Assembly: GCA_017521925.1 (NCBI GenBank) | Contig: JAFXBG010000005.1 | Coordinates: 1-40,285 of the forward strand | Source of the DNA: Clostridia bacterium | GTDB lineage: Bacteria; Bacillota; Clostridia; Oscillospirales; Acutalibacteraceae | Reading direction: 5' to 3' | DNA length: 40,285 nt | In this document: positions 1 to 40,285 of the stretch, in pieces | Layout: every line of letters begins with the position of its first letter | How positions within the stretch are numbered: position 1 is the stretch's first letter | Translations under genes and position numbers: made by a program | The notes under the pieces: model-generated | Seen by the model: the letters and a program-made list of their open reading frames with translations, nothing else | What the model was told of the DNA's origin: nothing | Databases searched by the model: none

Positions 1-1229
1 AGCTCTAAGAAAGCCTGACCGAAGCAAGCAGAGAAAGTAGGTGTAGGCTCGGTGATACCGCGCTCTGTGCCTGCAAGCTTTGAAGTAAAACCTGAAAGGA
101 AATAGTACTGAGCCTGCTCAGGTGTAAGGATTGAAACAGGAGGTAATACACCGAAAGCATCTGCAGAAAGGAAGATAACATTCTTGGCATCGGGAGCTGC
201 AGAAACAGGACGAACGATTTTTTCAATATGGTCAATGGGATAAGAAACACGTGTGTTCTCTGTTACTGAACCATCATCAAAATCGCAAACACCGTTTGCA
301 TCAACAGTTACGTTCTCAAGAAGAGCATTTCTCTTGATAGCTGCGTAGATGTCAGGCTCTGACTCTTTGTCAAGGTTAATAACCTTAGCATAGCAACCAC
401 CCTCAAAGTTAAACACGCCTTTGTCGTCCCAGCCGTGCTCGTCGTCACCGATAAGAAGACGCTTGGGGTCTGTGGAAAGGGTTGTTTTACCTGTACCTGA
501 AAGACCAAAGAAGAGAGCTGTGTTCTCACCCTTCATATCTGTATTTGCAGAACAGTGCATAGAAGCTATACCCTTAAGGGGCAGGTAGTAGTTCATCATA
601 GAGAACATACCCTTCTTCATTTCGCCGCCGTACCATGTGTTAAGGATAACCTGCTCACGGGATGAGATGTTGAAAACAACTGCTGTCTCAGAGTTAAGGC
701 CTAACTCCTTGAAGTTTTCAACCTTTGCTTTGGAAGCATTGTAGCAAACAAAATCAGGCTTGAAGTTTTCAAGTTCTTCAGCTGTAGGATTGATGAACAT
801 ATTCTTTACAAAGTGAGCCTGCCAAGCAACCTCCATAATGAAACGGATAGACATTCTGGAGTCTTCGTTTGCACCGCAGAATACATCTACAACATAAAGC
901 TTCTTGTCAGAAAGCTCATTAACTGCAAGTTCTTTTAATGCCTTCCAGGTTTCCTCTGAGCAGGGGTGGTTATCGTTCTTGAACTCGTCGCTTGTCCACC
1001 ATACTGTATCCTTGGAATTTTCGTCCATAACAATGAACTTGTCCTTAGGAGAACGGCCTGTGTAGATACCTGTCATAACATTAACGGCACCAAGCTCTGT
1101 TTCCTGACCTTTCTCAAAGCCTTCAAGTGCAGGGTCTGTCTCTGCAACAAAAAGCTCTTCATAAGAAGGGTTGTGAACGATTTCTGTAGCACCTGTAATG
1201 CCATAAATGCTTAAGTCTAGATTTTTCAT
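1..1229 (-). CDS. pckA: Phosphoenolpyruvate carboxykinase (ATP), C-terminus cut by window edge
   Basis: Interconverts oxaloacetate + ATP and PEP + CO2 + ADP. In fermenters that make succinate it usually runs in the carboxylating direction and conserves ATP. An uninterrupted frame of 409 codons runs from the ATG at 1229 ([11 protein letters not shown]) to the window edge; about 120 residues are missing compared with the usual 530 or so. Visible family marks are RSPKDKF near the N-terminus, the kinase-1a P-loop [11 protein letters not shown], and the following [23 protein letters not shown] metal and nucleotide motif. The gene lies 92 nt after the AspT-family carrier, with a hairpin between them, so it may have its own promoter or be read through. 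Its place at the end of the fumarate-reduction cluster supplies the oxaloacetate-forming step. Identity is very secure; the direction of the reaction is inferred. Confidence 0.97.
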
Positions 1230-1287
1230 GATAATTCCTCTTTTCTTTACCCAGTTATGGGGAATTTATGTGTTTTATTTTTAAATC

Positions 1288-1313
1288 AACGGAGAAAACA
1301 AAATTGCTCCGTT
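1288..1313 (-). terminator. Hairpin after the AspT-family carrier gene
   Basis: A 7-bp perfect stem (AACGGAG/CTCCGTT) with a 12-nt loop lies directly after the stop codon at 1322. On the minus strand it is followed by an AT-rich stretch rather than a clean T run. It may be a weak terminator that partly separates pckA from the upstream operon. Confidence 0.5.
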
Positions 1314-1321
1314 AACTTTAA

Positions 1322-2584
1322 TCAGAATATTATAGTAATAAATTGAGATACCAATACAACCGTAATAAGAGCTATGGGATATGTTGCGGCATATGCTGTC
1401 GCTAAATCCTCTGTGCCTGATACACCGATAAGTGTGCCCAGCGCAGGTGTACTTGTCATACCGCCTGTAAGTGAACCTAAGTTATTAAGAAGACTAAGCT
1501 TCAACACGTACTTAGCAAAGAAATAACCGATAATCAAGGGTACAATTGTCATCACAACACCGTATACAAAGTACATCGGGTCAAAGATTGCAACAAACTC
1601 TGCTCCGCCGGGAATACCTGCACCTGTAAGGAAGAAAACAAGTCCCAGTTCTCTGAAAAGCTTAAGGGTACTCTGCTCAGGCATAATTTTTACAGGACCC
1701 AGTCTGCCGAAATGACCTAAAACAAGGCTCATTAAAAGGCATCCGCCCGTGGTTGTAAGCGAGAAGCAAGTACCGCCCAGCCCCTCTGAGGTAAGGGGAA
1801 TTCTGATTTGTCCTACAATTGTACCGATAATAGCGGCTAACGCAAACCCTGCTACGCCAAGATGGTCAAAGGTAAACAATTTGCCTGTGGCTTTATTGGT
1901 ATTTGTCTCTTCGGCACCCACAAGCTTTGCACGCTCAGCAGCCATATCTGCCTTTGTAATCTTAGGCATAAGCTGAACAAAAAGAACAACACCAACCACT
2001 CCGAAGATGTATGCAATACCGTAACCTACAGAAACAAGACCTGTATACTCGGCTGCAACGGATGCCTTGGCGGCAGAAAAAGCAGGTGTTGATGTAAGTG
2101 CGCCTGAAAGCAGACCTACAATCATAGCCACAAAACCTTCTCGGGTTTCAATGGATGAACCGTAGCCGATAAGCTCACCGGCATAAATACAACCAACCGC
2201 CGCAAGACCGCCTGCAAGAATAACAACTGTACCAAGAAGAACGTAAGACTTGAAATTCTTCTTGAAATTACCAAAGAATTTTGGGCCTGCTATGTAACCT
2301 ACTGATGTTACAAAAAGCACAAGACCCAGGCTTTCGACAATTGTCAGCCCCTCTGAAAAATCATAGGGCTTTGAAGAACCTGCAAAGAGCAGTTCGCCTG
2401 CTTCGTTTGTACTGAAAAACAACGCACCTGCCAGAAGTGAAATAATAAACACGCCTGCGTCACCTAAAGAAACGCCTTTAATGGTGATTCTGCCAAAGGC
2501 ATAACCCACCAGTAAAACAGCGAATACCACAAACAGCAACGTATAAATACTGCTGATTGAAATAACTCCGTTAAAAAAACTCAT
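1322..2584 (-). CDS. AspT/YidE/YbjL-family dicarboxylate carrier, candidate succinate exporter
   Basis: Integral membrane protein of 420 residues with about ten hydrophobic segments. It carries the duplicated signature of the aspartate:alanine exchanger family: GLLSGALTSTPAFSAA in the first half and GSLTGGMTSTPALGTL in the second. Between the halves is a short hydrophilic loop (roughly residues 210-235) where larger relatives carry TrkA-C domains; those are absent here. Known relatives include AspT (aspartate/alanine antiport) and the SucE1-type succinate exporter of corynebacteria. The gene sits 22 nt after the flavoprotein subunit and before pckA. Succinate, or a fumarate/malate/succinate exchange, is therefore the most economical substrate guess, but specificity cannot be read from the sequence. 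The ATG at 2584 has an upstream GGAG. Confidence 0.85.
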   Translation of the reverse strand: MSFFNGVISISSIYTLLFVVFAVLLVGYAFGRITIKGVSLGDAGVFIISLLAGALFFSTNEAGELLFAGSSKPYDFSEGLTIVESLGLVLFVTSVGYIAGPKFFGNFKKNFKSYVLLGTVVILAGGLAAVGCIYAGELIGYGSSIETREGFVAMIVGLLSGALTSTPAFSAAKASVAAEYTGLVSVGYGIAYIFGVVGVVLFVQLMPKITKADMAAERAKLVGAEETNTNKATGKLFTFDHLGVAGFALAAIIGTIVGQIRIPLTSEGLGGTCFSLTTTGGCLLMSLVLGHFGRLGPVKIMPEQSTLKLFRELGLVFFLTGAGIPGGAEFVAIFDPMYFVYGVVMTIVPLIIGYFFAKYVLKLSLLNNLGSLTGGMTSTPALGTLIGVSGTEDLATAYAATYPIALITVVLVSQFITIIF

Positions 2585-2606
2585 TTGTCCGATACCTTCT
2601 CCTTAA

Positions 2607-4211
2607 TCAAATACTTTTCTGCTTTGTGTAGTTAGGGAGAAGCTTAGGTGAAACTGTCTCTGTTTTGATACCTGCATCAGAAATTTCTTTTTCAAACTTC
2701 TCAACGTGAGACAATGTAAGCTTACCTACGGTTACTGTTTTAGCCTTAGCTGCAGCGTTGATACCTGCGCTTCTGCCAAAAACAATAATATCAAGCAAAG
2801 AGTTACCCATAAGTCTGTTCTTACCATGGATACCGCCAACAGCCTCGCCTGCAACAAAGAGGTTCTCAACATTGGTAGTCATACAGTTTGCATCAATATC
2901 AAGACCGCCGTTCTGATAATGAAGTGTTGGATAAACAAGGATAGGCTCCTTACGGATATCAATACCGTACTTATCAAACATTCTCCACATGGCAGGGATT
3001 CTCTTCATAATTGTACCCTCGCCGCCGATTTTCTCAATCATAGGAGTATCAAGCCAGACGCCATTGCCGTTGTCTGTATCAACACCGTTTGCACGGTCAC
3101 CGCACTCACGGATAATAGAAGCCGCTGCAACGTCACGGGTTTCAAGGGGATGCATAAACACTTCACCCTTTACGTTAACAAGCTTTGCACCGAGAGAACG
3201 AACCTTCTCAGTAACAAGAGCACCGAAAATCTGCTCGGGATATGCAACGCCTGTGGGGTGGTACTGTAAAGTTTCAGCATAAAGAAGCTTTGCGCCTGCT
3301 CTGTAACCCAGTACAAGACCGTCAGCAGTTGCACCATAGTGGTTGGATGTGGGGAATCCCTGATAATGCATACGGCCTGCACCGCCTGTAGCAATGATAA
3401 CAGTTTTAGCCTTAGCTACCAAAAGCTCTTTGGTTTCCATATTCATAAGAACTGCACCTGCAGCGTTGCCGTTTTCATCAAGAATAAGCTCAATAGCCGA
3501 AGTGAAATCAATTACAGGGATGTTACGGTTTATTACCTCGTCGCGGAGGGTACGCATAATCTCAGCACCTGAATAGTCCTTAGCGGCATGCATACGCTTG
3601 CGGGAAGTACCGCCACCGTGAGTTGTTACCATTGTGCCGTCAGCGTCTTTATCAAACTCAACACCTAAATCTGAGAGCCACTTAATAGCCTCAGGAGCAT
3701 CGCAAACAAGCTTTGAAAGCAGCTCACGTTTTGCAGCAAAGTGGCCGCCGCCGAAAGCATCCACAAAGTGAATTGCAGGCGAATCGTTGGGCTTGTCAGC
3801 TGCCTGAATACCGCCTTCTGCCATCATTGTGTTAGCATCACCGATTCTCAGCTTAGTAACAATCATAACGTCGGCGCCTGCCTCGTTGGCTTCAATAGCC
3901 GCAGAAGCACCTGCACCGCCGCCGCCTATAATAAGAACATCGGTTTCATAGTCGGGGGCAGAAAGGTCAACACTGTCAGCAGTAATACGGCTGTGTGCCT
4001 GTAAAATCTCAGCTAATTCAAAGGGGACCTTATCCCCTTTGTTAGGGCCAATCTTCAATACATCAAACTGGTCCTGTCTGTAGTCAGGATGAAAAGCTGC
4101 AAGCAAATCTTCCTTCTGCTTTGCAGTCATACGTTCAGGTTCTAACGCAATATTTTTATCTCTGGCTTTTTCTACCAATTCCAGAGAGTTCTGAAATTTT
4201 TCTGAATACAT
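2607..4211 (-). CDS. frdA: Fumarate reductase/succinate dehydrogenase-type flavoprotein subunit (soluble)
   Basis: FAD-dependent catalytic subunit of 534 residues, expected to reduce fumarate to succinate. An N-terminal extension of about 90 residues precedes the dinucleotide fold (DVLIIGGGGAGASAA, 91-105). Active-site elements of the family are present: HGGGTSRKR (198-206), QYHPTGV (317-322), the catalytic-type Arg in ETRD (359), TLHYQNGGL (429-437) and KNRLMGNSLLDIIVFGR (464-480). At the place where membrane fumarate reductases carry the FAD-linking His, this protein has Asn (ANTMMAEGG, about 127), so the flavin is probably non-covalent. The C-terminal capping domain of FrdA/SdhA appears to be missing. 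No membrane anchor gene is nearby, so the enzyme should be cytosolic. The start has GGAGG 9 nt upstream. Other FAD reductases of the superfamily remain possible, but the neighbours favour fumarate. Confidence 0.88.
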   Translation of the reverse strand: MYSEKFQNSLELVEKARDKNIALEPERMTAKQKEDLLAAFHPDYRQDQFDVLKIGPNKGDKVPFELAEILQAHSRITADSVDLSAPDYETDVLIIGGGGAGASAAIEANEAGADVMIVTKLRIGDANTMMAEGGIQAADKPNDSPAIHFVDAFGGGHFAAKRELLSKLVCDAPEAIKWLSDLGVEFDKDADGTMVTTHGGGTSRKRMHAAKDYSGAEIMRTLRDEVINRNIPVIDFTSAIELILDENGNAAGAVLMNMETKELLVAKAKTVIIATGGAGRMHYQGFPTSNHYGATADGLVLGYRAGAKLLYAETLQYHPTGVAYPEQIFGALVTEKVRSLGAKLVNVKGEVFMHPLETRDVAAASIIRECGDRANGVDTDNGNGVWLDTPMIEKIGGEGTIMKRIPAMWRMFDKYGIDIRKEPILVYPTLHYQNGGLDIDANCMTTNVENLFVAGEAVGGIHGKNRLMGNSLLDIIVFGRSAGINAAAKAKTVTVGKLTLSHVEKFEKEISDAGIKTETVSPKLLPNYTKQKSI

Positions 4212-4225
4212 ATGCTCTTTCCTCC

Positions 4226-4900
4226 TTACTTCTCAATATCTCTGTTGTTATAAAGTTCTTTCATCTCATCAACAGGCTTCTGCATAAGTGCCTCTATAAG
4301 CTCATTGAAATCACCATTTTTGATTTCTTTTACACGTTCCTCAAGATGAGCACTGCCGGGAGCAAGGTACTTGCCGTTGATTCTTCTGGCGAGCATTGCA
4401 ACCTGAGGATGAGAAATACCTGCAGGACATCTGGATGAGCATACACCGCACATTACGCAGTCAAAAGACTCTTCTGCACATTTTTCAAAATCGCCTCGCT
4501 GAGCGTAAGCTATGTACTGCATAACGTTAAGCCCCTGAGTGCAAGCTTTTGTGCAGGCATTACAGCCGATACAAGCATAAATTTCAGGATAAAGCTGCAT
4601 CATAACTGTCTCTGTTGTAGGAATAGTTTCAATATCATATACCTGCTTAACAAGAGGAAAGAAAGGTAAGGTAGCAATATACATATTGTCTTCTACTTTG
4701 GTCTGGCAAGCAAGACAAGCATGCAATTCGCGGTCACCTTTTATACGGTAAATAGTTGCACAAGCACCGCAAAAACCATTTCTGCAGCCACAGCCGCGAA
4801 CCAGCTGATAGCCTGCATATTCCATAGCAGTCATAATTGTAAGGTTTTCAGGTACTTCATATTTTTTACCAAAAAGAAAAATACTAACTGTCTTTTCCAT
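4226..4900 (-). CDS. frdB: FrdB-like iron-sulfur subunit (one 2Fe-2S, two 4Fe-4S sites)
   Basis: Electron-transfer partner of the flavoprotein, about 224 residues. The N-terminal ferredoxin-like domain carries the 2Fe-2S ligands in GCGCRNGFCGAC and HACLAC. The C-terminal half has two four-Cys motifs, CIGCNACTKAC and CVMCGVCSSRC, where canonical FrdB has one 4Fe-4S and one 3Fe-4S site. I chose the ATG at 4900 rather than the one at 4906, because AAGGAG stands 7 nt before the former and only 1 nt before the latter. In methanogen thiol:fumarate reductase this module is fused to an HdrB-like domain (TfrB). Here the HdrB part is a separate gene further up the same operon. It sits 14 nt upstream of the flavoprotein gene. 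Confidence 0.85.
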   Translation of the reverse strand: MEKTVSIFLFGKKYEVPENLTIMTAMEYAGYQLVRGCGCRNGFCGACATIYRIKGDRELHACLACQTKVEDNMYIATLPFFPLVKQVYDIETIPTTETVMMQLYPEIYACIGCNACTKACTQGLNVMQYIAYAQRGDFEKCAEESFDCVMCGVCSSRCPAGISHPQVAMLARRINGKYLAPGSAHLEERVKEIKNGDFNELIEALMQKPVDEMKELYNNRDIEK

Positions 4901-4911
4901 ATACATTCTCC

Positions 4912-5745
4912 TTAATACTCACCTGGAAGTTCTTCGAGTTCATCACAACGGAAAACCGGGCCATCCTTGCAGACGTATTTTGCACCTACATTACATCTGC
5001 CGCACTTACCGACACCGCACTTCATTCTGAGCTCAAGTGTTGTATAAACATTGGTTTTGTCAAAGCCGATATCGCAGAGTCCGTCCAATGTGAACTTAAT
5101 CATAACAGGAGGACCGCAGATAACTGCTACTTTATTTGTGTTAAACCCCAGTTCTTTTACATAATTTGGAACAAAGCCTACGTGACCGTCCCAACCGTCC
5201 TGAGGGTTATCAATGGTCAGATAAACATTAACTCCGTTATCCTTTGACCATTCTTCAATAATTTCATTGTAATCAAGAAGGTCGTCTTTACTGCGTGAAC
5301 CGTAAACAATATCAATCTTACCGTAGCGGTCACGGTAATGACGGCAATAATTGATTACAGAACGCAGAGGAGCAAGACCAACACCGCCTGCTATAAACAG
5401 AAGGTCTTTGCCTGCAAACACATCATCCACAGGGAAAGGCTTGCCGTAAGGTCCGCGGATAGTAATCTGCTGACCTGCTTCTGCCTGGTGCAGCCAATCG
5501 GTTACACAACCGCATTTTTTAATGGAAAATTCCATATACTCCTCGTTTGTAGGAGAAGATGTAATGGAAAACATCGCCTCGCCTACACCTGGTACTGAAA
5601 GCATTGCACACTGACCGGGTCTGTGGTCAAATGCCTTTTTACCGTCAGGAGTTACCACCCTGAAGGTTTTGATATCAGGTGTATCAATACGGACATCAGT
5701 AATGACACCAATTTTCGGAATCAAAGTATCATTAATATTATTCAC
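4912..5745 (-). CDS. FAD/NAD(P)-binding 2Fe-2S subunit, FloxA / sulfhydrogenase-gamma type
   Basis: Probable NADH-oxidising entry subunit of the Flox-Hdr complex, about 277 residues. Domains in order: a ferredoxin-reductase FAD barrel ending in FSITSSP, an NAD(P) fold with GGVGLAPLRS and later CGPPVM, and a C-terminal four-Cys 2Fe-2S motif (MKCGVGKCGRCNVG ... YVCKDG). The same architecture is found in dihydroorotate dehydrogenase PyrK, AsrB, sulfhydrogenase gamma and FloxA. The start is taken at the GTG at 5745, because GGAGG lies 8 nt before it; the longer TTG frame would begin inside the ribosome-binding site. It overlaps the previous gene by a few bases, which indicates translational coupling. 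NADH rather than NADPH preference is inferred from the Rex/fermentation context only. Confidence 0.85.
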   Translation of the reverse strand: MNNINDTLIPKIGVITDVRIDTPDIKTFRVVTPDGKKAFDHRPGQCAMLSVPGVGEAMFSITSSPTNEEYMEFSIKKCGCVTDWLHQAEAGQQITIRGPYGKPFPVDDVFAGKDLLFIAGGVGLAPLRSVINYCRHYRDRYGKIDIVYGSRSKDDLLDYNEIIEEWSKDNGVNVYLTIDNPQDGWDGHVGFVPNYVKELGFNTNKVAVICGPPVMIKFTLDGLCDIGFDKTNVYTTLELRMKCGVGKCGRCNVGAKYVCKDGPVFRCDELEELPGEY

Positions 5746-6766
5746 CTTTGTTTCCTCCAATCTCTTTCATTACTTTAACTATATTCATTGAAATAGGACA
5801 CTTAGAGAGACATCTGCCGCAACCTACACAACTGAATATTTCCTCATTGTTTTCAGGATAATATACAAGCTTGTGCATAAACCTCTGACGGAAACGCTCC
5901 TTCTGTGTATTACGGTTATTGCCGTGAGCCATTTTTGTAAAATCGGAATACATACAGGAATCCCAGCATCTGAAACGGATAACGCCTGTGCCTGTGTTGA
6001 AATCCTTAATGTCATAGCACTGGCAAGTGGGACATACAAAGGTACAGGTACCGCATCCAAGACAAGACTCTGAAAGTTCTTCCCATTTGGGAGAATCAAA
6101 AATCTCTGCCGTTTTGCCCCCGCCAAAACCATCTGTAGTAAGATTCTTAAGAGGAAGCCTGTTCATTACAGCGTTAATCTTTGCCTTTTGAGCATCGACC
6201 TCATTATTATCGCAATCTTCAAGAATACCGTCAAGAGCAGTAAGAAGATTTTCGCCCTTTGCAGTATTGCTTTTAAAGAACACCTCGGTTTCGGTTTTCC
6301 ATGCGGAAATATCGCCCTGAGGCTCTGCAGGGTCTATGCCGAAGGTTTTACAGAAGCAGGTTTCGGAAGGTCTTGTGCAAGCCATGGAAATAATAATACC
6401 GTGGTTTCTGCGTGATGCATAGAAACTGTCAACAGGCTCTGAAAGGAAAACTCTGTCTAAAATATCAAAGCTCCTTACATCACAGGCTCTTACGCCGAAG
6501 ATAACAAAATCATCAGGCTCAACTCTTGTGTCAATAACCTCAATAGTCTTACCAAGTGTTTTGAATCCCATAAGATTCTCAGTCTGAGGGAAGAAGAAAT
6601 CCTTAGGACTTCTTACCGTATTAAGAGCATTGCTGTAAGCTGTGCCATCTTCCCACTTTTTATAAACCGCACTGCCGTCGTTCTCGTCCACAGGAAGATA
6701 CAGTACGGCGTTTTTCGCAATTTCTGCAAAAAGAAGATTTATTTTATCAAGGGAGCATTTACGCAT
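5738..6766 (-). CDS. 4Fe-4S dicluster subunit, FloxB/C, AsrA or sulfhydrogenase-beta type
   Basis: Cytosolic Fe-S electron carrier of 342 residues. The N-terminal two thirds resemble the beta subunit of sulfhydrogenase and anaerobic sulfite reductase A. The C-terminal third has two cluster motifs, CLGCGTCTFVCPTCQC and CVGCGRCLSKCPIS. In Flox and related complexes such a subunit relays electrons between the NAD(P)/FAD subunit and the MvhD-like/HdrA part. The start is placed at the ATG at 6766, with AAGGAGGG about 7 nt upstream; a longer reading frame exists but would place that site inside the gene. It overlaps both neighbours. I cannot tell from the sequence which of this gene and the next corresponds to FloxB and which to FloxC. 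Confidence 0.8.
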   Translation of the reverse strand: MRKCSLDKINLLFAEIAKNAVLYLPVDENDGSAVYKKWEDGTAYSNALNTVRSPKDFFFPQTENLMGFKTLGKTIEVIDTRVEPDDFVIFGVRACDVRSFDILDRVFLSEPVDSFYASRRNHGIIISMACTRPSETCFCKTFGIDPAEPQGDISAWKTETEVFFKSNTAKGENLLTALDGILEDCDNNEVDAQKAKINAVMNRLPLKNLTTDGFGGGKTAEIFDSPKWEELSESCLGCGTCTFVCPTCQCYDIKDFNTGTGVIRFRCWDSCMYSDFTKMAHGNNRNTQKERFRQRFMHKLVYYPENNEEIFSCVGCGRCLSKCPISMNIVKVMKEIGGNKGE

Positions 6767-7757
6767 CAGTGTCCCTCCTTGTAAGAGCCTCACCGGGCTC
6801 TAAATCTTCGGTTGTGTAGCTTACAAGAGGAGCTCGCATACCAACCTCTTCACCTGCCTGATACTCACCGTAGAATTCGTTCATATCCTTGATGAACTTA
6901 CGGTTTAAAAGATGCAGGGGAATATTCTGGGGACATACTCTTGAGCATTCTCCGCAGTCGGTACAACGACCGGCAACGTGATATGCACGGATAATATGGA
7001 AAAGCTTTTCTTCAAAGCTGTTTGCAGGAGATTTATTTTCAACACCTGATGCAGGGTTGTCAAACACGCACTTTTCGCAGGTGCATGCAGGACATGCGTC
7101 ACGACAAGCGTTGCAACGGATGCAACGGGAAAGCTCATTCTGCCAGAAAGCAAATCTTTCGTCAGGAGTAAGTGCCTCAATACGGGCAACCTCGTCAAAC
7201 CTGCTATTCTCGATTACGTCGCCCTCTTCGCCTAAAAGCTCGTCATAAGCCACGTGCTTTTTACTCTTGCAGTTTATGCATCTCTCAGCAAGAACGCTCT
7301 TAAAATCAACAGCGACAGGCTCTTCGTCATAAAGAGTTGATACAAGCAAATTGTCACCGTCTGTATCGATAGAAGAAATACCCTCGCCAACAGTTGCCTT
7401 AACCTTGGATATATCAACCATACCCTCGCAAGGAATACCTATTGCGTACACCTTTTCGCGGTCAAAGCGATGCTCTGATAAAAGCTGGTTAAAGCTGTAT
7501 GTGTCACAGGGCTTAAGGAAAACAAGAATTTTGCCCTCAAGCTTACGGGTTTTGGAAACAAGATATTTTGAAAAATTTGCACCGCAGAAATCATTGTAAA
7601 CGAAATCACGTTCAAGTTCTTCAACAGAGCTGAAAACTGCGGGAGTTACGTCATAACCGAACTCACCCTTTTTCCAGCCTAAAACACAGCTTACCGTGCC
7701 TGAAGATAGGAGTGCTGATGCTTTTTCGATTAAAATATCACCGGTTATTTTTTGCAT
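6759..7757 (-). CDS. Second 4Fe-4S subunit of the Flox-like complex
   Basis: Fe-S protein of 332 residues. A Cys-containing stretch near the middle (RCINCKSKKH) recalls the F420-hydrogenase/formate-dehydrogenase beta superfamily. It is followed by ferredoxin-type motifs RCIRCNACRDACPACTCEKC and CTDCGECSRVCPQNIP. Together with the following gene it forms the paired Fe-S subunits typical of flox clusters. The start ATG at 7757 has GGAGG 7 nt upstream and overlaps the end of the MvhD-like gene by 13 nt. The role is electron transfer between the NAD(P)H-oxidising subunit and MvhD/HdrA. Assignment to the complex rests on gene order and motif content. Confidence 0.78.
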   Translation of the reverse strand: MQKITGDILIEKASALLSSGTVSCVLGWKKGEFGYDVTPAVFSSVEELERDFVYNDFCGANFSKYLVSKTRKLEGKILVFLKPCDTYSFNQLLSEHRFDREKVYAIGIPCEGMVDISKVKATVGEGISSIDTDGDNLLVSTLYDEEPVAVDFKSVLAERCINCKSKKHVAYDELLGEEGDVIENSRFDEVARIEALTPDERFAFWQNELSRCIRCNACRDACPACTCEKCVFDNPASGVENKSPANSFEEKLFHIIRAYHVAGRCTDCGECSRVCPQNIPLHLLNRKFIKDMNEFYGEYQAGEEVGMRAPLVSYTTEDLEPGEALTRRDTDA

Positions 7758-8179
7758 CTTAAATCCTCCAATCTCTTGTTTTCGCCCAGTGCAGTAACCT
7801 GCTGAACAAAATCATTCATTGTAGCGGCAAACTTTGCACCCTCAGCAGCAGATACCCACTCAAGACGGGTACGCTCTCTTTCAATGCCAAGATAATCAAG
7901 CATTGAGAAAAGTGCAGTCATTCGACGGCGTGCATAATAGTTACCGGACGTATAGTGACAATCACCGGGGTGGCAACCGCAGATAATAACACCATCTGCA
8001 CCACGTTGGAATGCACGAAGGATAAACATAGGATTAACACGGCAGGAACAAGGCACACGGATAATCTTTACATCTGCAGGATAATTAAGGCGGTTGTTAC
8101 CTGCAAGGTCAGCACCTGCATAAGAACACCAGTTACAGCAAAACGCAACGATTAAAGGCTTATATTCATTTACTTGCAT
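7745..8179 (-). CDS. MvhD/FloxD-type 2Fe-2S electron transfer subunit
   Basis: Small protein of 144 residues of the methyl-viologen hydrogenase delta family, which delivers electrons to HdrA. The family's Cys motifs are all visible: FCCNWCSYAGAD near residue 15, VPCSCRVNP near 43 and GCHPGDCHY near 70. The length is normal for the stand-alone form. It overlaps hdrA by 10 nt and the next Fe-S subunit by 13 nt, so the set is translated as a unit. The ATG at 8179 is preceded by GGAGG. Identification as the bridge between Flox and Hdr subunits is well supported by family knowledge. Confidence 0.92.
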   Translation of the reverse strand: MQVNEYKPLIVAFCCNWCSYAGADLAGNNRLNYPADVKIIRVPCSCRVNPMFILRAFQRGADGVIICGCHPGDCHYTSGNYYARRRMTALFSMLDYLGIERERTRLEWVSAAEGAKFAATMNDFVQQVTALGENKRLEDLRCKK

Positions 8180-10164
8180 ATCGCGTCAACCTCCGCCATA
8201 ATCTGTAAGTTTGCAAACCCCTTTAAGTCCATAGCTCCTGAGGGACAAGCAACGGTACAAGCACCGCAACCCTGACAAACAGCAGGGTTAACTTCTGCCA
8301 CTCGTCTTACCTTTGTGGTTCTGTCAGGCATACGGAATTCTTTTTCTGCATAAGTAATAGCACCGTAAGGACATACATTTGCACAAGACGAACAACCGTT
8401 ACACATAAGCTCATCAGAGCTTGCAACACAGGGGTTACCTGTAAGCTTATCCTTGGCAAGTAAACCGATTACCTTAGAGGCTGCGGCACCTGCCTGAGAA
8501 ACTGTTTCGGGAATATCTTTAGGGCCCTGACAAGCACCTGAGAGGAATACGCCTGCTGTGGGGCTTTCTACGGGTCTGAGCTTGGGGTGAGCCTCTGTAA
8601 AGAAGTCGTTTGTATCCATACTTGCTGTAAGCATTGTTGCAAGAGGACGTGCAGACTTGTCAGGCTCGATAGCTGCTGCAAGAACAACTAAATCAGCATC
8701 AATATGAAGCTGCTTGTTTGCAATAAGGTCGGAAGCCTGAACCTTAAGCTTGTCGCCTTCAGGTGTTACCTTACCAACCATACCTTTAATGTATTTAACG
8801 CCGAATTCTTCTACAGCACGGCGATAAAATTCATCAAAATTCTTACCGGGGGTTCTTACATCAATGTAGAACACATAAACCTCGGTATCAGGATATTTGT
8901 CACGGGTAAGCATTGCGTGCTTTGCAGTATACATACAGCAAATCTTGGAGCAATACTCCTTACCCTTCTCAGCGCAAGCCTCACATCTGGAGCCTACACA
9001 CTGGACAAAAACAATAGTATGGGGATGCTTGCCGTCAGAAGGACGTAAAAGCTTACCTGCTGACGGACCTGCCGCATTGGTAAGACGCTCAAACTCAAGG
9101 GAAGTAATTACATCCTTGGACTGACTGTAAGCAAACTCATCAAATTTATCCATACTTATAGGATTAAAACCTGTTGCAACTACAATTGCACCGTACTTTT
9201 CCTCTATATACTCATCCTTCTGAGTATAGTCAATGGCACCTGCGGTACATACCTTAGAGCAGATACCGCACTTGCCCTTTTTAAGCATAGTACAAGCAGT
9301 GGGGTCAATGGTTGCAACCTTGGGTACTGCCTGTGCAAAAGGAATGTAAATTGCTGTGCGGTTATCCATACCCAGGTTAAACTCGTTGGGGATTTTTTTC
9401 ATAGGGCATTTTTCTAAACAAGCACCGCAACCTGTACAAATTTCTTCCTTAACATAACGGGCATTCTTTTTGATAGTAACATCAAAGTTACCAACAAAGC
9501 CTTTAACATCTGTAACCTCACTATATGAAAAAATACGGATTTTTTCATTCTGAGCAACATCAACCATTTTAGGTGTCAGAATACAGGCGGCACAGTCAAG
9601 AGTGGGGAATGTTTTGTCAAGCTGTGCCATTTTACCGCCAATGGTAGGATTTTTTTCTACAATATCTACCTCAAAACCTGCATCCGCAATATCAAGGGCA
9701 GTCTGGATACCTGCTATACCACCGCCGATAACAAGGGCACGCTTAGTAACAGGTGACTCTCCGGGAGTAAGAGGAGCATTGAGGTTAACCTTTGCAACAG
9801 CGGCTTTACCTAAGATAATAGCCTTTTCGGTACCTGTTGCCATATCCTTATGTACCCAGGAGCACTGCTCACGGATGTTTGCAATCTCAACCATATAAGG
9901 GTTAAGACCTGCGGCAGCCGCAGTTTTGCGGAAAGTTGCCTCGTGCATTCTGGGAGAACAGGAACAGACAACTATACCCGTAAGGTTATGTTCTTTAACG
10001 GCAGTTTTAATCATATCCTGTCCTGCCTGAGAACACATATATTGATAGTCGGTGGAAAAGACTACGCCAGGTTCGCTTTTCAATGCTTCTGCCACCGCCT
10101 GCACATCAACTGTGCCTGCAATGTTACTTCCACACCAACATACAAAAACACCAACTCTTTGCAT
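8170..10164 (-). CDS. hdrA: HdrA, flavin- and Fe-S-containing core of heterodisulfide-reductase-like complex
   Basis: Core subunit of 664 residues. In characterised Hdr complexes HdrA holds the bifurcating FAD and splits electron pairs between HdrBC and ferredoxin. Layout: an N-terminal cluster domain (CWCGSNIAG at 9-17, CSCSPRMHEATFR at 67-79); an FAD fold (GGGIAG at 147-152, GGKMAQLDKTFPTLDCAACILTPKM at about 176-200); an inserted ferredoxin domain (CTGCGACLEKC and CTMLKKGKCGICSKVC, about 243-306); CVGSRCEACAEKGKEYCSKICC (about 389-410); and a C-terminal two-cluster ferredoxin. All motifs of the full-length class are present, without truncation or a fused MvhD. The ATG at 10164 has AAAGGAGG upstream. 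Whether it truly bifurcates cannot be decided from sequence. Confidence 0.95.
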   Translation of the reverse strand: MQRVGVFVCWCGSNIAGTVDVQAVAEALKSEPGVVFSTDYQYMCSQAGQDMIKTAVKEHNLTGIVVCSCSPRMHEATFRKTAAAAGLNPYMVEIANIREQCSWVHKDMATGTEKAIILGKAAVAKVNLNAPLTPGESPVTKRALVIGGGIAGIQTALDIADAGFEVDIVEKNPTIGGKMAQLDKTFPTLDCAACILTPKMVDVAQNEKIRIFSYSEVTDVKGFVGNFDVTIKKNARYVKEEICTGCGACLEKCPMKKIPNEFNLGMDNRTAIYIPFAQAVPKVATIDPTACTMLKKGKCGICSKVCTAGAIDYTQKDEYIEEKYGAIVVATGFNPISMDKFDEFAYSQSKDVITSLEFERLTNAAGPSAGKLLRPSDGKHPHTIVFVQCVGSRCEACAEKGKEYCSKICCMYTAKHAMLTRDKYPDTEVYVFYIDVRTPGKNFDEFYRRAVEEFGVKYIKGMVGKVTPEGDKLKVQASDLIANKQLHIDADLVVLAAAIEPDKSARPLATMLTASMDTNDFFTEAHPKLRPVESPTAGVFLSGACQGPKDIPETVSQAGAAASKVIGLLAKDKLTGNPCVASSDELMCNGCSSCANVCPYGAITYAEKEFRMPDRTTKVRRVAEVNPAVCQGCGACTVACPSGAMDLKGFANLQIMAEVDAICK

Positions 10165-10179
10165 TTGTCTTTTCCTCCT

Positions 10180-10569
10180 TTACTTAGTATATTTTCTGAA
10201 AGCACTTACAAGAAGCTGCTGAGGTGTGTCCTCGTCTACAATTGCGGGAACATCATTAGCAGTCATTCTGTTTGCACCCTGCTTTCTGACAGCAAAAAGA
10301 CGCACAGCCTCAACCACCTTTGCAGGCTCCACCCCTCTGGGGCATCTGTCGATACAAGCAAAGCAGGAAAGGCACTTATAGAGTGAATCAGAATTAAGAA
10401 GAGGCGTAATATCGCCGCTTTCAACCATATTTACAAACTGATGGGGATGATACTCCATCTCATCGTATGCAGGGCAGGTTGCAGAACACTTGCCGCACTT
10501 CATACATTTAGCTGTGTTAACGCCGCTGATGCGGATGATTTCATCGCGAAGATACCGGTTATTATGCAT
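10180..10569 (-). CDS. hdrC: HdrC, 4Fe-4S ferredoxin subunit
   Basis: Electron relay of 129 residues between HdrA and HdrB. It has two complete four-Cys motifs, CMKCGKCSATCP (about 21-32) and CLSCFACIDRCPRGVEP (about 64-80), and the normal length for the bacterial cytosolic form with no membrane anchor. The ATG at 10569 follows AAAGGAGG and overlaps the end of hdrB by 8 nt. It is separated from hdrA by 15 nt. Confidence 0.93.
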   Translation of the reverse strand: MHNNRYLRDEIIRISGVNTAKCMKCGKCSATCPAYDEMEYHPHQFVNMVESGDITPLLNSDSLYKCLSCFACIDRCPRGVEPAKVVEAVRLFAVRKQGANRMTANDVPAIVDEDTPQQLLVSAFRKYTK

Positions 10570-11350
10570 TTGTATCCTCCTTTACGCCAAGAGCTTCTGC
10601 CAGAAGCTCCGTAAAATAAACCACGGGAATATCAGCACCGTTTTTCTCAAGATTATATTTACAAAGAGGACAAGCGGTGATAATCATTTCAGCACCTGCT
10701 GCCTTTGCGTTTTTTACAACTGCGTTACTGTTTCTTCTTGCAGAGTCAGGGCTTTCAACTGAGATATAGCCGCCGCAACACTCATTACGCTTGGCATAAA
10801 CTACAGCATCAGCACCCAATGCTCTTATAAAATCCTCCATAATGGTGGGATTTTCAGGGTCATCCATACGCATAACTTTGTTGGGACGCAGTAAAAGGCA
10901 ACCGTAATACGCTGCAATTTTTTTGCCCTTAAGGCTATTTACAACCTTTTCTTTAAGAGTATCAAAGCCAACTAAATCACGTAACATTTCAAGGTAATGA
11001 TATACCTCTGCCTCACCGTTATAGCTGTCCTCTGCCATATATCTGTTAACCTTGTCGGCAAAGGTTTTGTTGGTCTGCATTGCGTAATTAGTCTGCTTTA
11101 TAACATTGTGACAAGCTGAGCAAACAGTTACCAAAGGCTCATTTCTTTCAAAGGCATATTTTAAAGCACGAACAGAAGAAAGCTTTGTGGCAACCTCGTC
11201 GTCAGCAGATGTAAAGACACCGCCGCAGCACTGCCAGTTTTCAATTTCTTCCAGAGTAACACCCAAAGCTGAGGCAGATTTGTAAGAATACAAATCAAGG
11301 TCTTTCGCCTTATTCTTTAAGGTGCAACCGGGGAAATAACTAACCTTCAT
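10562..11350 (-). CDS. hdrB: HdrB, two-CCG-domain subunit with complete non-cubane cluster motifs
   Basis: Protein of 262 residues with two CCG domains. The first motif is C9, C41-C42, C77 and C80 (CX31CCX34CXXC). The second is C-X39-CC-X34-CXXC in the C-terminal half (YYGCLLL ... ECCGGY ... CPLC). Both are complete, so both non-cubane 4Fe-4S clusters of methanogen HdrB could form. In methanogens HdrB reduces the CoM-CoB disulfide; in sulfate reducers the partner is thought to be DsrC. Neither substrate is indicated here. In TfrB the same module is fused to an FrdB-like domain, so electron delivery to the separate FrdB-like protein of this operon is an attractive role. The ATG at 11350 has GGAGG upstream. 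Confidence 0.93.
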   Translation of the reverse strand: MKVSYFPGCTLKNKAKDLDLYSYKSASALGVTLEEIENWQCCGGVFTSADDEVATKLSSVRALKYAFERNEPLVTVCSACHNVIKQTNYAMQTNKTFADKVNRYMAEDSYNGEAEVYHYLEMLRDLVGFDTLKEKVVNSLKGKKIAAYYGCLLLRPNKVMRMDDPENPTIMEDFIRALGADAVVYAKRNECCGGYISVESPDSARRNSNAVVKNAKAAGAEMIITACPLCKYNLEKNGADIPVVYFTELLAEALGVKEDTNA

Positions 11351-11365
11351 TAAATTACCTCCGAA

Positions 11366-12742
11366 TTATACCATCTCTTCGGGATGGAAAACCTCATCAA
11401 ATTTTTCAGCAGTTAAGAAACCAAGCTCTACACAAGCTTCTTTAAGGGAAATATTATCCTTAAAAGCCTTTTTAGCAGTCTTTGCGGCATTTTCGTAACC
11501 GATATAGGGATTAAGTGCAGTAACAAGCATCAGGGAATTGTGCAGGTTGTGATGCATCTTCTCTTTGTTTGCCTTAATGCCTACTGCACAGTTCTTGTTG
11601 AATGATACAATAGCTTCTGCCAGAAGACGGGTTGACTGCAAGAAGTTATAAATACAAACAGGCATAAACACATTAAGCTCGAAGTTACCCTGAGAAGCCG
11701 CCATAGTAATAGCAACATCATTACCCATAACCTGAACAGCAACCATTGTCACTGCTTCGCACTGAGTGGGGTTAACCTTACCCGGCATAATGGAAGAGCC
11801 GGGTTCGTTTTCGGGAATAAAGATTTCACCAAGACCGTCGCGGGGGCCTGATGCCAGCCAACGAACGTCGTTTGCAATCTTCATCATATCGCAAGCAAGA
11901 GCCTTGACAGCACCGTGTGCAAATACAAGCTCATCTTTGGATGTAAGTGCGTGGAACTTATTGGCAGCAGTAACGAAAGGCTTGCCTGTAATATTGCCTA
12001 CTTCCTTTGCAACTGTTTCTGCAAAACCTGCAGGAGCATTAAGACCTGTGCCAACTGCTGTTCCGCCTAAAGCAAGCTCATAAAGAGGCTCTAAAGAACG
12101 TTTGATAAGCTCTACGTCCTTTTCAAGGCTTGAACGCCATCCGCTGATTTCCTGGCTGAAGGTAATGGGAGTAGCATCCTGAAGATGTGTTCTGCCGCTC
12201 TTTACGATGCCTTCATTTTCCTCTTCCAGTCTTTTAAAAGTAGCGATAAGCTCCTCTACTGCAGGAATAAGCTTGTCCTCTAAAGAAAGAACAGCGGCGA
12301 TGTGCATTGCTGTGGGGAATGTGTCATTGGATGACTGACTCATATTTACATCATCATTGGGATGAAGAAGAGTTTTGCCTAAAATCTGGTTGCCGCGGTT
12401 TGCAATAACCTCATTGGAGTTCATATTTGACTGTGTGCCTGAACCTGTCTGCCATACAACCAAAGGAAAATGAGAGTTGAGCTCGCCTGCCATAACCTCG
12501 TCACAAGCCTGCTTGATTGCAGAAAGCTTTTCGTCTGTCATTTTTTCGGGGCGGAGTGCATTGTTGGTTACAGCTGCTGCTTTTTTCAGAATGCCGAAAG
12601 CATTGATTATTTCCTTGGGCATAGTTTCAATGTCTACACCTATTTCAAAATTCTCGTGGCTTCTTTGTGTCTGTGCTGCCCAAAGACGGTCAGCAGGCAC
12701 TTTCATTTCACCCATAGAATCATGTTCAATACGATATTCCAT
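11366..12742 (-). CDS. fumC: Class II fumarate hydratase
   Basis: Interconverts malate and fumarate as a soluble homotetramer without Fe-S clusters. The 458-residue length is normal for the family. The superfamily signature GSSIMPGKVNP is intact, with the upstream SGSGTQSNMN-type (QTGSGTQSNMNSNEV) and GRTHLQDATP motifs. It is flanked by the malate-dehydrogenase-like gene (15 nt upstream) and hdrB (15 nt downstream), which fits dehydration of malate to feed fumarate reduction. The ATG at 12742 has AGAGAGG upstream. Confidence 0.97.
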   Translation of the reverse strand: MEYRIEHDSMGEMKVPADRLWAAQTQRSHENFEIGVDIETMPKEIINAFGILKKAAAVTNNALRPEKMTDEKLSAIKQACDEVMAGELNSHFPLVVWQTGSGTQSNMNSNEVIANRGNQILGKTLLHPNDDVNMSQSSNDTFPTAMHIAAVLSLEDKLIPAVEELIATFKRLEEENEGIVKSGRTHLQDATPITFSQEISGWRSSLEKDVELIKRSLEPLYELALGGTAVGTGLNAPAGFAETVAKEVGNITGKPFVTAANKFHALTSKDELVFAHGAVKALACDMMKIANDVRWLASGPRDGLGEIFIPENEPGSSIMPGKVNPTQCEAVTMVAVQVMGNDVAITMAASQGNFELNVFMPVCIYNFLQSTRLLAEAIVSFNKNCAVGIKANKEKMHHNLHNSLMLVTALNPYIGYENAAKTAKKAFKDNISLKEACVELGFLTAEKFDEVFHPEEMV

Positions 12743-12757
12743 AATACAAAACCTCTC

Positions 12758-13699
12758 TTATATCTCAATACTTTTAATAATTTCCTTAAGGCAATCCGCA
12801 CTGTGACGCAAAGCTGCAACTTCTTCATCGTTCAAAGGAAGAATAACCTTTGTATGTGCACCCTCATGCCCTACCACGTTAAGCAAACTCAGGCATACAT
12901 CATCAATACCATATTCGCCGTGCATCATAGTTGAAACTGTCATTGTTGTATCGATACCGCTGAGCAAGCATTTGCAGATATGGCATACAGACATAGATAC
13001 CGCATAGTATGTAGCACCTTTGCGTGCGATAACTCTGGCACCTGATTTACGAACGTAGTTTTCAACCTCATTACGGTCAAACTCAGGATAATCGTTAGCC
13101 TTGTTAAGTGCATCGCCGTAGTCCTCAATAGGAACATTGGAAATATTCGCAATAGACCATGGAACAAAAGCAGAGTCACCGTGCTCACCTAAAACATAGG
13201 CATGAACGTTCTTCTGATTTACATCATAGTACTCTGCTACACGGGCACGCAGACGTGCGGTATCAAGAATTGTACCTGAACCGATTATACGCTCCTCAGG
13301 AATACCAGAAATCTTATGAAACACATATGTCAGAATATCAACAGGATTGCTTACGATAATGTACATAGCCTCCGGAGCATGCTTGACAATTTCTTTGGAT
13401 ACTGTTTTAAGAATATCAATGTTAGTCTGTGCCAGCTCCAGTCTGGACTGACCAGCTTGCCTTGCGACACCGCATGTGATAACTACGATGTCAGAGTCCT
13501 TGGCATCCTCATAAGAACCTGCATAAATTGTAGCGGGGTTGCAGAAAGGCACACCCTGCCTGATATCAAGAGCCTCACCAAGAGATTTTTCCTGGTTAAT
13601 ATCAATCATTACAATTTCTGAAGCGATTCCCATAACTATCAGGGTGTACGCAATTGTAGAGCCAACGCTACCGGAACCTATTACTGTAATTTTGTTCAT
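12758..13699 (-). CDS. mdh: LDH-fold dehydrogenase, predicted malate dehydrogenase
   Basis: NAD-dependent 2-hydroxyacid dehydrogenase of 313 residues with Rossmann motif GSGSVGS (8-14), DTARLR (146-151) and the catalytic GEHGD (His173). It looks like an L-lactate dehydrogenase overall, but the specificity loop reads AR-QAGQSR, not NQ-KPGETR. Aligning the fixed Arg (R86, LDH number 109) puts R80 at position 102. That residue is Gln in lactate and Arg in malate dehydrogenases of this superfamily. Placed between rex and fumC in a PEP-to-succinate cluster, oxaloacetate reduction to malate with NADH is the more likely reaction. Automated annotation may call it Ldh. The start has AAGGGG 8 nt upstream, and a 96-nt gap separates it from rex. 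Confidence 0.8.
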   Translation of the reverse strand: MNKITVIGSGSVGSTIAYTLIVMGIASEIVMIDINQEKSLGEALDIRQGVPFCNPATIYAGSYEDAKDSDIVVITCGVARQAGQSRLELAQTNIDILKTVSKEIVKHAPEAMYIIVSNPVDILTYVFHKISGIPEERIIGSGTILDTARLRARVAEYYDVNQKNVHAYVLGEHGDSAFVPWSIANISNVPIEDYGDALNKANDYPEFDRNEVENYVRKSGARVIARKGATYYAVSMSVCHICKCLLSGIDTTMTVSTMMHGEYGIDDVCLSLLNVVGHEGAHTKVILPLNDEEVAALRHSADCLKEIIKSIEI

Positions 13700-13795
13700 A
13701 TTTATTCCCCTTTTTATTTTATCCGCTTATGTACGATGATTTTATACTTTAATTTTATACTGAAAATGCTTTAGGCGGCACTTTTTCCTTTATTA

Positions 13796-14419
13796 TTAAT
13801 CCTGGGACATCTGATTTCTTAAATGTGCCAAGGATAATGCCAGATGCTCGTTCTGCAGCAAAACACCTGAGGGAACCTGTAACTTACAGGGAGCAAAGTT
13901 CCATATCGCAGTTATTCCGCTTTCAACCATCCGGTCACATACTTGCTGTGCCGAGCCTTCACCCACCGTAATAATACCAATGCAAATATTATGCTCTTTA
14001 CAAAATAAATCAAATTGTTCCATAGGTAATATTGGCGTCGCCGAATCAATACTCATTGTTTTTTCACGTAAGTCAAAGGCTGCTGCAATTTTTACGCCAA
14101 ACTGCTGGAATCCATCGTATTGCAACAATGCTCTTCCTAATTTTCCGGCACCTACCAACACAGCCAAGGTTATTTTGTTACGCCCCAGGCAATCCTCGAG
14201 CCGCTCTATGAGGAACTCGATTTCATAACCCAGTCTGGGCTTTCCTGCACCACTCACCATTGCAAGGTCTTTTCTGACCTGAACCTCTCCAAGATTAAGC
14301 TCTTTGGAAATAGTCGTTGCAGATATATAAGGAACTTTTTGGGGAGACAAACTCCTCAAAAAATCAAGATATCCCGGTATTCTGCCTAATGTGGCTTTTG
14401 AAATAGAAATCTTATCCAT
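13796..14419 (-). CDS. rex: Redox-sensing transcriptional repressor Rex
   Basis: NADH/NAD+-responsive DNA-binding protein of about 207 residues. The N-terminal winged helix contains ISISKATLGRIPGYLDFL and recognition-helix region GEVQVRKDLAMVSGAGKPRLGY. The C-terminal Rossmann domain has VLVGAGKLGRALL. Rex usually releases its operators when NADH is high and so turns on fermentative NADH-consuming genes. Leading this operon, it suggests that NADH excess induces fumarate reduction. I start it at the ATG at 14419, because GGAGG lies 7 nt before it; an adjacent ATG at 14422 is possible, and the longer GTG frame would contain the ribosome-binding site. The wing reads KPRLGY rather than the more common KRGVGY, so its operator may deviate from the classical one. 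Confidence 0.95.
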   Translation of the reverse strand: MDKISISKATLGRIPGYLDFLRSLSPQKVPYISATTISKELNLGEVQVRKDLAMVSGAGKPRLGYEIEFLIERLEDCLGRNKITLAVLVGAGKLGRALLQYDGFQQFGVKIAAAFDLREKTMSIDSATPILPMEQFDLFCKEHNICIGIITVGEGSAQQVCDRMVESGITAIWNFAPCKLQVPSGVLLQNEHLALSLAHLRNQMSQD

Positions 14420-14472
14420 CATCACACCTCCATCCACTTAACGGTTAAAAAGCAAACAGATTCTATACTGAC

Positions 14473-14508
14473 AATATCGATAATATATGTATCGATTAAA
14501 TAAATCAA
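14473..14508 (-). promoter_or_regulatory. Promoter of the rex operon with palindrome over the -10
   Basis: On the minus strand TTGATT (14503-14508) and TATTAT (14480-14485) are separated by 17 bp. The latter lies inside a perfect 7-bp inverted repeat, ATCGATA-N7-TATCGAT (14476-14496). A repressor bound there would block the promoter, so it is a candidate Rex autoregulatory site. It does not match the classical TTGTTAA-N4-TTAACAA operator. Confidence 0.5.
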
Positions 14509-14661
14509 ATTTCCACATTGTATATTATCGTATATATGATATCATTTTTCGGCTTTAAAATCAATAGTATATCATTGTAGATATTAAATGAATAAATTTC
14601 CATACTGTTGCAATATACTATATATTTTTAATGTTCCTGACCATATAGAAAGTATTACAAA

Positions 14662-14694
14662 AGCCTCTGTTCAGTTATTAGCTTAACAGAGGCT
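14662..14694. terminator. Perfect 10-bp hairpin in the gap upstream of rex
   Basis: AGCCTCTGTT and AACAGAGGCT form a 10-bp stem with a 13-nt loop. On the minus strand it is followed by TTTTG, a weak T tract. It could back up termination of the tRNA transcripts. Between it and the rex promoter (about 14510-14660) I see only AT-rich sequence. Confidence 0.45.
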
Positions 14695-14764
14695 CTTCTA
14701 TGGTTATTATTTAGTTGTTAATTGAATTCTATCGTTTCATTGATATTGTATTCTCCACCAAAAC

Positions 14765-14895
14765 TGCCCGAAGGGCAATATCACTCGGCTTTAGCCGAAT
14801 ATCACTGCGTAGCAATATCACTCGGCTTTAGCCGAATATCACTGCGTAGCAATATCACTGCGTAGCAATATCACTCGCCGTAAGGCGAATATAAC
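14765..14895. repeat. Array of seven small hairpins joined by a 7-nt linker
   Basis: Seven short palindromes follow one another: 14765-14777, 14785-14798, 14806-14814, 14822-14835, 14843-14851, 14859-14867 and 14875-14888. Cores are GCCC/GGGC, TCGGC/GCCGA (twice), TGC-GTA-GCA (three times) and TCGCC/GGCGA. Every junction is the same ATATCAC, with the last one degenerate (ATATAAC). It is not CRISPR: units are palindromic and of mixed sequence with a constant 7-nt spacer. A related copy in inverse orientation lies near 20257-20326. Confidence 0.85.
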
Positions 14896-14897
14896 TG

Positions 14898-14929
14898 AAA
14901 AAGACGATTGCAAAAGCAATCGTCTTTTT
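14898..14929. terminator. Bidirectional terminator after tRNA-Tyr
   Basis: A 14-bp perfect stem (AAAAAGACGATTGC / GCAATCGTCTTTTT) with an AAAA loop gives a T run on either strand. It lies 2 nt after the encoded CCA of tRNA-Tyr and is its evident terminator. Confidence 0.85.
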
Positions 14930-14930
14930 C

Positions 14931-15015
14931 TGGTGGGAGAAGGTGGATTCGAACCACCGAAGTCGTTGACAACAGATTTACAGTCTGCCCCCTTTGGCCG
15001 CTCGGGAATTCTCCC
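14931..15015 (-). tRNA. tRNA-Tyr (GUA)
   Basis: Class II tRNA with a long variable arm, 85 nt including an encoded CCA. The acceptor GGGAGAA pairs with TTCTCCC, the anticodon loop CTGTAAA carries GTA, and the T loop is GGTTCGAATCC. Codon choice, length and long variable arm agree with bacterial tRNA-Tyr. Confidence 0.96.
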
Positions 15016-15020
15016 ATATG

Positions 15021-15049
15021 AAAACCTGCTTTATTTCAAAGCAGGTTTT
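15021..15049 (-). terminator. Hairpin between tRNA-Thr and tRNA-Tyr
   Basis: A perfect 12-bp stem (AAAACCTGCTTT / AAAGCAGGTTTT) with a 5-nt loop, ending in TTTT on both strands, sits in the 37-nt space between the two tRNA genes. It may terminate tRNA-Thr or mark a processing site. Confidence 0.65.
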
Positions 15050-15052
15050 GTT

Positions 15053-15128
15053 TGGAGCTGGTGGACGGACTTGAACCCCCGACCTGCTGATTACAAATCA
15101 GCTGCTCTACCAACTGAGCTACACCAGC
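15053..15128 (-). tRNA. tRNA-Thr (UGU)
   Basis: Standard 76-nt cloverleaf with an encoded CCA. The acceptor GCTGGTG pairs with CACCAGC, the discriminator is U, the D arm is AGCTCAGTTGGTAGAGCA, the anticodon is TGT within TTTGTAA, and the T arm is GGGGGTTCAAGTCC. Confidence 0.96.
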
Positions 15129-15351
15129 GTGATTCGCTGTGGCATTTTGTGTATCGCCAACAGTTAGAGATTATAGCAGAGTATAGTTTAAATGTCAATA
15201 GTTTTTTGAAAAAATTTTAAGATTTTTTGAAACCCTTTGTATATGTGTGTCTGAGCCTTTCTGCGCCTGTTGTTTTTTGTATTCAAAATCCACAGTTTCT
15301 CTTGGTATCGTTCTTTTTTTCTTTGCTTTTCTACAAAACTTTACAGATAAC

Positions 15352-15381
15352 TTGACAGTTGTAAACCCCAAACTGTATAAT
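15352..15381 (+). promoter_or_regulatory. nadA promoter with embedded palindrome, candidate NiaR operator
   Basis: TTGACA (15352-15357) and TATAAT (15376-15381) match consensus with an 18-bp spacer. ACAGTT (15355-15360) and AACTGT (15371-15376) form an inverted repeat that spans the spacer and touches both elements. A dimeric repressor here would block initiation. NiaR is encoded at the end of the same operon, so niacin-responsive autoregulation is the natural inference. Confidence 0.7.
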
Positions 15382-15416
15382 AATCAGGATTTATAAAGAT
15401 ATATAAGGACGATTTT

Positions 15417-16316
15417 ATGAGAAACCGAATTGAAGCTCTTAAAAAAGAAAAGAATGCCGTTATTATGGCTCATTACTATGCACCTGCCGAAGCACAGGAA
15501 ATTGCCGACTTTGTGGGTGACTCCTTTTACCTTGCTAAAGTTGCCAAGGAAAGTGATGCTGATGTAATTGTTTTCTGCGGTGTTAACTTTATGGGTGAAA
15601 GTGCAAAAATTCTCTGTCCCGATAAAAAGGTGCTTATGCCTGACCTGAGTGCAGACTGCCCAATGGCCCATATGGTGAAAGAAGGCAAAATTGACGAAAT
15701 GCGTGAGCGATTCTCTGACCTTGCAGTTGTGTGCTACATAAACTCCACTGCTGAGCTTAAATGTCAGAGCGATGTATGCGTTACATCTTCAAATGCTGTA
15801 AAAATAGTCAGGGCATTACCTAACAAAAACATCTTCTTTATTCCCGACAGGAATTTAGGAAGATTCGTGGCATCGGAAGTACCTGAAAAAAATATCATCT
15901 TAAATGATGGCTGTTGCCCGATTCATGCTGATGTAAGTGCTGTTTCTGTAAAAGCAGAGGTAGAAAAGCATCCCGATGCGTTGGTTCTTTGCCATCCTGA
16001 ATGTGAGCCTGAAATTTTAGAATTTTCAGATTTCAGCGGCAGCACTGCCGAGATTATCGACTTTGCAAAAAAAAGCGACAAAAAGGAATTTATTATTTGT
16101 ACTGAAGAGGGCGTTGCCTTTAAACTGAGAAACGATAACCCTGAAAAAAATTTCTACTTTCCTTCTCCCTGCCCTGTTTGCAAAGATATGAAGTTAAACA
16201 CTTTAGAGAACATACTTAAGGTTTTGGAAAATGACGAAAATCAGGTAGAAGTAAGTGCCGACACACGCACAGGTGCTCTTTTACCTTTAGACAGAATGTT
16301 GGAGCTTGGTAAATAA
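15417..16316 (+). CDS. nadA: Quinolinate synthase NadA
   Basis: Condenses iminoaspartate with dihydroxyacetone phosphate to quinolinate, the second step of de novo NAD synthesis. The 299-residue length is normal for the short form. Three conserved Cys that hold the 4Fe-4S cluster are placed as in the family: CGVNFMGESAKIL (about 59), CQSDVCVTSSNAV (about 118-123) and CPVCKDM (about 252-255). The ATG at 15417 has AAGGA upstream. It is followed 1 nt after the stop by nadB. Confidence 0.96.
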   Translation: MRNRIEALKKEKNAVIMAHYYAPAEAQEIADFVGDSFYLAKVAKESDADVIVFCGVNFMGESAKILCPDKKVLMPDLSADCPMAHMVKEGKIDEMRERFSDLAVVCYINSTAELKCQSDVCVTSSNAVKIVRALPNKNIFFIPDRNLGRFVASEVPEKNIILNDGCCPIHADVSAVSVKAEVEKHPDALVLCHPECEPEILEFSDFSGSTAEIIDFAKKSDKKEFIICTEEGVAFKLRNDNPEKNFYFPSPCPVCKDMKLNTLENILKVLENDENQVEVSADTRTGALLPLDRMLELGK

Positions 16317-16317
16317 T

Positions 16318-17592
16318 ATGAAAACTGACATTATTATTGTAGGCTGCGGTGTTGCAGGTCTTTACTGTGCACTTAATCTGCCTGAAGAAAAGAATATAGT
16401 TATAGTTACTAAAAATAAAGCCAGACGAAGCGATTCTTATCTTGCTCAGGGCGGTATATGTGTTCTGAGGGATGAAGATGATTTCAAGGATTTCTACGAA
16501 GATACCATGCGTGCCGGTCACTATGAAAACGACCCTGACTCTGTAGAAATTATGATACGCTCATCTCAGGAAGTAATTGGAGACCTGGTTTCATTTGGTG
16601 TTAACTTTGAGAAAAACGGCAAGGAATTCATATACACCCGCGAAGGTGCTCATTCACGTCCAAGAATTCTTTTTCACGAAGACGAAACAGGAAAGGAAAT
16701 CACCTCTAATCTTCTGGAAACTGCAAGAAACAAAAAGAATATAACTTTAATAGAAAACTTCACTATGGTTGACCTTATTGTAGAGGACAATATCTGCAAA
16801 GGTATTATTGGCCATTATAATGAAGGTGAATATATTTCAATTGCCGCTGACTACACCGTGCTGGCTACAGGCGGTATAGGCGGACTTTTCAAGCACTCTA
16901 CAAATTACCCCCACCTTACAGGCGATGCTCTGGCTCTGGCTCTTAAATACGGCATCAAGCTTCAGGATATTGACTATATTCAGATTCATCCCACAACCCT
17001 TTACTCTCAGAAGCACGGCAGAGAATTCCTGATTTCTGAATCTGTAAGAGGCGAAGGTGCGGTGCTTTTAAACTCTAAAGGTGAAAGATTTGTCAACGAG
17101 CTTTTACCCCGCGATGTAGTGGCCAACGCAATTTTCGACGAAATGAAAAAAGAAGGTACCAATCACGTATGGCTTTCTCTTGCGGCAATTGATGAAGAAG
17201 AAATCAAAAGCCACTTCCCAAATATATACAGTCATTGCCTGGAAGAAGGTTACGATATAACTAAAGAACCTATTCCCGTTGTACCTTCTCAGCACTATTT
17301 TATGGGCGGTATTGAGGTTGACACTCACAGCCTTACATCCATGCCAAGGCTTTATGCTGTTGGCGAAACAGCCTGCAACGGTGTTCACGGCAAAAACAGA
17401 CTTGCAAGCAACTCACTTTTGGAAAGTCTTGTTTTTGCAAAACGTGCTGCTGAACATATTACAGATGATTATACTGCTTTAAGCGATAATACTGATTTTG
17501 ACGTAAACGAAAACTTGTATACAGGTTATCAGGAAAAATACAAAGAAATGGTGCTTGATGCCATAGAAAAGGAGAAGAAAAACCGTGAATAA
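16318..17592 (+). CDS. nadB: L-aspartate oxidase NadB
   Basis: FAD enzyme that oxidises L-aspartate to iminoaspartate, using oxygen or fumarate as acceptor; in an anaerobe fumarate is expected. It has 424 residues. Motifs: IIVGCGVAGLYCA at the N-terminus, SYLAQGG for FAD, THEGAHSR-like TREGAHSRPR, HPTT, and NRLASNSLLES near residue 360. It shares its superfamily with the FrdA-like protein of this window but has the typical NadB active-site loop. The ATG at 16318 is used; the upstream TTG frame overlaps nadA. It overlaps the start of nadC by 8 nt. Confidence 0.95.
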   Translation: MKTDIIIVGCGVAGLYCALNLPEEKNIVIVTKNKARRSDSYLAQGGICVLRDEDDFKDFYEDTMRAGHYENDPDSVEIMIRSSQEVIGDLVSFGVNFEKNGKEFIYTREGAHSRPRILFHEDETGKEITSNLLETARNKKNITLIENFTMVDLIVEDNICKGIIGHYNEGEYISIAADYTVLATGGIGGLFKHSTNYPHLTGDALALALKYGIKLQDIDYIQIHPTTLYSQKHGREFLISESVRGEGAVLLNSKGERFVNELLPRDVVANAIFDEMKKEGTNHVWLSLAAIDEEEIKSHFPNIYSHCLEEGYDITKEPIPVVPSQHYFMGGIEVDTHSLTSMPRLYAVGETACNGVHGKNRLASNSLLESLVFAKRAAEHITDDYTALSDNTDFDVNENLYTGYQEKYKEMVLDAIEKEKKNRE

Positions 17593-18436
17593 TATTACAA
17601 TGTTAATGAATGCTGACGAAATGATTTTAAGTGCCTTAAGAGAGGACATTACTTCAGAAGATATTACAACAAACTCTGTTATGCCCGGTTACGCTTTGGG
17701 TGAGGTTGACCTTATCTGCAAGCAGGATGGCGTTATTGCTGGTTTAGGCGTATTCAAGCGTGTATTTGAGCTTTTAGACAAGGAAACTGAGGTTACTTTC
17801 TTTGCTAAAGACGGCGACAAGGTAGAAAACGGTCAGCTTTTAGGCAAGGTAAAGGGTGACATCCGTGTGCTTCTTTCAGGCGAGCGAACAGCTCTTAACT
17901 ACTTACAGCGTATGAGCGGTATTGCTACCTACACAAGAGGCATTGCTGACCTTCTTGAAGGTACAAACACAAAGCTTCTTGACACACGTAAAACTACTCC
18001 TAATATGAGAGTTTTCGAAAAGTATGCCGTTAAGGTTGGCGGCGGTTACAATCACCGATTCAACTTAAGTGACGGTGTGCTTCTTAAGGATAATCACATC
18101 GGTGCCGCAGGTTCTGTTAAAGAAGCTGTAAGAATGGCTAAGGAGTACTGCCCCTTTGTAAGAAAGATTGAAATTGAGGTTGAAAACCTTACAATGCTTA
18201 AAGAAGCTCTTGAGGCAGGTGCCGACATTATTATGCTGGACAATATGAGTGTTGAAGATATGAAAGAGGCAGTTGCTCTTTGCAAGGGCAAAGCTGAAAC
18301 CGAATGCAGTGGCAACGTTACTAAAGAAAACGTAGCCAGACTCGTAAGCATCGGCGTTGACTATATCTCAAGCGGTGCTTTGACTCACTCCTCTCCTATT
18401 CTTGACCTTTCTCTTAAAAATCTTCACGCAATTTAA
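17585..18436 (+). CDS. nadC: Nicotinate-nucleotide pyrophosphorylase (quinolinate phosphoribosyltransferase)
   Basis: Converts quinolinate and PRPP to nicotinate mononucleotide. It has 283 residues, with family motifs SGERTALNYLQRMSGIAT, DTRKTTPNMR and KDNHI. The GTG start at 17585 has GGAG 10 nt upstream, inside the end of nadB. The gene completes the nadABC operon, with niaR 9 nt downstream. Confidence 0.96.
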   Translation: MNNITMLMNADEMILSALREDITSEDITTNSVMPGYALGEVDLICKQDGVIAGLGVFKRVFELLDKETEVTFFAKDGDKVENGQLLGKVKGDIRVLLSGERTALNYLQRMSGIATYTRGIADLLEGTNTKLLDTRKTTPNMRVFEKYAVKVGGGYNHRFNLSDGVLLKDNHIGAAGSVKEAVRMAKEYCPFVRKIEIEVENLTMLKEALEAGADIIMLDNMSVEDMKEAVALCKGKAETECSGNVTKENVARLVSIGVDYISSGALTHSSPILDLSLKNLHAI

Positions 18437-18445
18437 GGTGTAAGT

Positions 18446-18958
18446 ATGAAAGCAACAGACAGACGAAAGGAAATCGCCGCTGTGCTTACATCCTCTGAAA
18501 CACCTGTTTCGGGAAGCACACTTTCAGAAAAATATGGTGTTTCAAGACAGATTATTGTACAGGACATTTCTTTACTTAAAGCAGCCGGGTATGAAATTCT
18601 TTCTACACACCACGGCTATATTGTGCAAAGTTCCCCTTTAAAAGAAAGGGTTTTTAAGCTTAAGCACAGCACAAACGACACTGAAGACGAGCTTAACACT
18701 ATTGTTGATTTAGGCGGTACAGTGGCAGATGTGTTTGTATGGCACAAGGTTTACGGCAAGGTTGAGGCTAAAATGAACATTTTCTCACGTATGCACGTCA
18801 GACAGTTTCTGGAAGGTGTGAGAAGCGGTAAATCTACTGAGCTTATGAATATTACAGGTGGTTATCATTACCACACAGTAACAGCTGAAAGCGACGAAAT
18901 CCTCGATAAAATAGAAAAAGCCCTTGACGCCAAAGGCTTTATTGTACCTGAAATATAA
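18446..18958 (+). CDS. niaR: Niacin-responsive repressor NiaR (HTH + 3H domain)
   Basis: Transcriptional repressor of NAD biosynthesis and niacin transport genes in Firmicutes, 170 residues. The N-terminal HTH_11 domain (residues 1-60) contains VSGSTLSEKYGVSRQIIVQDISLLKAAGYEI. The C-terminal 3H domain has the histidine-rich ligand site features VWHKVYG, FSRMHVRQFL and GGYHYHTV. It lies last in the nad operon and 150 bp before the pnuC-type gene, so it may control both. The likely ligand is nicotinic acid. Confidence 0.93.
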   Translation: MKATDRRKEIAAVLTSSETPVSGSTLSEKYGVSRQIIVQDISLLKAAGYEILSTHHGYIVQSSPLKERVFKLKHSTNDTEDELNTIVDLGGTVADVFVWHKVYGKVEAKMNIFSRMHVRQFLEGVRSGKSTELMNITGGYHYHTVTAESDEILDKIEKALDAKGFIVPEI

Positions 18959-18987
18959 TTGACAGCAAAAGCTCAATCAAGTATAAT
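18959..18987 (+). promoter_or_regulatory. Consensus promoter of the PnuC-family gene
   Basis: TTGACA (18959-18964), a 17-bp spacer and TATAAT (18982-18987) start directly after the niaR stop codon. Transcription should begin near 18994, leaving a leader of about 115 nt. Confidence 0.85.
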
Positions 18988-18991
18988 ATTA

Positions 18992-19099
18992 TAGTTGTAA
19001 TATCTGCCACCGGGTAGTGAATGTTTTTATTTATAACTAAAGCATTCGTTTACGTTTCGTTAGGTCTTAGAAGAAACGTATGCGAATGCTTATTTTTTT
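18992..19099 (+). promoter_or_regulatory. Structured leader with terminator before the PnuC-family gene, candidate riboswitch
   Basis: A 9-bp stem (18992-19000 with 19031-19039, one G-U) encloses a small hairpin CTGCC/GGTAG. It is followed by a two-part terminator: AAGCATTCG (19040-19048) with CGAATGCTT (19083-19091), inside it TACGTTTC with GAAACGTA, then T7. GAATG in the upstream domain (about 19018-19022) can instead pair with CATTC of the terminator, giving an antiterminator. The ribosome-binding site GGAGG follows at once. I cannot match it to a riboswitch class I know; NAD+-II is a candidate because that class precedes pnuC genes. Confidence 0.65.
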
Positions 19100-19108
19100 G
19101 GAGGACAT

Positions 19109-19798
19109 ATGAAAAAACTAAAAGGCTATTTTTCAAAATTCGAAATTACATTATGGATTACCTCAGTTGTTATCATAACCGCATCATTCTTTGCTTTTGA
19201 CCGGACAAGCTATTTAACTTTGATAGCGTCAGATTTAGGCGTTACCGCAATACTTCTTAATGCAAAGGGCAATCCTGTTGGTCAGGGATTGATGGTAATA
19301 TTCAGCATTATCTACGGCATAATCTCCATGGGATTTGCATATTACGGCGAAATGATTACATACGTAGGAATGAGTATGCCAATGGCAATAATCGCACTTA
19401 TATCCTGGCTTAAGAATCCCTTTAACGGAAACCACACCGAAGTAAAGGTAAACAGAATTTCAAAAAAAGAAACCCTGTTTATGATATTGCTCACTGCTGT
19501 TGTTACCGCTTTATTTTTCTTTATCTTAAAAGCATTCAACACAGCTAATCTTATACCATCCACATTTTCTGTAACAACAAGCTTCGCGGCTGTTTACCTT
19601 ACTTTCCGCAGAAGTCCTTACTTTTCACTTTTATACGCCGCCAACGACGTTGTACTCATTGTTCTGTGGATATTGGCAGCAATTAAAGATATAAGCTATC
19701 TGTCGGTAGTGATGTGTTTTGCTATGTTCCTTGCAAATGATTTGTATGCATTTATAAACTGGCGTAAAATGGAAATAAGACAACGACTTGTTGACTAA
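19109..19798 (+). CDS. pnuC: PnuC-family vitamin/nucleoside transporter
   Basis: Membrane protein of 229 residues with about seven hydrophobic segments, of the PnuC facilitator family. Members take up nicotinamide riboside (PnuC), thiamine (PnuT), riboflavin (PnuX) or deoxynucleosides (PnuN). Family features seen are the aromatic N-terminal region (FEITLWITSVVIITASFF), GNPVGQGLMVIFSIIYGIISM and a C-terminal NDLYAFINWRKM. Nicotinamide riboside is the preferred guess because the gene follows nadABC-niaR and has a regulated leader. The start has GGAGG 5 nt upstream. Confidence 0.85.
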   Translation: MKKLKGYFSKFEITLWITSVVIITASFFAFDRTSYLTLIASDLGVTAILLNAKGNPVGQGLMVIFSIIYGIISMGFAYYGEMITYVGMSMPMAIIALISWLKNPFNGNHTEVKVNRISKKETLFMILLTAVVTALFFFILKAFNTANLIPSTFSVTTSFAAVYLTFRRSPYFSLLYAANDVVLIVLWILAAIKDISYLSVVMCFAMFLANDLYAFINWRKMEIRQRLVD

Positions 19799-19819
19799 AA
19801 CACTAAAAACCGGTATAAT
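19791..19819 (+). promoter_or_regulatory. Promoter of the small zinc-ribbon gene
   Basis: TTGACT (19791-19796), a 17-bp spacer and TATAAT (19814-19819). The -35 overlaps the last codons of the pnuC-type gene. Confidence 0.75.
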
Positions 19820-19850
19820 AAACAAAACAAAACGAGAGGACTTGTGTAAA

Positions 19851-20255
19851 ATGTCTAACAACACTTTCAGAATTAAATGTATCTGCGGTCTTGTTCAGGA
19901 TGCTGCAGCAGGCAGCGTTTGCCCTCAGTGCAAAAACCCCCTTAACTTTCCTCAGGGCGGTATGATTCACCTTTATCGTAAAGGCTCGCCCTTAGGTGTT
20001 GCAGGCGGATTCGGCATTTACATCAACAACGTACCTTTGGGACATATCGGCAACAAACAGACTGTTAGCATTCCTGTAAGCTTTGGTACATATACACTTC
20101 ACGTTGCGGCAGGTATGAACCGCAAGTGCAAAGACTTAACTTTCAACATTACTCCCGAAAATCCCATCGGATATGCAAAGGTTTATATGAAGCCCGGCTT
20201 CTGGACAAACTCTTTTGTAGTAGAACCATCCACAAAAGAAGAAATGCCCCTTTAA
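19851..20255 (+). CDS. Zinc-ribbon protein with beta-rich C-terminal domain
   Basis: Function not recognised; 134 residues. The N-terminus has two Cys pairs of a zinc ribbon (CICG near 10 and CPQC near 26). The rest alternates short hydrophobic strands (LYRKGSPLGVAGGFGIYINNVPLGHIGNKQTVSIPVSFGTYTLHVAA), a pattern like the DUF2846-type beta-sandwich that decorates membrane-linked proteins. There is no signal peptide or membrane segment. The ATG at 19851 has AGAGG upstream; the longer TTG frame overlaps the promoter. Confidence 0.75.
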   Translation: MSNNTFRIKCICGLVQDAAAGSVCPQCKNPLNFPQGGMIHLYRKGSPLGVAGGFGIYINNVPLGHIGNKQTVSIPVSFGTYTLHVAAGMNRKCKDLTFNITPENPIGYAKVYMKPGFWTNSFVVEPSTKEEMPL

Positions 20256-20256
20256 G

Positions 20257-20326
20257 TGCAATTACTTAAATGGAATTGCAGTGATATATTTGCTACGCAA
20301 ATGTTTCGCTGGCACGCTACGCGTGC
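20257..20326. repeat. Degenerate hairpin element related to the array at 14765
   Basis: Palindromes TGCAATT/AATTGCA (20257-20280), TTTGC-TAC-GCAAA (20289-20301) and GCACGC-TAC-GCGTGC (20312-20326). GTGATAT (20281-20287) is the reverse complement of the ATATCAC linker of the first array, and TGCTACGCA is the complement of its TGCGTAGCA unit. The same element family thus occurs in opposite orientation. Confidence 0.65.
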
Positions 20327-20340
20327 AATTGGATTTTTCG

Positions 20341-20368
20341 ACCCGCCGTTAATGGCGGGTTTTGTTTT
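20341..20368 (+). terminator. Terminator of the zinc-ribbon gene
   Basis: A 7-bp GC-rich stem (ACCCGCC / GGCGGGT) with a 6-nt loop, followed by TTTGTTTT on the plus strand. Confidence 0.85.
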
Positions 20369-20411
20369 ATATGAAGCTATCCAAAGACGAGCTGACCGGC
20401 GTGGCTAACAA

Positions 20412-20452
20412 AAAAGAGAAAGCACCAAGAAATCTTGTATGCTTGCTCTTTT
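20412..20452 (-). terminator. Terminator of the AGCS symporter gene
   Basis: Stem AAAAGAG/CTCTTTT continued by AGCA/TGCT and CAAGA/TCTTG with small internal loops. On the minus strand a T6 run follows. It lies 17 nt after the symporter stop. Confidence 0.75.
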
Positions 20453-20469
20453 AATTTTATATAGATTTA

Positions 20470-21915
20470 TTACTCATTCCAATAATCAGTTTCTTCTTTT
20501 ATACCGATGTTCTTTGCAATAAATATGGGTTCTTTGCCTTCTTTACGCTGTTTTATATAATCGTTAAGTGCTCGGTAAGCATACTTGCCTAAAATAAATA
20601 TTACAGGCATATTAATAAGGGTCATACCGCCCATAAGCACATCGGAAATATTCCATAAAAGGTCTGCACTTAAGCCTGCACCAACAAGGATAAGCAAGGA
20701 AGCAACAATATGATAAATTGTCATAAACACTTTACCGGGTTCTCTTCCTAAAATAAACTTAATAGCCTTGTCAACATAGAAAAGATTTCCGATAAGGGTA
20801 GTAAAGGCAAACAAAACCATGGCAACTGTAATGAATATGGGTCCGAAATCGCCTAAAGTTGCCTGAAGAGACATCTGTACATACTGAGCACCTGAGATAT
20901 CTGCAGAAGGCTCAACGCCGGAGCACATACACATAAATGCAGTAGCAGAGCAGATAAGGAGAGTATCAATAAATACGGAAAGAATCTGAACTAAGCCCTG
21001 CTTTACAGGATGGCTTACCTGTGCAGATGCAGAAGCGTTGGGAGCAGAGCCTACGCCAGCCTCGTTACTGAATAAGCCTCGTTTAATACCGTACATTACA
21101 CAGGAACCGCTAAAGCCACCAAAAATAGCCTCAAAATTAAACGCCTCTGTAAAAATTCTGCCGAAAACAGAAGGAAGCTGAGGAATATTGATAATAGAAA
21201 CAATAACTGCCACCAAAATATAAGCTACTCCCATAATAGGAACAATGAAAGAAGTTGTACTTATAATTCTCTTACCGCCGCCGAAAAGGCAGAATGCAAC
21301 AAGACCTGCAATCAAAAGACCTATAAGCCAAGGCATAATGTTAAAAGCAACCTCACTGCCAAAAAGATTAAAGCTTACGTTCATATTGTAGAACTCATAC
21401 GCAGAGAAAGTTGACTGTAAGTTATAGGATGCAAGCATATTGAAGCCTACACCATAAGTAAGAATAAGGAAAATTGAGAACACAACAGCAAGCCACTTAT
21501 TTTTTAAAGCGGCACTTATGTAGTAAGCAGGACCGCCGTAGCTTTCGCCATCTGCACCCTTTTTCTTGAAAATCTGAGCCAGTGTACTTTCTACAAAAGC
21601 AGAGGCACTGCCTACAATAGCAATAATCCACATCCAGAAAACCGAACCGAATCCGCCAAGGCAAATAGCAGTGGAAACACCGATAATGTTACCTGTACCA
21701 ACTCGGGATGCTGTAGAAACCATTAAAGCCTGAAAGGAAGATACTGCACCCTTCTTACTGGGCTTTTCAGTCACACAACGAATCTGCTCTTTTAAAAGTC
21801 TGAACTGAACACCCTTAGTTCTTATGGTAAAGAAAATACCGCCAAGAACAAGAATTATAATCAGTATGTAACTGTAGAGAGCATCGTTTATAAATCCGAT
21901 AATTTGGTCTAACAT
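20470..21915 (-). CDS. AGCS-family Na+/alanine (glycine) symporter
   Basis: Sodium-coupled amino acid uptake carrier of 481 residues with about eleven membrane segments. Family signatures are VSTASRVGTGNIIGVSTAICLGGFGSVFWMW, GGPAYYISAAL and GLFSNEAGVGSAPNASASAQVSHPVKQGL. Alanine or glycine is the usual substrate. It stands alone between two terminators. The ATG at 21915 follows an AT-rich stretch with GAGGGG upstream. Confidence 0.93.
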   Translation of the reverse strand: MLDQIIGFINDALYSYILIIILVLGGIFFTIRTKGVQFRLLKEQIRCVTEKPSKKGAVSSFQALMVSTASRVGTGNIIGVSTAICLGGFGSVFWMWIIAIVGSASAFVESTLAQIFKKKGADGESYGGPAYYISAALKNKWLAVVFSIFLILTYGVGFNMLASYNLQSTFSAYEFYNMNVSFNLFGSEVAFNIMPWLIGLLIAGLVAFCLFGGGKRIISTTSFIVPIMGVAYILVAVIVSIINIPQLPSVFGRIFTEAFNFEAIFGGFSGSCVMYGIKRGLFSNEAGVGSAPNASASAQVSHPVKQGLVQILSVFIDTLLICSATAFMCMCSGVEPSADISGAQYVQMSLQATLGDFGPIFITVAMVLFAFTTLIGNLFYVDKAIKFILGREPGKVFMTIYHIVASLLILVGAGLSADLLWNISDVLMGGMTLINMPVIFILGKYAYRALNDYIKQRKEGKEPIFIAKNIGIKEETDYWNE

Positions 21916-21990
21916 CTTATCCCCTCATTCTGCAAAAATTACAGATTAATTATACCTTATTGCGGTAATAGTGTCAAACTATGCAAAAAA

Positions 21991-22019
21991 ATATACCTCA
22001 CAAAAGCCGTGAGGTATAT
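21991..22019 (-). terminator. Terminator of ddh
   Basis: A perfect 11-bp stem (ATATACCTCAC / GTGAGGTATAT) with a 7-nt loop and a T7 run on the minus strand, 10 nt after the ddh stop. Confidence 0.9.
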
Positions 22020-22029
22020 TGTGTATTTC

Positions 22030-23016
22030 TTATAAAAGCTGAGCTCTGAGCTCTTCGGGAGTTTTCATACTTAACAGTGCAGGTGGAACATCAAAAACAG
22101 TTTTGCAGCCTACCTCACCCTTATTTGCCATTCTTACTGCAGCACGTGCAAATGCAACAATAACAGAAGCGGTAAACTCAGGGTTAGAGTCAAGCTTTAA
22201 GCTATACTCGATAACGTGGTTATTCTCTTTATTTGCACCTGTTTTACCTGTTCGGATAACAAAACCGCCGTGAGGAATTCCGCTGTGGTCTCTCTTTAAT
22301 TCTTCCATAGAAATAAAGTGTACAGTCGTATCATAATCTGCAAAATAGTTGGGCATTTCCTTGATTGTCTTTTCAATCAGAGCCTTATCTGCATTTTCAT
22401 CAGCTACTACAAAGCATTCACGTGTGTGCTTTTCTCTGGTTGTCAGGGCGGGTGCTGAACCGCTTCTTACAGCATCAAGGGCAGCTTCTACAGGGATTGT
22501 GTACTGCTTTGCATCAAGCACGCCCTCAATACGGCGAATAGCGTCAGAATGGCCCTGGCTTACGCCCTTGCCCCAGAAAGTATAGTCCTCGCCCTCAGGA
22601 AGCACTGCAGATGCATAAAGGCGGTTAAGAGAAAACATACCGGGGTCCCAACCTGAGGAAATAATAGCAACATTCCCCCCATCCTTAGCGGCTTTGTCAA
22701 CATTATCAAAATGCTCGGGGATTCTTGCGTGAGTATCAAAACTGTCAACAACTGTGAACATTTTGGCAAGTTCGGGAGTCTGCACCGGTAAATCTGTAGC
22801 AGAGCCGCCGCAAAGAATCATAACATCTATTTTATCTGTGTAATTCACGGCATCACTTACATGTTTAACCTCTACGCCCTCTGTGCCGATTTTAAGGCTT
22901 TCGGGAGCACGGCGGGTAAAAACAGCAATAAGCTCCATATCGGGATTCTGGCGAATTGCATTTTCGATGCCACGGCCTAAGTTTCCATAGCCGTAAATGC
23001 CTACTCTTATACTCAT
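22030..23016 (-). CDS. ddh: meso-Diaminopimelate dehydrogenase
   Basis: Makes meso-2,6-diaminopimelate from tetrahydrodipicolinate in one NADPH-dependent reductive amination, feeding lysine and peptidoglycan. The 328-residue length matches the family. Motifs: RVGIYGYGNLGRGIENAI, DSFDTHARIPEHF, SSGWDPGMFSLNR and GKGVSQGHSDAIRRI. It is monocistronic, with its own terminator. The ATG at 23016 is preceded by AAAGGATG at a workable spacing. Confidence 0.96.
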   Translation of the reverse strand: MSIRVGIYGYGNLGRGIENAIRQNPDMELIAVFTRRAPESLKIGTEGVEVKHVSDAVNYTDKIDVMILCGGSATDLPVQTPELAKMFTVVDSFDTHARIPEHFDNVDKAAKDGGNVAIISSGWDPGMFSLNRLYASAVLPEGEDYTFWGKGVSQGHSDAIRRIEGVLDAKQYTIPVEAALDAVRSGSAPALTTREKHTRECFVVADENADKALIEKTIKEMPNYFADYDTTVHFISMEELKRDHSGIPHGGFVIRTGKTGANKENNHVIEYSLKLDSNPEFTASVIVAFARAAVRMANKGEVGCKTVFDVPPALLSMKTPEELRAQLL

Positions 23017-23199
23017 AAATAATCATCCTTTCAGGATATAAAAAATAAATATGTGCTTATTTTAACTCCATATTTAAAAGTTGTAAATAGTATGAGAAGA
23101 AAAAACACTTATATTTTTTAAAAAAATTATGTTTTATATTACCAAAAGCACTTGTAATTCGTCTAACAGGGTGGTATATTTAGCGAAGAGGTGGTAGCT

Positions 23200-24132
23200 A
23201 TGAAAAAATATTTAACCCTTACAATCAGTATTATATTAATACTGATTTCTGCCATAAGCGTAAGTGCCGAAAATAAAACTTGTGAGGTAAAGGATTTAAA
23301 CCTTAATATTACCGTTCCTTCACATTATAACGTTTTGACACAAGACATTGAGGAAGACGCTTTAGAGCTTAAGAAGTTTGGATATACCAAAGAAGAATTA
23401 GTAGAGCTGCTCAAAGACGGAAACATTTATTTCGATGCATTTCCCGACAATTCAGATGTAGAATTTGTTATAACTGCAACACCTATAAAATTAAGTAATA
23501 TCGCAATTTTTGATGATGACGAACTTGAGGAGTTAGCAAAAGGTAATATCGGCTCCTTTGAAGATGAAGGTACAGAAATTATTGATTACGAAATATATGT
23601 AAATTCAAAAACCACATACATAGCAATTCACTTTTTCTCACCTGAAAGCGGCTACGCCATCAATTATTATACCATTAAAAACTACCAGGCTATAAATATC
23701 ACTTGCTGGACATACGAAGAAGCAGTTACAGAAAAAGACAGAGAGTTATTTAAAACCGTAATAGACAGCATAACTTATGGTGCTTACAATATAAATGATA
23801 CAGAAACCACCCCTCAAGTTAGTGAAGCGGCAACCGAATATTTGAAAGAATATACTGTAAGCGATGAAGGAATTGAAGCTATTGCCGTTTCGGTGATTAT
23901 TTCAGTTGTCTCATTTGTACTCACCTTAATTGCAGGCGGTATTGCGGCAATAATTATTGTAAGAAAAATAAAAAAACGCCGCCGCTTAGCCGCTCAGAAA
24001 TCAGCAAAGGCAACTGTAAAGTTCTGCATACACTGCGGCACTCAACTTTCTTCAACAGACTCTTTCTGCTACAAATGCGGTAAATCTCAAACCACTGATG
24101 AAGAAAATATAAATTCTGAAAACATCAACTAA
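23200..24132 (+). CDS. Secreted-domain membrane protein with C-terminal zinc ribbon
   Basis: Function unknown; 310 residues. A signal peptide (MKKYLTLTISIILILISAISVSA) leads an extracytoplasmic domain of about 200 residues of alternating strands and acidic loops. One membrane segment (about 228-252, VSVIISVVSFVLTLIAGGIAAIIIV) is followed by a basic stop-transfer KIKKRRR. The cytoplasmic tail carries a zinc ribbon, FCIHCG and FCYKCG. The type I topology with an internal zinc ribbon is uncommon. The ATG at 23200 has GAGGTGG upstream; the earlier GTG overlaps that site. Confidence 0.8.
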   Translation: MKKYLTLTISIILILISAISVSAENKTCEVKDLNLNITVPSHYNVLTQDIEEDALELKKFGYTKEELVELLKDGNIYFDAFPDNSDVEFVITATPIKLSNIAIFDDDELEELAKGNIGSFEDEGTEIIDYEIYVNSKTTYIAIHFFSPESGYAINYYTIKNYQAINITCWTYEEAVTEKDRELFKTVIDSITYGAYNINDTETTPQVSEAATEYLKEYTVSDEGIEAIAVSVIISVVSFVLTLIAGGIAAIIIVRKIKKRRRLAAQKSAKATVKFCIHCGTQLSSTDSFCYKCGKSQTTDEENINSENIN

Positions 24133-24135
24133 CAA

Positions 24136-24165
24136 AAAAGGACTTGGCTAAAACCAAGTCCTTTT
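24136..24165. terminator. Bidirectional terminator between convergent genes
   Basis: A 12-bp stem (AAAAGGACTTGG / CCAAGTCCTTTT) with a 6-nt loop. It has A-rich flank on the left and T run on the right, so it serves both the gene ending at 24132 and the one ending at 24182. Confidence 0.88.
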
Positions 24166-24181
24166 GTATGTGTAAATGAAA

Positions 24182-24784
24182 TCAGATTGAACCAAGGGCA
24201 AGTACAATAATTAAGAAGTAGATACCCCAGAAAATTGTAAAGCCTATGCCAAAACCGAAGCCGATTCTGCCAAGGATAGAGCCAACCTTAGCCTTACCGA
24301 AAATCTGACCGCCGTTCTGAGCCATAAACTGAGCAGCAAGCTTCTTAGCCATAGAGCCGAGGATAATGCCGGGGATACCAAGCTCGCAAAGAGCAATTGC
24401 CAGGATACCCTTAATCATAAGGCTCTTAGAGTCAACGGGCTGTACAGGAGCTGTATTATAAGCAGGTGCCTGCTGGTAAGTGGGAGCCTGGTATGTAGGT
24501 GCCTGCTGGTAAGTGGGAGCCTGATATGTAGGAGCATAAACATTCTCGTTCACGGGTGCTGCGGGCTCTGCAACGGGAGTTGCAACCTCCACAGGAGCCT
24601 CAACTACAGGTGTTGCTACCTCAACGGGAGCCTCTGCTACAGGAGCTGCTACCTCAACGGGAGCCTCTGCTACAGGAGCTGCTACAGGTGTTTCTGCTAC
24701 AGGAGCCGTATTTAAAGCATTGCCGCAATTAGCGCAGAAAGCTGCACCGTCTGCTACCTGTGTTCCACATTTACTACAAAACAT
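24182..24784 (-). CDS. Zinc-ribbon, Ala/Pro/Val-rich repeat membrane protein
   Basis: Function unknown; 200 residues. An N-terminal zinc ribbon (FCSKCG, FCANCG) is followed by a low-complexity linker made of tandem units of the type AP-VAEAPVEVA (about four copies) and then APTYQQ (about four copies). The last 80 residues hold two hydrophobic segments separated by a glycine-rich loop, ending in FTIFWGIYFLIIVLALGSI. Such zinc-ribbon/linker/TM proteins are common and poorly characterised in Clostridia. The repeats are prone to length variation. Confidence 0.82.
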   Translation of the reverse strand: MFCSKCGTQVADGAAFCANCGNALNTAPVAETPVAAPVAEAPVEVAAPVAEAPVEVATPVVEAPVEVATPVAEPAAPVNENVYAPTYQAPTYQQAPTYQAPTYQQAPAYNTAPVQPVDSKSLMIKGILAIALCELGIPGIILGSMAKKLAAQFMAQNGGQIFGKAKVGSILGRIGFGFGIGFTIFWGIYFLIIVLALGSI

Positions 24785-24944
24785 AATTAATTCTCCTCAT
24801 CTGTAATTTAGTAAAAATATATTTGAATTCTTACATAAATATGTTACCATAGTAGGTGAATTAGTTCAACTGTTTAAAAAATTTTCATAAAATCCGCACT
24901 AAAAGTCGAAAAAAGTATGAATGTTTTTAAGGAGAATTGTGTAT

Positions 24945-25451
24945 ATGAAGTTAGATTATTCCTTCTTTAACCGACCTTGCCTTGAGGTTGCAAGGGAATT
25001 GGTGGGTAAAATACTGGTGCGAAAAACAGAAAACGGTGAAATCAGATTAAGAATAACCGAAACCGAAAGCTATATAGGCGAAGCAGACACCGCCTGCCAT
25101 GCTCACAAAGGCAGAACCAAACGCACCGAGGTTATGTATCATAAAGCAGGTACAATTTACATTTACCTGTGCTACGGAATTCATTGGCTCTTAAATATTG
25201 TTACAGGAGATGCTGATGACCCTCAGGCAGTTTTAATAAGAGCCTGTGAAGATTACGAAGGTCCTGCAAAGCTTACCAAAAAGCTTGGTATTACAGGTGG
25301 GTTTAACCGCAAAGATATTACAAGGTGCGAGGATTTTTACATTGAGGATGATGGCATTAAGTGCGAGGTTTTTACTGATAAACGTGTTGGCATTTCTTAC
25401 GCAAGTATAGAAGACCAGAATAAACCCTGGCGTTTTATTATGAAAAGATAA
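24945..25451 (+). CDS. Alkyladenine (3-methyladenine) DNA glycosylase, AAG family
   Basis: Base-excision repair enzyme that removes alkylated and deaminated purines. It has 168 residues, slightly short but with both ends of the family present. Conserved stretches are LVGKILVRK, RITETESYIGEADTACHAHKGRTKRTEVMYHKAGTIYIYLCYGIHWLLNIVTG and a terminal KPWRFI. The Glu of TETESY is the expected catalytic residue. The start is set at the ATG at 24945 with AAGGAGAA upstream. It is a single-gene unit. Confidence 0.93.
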   Translation: MKLDYSFFNRPCLEVARELVGKILVRKTENGEIRLRITETESYIGEADTACHAHKGRTKRTEVMYHKAGTIYIYLCYGIHWLLNIVTGDADDPQAVLIRACEDYEGPAKLTKKLGITGGFNRKDITRCEDFYIEDDGIKCEVFTDKRVGISYASIEDQNKPWRFIMKR

Positions 25452-25459
25452 AAGCAGAA

Positions 25460-25487
25460 AAGCGTCGGCTGTATTTAGCCGACGCTT
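25460..25487. terminator. Terminator between convergent glycosylase and acyltransferase genes
   Basis: A perfect 11-bp stem (AAGCGTCGGCT / AGCCGACGCTT) with a 6-nt loop. A T run lies a few bases after it on the plus strand and a TTTTC stretch on the minus strand. Confidence 0.85.
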
Positions 25488-25491
25488 AAGC

Positions 25492-26529
25492 TTATTTTTT
25501 GAACCATTTAACAACAATACCCAGCCATTTATCACACTTTATAAATGGGTAAAGTATATATTCAAAAGGTTTTAGTGAAAGCACAACTGAAATTAATACT
25601 GAACCTGCCACAAATATTAAAACCGCACAAAGGTCTGACACCTTTGCCGTTAAAGATGTCAGCACGGTATAATGAAGTACATACAGCACTTGTCTATGCA
25701 AAGAATACACCGTAAGAGTCTTTGTACCGATATTGGTAAATACAGGCAGATGCTTATTTGGCATAATGCTTAAAACCGCAAAACCTATTGCAGAGCTGAG
25801 AAAATAGCATCCGAGTCTGAGCATTGCACCAAAGGGATACCAGTCTGCACCATATTCAACGTAAGGGTTGTTACCCGATAACACATATCTTAAGCTTAAC
25901 ATTTTGTCGCCAAGTACAAAAATGCAGACAGTATAAATTACCAGCACCGACAAGCTTGCTATACGTACTCCCGTTTTATTTATAATTCCCAGAAGTTTTT
26001 CTCTGTCCAGAATATAGCCTAAGAAAAAATAGGGATAAAAGGTAAAAAGTCTGGAAAGTATAAGCTGATCTCCAACAGTATCTACATAGCCTATAAACAA
26101 AGAAAGTGCAACAGACACTATTAATACATTGGAAGGTCTGAGCTTTTTAACCGCATAAGTAAAAGACAAAAAAACCGCCGTTGCCAATATATACCAAGGT
26201 GTTCCTTTTTCTGAAAACAGGCTAAAATTACCCTTTCCTCGACACAAAAGCAAAGTAAAATGAATTGTAATTTTAATAAAGTAATATAGAAAAATATAGG
26301 ATATTATTTTATACCCGTTAAACCTGGGTGCATTTACAAAGCTTTTTGAAAAAAGACCTGTAAGAAACATAAACAAAGGCATATGAAAAACATAAAGCCA
26401 CAGAAAAACACCGCTTAAAAGATGGTTTTCATCGATAAAAGCCGCAATACCATGCCCAAGCACCACAAGAATCATAAGAAATGCTTTTGTATTATCCCAT
26501 TTTGCAACACGGCTTTTGAGAATGCTCAT
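25492..26529 (-). CDS. Acyltransferase family 3 membrane protein
   Basis: Membrane-bound O-acyltransferase of 345 residues with about ten hydrophobic segments. The family signature is at the N-terminus: WDNTKAFLMILVVLGHGIAAF, then FLWLYVFHMPLFMFLTGLFSK, with the catalytic-type His of VLGHG. Relatives acetylate sugars of the cell surface (fucose 4-O-acetylase-like). No glycan genes are adjacent, so the acceptor is unknown. The ATG at 26529 has AGGAG upstream. Confidence 0.9.
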   Translation of the reverse strand: MSILKSRVAKWDNTKAFLMILVVLGHGIAAFIDENHLLSGVFLWLYVFHMPLFMFLTGLFSKSFVNAPRFNGYKIISYIFLYYFIKITIHFTLLLCRGKGNFSLFSEKGTPWYILATAVFLSFTYAVKKLRPSNVLIVSVALSLFIGYVDTVGDQLILSRLFTFYPYFFLGYILDREKLLGIINKTGVRIASLSVLVIYTVCIFVLGDKMLSLRYVLSGNNPYVEYGADWYPFGAMLRLGCYFLSSAIGFAVLSIMPNKHLPVFTNIGTKTLTVYSLHRQVLYVLHYTVLTSLTAKVSDLCAVLIFVAGSVLISVVLSLKPFEYILYPFIKCDKWLGIVVKWFKK

Positions 26530-26672
26530 TATATCACTCCTATCAAGTGCATTATATAATAGTTTTAAAATGTTAGCAATAGAATTTATGATTATTTAAA
26601 GTACTGTTGGTAATAATAAAGACGATAGGTTATGCTTTGAACCTTCATAATTAAAATTTAAGGAGAAAACTT

Positions 26673-26972
26673 ATGAAAAAAGTAATTGCACTTTTACTTG
26701 TGGCTCTGATTGCCTTTTCACTTACAGCCTGCTCTATGGGCAAAAAAGACAATGTAGTAACCGGTACAAACGCTGCAAATTCAGGAAACAATGCAACAAA
26801 CCAGAACGGCTCAGGAAATAACACCCCGTCAAACGGTAACAACAACAATGGCAACAACAGCAACAATGCTAATAACAATAACAACAACGAAAACACAAAA
26901 TCAACAGAAAATATGCTTGAAAGCATGATTCCCGATATAAGCACAAATGTAAGCACCGAGGGTCAGCGATAA
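26673..26972 (+). CDS. Small Asn-rich lipoprotein
   Basis: Function unknown; 99 residues. A lipoprotein signal peptide ends in lipobox LTAC (MKKVIALLLVALIAFSLTAC). The mature part from about residue 30 to 75 is almost only Asn, Gly, Ser and Thr, followed by a short predicted helix with ESMIPDIS. The Asn-rich stretch probably acts as an extended tether. AAGGAG lies 8 nt before the ATG. Confidence 0.8.
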   Translation: MKKVIALLLVALIAFSLTACSMGKKDNVVTGTNAANSGNNATNQNGSGNNTPSNGNNNNGNNSNNANNNNNNENTKSTENMLESMIPDISTNVSTEGQR

Positions 26973-26990
26973 GATTTTCTGACATAAATC

Positions 26991-27021
26991 GGGGAACGGA
27001 TTATATCCGCTCCCCTTTTTT
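26991..27021 (+). terminator. Terminator of the Asn-rich lipoprotein gene
   Basis: Stem GGGGA-A-CGGA / TCCG-C-TCCCC with one internal mismatch and a 5-nt loop, followed by T6 on the plus strand. Confidence 0.85.
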
Positions 27022-27039
27022 AAATTTTGGTAAAATGTG

Positions 27040-27067
27040 TTGTATTTCTTTTTAAAAGGTGTATAAT
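27040..27067 (+). promoter_or_regulatory. Promoter of the trkA-trkH operon
   Basis: TTGTAT (27040-27045), a 16-bp spacer and TATAAT (27062-27067). The leader before trkA is about 50 nt, and I see no riboswitch-like fold in it. Confidence 0.6.
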
Positions 27068-27123
27068 ATGAGGCGATAATAAGAAACAAAATCTGATTTT
27101 TTCTTAGTAAAAGAGGAGTTTAT

Positions 27124-28482
27124 ATGAACATTACAGTTGTAGGCTGCGGAAAAATCGGTCAGTCTATTGTTTCAAGCTTATTAAGCGAAGGCCACGACGT
27201 GGTTGTAATTGACAAAGACGAAGAAATCATAGCAGAAGTAACTAATATTTATGATGTTATGGGTGTTTGTGGTATCGGAACAGACTGTGAAGTGTTAACA
27301 GAAGCAGGAGCTGACAAAGCAGATATCTTCATCGCTGTAACAGGCTCTGACGAGCTGAATATGCTTTCCTGCTACATTGCCAAAACCCTCGGTGCAGAAA
27401 ATACCATTGCCCGAATCCGCAACCGTGAATATAACGAAAAAAGCTTAGGTTTTTTACAGCACGAGCTGGGGCTTTCTATGTCAATCAACCCTGAATTTTT
27501 TGCTGCTCACGATATTTATAACGTGCTTAAGCTTCCGTCAGCCGCTCATATTGAAACTTTCTCAACCAGAAATTTTGAGATTATTGAGCTGGTTCTAAGA
27601 GATGACTCTCCCCTTTCGGGTGTTAAAATTATAGATTTAAGACGTCAGCACAAAGCAAAATTTCTTATTTGTGCTGTTTGCAGAGAAGGTAAGGTTTACA
27701 TACCCGACGGTAATTTTGAGCTTAGAAGCGGTGACAAGATTGCTCTTACAGCTGCTCCTTCTGAAATTATCAAGCTCCTTAAATCACTAAAGATTACCCA
27801 GCGTTCTGCAAAAAAGGTTATGATTTTAGGTGCAAGCCGCACAGGCTACTACCTTGCCAGAATGCTTTTGTTATCAGGCTGCTCGGTGGTTATCATCGAC
27901 AAAGACCCTAAAAAATGTCAGGAAATCTGCGAGGCTCTGCCAAATGCTACCGTTATTCTGGGTGACGGTGCTCAGCAGGAACTTTTGCGCGAAGAAGGCT
28001 TAGGCGAGGTTGACGCCTTTATTTCACTTACAGGTATGGATGAGCAGAATATTCTTATCTCTTATTATGCACATAGCCTGAATGTTCCCAAGGTTATTAC
28101 CAAGGTAAACCGACCTGAATTTGTTCCTCTTGCAACAGGATTAGGTCTGGACACTATTGTTTCTCCCAGACGTACAATCACAGACGTTATTTTAAGATAT
28201 GTACGTGCGCTTAAAAATTCTGCAGGCAGTAATGTTGAAAAGCTTTACAAGATTATGGACGGTAATGCAGAGGCACTTAAGTTTAATGTAAGTGAGGATT
28301 TCAGGTATATTGATACTCCTCTTAAGGACATAAGCTTCAAGTCAAACATTCTTATTGCGGGAATACTGAGAAACCGCAAAGCAATGGTGCCTACCGGTGA
28401 CAGCGTAATTCTTCCCGGCGATAAGGTTATTGTAATCAGTGCTGAGCACAGACTTTATGACCTTGCAGATATTATTAAGTAA
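27124..28482 (+). CDS. trkA: Trk potassium uptake regulator TrkA
   Basis: Cytosolic NAD-binding gating subunit of the Trk/Ktr potassium channel, 452 residues. It is a tandem duplication of RCK_N plus RCK_C. The two Rossmann starts are VVGCGKIGQSIVSSLL (about 5) and ILGASRTGYYLARMLL (about 235), each ending in an IDKD acidic residue that binds nucleotide ribose. It is followed by trkH after 9 nt. The ATG has AGAGGAG upstream. Confidence 0.95.
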   Translation: MNITVVGCGKIGQSIVSSLLSEGHDVVVIDKDEEIIAEVTNIYDVMGVCGIGTDCEVLTEAGADKADIFIAVTGSDELNMLSCYIAKTLGAENTIARIRNREYNEKSLGFLQHELGLSMSINPEFFAAHDIYNVLKLPSAAHIETFSTRNFEIIELVLRDDSPLSGVKIIDLRRQHKAKFLICAVCREGKVYIPDGNFELRSGDKIALTAAPSEIIKLLKSLKITQRSAKKVMILGASRTGYYLARMLLLSGCSVVIIDKDPKKCQEICEALPNATVILGDGAQQELLREEGLGEVDAFISLTGMDEQNILISYYAHSLNVPKVITKVNRPEFVPLATGLGLDTIVSPRRTITDVILRYVRALKNSAGSNVEKLYKIMDGNAEALKFNVSEDFRYIDTPLKDISFKSNILIAGILRNRKAMVPTGDSVILPGDKVIVISAEHRLYDLADIIK

Positions 28483-28491
28483 GAGGTATTT

Positions 28492-29934
28492 ATGAATCGC
28501 AGAATGGTACTAAACACTGTGGGCCATATTATTCTGGCAGAAGCGGCACTTCTGCTTTTGCCTACCATAGTGTCTGTTATTTATTTAGAAAAATGTGTAT
28601 GGTCTTTTCTGATAACCATAGGAATTGCCCTTGCACTTGGTTTGATTTTAAAATTCGCATCACGTCCCGATTCTAAGCTTATTTATGCTAAAGAGGGCTT
28701 TGTTATAGTTACATATGCCTGGGTGCTTATGTCGGCAATCGGTGCTTTGCCCTTCTTTTTAAGCGGTGAAATTCCAAACTACGTTGATGCTTTCTTTGAA
28801 ACCGTCAGTGGTTTTACCACCACGGGAGCATCTATACTTACTGACATTGAGGCAATGAGCAAAGGGCTTTTATTCTGGCGAAGCTTTACACATTGGATTG
28901 GCGGTATGGGTGTTATTGTTTTTGTTATGGCTATTATCCCTAATATTGCCGACCGCTCTATGCATATTATGAAGGCGGAAGTTCCCGGTCCTACTGTTGG
29001 CAAGCTTGTGCCAAAAGCAAGAGAAACCGCAAAAATTCTTTATCTGATTTACATTGCAATGACAATTGTAATGATTGTAATGTTGCTTTTCGGCGGTATG
29101 CCGGTTTTTGACAGTATTGTTCACACCTTCGGCACAGCAGGTACAGGCGGATTTGGTGTAAAATCCTCAAGCATCGGCGGATATAACGCATACTGTCAGT
29201 GGGTAATTACCGCTTTTATGCTTTTGTTTTCCCTTAATTTCAATCTCTACTACCTGATACTTTTAAGGAAGTTCAAATCTGTTCTTAAAAGTACCGAGCT
29301 TTGGTTTTTCTTAGGTCTTGTTGTAGTAAGTATTGCGGTTATCACCTACGACATCCACCCTATGTACACCAGTTTTTCAGAAACTATCAGAACCTCATCA
29401 TTCCAGGTTGCAACTATTATTTCTACCACAGGCTATGCTACTGCTAACTTCAACACCTGGCCAAGTCTTTCAAAAGCAATGCTTCTTATGCTTATGATGG
29501 TGGGCGGATGCGCAGGCTCTACGGCAGGCGGACTTAAGAACGCAAGAGTTGTTATGCTTATCAAAACCGTTCACCGCGAGCTTAAAAAGCTTTTGCATCC
29601 CCGTTCTGTAAGAGCGGTAAGCATGGAAAGCAAACGCGTTGACGAGCAAACCTTAAGCGGTGTAACATCTTACTTTGCTGTTTATGTAATGTGCGTTATG
29701 GGTATATTTGTGCTTTTAAGCATTGAACCCTTCGGTATAGAAACAAACCTTTCTGCCACTCTTGCCTGCTTTAATAACGTAGGCCCCGGCTTTGGTGCGG
29801 TTGGCCCTATTGGCAGTTATGCGGATTACTCAATCTTTTCAAAGCTTCTTTTGTCTTTAGCAATGCTTTTAGGACGACTTGAAATATTCCCCCTGATTTT
29901 AGGACTTAATCCCTTAGTTTGGAAAAGAAGATAA
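28492..29934 (+). CDS. trkH: Trk potassium uptake channel subunit TrkH/TrkG
   Basis: Membrane pore subunit of 480 residues built of four pore-loop repeats. Selectivity-filter-like segments are visible: SGFTTTGASI, GTAGTGGFGV, STTGYATANF and NNVGPGFGAVG. The conserved HWIGGMGVIVF stretch is present. It works with TrkA, encoded just upstream. The HAD phosphatase gene begins 18 nt downstream. Confidence 0.95.
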   Translation: MNRRMVLNTVGHIILAEAALLLLPTIVSVIYLEKCVWSFLITIGIALALGLILKFASRPDSKLIYAKEGFVIVTYAWVLMSAIGALPFFLSGEIPNYVDAFFETVSGFTTTGASILTDIEAMSKGLLFWRSFTHWIGGMGVIVFVMAIIPNIADRSMHIMKAEVPGPTVGKLVPKARETAKILYLIYIAMTIVMIVMLLFGGMPVFDSIVHTFGTAGTGGFGVKSSSIGGYNAYCQWVITAFMLLFSLNFNLYYLILLRKFKSVLKSTELWFFLGLVVVSIAVITYDIHPMYTSFSETIRTSSFQVATIISTTGYATANFNTWPSLSKAMLLMLMMVGGCAGSTAGGLKNARVVMLIKTVHRELKKLLHPRSVRAVSMESKRVDEQTLSGVTSYFAVYVMCVMGIFVLLSIEPFGIETNLSATLACFNNVGPGFGAVGPIGSYADYSIFSKLLLSLAMLLGRLEIFPLILGLNPLVWKRR

Positions 29935-29952
29935 TACACAAAAGGAAATGTT

Positions 29953-30588
29953 ATGAGCAAAAACGGAATTTTATTTGATTTAGACGGAACTTTGTGGGAC
30001 AGTTGCGTAGCCATTATGCCCAGTTGGCAAAGGGTTATGGAGGCTCACAGCATAAAAAGACCTCCTATAACTCAGGAGGAAATGAACAGCTATATGGGTA
30101 AAACCGTAGAGCAGATTGCTCCCCTTATGCTTCCTGAAGTAAGCCTTGAAGAAGCTATAAACATTATGAAAGAAGGCTGTATAGAAGAGCTTGAAGAGCT
30201 TAGACAAAATGGTGCAACTCTTTATGACGGTATACTTGAAACCCTTAAAGAGCTTAGCAGGGACTTCAGTTTATTTGTTGTAAGCAACTGCGAGGACGGC
30301 TATATTCAGGCATTTATAGAGCATTATAATATGGAAAATGTCATCAAAGACTTTGAATGTGCAGGCAGAACTGTCAAGCCAAAGGGCGACAACATACGTA
30401 CGGTTATGGAGCGAAACGGCATTGACAAAGCATTTTACGTAGGCGACACAATCCTTGACAAAGAAGCCGCCGATAAAGCTGAGGTTCCCTTTGTACTTGC
30501 AAACTACGGCTTCGGTGAGGTAAAAAATCCCGACTACATAATAGAAAAGCCAAGTGAACTAATTGGTATCACAAAAGAATTTTTCTAA
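29953..30588 (+). CDS. HAD-family phosphatase (phosphoglycolate phosphatase-like)
   Basis: Small-molecule phosphatase of 211 residues. HAD motif I is FDLDGTLWDS with both catalytic Asp, motif II VVSNCEDGY, motif III Lys in VKPKGDN, and motif IV VGDTILDKEAADKA. The helical cap between motifs I and II marks subclass IA (Gph/PgmB-like). The substrate is unknown. It is probably cotranscribed with trkAH, with AAGGAAA before the ATG. Confidence 0.88.
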   Translation: MSKNGILFDLDGTLWDSCVAIMPSWQRVMEAHSIKRPPITQEEMNSYMGKTVEQIAPLMLPEVSLEEAINIMKEGCIEELEELRQNGATLYDGILETLKELSRDFSLFVVSNCEDGYIQAFIEHYNMENVIKDFECAGRTVKPKGDNIRTVMERNGIDKAFYVGDTILDKEAADKAEVPFVLANYGFGEVKNPDYIIEKPSELIGITKEFF

Positions 30589-30639
30589 CTTTAGTCACGA
30601 CGACGTTTCCGTCTTTGTATAACTTGAATCTATTCTAAG

Positions 30640-30797
30640 CCTCGCTTAACGGCGGGGTTTGGTTTAATCAAAACCACCCGTTGAACGGGTGGTTTGCACA
30701 ACCCCTATAAGGGGTTTTTACAGGCTTAACCCCTGCAGCAGGGGTATTGAAGTTTGACAACGCATTACATTCTCAAGCAGCCGCTCACGTGCGGCTG
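30640..30797. repeat. Cluster of GC-rich hairpins flanking the IS200 element
   Basis: Five consecutive palindromes: 30640-30657 (CCTCGC/GCGGGG, one G-T), 30671-30695 (11-bp AAACCACCCGT/ACGGGTGGTTT, TGA loop), 30700-30716 (AACCCCT/AGGGGTT), 30729-30745 (ACCCCT/AGGGGT) and 30778-30797 (CAGCCGC/GCGGCTG). The region between the HAD gene and the transposase holds no gene. The hairpins may be terminal structures recognised by the transposase, or a palindromic repeat that served as target. Confidence 0.7.
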
Positions 30798-30810
30798 TTT
30801 ATTTTTTTGC

Positions 30811-31286
30811 TTAACTATTCTTGCTACCCGTGAACGGGTCTATGTATTCTTTTAGCGTTAACTGGTCGTTTGCACAATCTTCAGCTATCTGGTTCTTTAT
30901 GTACTCCGCTATTATTTTTTATTTCTTCCTACTGTATCTGCGTAGTATCCCCTGCACCAGAAATGCCGTGAGCCATATTTATATTTGAGATTTGCGTGCC
31001 TATCGAATATCATCAAACTGCTTTTTCCCTTGAGATATCCCATGAATTGTGATACACTTAAATATGGCGGTATGCTCACCAACATATGTATGTGGTCAGG
31101 ACAAGCTTCCGCTTCTATTATTTCTACTTTCTTTTGCTCACACAATTTTCTTAATATGTCTCCAATATCTTTTCTTAACTTCCCATATATTTCTTTTCTT
31201 CTGAATTTTGGAGCAAAGACTATATGATACTGACATCTGTAGGTTGAGTGGGCTGTTGTTTTTATTTCGTTGTTATTCTTTTTCAT
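30811..31286 (-). pseudogene. tnpA: IS200-type transposase TnpA, frameshifted near the C-terminus
   Basis: Single-strand HUH transposase. From the ATG at 31286 (AAGGAGG 10 nt upstream) the frame reads MKKNNNEIKTTAHSTY and has the metal-binding DHIHMLV and the Tyr-containing GYYADTVGRNKK. It then stops at once at 30912. Shifting by one base at the six-A run just before that stop restores an IS200-like end, IIAEYIKNQIAEDC ... DPFTGSKNS, with a stop at 30811. The full product would be about 158 residues. Either the gene is inactivated by a one-base loss, or slippage on the A run yields both forms, or it is a sequence error. Confidence 0.8.
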
Positions 31287-31426
31287 TATTGAAAATCCTC
31301 CTTGTATTTTAGGTAATGCGTCGCCAAACACACTACCATTATACTTGGAGGTTTTCTTTTGCTAAAGCTTTTTATTTTCCCCCGGTTGAACCGGGGGTTT
31401 ATTTCCACACCTAAAGGCACCAACAA

Positions 31427-31460
31427 AAAAGACAGCTGACCAAAAAATCAGCTGTCTTTT
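31427..31460 (-). terminator. Terminator of the dockerin gene
   Basis: A 13-bp perfect stem (AAAAGACAGCTGA / TCAGCTGTCTTTT) with an 8-nt loop and a T6 run on the minus strand, just after the stop at 31468. Confidence 0.9.
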
Positions 31461-31467
31461 AATTTTA

Positions 31468-32643
31468 TTATGCAGTAAATTTTAAGAAACCTAAATCTTT
31501 AATAGTTACGGGAAGCTTAGATTGGTTATACTCGTAGGTTGACAAAGCACCTTTGATGTAAGCGACTGTATTTTTCAAAGCTGTTTTTTCGGAAATATCG
31601 ATTACAATATTATACTCGATATCCTTAACATTTTTACTTGACATACTAAACTTTGCCATATCAATTAAGCCGGCACTTTCAAAGGCGTCTGAGCAAAGCA
31701 CATAAAATTCGCAGTAGCCTTCTTTGGTAAAGGCAACGGTTACCATATCCATATATTCCTCAACAAAATAAACACAGGAAACCGCCAACGCATCAGTGCT
31801 TTTATCGTAACCTATGTAGGCTAAATCGCCGTTTGATACGGCTTTCAATTCGTACATATACACGTTGCTGTCTGCACTATTGTCGCCCTTTTTGATTACA
31901 TAATCCTTGAGAGTGTTAAAGGATGCTTCAGTTTTCTTTATTCCGCAATGAACACAGTTAGTCCTATCGTTACCGAAATAGTGAACACCTGTTGCACCGG
32001 TTATATTAGTTTTGTAGGTTGAGTTGCAGTTTTTACAAGCGTGAAGTGTGTAGCCGTCTTTAACGCAAGTTGTAGTATATAGCGTCTTTTTATAATCGTG
32101 ACCTTTAGCCGCCACTACGTTCTCTTTTGTTTCTTCACCGCAGATACAGCTTTTTAGTGTGTAGCCGTCGTTAGTACAAGTTACCTCGCAAACCGCTTCA
32201 GCAAAGCTGTGTTTATGTGTGCCTGTTTCGTAAAGGGTGTAGCTTACTACGTTATCCACATCAATATTAGCAATATACTTTTGCAGTGCCGTGGCATCTC
32301 TGATGTTAATCTTTTTGTTGTCGTCAACGTCAGCCAGTGCCTTGAATCTTTCGCTTAAGATTTCAAGCTTTGCAAGGTACTTTCTGATTACAGTTGCGTC
32401 CTTTATGTTAAATTTATCATCGTCATTAACGTCACCCATTTTGCCGATTACAGTACCCTCAGCAACGTCTGAATAAGGAGTAAGCAGAAGCTTAGGCTCA
32501 TCAACTGTTGCCTCGTCATTTGTAGCTTCGTCATAAGTTACTGAAGTGGTAACTTCTTCGGCTGAAACTGCGAAGCCCGCAATACTAAACACTGATAAAA
32601 CAGTAATCAAAGCAAGCAAAATACTGATAGTTTTCTTAAACAT
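31468..32643 (-). CDS. Secreted dockerin protein with Cys-rich repeats
   Basis: Extracellular protein of 391 residues. A signal peptide (to about AVSAEE, residue 30) is followed by a Thr/Asp-rich linker. A type I dockerin then occupies about residues 68-130, with two calcium-loop repeats, DVNDDDKFNIKDATVIRKYL and DVDDNKKINIRDATALQKYI. Next come three Cys-containing repeats of the form C-T-N/K-D-G-Y-T-L-x-x-C (about 150-245, with GHDY and CVHCG). The C-terminal domain of about 150 residues I do not recognise. Dockerins normally sit at the C-terminus of enzymes; this one is near the N-terminus and no catalytic domain is evident. It suggests anchoring to a cohesin scaffold or to the cell surface. 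Confidence 0.85.
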   Translation of the reverse strand: MFKKTISILLALITVLSVFSIAGFAVSAEEVTTSVTYDEATNDEATVDEPKLLLTPYSDVAEGTVIGKMGDVNDDDKFNIKDATVIRKYLAKLEILSERFKALADVDDNKKINIRDATALQKYIANIDVDNVVSYTLYETGTHKHSFAEAVCEVTCTNDGYTLKSCICGEETKENVVAAKGHDYKKTLYTTTCVKDGYTLHACKNCNSTYKTNITGATGVHYFGNDRTNCVHCGIKKTEASFNTLKDYVIKKGDNSADSNVYMYELKAVSNGDLAYIGYDKSTDALAVSCVYFVEEYMDMVTVAFTKEGYCEFYVLCSDAFESAGLIDMAKFSMSSKNVKDIEYNIVIDISEKTALKNTVAYIKGALSTYEYNQSKLPVTIKDLGFLKFTA

Positions 32644-32738
32644 ATAATCTCCTTCTTTCTCATAAAGCCTAAAGTTTATTTGATTAGTCTTTGTTACATT
32701 TTATCATAATAAAGAGTTTTGTCAATAACTTTAACAAA

Positions 32739-32776
32739 AAAGCCTTATGAAGTTTCAGGTTACTTCATAAGGCTTT
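32739..32776 (-). terminator. Terminator of the NSS transporter gene
   Basis: A perfect 15-bp stem (32739-32753 with 32762-32776) with an 8-nt loop and T6 on the minus strand, 4 nt after the stop codon. Confidence 0.92.
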
Positions 32777-32780
32777 GATT

Positions 32781-34178
32781 TTAAAACAAACTTTTTATTT
32801 TATTAAGAATTGTAAATCCATCTGCAAACTCAAAGGTAATTATGCCATAGATAAAAATAAATATAATTACTGTGGGCAGAACATAAGTCAGGTAAGGCTT
32901 CATCCATTTTTTCAGCTTAAGACCTTTGCCAGTGTTAGCTTCATTAAAGAAGTTGTCAAATCCCCAACCTCTTTTGCTTACACAGAAAAGCACATAACAG
33001 ATTGAACCTACAGGAAGAAGAATGTTGGAAACCAAAAAATCCTCCAAATCAAGAACCGAGGATGTGCTTGTAAAGGGAGTAAATCCTGACCAAATGTTAA
33101 AGCCCAACGCACAGGGAGTAGCAAGAATAAGAATAGCCACACCGCATATAATGCAGGTTTTGATTCTGCCCCAACCTGTAAGCTCTTTCACGCAGGCTAA
33201 GATATTTTCAAACACCGCAATAACGGTGGACATTGCCGCAAAGAACATAAACAGGAAGAACAAGCTTCCCCATATTCTGCCGCCTGCCATATTATTGAAA
33301 ACCTTTGCCATAGCCACAAACAAAAGCTTAGGGCCCGCAGTAGGCTCAACATCAAAGGTATAGCAAGCAGGGAAAATTATAAGTCCTGCGGTTATGGCAA
33401 CAAAGGTATCAAGGAAAAGAATGTTTACACTCTCGCCCATTAACGAGCGTTCTTTGCCGATGTAACTGCCGAAAATCGCCATAGAACCTGCACCCAAGCT
33501 TAATGTAAAGAATGCCTGATTCATAGCACCAACCACAACCTCACCGTTAAGCTTGTTAAGGTCCGGCTTAAGGTAAAAGGTAAGTCCTTCCTTAGCTCCA
33601 TCTAATGTAAAGCTATTTACAGCAAGCACAACCATCAGCAAAAGAAGTACAATCATCATATACTTGGTGACTCTCTCAACGCCTTTCTGAACGCCAAAAG
33701 AAAGAATCACAAATCCAAGCACCACTACAATCGCCATAAAACCTACGGTAATTAAAGGACTCTGAAGCATATTATCAAAAAGCATTGACGAGGCTTCGTT
33801 TGAAATACCCGTCATATCGCCTTTCAAAAAGCTTATGAAGTAATAAAGAATCCACCCTGCCACCGAGGTGTAAAACATAACAAGCAATACGTTAGCTATA
33901 AGTGATGCATACCCATGCAAGTGCCATTTCTGACCCGGTTTTTGTAGCTTCTGATAAAGCCTGACAGGGCTTGCCTGACTTGCTCTGCCAAGAGAAAACT
34001 CCATTACCATTACGGGGAGTCCAAGCAAAAATAAAAAGAATAAATATACAAGTACAAAGGCTCCGCCACCGTGACTTCCTGCCATCCACGGGAATTTCCA
34101 CACATTTCCCACACCAATGGCACAACCCGCACTAAGGAGTATAAACCCCAGGCGGCTTCCTAATCTCTCACGTTCCAT
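32781..34178 (-). CDS. Neurotransmitter:sodium symporter family amino acid transporter
   Basis: Sodium-dependent transporter of 465 residues with about eleven membrane segments, LeuT fold. The NSS signature is at the N-terminus: RLGFILLSAGCAIGVGNVWKFPWMAGSHGGGAFVLVYLFFLFLLGLPVMVMEFSLGR. Further conserved parts are AFFTLSLGAGSMAIFGSYIG and FFAAMSTVIAVFEN. Bacterial members usually carry hydrophobic or aromatic amino acids. It is monocistronic, with the ATG at 34178. Confidence 0.94.
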   Translation of the reverse strand: MERERLGSRLGFILLSAGCAIGVGNVWKFPWMAGSHGGGAFVLVYLFFLFLLGLPVMVMEFSLGRASQASPVRLYQKLQKPGQKWHLHGYASLIANVLLVMFYTSVAGWILYYFISFLKGDMTGISNEASSMLFDNMLQSPLITVGFMAIVVVLGFVILSFGVQKGVERVTKYMMIVLLLLMVVLAVNSFTLDGAKEGLTFYLKPDLNKLNGEVVVGAMNQAFFTLSLGAGSMAIFGSYIGKERSLMGESVNILFLDTFVAITAGLIIFPACYTFDVEPTAGPKLLFVAMAKVFNNMAGGRIWGSLFFLFMFFAAMSTVIAVFENILACVKELTGWGRIKTCIICGVAILILATPCALGFNIWSGFTPFTSTSSVLDLEDFLVSNILLPVGSICYVLFCVSKRGWGFDNFFNEANTGKGLKLKKWMKPYLTYVLPTVIIFIFIYGIITFEFADGFTILNKIKSLF

Positions 34179-34333
34179 AGTAGTCTCCTGTAAAATAAAT
34201 ATAGATTGATTTTAACAAATTATTTATTTACAGTCAATGAAAATGCTATAATTATGTAATAGATAAAATATTTACTTGAATGCACTTTTTCGTATAACCT
34301 CAGTTGTATTATTAGTGAAGGGAGGAGATTTTA

Positions 34334-34819
34334 ATGCCAGAACAACAGATCAGAATACAGCAGGCAGAGAAAATTATAAGGCAATATGCCGATATGATTT
34401 ACCGCATTGCACTGCACAACCTGAAAAACACATCAGATGCTGAAGATATATTTCAGGATGTATGCCTCTCTCTTCTGACCAAAAATGCTCCCCTCTTTGA
34501 TGATGTACACATCAAAAACTGGCTCATACGCGTTACAATCAACAATTGCAAAAATTTCAGCAAATCCTATTGGCAAAGCAAAACAGAAGCTCTGGATTTA
34601 TCACGTGAAAATCCGAAAGCTTCTGATAATCTGATTCCTGAGCTTGTATATTCCCTGCCTCCAAAATACAGAAACATAATTTATCTTTACTACTACGAGG
34701 AATATACCGTAGCGGAAATTGCAGAAATCCTTGGAGAAAACAAAAACACAGTTAACTCAAAACTGCAACGTGCACGCAAAAAGCTGAGAAAAATACTTGA
34801 AGAAGGTGATAACCTGTGA
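34334..34819 (+). CDS. ECF-type RNA polymerase sigma factor
   Basis: Sigma-70 family factor of 161 residues with only regions 2 and 4. Region 2 contains YADMIYRIALHNLKNTSDAEDIFQDVCLSLL (about 18-48). Region 4 contains LPPKYRNIIYLYYYEEYTVAEIAEILGENKNTVNSKLQRARKKLRKIL (about 108-155). The ATG at 34334 has GGGAGGAG upstream. It overlaps the next gene by GTGA, as is typical of an ECF factor with its membrane regulator. I did not find a convincing autoregulatory promoter in the 150 bp upstream. Confidence 0.93.
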   Translation: MPEQQIRIQQAEKIIRQYADMIYRIALHNLKNTSDAEDIFQDVCLSLLTKNAPLFDDVHIKNWLIRVTINNCKNFSKSYWQSKTEALDLSRENPKASDNLIPELVYSLPPKYRNIIYLYYYEEYTVAEIAEILGENKNTVNSKLQRARKKLRKILEEGDNL

Positions 34820-35745
34820 AAAGAAACATATACACAAACACTATTAAAAAAATAAAAGCACCACAAGGCTTGGTTGATAACTCTATCGACAACCTCTATA
34901 GTGCCGACAACGATAATAAAGTAATAGTTATGAAGAAAAATAAGCATTTTAAGCTAAAGCTTACGTCAGCGGTTGCTGCTTCTTTAGTGATAATTATCTC
35001 ATTGAGTTTTATTATCCACGGGAAAAAACCGCAGCCTTCTCACCCATTTATTATCTCCGTTCAGGCGGTTGATACCTCACATGACTCAGCAACAATGGAC
35101 GAAATCACCCACGAATCCTATATCAAAATTGACCAGATTAAAAATTTCGGACAAGGTGCATGTACACAAACACACGGTTACTATAATGAAAACGACGAGT
35201 ATATACTTATAGACGAGAATGAAGATCTTCTGTTCATCGAAAAAGAATTTACACTTGAATTAAACTGTATAGGTGAAAATATCGAAAATATTACCTACAC
35301 AGCACACAACACCTATCTGACATACATGCCATACTATAAAGGTCTGGCTGATGTAGTTGAACTTACAGATGCCGAAAGAGAAAAGTACCATGCATATAGC
35401 TCGTCGCAAGGCTTTGGTTGGGCTTCTTCCTGCACGTTCGACTATGATTGCCAACCAAAAAGTTCATTGGATCACGAGTTAGACGATGACTCACTTGACG
35501 GCACACTTCCCTTAAGAATAGCCTTTCATATTGAACTTGAAGATGGCAAATATGTTATCCCGTCAATTGATGACTGCGACCTTGTAGGAATATTCGAAGA
35601 GGAGTTCAATGCCCGTTCTGACGAATATGCTCTTGATGTAACCGCAAACTTTAAAGACGGTACTTCCACCACCAAAACGCTGAAATTCAAATGCGAGAGA
35701 AAAGAAAACCATTTGTACTTATGTGCTATTGAAGACTTTTCCTGA
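34816..35745 (+). CDS. Putative membrane regulator (anti-sigma-like) of the ECF factor
   Basis: Protein of 309 residues with an N-terminal cytoplasmic part of about 48 residues, one membrane segment (about 49-68, LKLTSAVAASLVIIISLSFII) and a large acidic extracellular domain without recognisable fold. I see no zinc-binding anti-sigma motif (HxxxCxxC). Its start (GTG at 34816) overlaps the sigma stop, so the two are coupled. Membrane anti-sigma or signal-sensing partner is inferred from topology and position only. Confidence 0.7.
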   Translation: MKRNIYTNTIKKIKAPQGLVDNSIDNLYSADNDNKVIVMKKNKHFKLKLTSAVAASLVIIISLSFIIHGKKPQPSHPFIISVQAVDTSHDSATMDEITHESYIKIDQIKNFGQGACTQTHGYYNENDEYILIDENEDLLFIEKEFTLELNCIGENIENITYTAHNTYLTYMPYYKGLADVVELTDAEREKYHAYSSSQGFGWASSCTFDYDCQPKSSLDHELDDDSLDGTLPLRIAFHIELEDGKYVIPSIDDCDLVGIFEEEFNARSDEYALDVTANFKDGTSTTKTLKFKCERKENHLYLCAIEDFS

Positions 35746-35770
35746 TTTACAATCTCCGAATAAAACTCAA

Positions 35771-35798
35771 GGGTCGGCAGTATTATATCTGCCGACCC
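35771..35798. terminator. Bidirectional hairpin terminator
   Basis: A 10-bp GC-rich stem (GGGTCGGCAG / CTGCCGACCC) with an 8-nt loop, followed by GTTATTTTA. It separates the plus-strand regulator gene from the convergent YcxB-like gene. Confidence 0.8.
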
Positions 35799-35820
35799 GT
35801 TATTTTACGTCAAAATAATA

Positions 35821-36321
35821 TCAACACTTAAATCCTTTTGCTTTTAAGAAAGCAAGAAAATCATCGGCAGAACCAACTATAAATCCCTCTTTCTTAATAG
35901 AATAAAGCATATTGGATTTAGACCAAAGGTAAATGAACTTCTTGGTTTTTACAATCTTTTTAATATCTGAAAAATCCAGAGTAAACTCAGAGCCGGTAGA
36001 TTGAGTCTGAACAATTGACTCATTTGTGACTCTTACCTCAACCTCAATTGGCTTTTTGTTAATCTCAATATCCCTTTTAAGTGTAACATTCAGATTCTTG
36101 AAATATATATACAAAAGCAATCCTGCCCATAATGCAGGAACCAAAAAAGACACAATAGAAAGTGTGTAATAGAAAATCAACATACATACTCCATACACTA
36201 AACTAACTGCACTGATAATATACAACACAATATGTAACGGACGTCGAAAAGAAATGTACCCTAAAATGTCCTTCGCCCATTCTCTATCCCTTGTATACTT
36301 GTTTTCAAATAATATTTCCAT
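35821..36321 (-). CDS. YcxB-like membrane protein
   Basis: Function unknown; 166 residues. Two hydrophobic segments (about 28-75 in the mature numbering) are followed by a C-terminal soluble domain of YcxB type: VTNESIVQTQSTGSEFTLDFSDIKKIVKTKKFIYLWSKSNMLYSIKKEGF. I start at the ATG at 36321 with GAGG 8 nt upstream; a longer TTG frame would overlap the previous gene. It lies 13 nt after the lipoprotein-like gene and is probably coexpressed with it. Confidence 0.82.
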   Translation of the reverse strand: MEILFENKYTRDREWAKDILGYISFRRPLHIVLYIISAVSLVYGVCMLIFYYTLSIVSFLVPALWAGLLLYIYFKNLNVTLKRDIEINKKPIEVEVRVTNESIVQTQSTGSEFTLDFSDIKKIVKTKKFIYLWSKSNMLYSIKKEGFIVGSADDFLAFLKAKGFKC

Positions 36322-36334
36322 AATTATGCCTCGC

Positions 36335-36683
36335 TTATTGATATTCAATCAAAGTGAATACCGTACCCTCGCACACAAGCCCGCTTTCACTGCAATCAAT
36401 AAGACGCAACTGTTTACTGCTGACAAATTCAAATACATAGTCCGCACACTGAGAAGTAGCAAAAAGCTTACCACCCTTAATTTCATAATCTCCAAACTCA
36501 GCATAAGAAGCAAACACAGAACTCCCCATAGAAAAGCTACTGTTATCACTAAAATAAATATAAGGCGAATTCATCATATCGTCAGCTTTTACATAGTAAC
36601 TGCCTGATATTGTCTTTCCATTACTGCATGCACAGAAAGTGAGCATAACAACTAAACACATAATAACCCATAATGCTTTTTTC
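36335..36683 (-). CDS. Small lipoprotein-like secreted protein
   Basis: Function unknown; about 115 residues from a GTG start (VKKALWVIMCLVVMLTFCACSNG). The signal peptide ends in CAC, an imperfect lipobox. The mature part is a beta-rich domain with GSYYVKADDMMNSPYIYF and a repeated FxFxSSKQLRLID pattern resembling DUF5640-type lipoproteins of Clostridia. The longer frame reaching 36862 runs through an RHS remnant and is not believable as one gene. The start is the main uncertainty. Confidence 0.6.
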
Positions 36684-36719
36684 ACTATATCACGCCCCGG
36701 AGGTCCTTCGTTACTTAAA

Positions 36720-36835
36720 TGATAACACAAAAACAATACATTCTTACAACTAAACCGCCCTCGTAAACGTACTTGGTAGTTATTCCGCCTGTGACTGCCT
36801 TTTTGGTACGAAGCCCGCTTGGGTCGTAGGTATAG
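36720..36835 (-). pseudogene. RHS repeat remnant
   Basis: About 35 codons, reading YTYDPSGLRTKKAVTGGITTKYVYEGGLVVRM, match residues of the larger RHS fragment at 37732-38955 nearly exactly. The sequence then runs into a stop. It has no start and no continuation, so it is a displaced fragment left by recombination. Confidence 0.8.
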
Positions 36836-36925
36836 GTTTGCCAAGGGCTTTGCAGGGAGCAAAGCCTTTGGTTTTAATTGTTACTTTTAAAATAATATTT
36901 TGAATACACATAACCGTCCAGTGTG
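36836..36925 (-). repeat. RHS joint repeat, copy B (with hairpin)
   Basis: A stretch of about 90 nt homologous to 38947-39035. It contains a hairpin (36841-36871, 13 bp with one G-T, core CCAAGGGCTTTGC), then an AT-rich part with the exact 13-mer TATTTTGAATACA (36896-36908) and AACCG-TCCA-TGT. It begins directly at the stop codon of the upstream membrane gene and ends at the RHS remnant. Confidence 0.75.
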
Positions 36926-37735
36926 CTAGAGTAGTATATTCTGCCTTTTTATTCTTATCTTGGTTATTGTGCAACCTACAATTGAACCGATAAGACACGG
37001 CAGACTCATGAAGATAGCAAACATTAAATATAGGTCAAATATAGCAATGATAAATACACATATATATCCCACTCGTATAATTATACTATTAATAAGTATT
37101 AGCAAGAAATCAAATGTACATATATTTTTCTTAATTGATATTGTAACTGATAGTATCAAATTAATTAGTGAAATAATTAATGCAACTATTAGTAATAATG
37201 GTACATTTGGTTTTGGAATTAGATAATGCCAAAATTCAAAAAAAGTCGCTAAAATCATTAAAACTACATTTTGAGAAAAAGCTATGATTAACCATTTGTG
37301 CTTCCCAATAGTTTTAGCAGATCCTTTTTTAATTAAAAAAGTAACATCAAACAGATTGAGAATCAATGAAACACCTAACGAAAGTAAAAATACGAATAAG
37401 CATTGCCAGCCTATTGTAAACACACACATTAACGAATATATTATTGATAATAATAAGTATGCAATATAGTAACACAAGTCAACTATAATAAGTTTTTCTA
37501 TAATAGTGTGGTTAGATTTTCGAGTTTTGCAGAAATAATATTTTAAACCATTGTTCGTGATCGTATAAAGTAAAATATATAAAACAAACACAGTACTAAA
37601 GAAATTCCAATCCGCCCCTAAAAAGAAACAATTAAAATTGTCCTGTACTGCCATTAACGAAAAATAGAAAAAACAAGTAAGTAAAAAGTAAACGGCTATG
37701 CCTACATATCTAGTAAATCTAACCATCATTCTCAT
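36926..37735 (-). CDS. Multi-pass membrane protein, candidate immunity partner
   Basis: Protein of 269 residues with about seven hydrophobic segments and no family I recognise. Its ATG at 37735 overlaps the stop of the RHS gene (ATGA) and has AAGGAGG 7 nt upstream, inside the RHS end. Tight coupling directly behind an RHS C-terminal domain is the position of immunity genes. A low-GC, Ile/Asn-rich composition sets it apart from the neighbouring housekeeping genes. Immunity function is inferred from position alone. Confidence 0.65.
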   Translation of the reverse strand: MRMMVRFTRYVGIAVYFLLTCFFYFSLMAVQDNFNCFFLGADWNFFSTVFVLYILLYTITNNGLKYYFCKTRKSNHTIIEKLIIVDLCYYIAYLLLSIIYSLMCVFTIGWQCLFVFLLSLGVSLILNLFDVTFLIKKGSAKTIGKHKWLIIAFSQNVVLMILATFFEFWHYLIPKPNVPLLLIVALIISLINLILSVTISIKKNICTFDFLLILINSIIIRVGYICVFIIAIFDLYLMFAIFMSLPCLIGSIVGCTITKIRIKRQNILL

Positions 37736-38955
37736 AATCTGGCCTCCTTAACGGTTAACACATGATACCAATATTCATCGCATTCGACGACATTATTTAG
37801 TATTTTAAAATTGGTTTTCGGATCTGGCAACCATTTGGCTTTATTTAATGCTTGGGTATTGTAATTATCTACTTGAGACAAAGTTCCTATTGTAAACTGA
37901 GAGCAATTATTGCTTAATAAACCATATGGCTCGCTGGGATTCGATAAGGTCTCGATACAAGATGAGTAATCTCCATATAAATAAACATAATCATCATACC
38001 CTGTATATACATTACTGCCCCAGTCATTAATTTCATCCAAAAGTTCACGATTATGAATATCAGGTTTAGGTCCTCGATAAATCATAGCCCTACAATCTTT
38101 CAGTCCTGATGTAGTACTTTTAAAAATAAGTTGTCCATTATTTGGTGCTCCCCAGAAAAAATGATACCAAACGCCATCGCCTTCAACCAAAGCGCCTATA
38201 TGCCCCTGTCCGCAATTATCATATAGTACTATAGCATCAGTTCCGTATGGATCAGCTTTAATAATAGGATTATTAGTGCAATAAGCAAAAGCATTATGCT
38301 TTTCAATTTCTTGATCACTAATAATATGAGTATCCGCATTCACAAATCTGCAAGTTGTGGGGTCGTAGTAACGGCTTTGGAGATAATAAAGCCCTGTTTC
38401 GTAGTCATATACATAACTGCGGTAGCGAAGGGGCTGAACGGATATTACGGTAGAATAACCGCTGACAAGTGTATTTGTACTAACAGGTTTTCCGTAAGCA
38501 TCGTAAGAATAAGAAGCAATTTGAGTGCCTGAGGAATTATATAGTGCTTCTATATCTCCACGAGAGTTAACTCCATAGTAATAGTAAGCGCCTGAGGTAG
38601 AACCTGCAGGAGTGTACTTGAAGCCTAATGCTCTGCCGTTTGCATCATAATTAAAATCAAAGATATTTGAACCATAGGACATACGAACAAGCAGACCGCC
38701 CTCATAGACATACTTAGTAGTAATACCGCCTGTGATTGCCTTTTTGGTACGGAGTCCGCTTGGGTCGTAGGTATAAGTAACTGCTAAGCCTTCGTCTTCG
38801 TTGGTTAGGGTTGCTAATCCTCTGCCGTTTTGCCAAGTCATAGTTATACCGTCACGATAATTTAAAGGATTGCCTATTCCGTCATAGGTAATGGTCTGAC
38901 CGTTATAAGCGGTGAGCAAATCAGCCCAGTCCTTAGTATCATCATAGTTTACCAA
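37732..38955 (-). CDS. RHS-repeat protein fragment with C-terminal toxin-like domain
   Basis: The 407-codon frame holds YD repeats (YTYDPSGLRTKK, FNYDANGRALGF, YSYDAYGKPVS), the RHS core end YRSYVYDYETGLYYLQSRYYDPTTCRFVNAD, and the boundary ADPYG at about residue 240. After it comes a variable C-terminal domain of about 165 residues with GHIGALVEGDGVWYHFFWG and, later, NNCSQFT. A conserved His before a conserved NC recalls permuted papain-like (LRAT/NlpC-type) cysteine enzymes. There is no N-terminal secretion part: the frame starts at a TTG just inside the joint hairpin, with an in-frame TGA before it. So this is a truncated, possibly silent RHS cassette. The membrane gene downstream is its likely immunity partner. 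Confidence 0.8.
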   Translation of the reverse strand: MVNYDDTKDWADLLTAYNGQTITYDGIGNPLNYRDGITMTWQNGRGLATLTNEDEGLAVTYTYDPSGLRTKKAITGGITTKYVYEGGLLVRMSYGSNIFDFNYDANGRALGFKYTPAGSTSGAYYYYGVNSRGDIEALYNSSGTQIASYSYDAYGKPVSTNTLVSGYSTVISVQPLRYRSYVYDYETGLYYLQSRYYDPTTCRFVNADTHIISDQEIEKHNAFAYCTNNPIIKADPYGTDAIVLYDNCGQGHIGALVEGDGVWYHFFWGAPNNGQLIFKSTTSGLKDCRAMIYRGPKPDIHNRELLDEINDWGSNVYTGYDDYVYLYGDYSSCIETLSNPSEPYGLLSNNCSQFTIGTLSQVDNYNTQALNKAKWLPDPKTNFKILNNVVECDEYWYHVLTVKEARL

Positions 38956-39035
38956 GGGCTTTGCTCATCCAAAGCCCTTGGTTTTTAGTAATTACTTATG
39001 AGATACTATTTTGAATACATAGAACCGACCAATGT
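38947..39035 (-). repeat. RHS joint repeat, copy A (with hairpin)
   Basis: Counterpart of 36836-36925. It has a perfect 13-bp hairpin (38951-38982, core ACCAAGGGCTTTG) and the same 13-mer TATTTTGAATACA (39007-39019). It lies between the stop of the small membrane gene (39067) and the start of the RHS fragment, the same relative place as copy B. Confidence 0.75.
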
Positions 39036-39066
39036 ATTCAGTCAGAAGCAACCACTATATTTATTC

Positions 39067-39477
39067 CTAAAGTTCACTAGAATCGCTATCTTTATATATT
39101 TCTTTCCAATGCTCTTCCATTTTTTTATTTTCTTTTTCCCAAGGATATTTAATTATGTACACTATACTGTTAATACCTAATGGAAGTATTGTAAACAAAG
39201 TTGTAAATAATAACATAAATGCTACTGCAATTTGGTTATCGTTGCAAAAAAAACCAGATGAAACTTGTATAATAACAAACAATAACATGAGTATAATTGA
39301 TAATATTGCTTTGTTCTTGCTATTATATTTTCTAAATAATACCGGTATGAGGGCAATATCTATTAAAGGCAGTACGACAGAAACATACATAAATTCTTTT
39401 CCGTACAGTGAACAAATTATATTTATTAAACAATTTACTAAAAAAAACAAAGATGTCTTTACCAAATTAAATCCCAT
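39067..39477 (-). CDS. Small membrane protein, candidate immunity partner
   Basis: Protein of 136 residues with four hydrophobic segments and a charged C-terminal tail (KYPWEKENKKMEEHWKEIYK). The family is not recognised. The ATG at 39477 has GGAGG 7 nt upstream and overlaps the end of the preceding orphan domain by 19 nt. As with the 269-residue protein, its position directly behind an RHS-linked C-terminal domain suggests immunity. Confidence 0.65.
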   Translation of the reverse strand: MGFNLVKTSLFFLVNCLINIICSLYGKEFMYVSVVLPLIDIALIPVLFRKYNSKNKAILSIILMLLFVIIQVSSGFFCNDNQIAVAFMLLFTTLFTILPLGINSIVYIIKYPWEKENKKMEEHWKEIYKDSDSSEL

Positions 39478-39827
39478 GGCCTATCCTCCAATTCATTTAA
39501 ATCCACATGTCGAGTATTTTCTCTCCACGAGGCATGACCAAATATAAACACAGCATTATGTCCTCTCCATTCCGCTAACCAAGATTCTTTACTGCGAGTG
39601 AATACTTCAGGGTCAAATTCAGGACTTTCAATGATTATATTCAAAATGGTTTCCTGAGCTTTTCGATCTTGTATCATATTAGAATTATAAATTCGGATAT
39701 TAGGATCTGACTCTCCTTGTTGGTTTATATGTTCTTTATTAATTGTAACATTAACCAAAGCTTTTGAGTCATCGACACTACCATTTATGTTTACAGTAGA
39801 ACTTGTGTAGACAATTTCAGGATCCAT
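39459..39827 (-). CDS. Orphan RHS C-terminal domain
   Basis: An open frame of 122 codons from the ATG at 39827; no good ribosome-binding site stands before it. It lacks a signal or membrane segment and ends in EDRPWDLIW. It contains SWLAEWRGHNAVFIFGHASW, and I cannot assign a function. A short RHS tail lies upstream in another frame (39862-39935), so the domain was probably once fused to an RHS core and is now a silent cassette with its immunity gene behind it. Confidence 0.5.
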   Translation of the reverse strand: MDPEIVYTSSTVNINGSVDDSKALVNVTINKEHINQQGESDPNIRIYNSNMIQDRKAQETILNIIIESPEFDPEVFTRSKESWLAEWRGHNAVFIFGHASWRENTRHVDLNELEDRPWDLIW

Positions 39828-39861
39828 ATGTCTATAAGCCCAATCGGCTCCTCGTGTTTCG

Positions 39862-39935
39862 CGATGTGGTTAAGGGAAACTGGCGTACCGCTTGCATCAT
39901 AATTAAAACTAAATAATAAAATTCTAACAGGCTAA
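39862..39935 (-). pseudogene. RHS tail remnant upstream of the orphan domain
   Basis: About 24 codons read VRILLFSFNYDASGTPVSLNHI, similar to VRMSYGSNIFDFNYDANGRALGF of the RHS fragment. The frame is out of register with the orphan domain that follows. From here to the tRNA terminator at 40000 I see no gene. Confidence 0.6.
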
Positions 39936-39999
39936 TACACTCTACTAATATATTAACACAATAAACAAATCTGTCAATAAAATACGAAAAAAAGCAAAA

Positions 40000-40027
40000 A
40001 AAGACCATATCATAAGATATGGTCTTT
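40000..40027 (-). terminator. Terminator of the rRNA-tRNA transcript
   Basis: A 12-bp perfect stem (AAAGACCATATC / GATATGGTCTTT) with a 4-nt loop and a T7 run on the minus strand, 4 nt after the CCA of tRNA-Asn. Confidence 0.92.
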
Positions 40028-40031
40028 CATC

Positions 40032-40107
40032 TGGCTCCCCCAGTTGGACTCGAACCAACGACAACTCGGTTAACAGCCGAGTGCTCTACCGACTGAGCTA
40101 TGGAGGA
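40032..40107 (-). tRNA. tRNA-Asn (GUU)
   Basis: Standard 76-nt cloverleaf with an encoded CCA. The acceptor TCCTCCA pairs with TGGGGGA (one G-U), the D arm is AGCTCAGTCGGTAGAGCA, the anticodon is GTT in CTGTTAA, and the T arm is TTGGTTCGAGTCCAA. It closes an rRNA operon. Confidence 0.96.
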
Positions 40108-40173
40108 ATATTAAGTTGTATATTCTCAATCATAACTCAGCAATAGTGTCGGGTACTTAAGTGTACGTAGCCA

Positions 40174-40199
40174 CTACCGACTGAGCTATGGAGGAATAT
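40174..40199 (-). repeat. Duplicated 5' fragment of tRNA-Asn
   Basis: 26 nt identical to 40086-40111, covering the acceptor 5' strand and most of the D arm of tRNA-Asn plus 4 nt of leader. It then diverges into unrelated sequence, so no tRNA can form. It lies 4 nt after the end of the 5S rRNA. Confidence 0.85.
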
Positions 40200-40203
40200 A
40201 TAT

Positions 40204-40285
40204 GTTGGCATCTTCCTATTTTCCCGGGCCGTTGCCAGCCAAGTATCATCGGCACTACAGAGCTTAACTTCTGTGTTCGGAATGG
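40204..40285 (-). rRNA. rrf: 5S rRNA, 3' part (5' end beyond window)
   Basis: The minus strand reads CCATTCCGAACACAGAAG, the universal 5S loop B/C region, through GATACTTGGC and AATAGGAAGATGCCAAC at the 3' end. About 35 nt of the 5' end are outside the window. 16S and 23S genes are expected further right. Confidence 0.93.

Follow-up and report, generated by a model that had tools for sequence, protein, structure and literature searches.

A run of nine closely spaced genes in a Clostridia bacterium probably encodes, at a rough probability of 0.6, a soluble Flx-Hdr-type NADH:fumarate reductase that would need no quinone and would bifurcate electrons at HdrA to ferredoxin. The window, meaning the whole stretch of DNA analysed, comprises 40,285 nt (assembly GCA_017521925.1, contig JAFXBG010000005.1, positions 1 to 40,285 of the forward strand), and the genes occupy its minus strand from 11350 to 2607. 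The layout and the bifurcation hypothesis have already been published for Pseudoclostridium thermosuccinogenes, according to the available text of that study (PMC7282089); added here are the spread of the operon through Clostridia, including Ruminococcus flavefaciens, the near-strict co-occurrence of FloxC and FrdA, two genomes carrying FrdBA minus Flox-Hdr, and the occurrence of FrdBA next to other Hdr partners.

Gene organization and subunit assignment

The genes follow one another as hdrB-hdrC-hdrA-mvhD-floxC-floxB-floxA-frdB-frdA, with floxABCD and hdrABC contiguous on the same strand and spacing of -35 to +15 nt. Individual junctions measure -8 (HdrB/HdrC), +15 (HdrC/HdrA), -10 (HdrA/MvhD), -13 (MvhD/FloxC), -35 (FloxC/FloxB), -23 (FloxB/FloxA), +5 (FloxA/FrdB) and +14 nt (FrdB/FrdA), the -35 and -23 overlaps depending on GTG/TTG start choice. 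The initial annotation had described this run and the absence of any membrane anchor gene, and both descriptions were borne out, including all genes, positions and the tight spacing: no 19-residue Kyte-Doolittle segment above 1.8 occurs in any of the nine proteins, compared with eight in the AspT-like protein encoded next. Scans for promoter-like sites (39, shuffled mean 29.4) and terminator-like sites (15, shuffled mean 13.2) were not used as evidence.

On the Hdr side, the HdrB-like protein (10562..11350; all coordinates in this section are on the minus strand) has two CCG domains, in which both cysteine sets for noncubane [4Fe-4S] clusters are kept, the ten cysteines being present in 16/16 sequences, so disulfide chemistry is possible; it is the probable link from HdrC to FrdB. 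The HdrC-like protein (10180..10569) carries two [4Fe-4S] clusters by a Fer4 dicluster match. The HdrA-like protein (8170..10164; FAD plus [4Fe-4S]), the putative bifurcating subunit, hits HdrA models and matches the solved HdrA chain 5odc_A over its full length (694.4 bits, residues 3-661), while missing the NCBIfam methanogen HdrA cut-offs (NF040770, 779.9 bits, cut-off 1100). These are followed by an MvhD/FlpD-like protein (FloxD; 7745..8179; PF02662, 187.2 bits), a FloxC-like Fe-S subunit (6759..7757; Fer4), a FloxB-like Fe-S subunit (5738..6793; PF17179), whose top NCBIfam models, sulfhydrogenase/hydrogenase beta and AsrA, all stay under cut-off, and a FloxA-like FAD/NAD(P)/[2Fe-2S] subunit (4912..5760; PF00970, PF00175 and PF10418) with FAD_binding_6, NAD_binding_1 and DHODB Fe-S domains. 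FloxA is the probable NADH entry point, with domains that do not tell NADH from NADPH.

The FrdB-like protein (4226..4906; 226 aa; Fer2 plus Fer4) combines a [2Fe-2S] set, C41/46/49/67, with two CxxCxxCxxxC sets (C112-122, C150-160), and all twelve cysteines are kept in 55/55 aligned sequences. It scores 30.1 bits against TIGR00384 (cut-off 88), which no other protein in the window's genome passes either, and shows no CCG domain in the domain search. In the FrdA-like flavoprotein (2607..4211; FAD_binding_2), the catalytic residues H318/E335/R359/H431/R466 are kept in 74/74 aligned sequences and T334 in 73/74. Alignment to E. coli FrdA places Asn127, an Asn in 74/74, at what we take to be the His that carries covalent FAD in complex II; loss of this His favours fumarate reduction, and NadB likewise binds FAD non-covalently. 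No C-terminal flavoprotein domain was matched in the domain search. An N-terminal extension of about 88 aa, with no Pfam relatives at E 0.01 and no solved structure below E 0.7, is by these searches of no known family. Among NCBIfam models FrdA is best matched by TfrA (344 bits, cut-off 718), followed by the SdhA/FrdA model (281 bits) and the NadB model TIGR00551 (271.3 bits, cut-off 452.75). Assignment as a classical membrane fumarate reductase was rejected for want of an anchor, of His-FAD and of passing model scores, as was a misread NadB, the NadB cut-off being missed and a separate nadB gene in the window (16306-17592) passing its model, NF004820. FrdA is split in two genomes (G525 and G542), and a programmed frameshift is judged unlikely because their frame breaks lie at differing places.

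Linkage across genomes

With FloxC as the marker for Flox-Hdr, 295 genomes of the source's order were surveyed for the flox-hdr/frdAB co-occurrence that the initial annotation had proposed searching for, and near-strict linkage was found: FloxC occurs in 52 genomes, all 52 of which hold FrdA, and FrdA occurs in 54 overall (both, 52; FrdA only, 2; FloxC only, 0; neither, 241). The two genes share a contig in 50/52 genomes, 3502-4436 nt apart, and in one of the remaining two (G714) the cluster is continuous across a contig break. HdrA is single-copy and within the cluster in both cluster-bearing genomes checked (G000, G010) and absent from five other genomes checked. The suggested NADH/fumarate bifurcation draws partial support from the frdBA-flox-hdr linkage, the confinement of HdrA and the FrdA catalytic residues; counted against it are the two FrdA-only genomes (G594, which is locus L070, and G685), which keep FrdBA with FloxC and HdrA absent, so FrdBA can exist apart. 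In L070, 10 kb upstream of FrdA hold no Flox-Hdr.

FrdA has at least 560 relatives. Among the top-scoring 80 loci whose genome records are named, 58 contain all eight partner genes, and the gene arrangement is therefore not due to chance; in 21 of the 22 incomplete loci the contig reaches no further than 6.2 kb upstream. Distant FrdBA loci adjoin an Hdr module in 21/41 cases, a clear module being missing at the other 20, where some stretches are short. FrdBA adjoins several different Hdr arrangements and, in other families, lies beside 2-oxoacid oxidoreductase-like and malic enzyme genes. Clostridia with the operon are numerous and include Ruminococcus flavefaciens FD-1; no relative was found on viral contigs.

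Ten genomes were searched for electron carriers and partners. The quinone-free aspect of the earlier proposal is supported in part, UbiA prenyltransferase exceeding its cut-off in one genome (G045) and RnfC being found in nine; [FeFe] hydrogenase occurs in all ten. The UbiA of G045 and a classical dhsB over cut-off in G616 were counted against the reading.

Neighbouring genes and a probable route to succinate

The cluster is larger than first noted, continuing upstream to fumC, an LDH/MDH-like gene and rex (to 14437), and downstream to an AspT-like carrier and pckA (to 1229, open at the contig end), all on the minus strand. The Rex-type redox-sensing repressor (13796..14437; NF003994, 242.6 bits, cut-off 130), encoded first and separated by 96 nt from the LDH/MDH-like gene, is a probable NADH-linked regulator; the one Rex-like operator pattern tried gave 8 matches against 7.2 expected by chance and lends no support. 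The LDH/MDH-family dehydrogenase (12758..13699) passes the lactate model (TIGR01771, 335.8 bits, cut-off 303.55) and falls below the malate model (NF004863, 278.0, cut-off 283), which counts against a bifurcating NADH:fumarate reductase. Its motif is matched in 46/48 relatives, the exceptions being L036 and its duplicate L050, with Arg at the key position in 46/46. As LDHs presumably have Gln there, by the Arg/Gln rule used to tell MDH from LDH, the gene is probably a malate dehydrogenase. The class II fumarase FumC (11366..12742; TIGR00979, 720.8 bits, cut-off 664.75) also exceeds the broad aspartate ammonia-lyase subfamily model NF008909 (517.5, cut-off 510) without passing the aspA model.

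Downstream, the AspT/aspartate:alanine-exchanger-family carrier (1322..2584; PF06826, 169.9 bits; TIGR01625, 112.8) is a candidate succinate exporter, and the available text of PMC9527358 places a succinate exporter in this family. The ATP-type PEP carboxykinase gene, pckA (3..1229; PF01293, 573.4 bits), is truncated at its 3' side by the contig boundary and also lies downstream in loci L043, L045 and L054; the ATP-type model, the only route to oxaloacetate searched for, found PEPCK in 2/10 genomes, which counts against the reading. Together with FrdBA, the neighbouring genes probably make up most of a PEP-to-succinate route.

Proposed mechanism and alternative explanations

Fumarate reductase would form the last step of a route that converts PEP to succinate by way of oxaloacetate, malate and fumarate. 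FloxA would take hydride from NADH, FloxB, FloxC and MvhD would carry the electrons on to the FAD of HdrA, and each pair would be split there, one electron going to ferredoxin and the second passing through HdrC, HdrB and FrdB to the FAD of FrdA, where fumarate would be reduced: 2 NADH + fumarate + 2 Fdox -> 2 NAD+ + succinate + 2 Fdred, at approximately -33 to -49 kJ/mol as calculated from redox potentials. Ferredoxin would be reoxidised by hydrogenase or by Rnf, which would conserve the energy in an ion gradient. We infer the electron path, the physical complex, NADH as donor and the ferredoxin coupling; that FrdBA receives NADH electrons through Flox-Hdr is probable, and that ferredoxin is reduced as well, a further step we infer, is rather more probable than its opposite. 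HdrB scores 161.6 bits against the SdhE-type anchor (cut-off 500), and on the TfrB model HdrB matches the C-half (46.6) and FrdB the N-half (39.4), both short of the cut-off of 385, suggesting that pairings of an HdrB-type with an FrdB-type protein occur repeatedly among known fumarate reductases.

That Flox-Hdr merely carries electrons in a soluble NADH:fumarate reductase, the energy being lost as heat, is unlikely: a one-acceptor HdrA complex would look identical by sequence, but the match between HdrA and methanogen HdrA is full-length, Rnf and hydrogenases are on hand to use ferredoxin, nine subunits would presumably be costly for plain reduction, and bifurcation is described or proposed for other HdrABC complexes (PMC5861303, available part). 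Somewhat more doubtful is a thiol relay in which Flox-Hdr would reduce a disulfide, either a small molecule or a protein, and the resulting dithiol would be oxidised by FrdBA, possibly together with HdrB, for fumarate reduction in the manner of methanogen TfrAB. The intact CCG sets of HdrB, the rank of TfrA as best model (though under cut-off) and the DsrC proposed for D. alaskensis Hdr/flox (PMC4215793, available part) fit such a relay, but DsrC, the only thiol carrier searched for, was found in 0/10 genomes, no thiol carrier is apparent among the cluster genes, FrdB has no counterpart of the CCG half of TfrB, and MetFV-HdrABC-MvhD offers a precedent for handing electrons straight to the partner enzyme (PMC5861303, available part).

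The substrate and direction of FrdA also bear on the assignment. An unsaturated compound or amino acid as substrate, e.g. with L-aspartate oxidase activity, is improbable; NadB and SdhA/FrdA scores lie close together (271 and 281 bits) and non-covalent FAD is common to FrdA and NadB, but the window has its separate NadB, fumarase adjoins, and the dicarboxylate-site residues are conserved almost throughout. Reverse use, reduced ferredoxin driving succinate oxidation to yield NADH, is the most improbable: the FrdBA of other families, with their 2-oxoacid oxidoreductase-like and malic enzyme genes, may have an oxidative role, but here PckA and the AspT-family carrier adjoin, the covalent-FAD His is missing, and for many relatives among the matches listed the record title points to a gut sample, where fermentation is likely.

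Returning to bifurcation with fumarate, opinion is evenly balanced on a wider proposition: that fumarate is the true high-potential acceptor, the noncubane clusters of HdrB serving as a wire to FrdB rather than a disulfide site, that FrdBA is a soluble acceptor cartridge joined by Bacillota to several Hdr-type complexes, and that gut Clostridia poor in quinones, Ruminococcus flavefaciens among them, use ferredoxin and Rnf to conserve energy from succinate formation. Were the coupling real, a strict anaerobe would gain ion-gradient energy from fumarate without quinone or membrane reductase, and the ATP yield of succinate formation would be raised. Among the literature matches listed, which cover few subscription papers, no experimental proof of a bifurcating fumarate reductase was found, which does not prove its absence. 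With the operon now located in Ruminococcus flavefaciens FD-1 and many further Clostridia, a hypothesis that came from a single thermophile can be put to the test in gut organisms, including at least one named strain, and FrdBA beside differing Hdr arrangements provides a natural set for examining how such complexes swap the terminal acceptor.

Comparison with known systems

FrdA shares its catalytic residues with complex II and quinol:fumarate reductase, and HdrB resembles, below cut-off, the anchor of SdhE-type 8-methylmenaquinol:fumarate reductase; unlike both, the window's system lacks a membrane anchor, a His-linked FAD site and a match to the C-terminal flavoprotein domain, and the third cluster motif of FrdB has four Cys. 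With the CoM/CoB thiol:fumarate reductase TfrAB, FrdA corresponds to TfrA, and FrdB and HdrB to the two halves of TfrB, the differences being scores below cut-offs, separate rather than fused FrdB and HdrB, the Flox partner and the N-terminal extension.

In the available text of PMC4215793, the FloxABCD/FlxABCD-HdrABC of sulfate reducers is likewise clustered and proposed to bifurcate from NADH to ferredoxin with Rnf; its proposed partner is a heterodisulfide carrier such as DsrC, whereas the window's is tied to frdBA, and fumarate reductase there is a separate Wolinella-type quinol enzyme. The MetFV-HdrABC-MvhD complex of Moorella also joins HdrABC-MvhD to another terminal enzyme with NADH as donor, but its acceptor is methylene-tetrahydrofolate, and MetFV stands where the window has FloxABC and FrdBA (PMC5861303, available part).

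For P. thermosuccinogenes, the available text of PMC7282089 describes a single operon (CDQ83_RS03365-03315) encoding fumarase, Flx-Hdr, fumarate reductase and a protein that may carry succinate, with fumarate reduction hypothesised to be tied to ferredoxin reduction, citing a preprint (Koendjbiharie and van Kranenburg, 2019). The operon was upregulated roughly fourfold at low CO2, though the change was not significant for every subunit; H2 addition nearly abolished succinate in an older study, and Na2S, which lowers redox, had the opposite effect, which was counted against the reading (PMC7282089). Compared by published gene list rather than by sequence, the two agree in having genes for fumarase, Flx-Hdr, fumarate reductase and a carrier together in a single run; beyond the genes named in that list, the window carries rex and the LDH/MDH-like gene upstream and pckA downstream.

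Gene cluster and flanking genes

The nine genes hdrB-hdrC-hdrA-mvhD-floxC-floxB-floxA-frdB-frdA occupy the minus strand from position 11350 down to 2607, in the order and place given by the initial annotation, and their junctions of -35 to +15 nt bear out the tight spacing it described. Pfam and NCBIfam models identify HdrB (two CCG domains), HdrC, HdrA, MvhD/FlpD, two Fe-S Flox subunits, the FAD/NAD/[2Fe-2S] subunit, the FrdB-like Fe-S protein and the FrdA-like flavoprotein, as proposed, and none of the nine proteins contains a membrane-type hydrophobic segment, in agreement with the claimed lack of a membrane anchor.

The cluster extends past these nine genes. On the same strand, a Rex-type regulator, a class II fumarase and, beside the fumarase, an LDH/MDH-family dehydrogenase (12758-13699; model search and motif) lie upstream, while an AspT-family carrier and PEP carboxykinase (pckA, truncated at base 3 by the end of the contig) lie downstream. 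The dehydrogenase scores over the cut-off of an L-lactate model and slightly under that of a malate model; it carries Arg where lactate enzymes carry Gln, as do all 46 motif-matched relatives (46 of 48 matched the motif). Within this family, Gln at that position marks the lactate type and Arg the malate type; a substrate switch inside the LDH family is possible. Together with FrdBA, the flanking genes probably form a route from PEP through oxaloacetate, malate and fumarate to succinate, with a carrier; the AspT-type family includes a succinate exporter, according to PMC9527358. The PEPCK step is not general, since an ATP-family PEPCK occurs in only two of ten genomes queried; the same pckA follows FrdA in three of 89 relative loci (L043, L045, L054), of which 66 extend 3 kb beyond FrdA and which include three duplicate pairs. 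At one locus (L152:2778-8736), FrdBA adjoins pyruvate carboxylase, another oxaloacetate-forming enzyme.

Elsewhere in the window, short repeats are visible by eye at 14770-14890, between rex and the tRNA-Tyr/tRNA-Thr genes, and genes resembling nadA-nadB-nadC by eye occupy 15417-18436 on the plus strand; NadB, confirmed by model, provides an in-window contrast to FrdA.

Linkage of FrdBA to Flox-Hdr

Searching genome records with an FrdA alignment confirmed at least 560 relatives, of which the best 80 were used, a set biased to close kin (75-92 percent identity). By record title, these 80 are mainly Clostridia, Oscillospiraceae and Ruminococcus, with a gut or faecal origin given in many; one title reads uncultured Treponema (L095), and two read Ruminococcus flavefaciens, of which one is strain FD-1 (L099). 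Among the papers listed in a literature search, and in passages of PMC6776011, there was nothing tying R. flavefaciens to an enzyme of this type. All eight partner genes accompany FrdA in 58 of the best 80; among the remaining 22, 21 have at most 6.2 kb of upstream sequence, and the last, L070, lacks Flox-Hdr in 10 kb of sequence before FrdBA.

The proposed genomic linkage of frdBA to flox-hdr was borne out among 295 sampled genomes of the window's order (FrdA at E <= 1e-120, FloxC at E <= 1e-30): FrdA was present in 54, FloxC in 52 and neither in 241, with FrdA in all 52 FloxC-bearing genomes (Fisher P ~5e-56, shared ancestry ignored). In 50 of these 52 the two genes share a contig, 3502-4436 nt apart; in G714 a single cluster is broken over two contigs, and in G689 the FrdA match begins at a contig end. 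FloxC without FrdA was not found among the genomes checked. HdrA is single-copy and within the cluster in two genomes (G000, G010), and a search for it in five others (G594, G685, G661, G033, G420) found none. Distribution within the window's genus is patchy: close FrdA was seen in five of 36 genomes, counting the window's own.

FrdBA is retained in two members of the order, G594 and G685, where neither FloxC nor HdrA was found. The former carries the same contig as L070 (also L193; 74/74 test blocks match), and in the latter (L194) frdBA comes immediately after fumC. Since the tree places both among Flox-Hdr-linked rows, their state reads as loss of Flox-Hdr, but the branches are longer (0.25 common to the two copies of the G594 contig; 0.81 for G685) and the fork nearest G685 has weak support. 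The FloxHdr label, given to 40 rows, requires four changes on this tree, some labels deriving from place in the set only, on contigs that stop before the Flox-Hdr genes. L170, from another family and with FrdBA but no Hdr, falls by the window's clade, a position made unsure by its branch of 1.17.

Other Hdr arrangements beside FrdBA

The window's type of FrdA was present in 41 of 398 genomes sampled across the phylum, the window's included. Every locus other than the window's own was compared: 41 from 40 genomes, as G145 has two, at 49-63 percent identity. In twelve, HdrCBA, MvhD and a FloxC-like gene adjoin FrdBA, with no FloxA or FloxB match; 11 belong to family f77, two of these being truncated, and the other is L184. 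One of the twelve, L155:2484-13173, also encodes a TPP-enzyme subunit, a malic enzyme and a protein of 1070 aa, parts of which resemble HdrA. In four loci (L164:2596-6225, L175, L182, L185), HdrC-HdrB directly precedes FrdBA with no HdrA or Flox match nearby, an order resembling a split thiol:fumarate reductase. HdrBCA follows FrdA in another four, and full Flox-Hdr occurs at one (L187), which the tree places well away from the clade of the window. A clear Hdr module is absent at 20, some of these stretches being short and two having weak HdrC-like matches. At L162:8176-13445, FrdBA is preceded by two proteins, one of FMN_bind/Fer4 type and one resembling NapC/cytochrome c7, which suggests a connection to the membrane or periplasm; by eye, L183 and L189 resemble this locus.

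Subunit anatomy

FrdA residues His318, Glu335, Arg359, His431 and Arg466, present in 74/74 aligned family members, align with the catalytic residues His232, Glu245, Arg287, His355 and Arg390 of E. coli FrdA. The covalent-FAD histidine site is Asn127 (Asn in 74/74), and a domain search gave no C-terminal flavoprotein domain match. The N-terminus is extended by about 88 residues, among which R17, R27, HPD41-43 and G55 are conserved; searches of Pfam and of solved structures yielded no relatives of this extension within the thresholds applied. FrdA frames are broken in three relatives, two with a frame change at differing places and a third with an in-frame TAG (L197:8935-10535, L198:9141-10723, L083 near 6992), which may reflect assembly error or real decay.

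The twelve cysteines of FrdB, all present in 55/55 sequences, make up a [2Fe-2S] set and two further sets of the form CxxCxxCxxxC. Its last set has four cysteines, whereas that of classical FrdB has three, which fits a soluble partner rather than quinol.

HdrA aligns along its entire length with the HdrA of a methanogen whose structure is solved (694 bits). The ten cysteines of both HdrB CCG sets are present in 16/16 aligned sequences, and the pattern was matched in 57 of 58 named loci having HdrB; it missed L069, yet both sets are present there on reading.

Genome setting and proposed mechanism

Among ten genomes queried, [FeFe] hydrogenase is present in all and RnfC exceeds its cut-off in nine, the tenth (G051) falling slightly below; the window's genome has both. 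UbiA prenyltransferase, a search that does not span every quinone route, exceeds its cut-off in one (G045), classical dhsB occurs in one (G616), and DsrC was found in none of the ten. With the window's genome at 72.6 percent completeness, absences from it carry little weight; among the other nine, completeness is 97 percent or more in seven and 95 percent in two.

The cluster most likely encodes a soluble NADH:fumarate reductase that bifurcates electrons at HdrA. Electrons from NADH would pass through the Flox subunits to HdrA, and we infer both this path through the cluster and the ferredoxin branch; the reaction of 2 NADH, fumarate and 2 ferredoxin is calculated from redox potentials to release about 33-49 kJ per mol. 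Given the intact CCG sets of HdrB, it is possible that a thiol relay operates in place of direct electron transfer.

Comparison with known systems

The top model for the window's HdrB is the SdhE anchor of 8-methylmenaquinol:fumarate reductase, followed by HdrB, both under curated cut-offs, and the two halves of TfrB are matched by the window's HdrB and FrdB, again under curated cut-offs; known fumarate reductases thus offer further cases in which a protein of HdrB type is paired with one of FrdB type. A succinate operon of the same kind is described in Pseudoclostridium thermosuccinogenes, where, according to PMC7282089, it is up roughly fourfold at low CO2 (not every subunit significantly, per its discussion) and coupling of fumarate reductase to ferredoxin via Flx-Hdr is proposed, citing a 2019 preprint. 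Operon and proposal being already there, the window's cluster is another case of a published kind. Relative to that description, the present analysis adds the spread of the cluster, its near-strict co-occurrence and the exceptions to it, the FrdA and FrdB signatures, and the changing Hdr partners of FrdBA.
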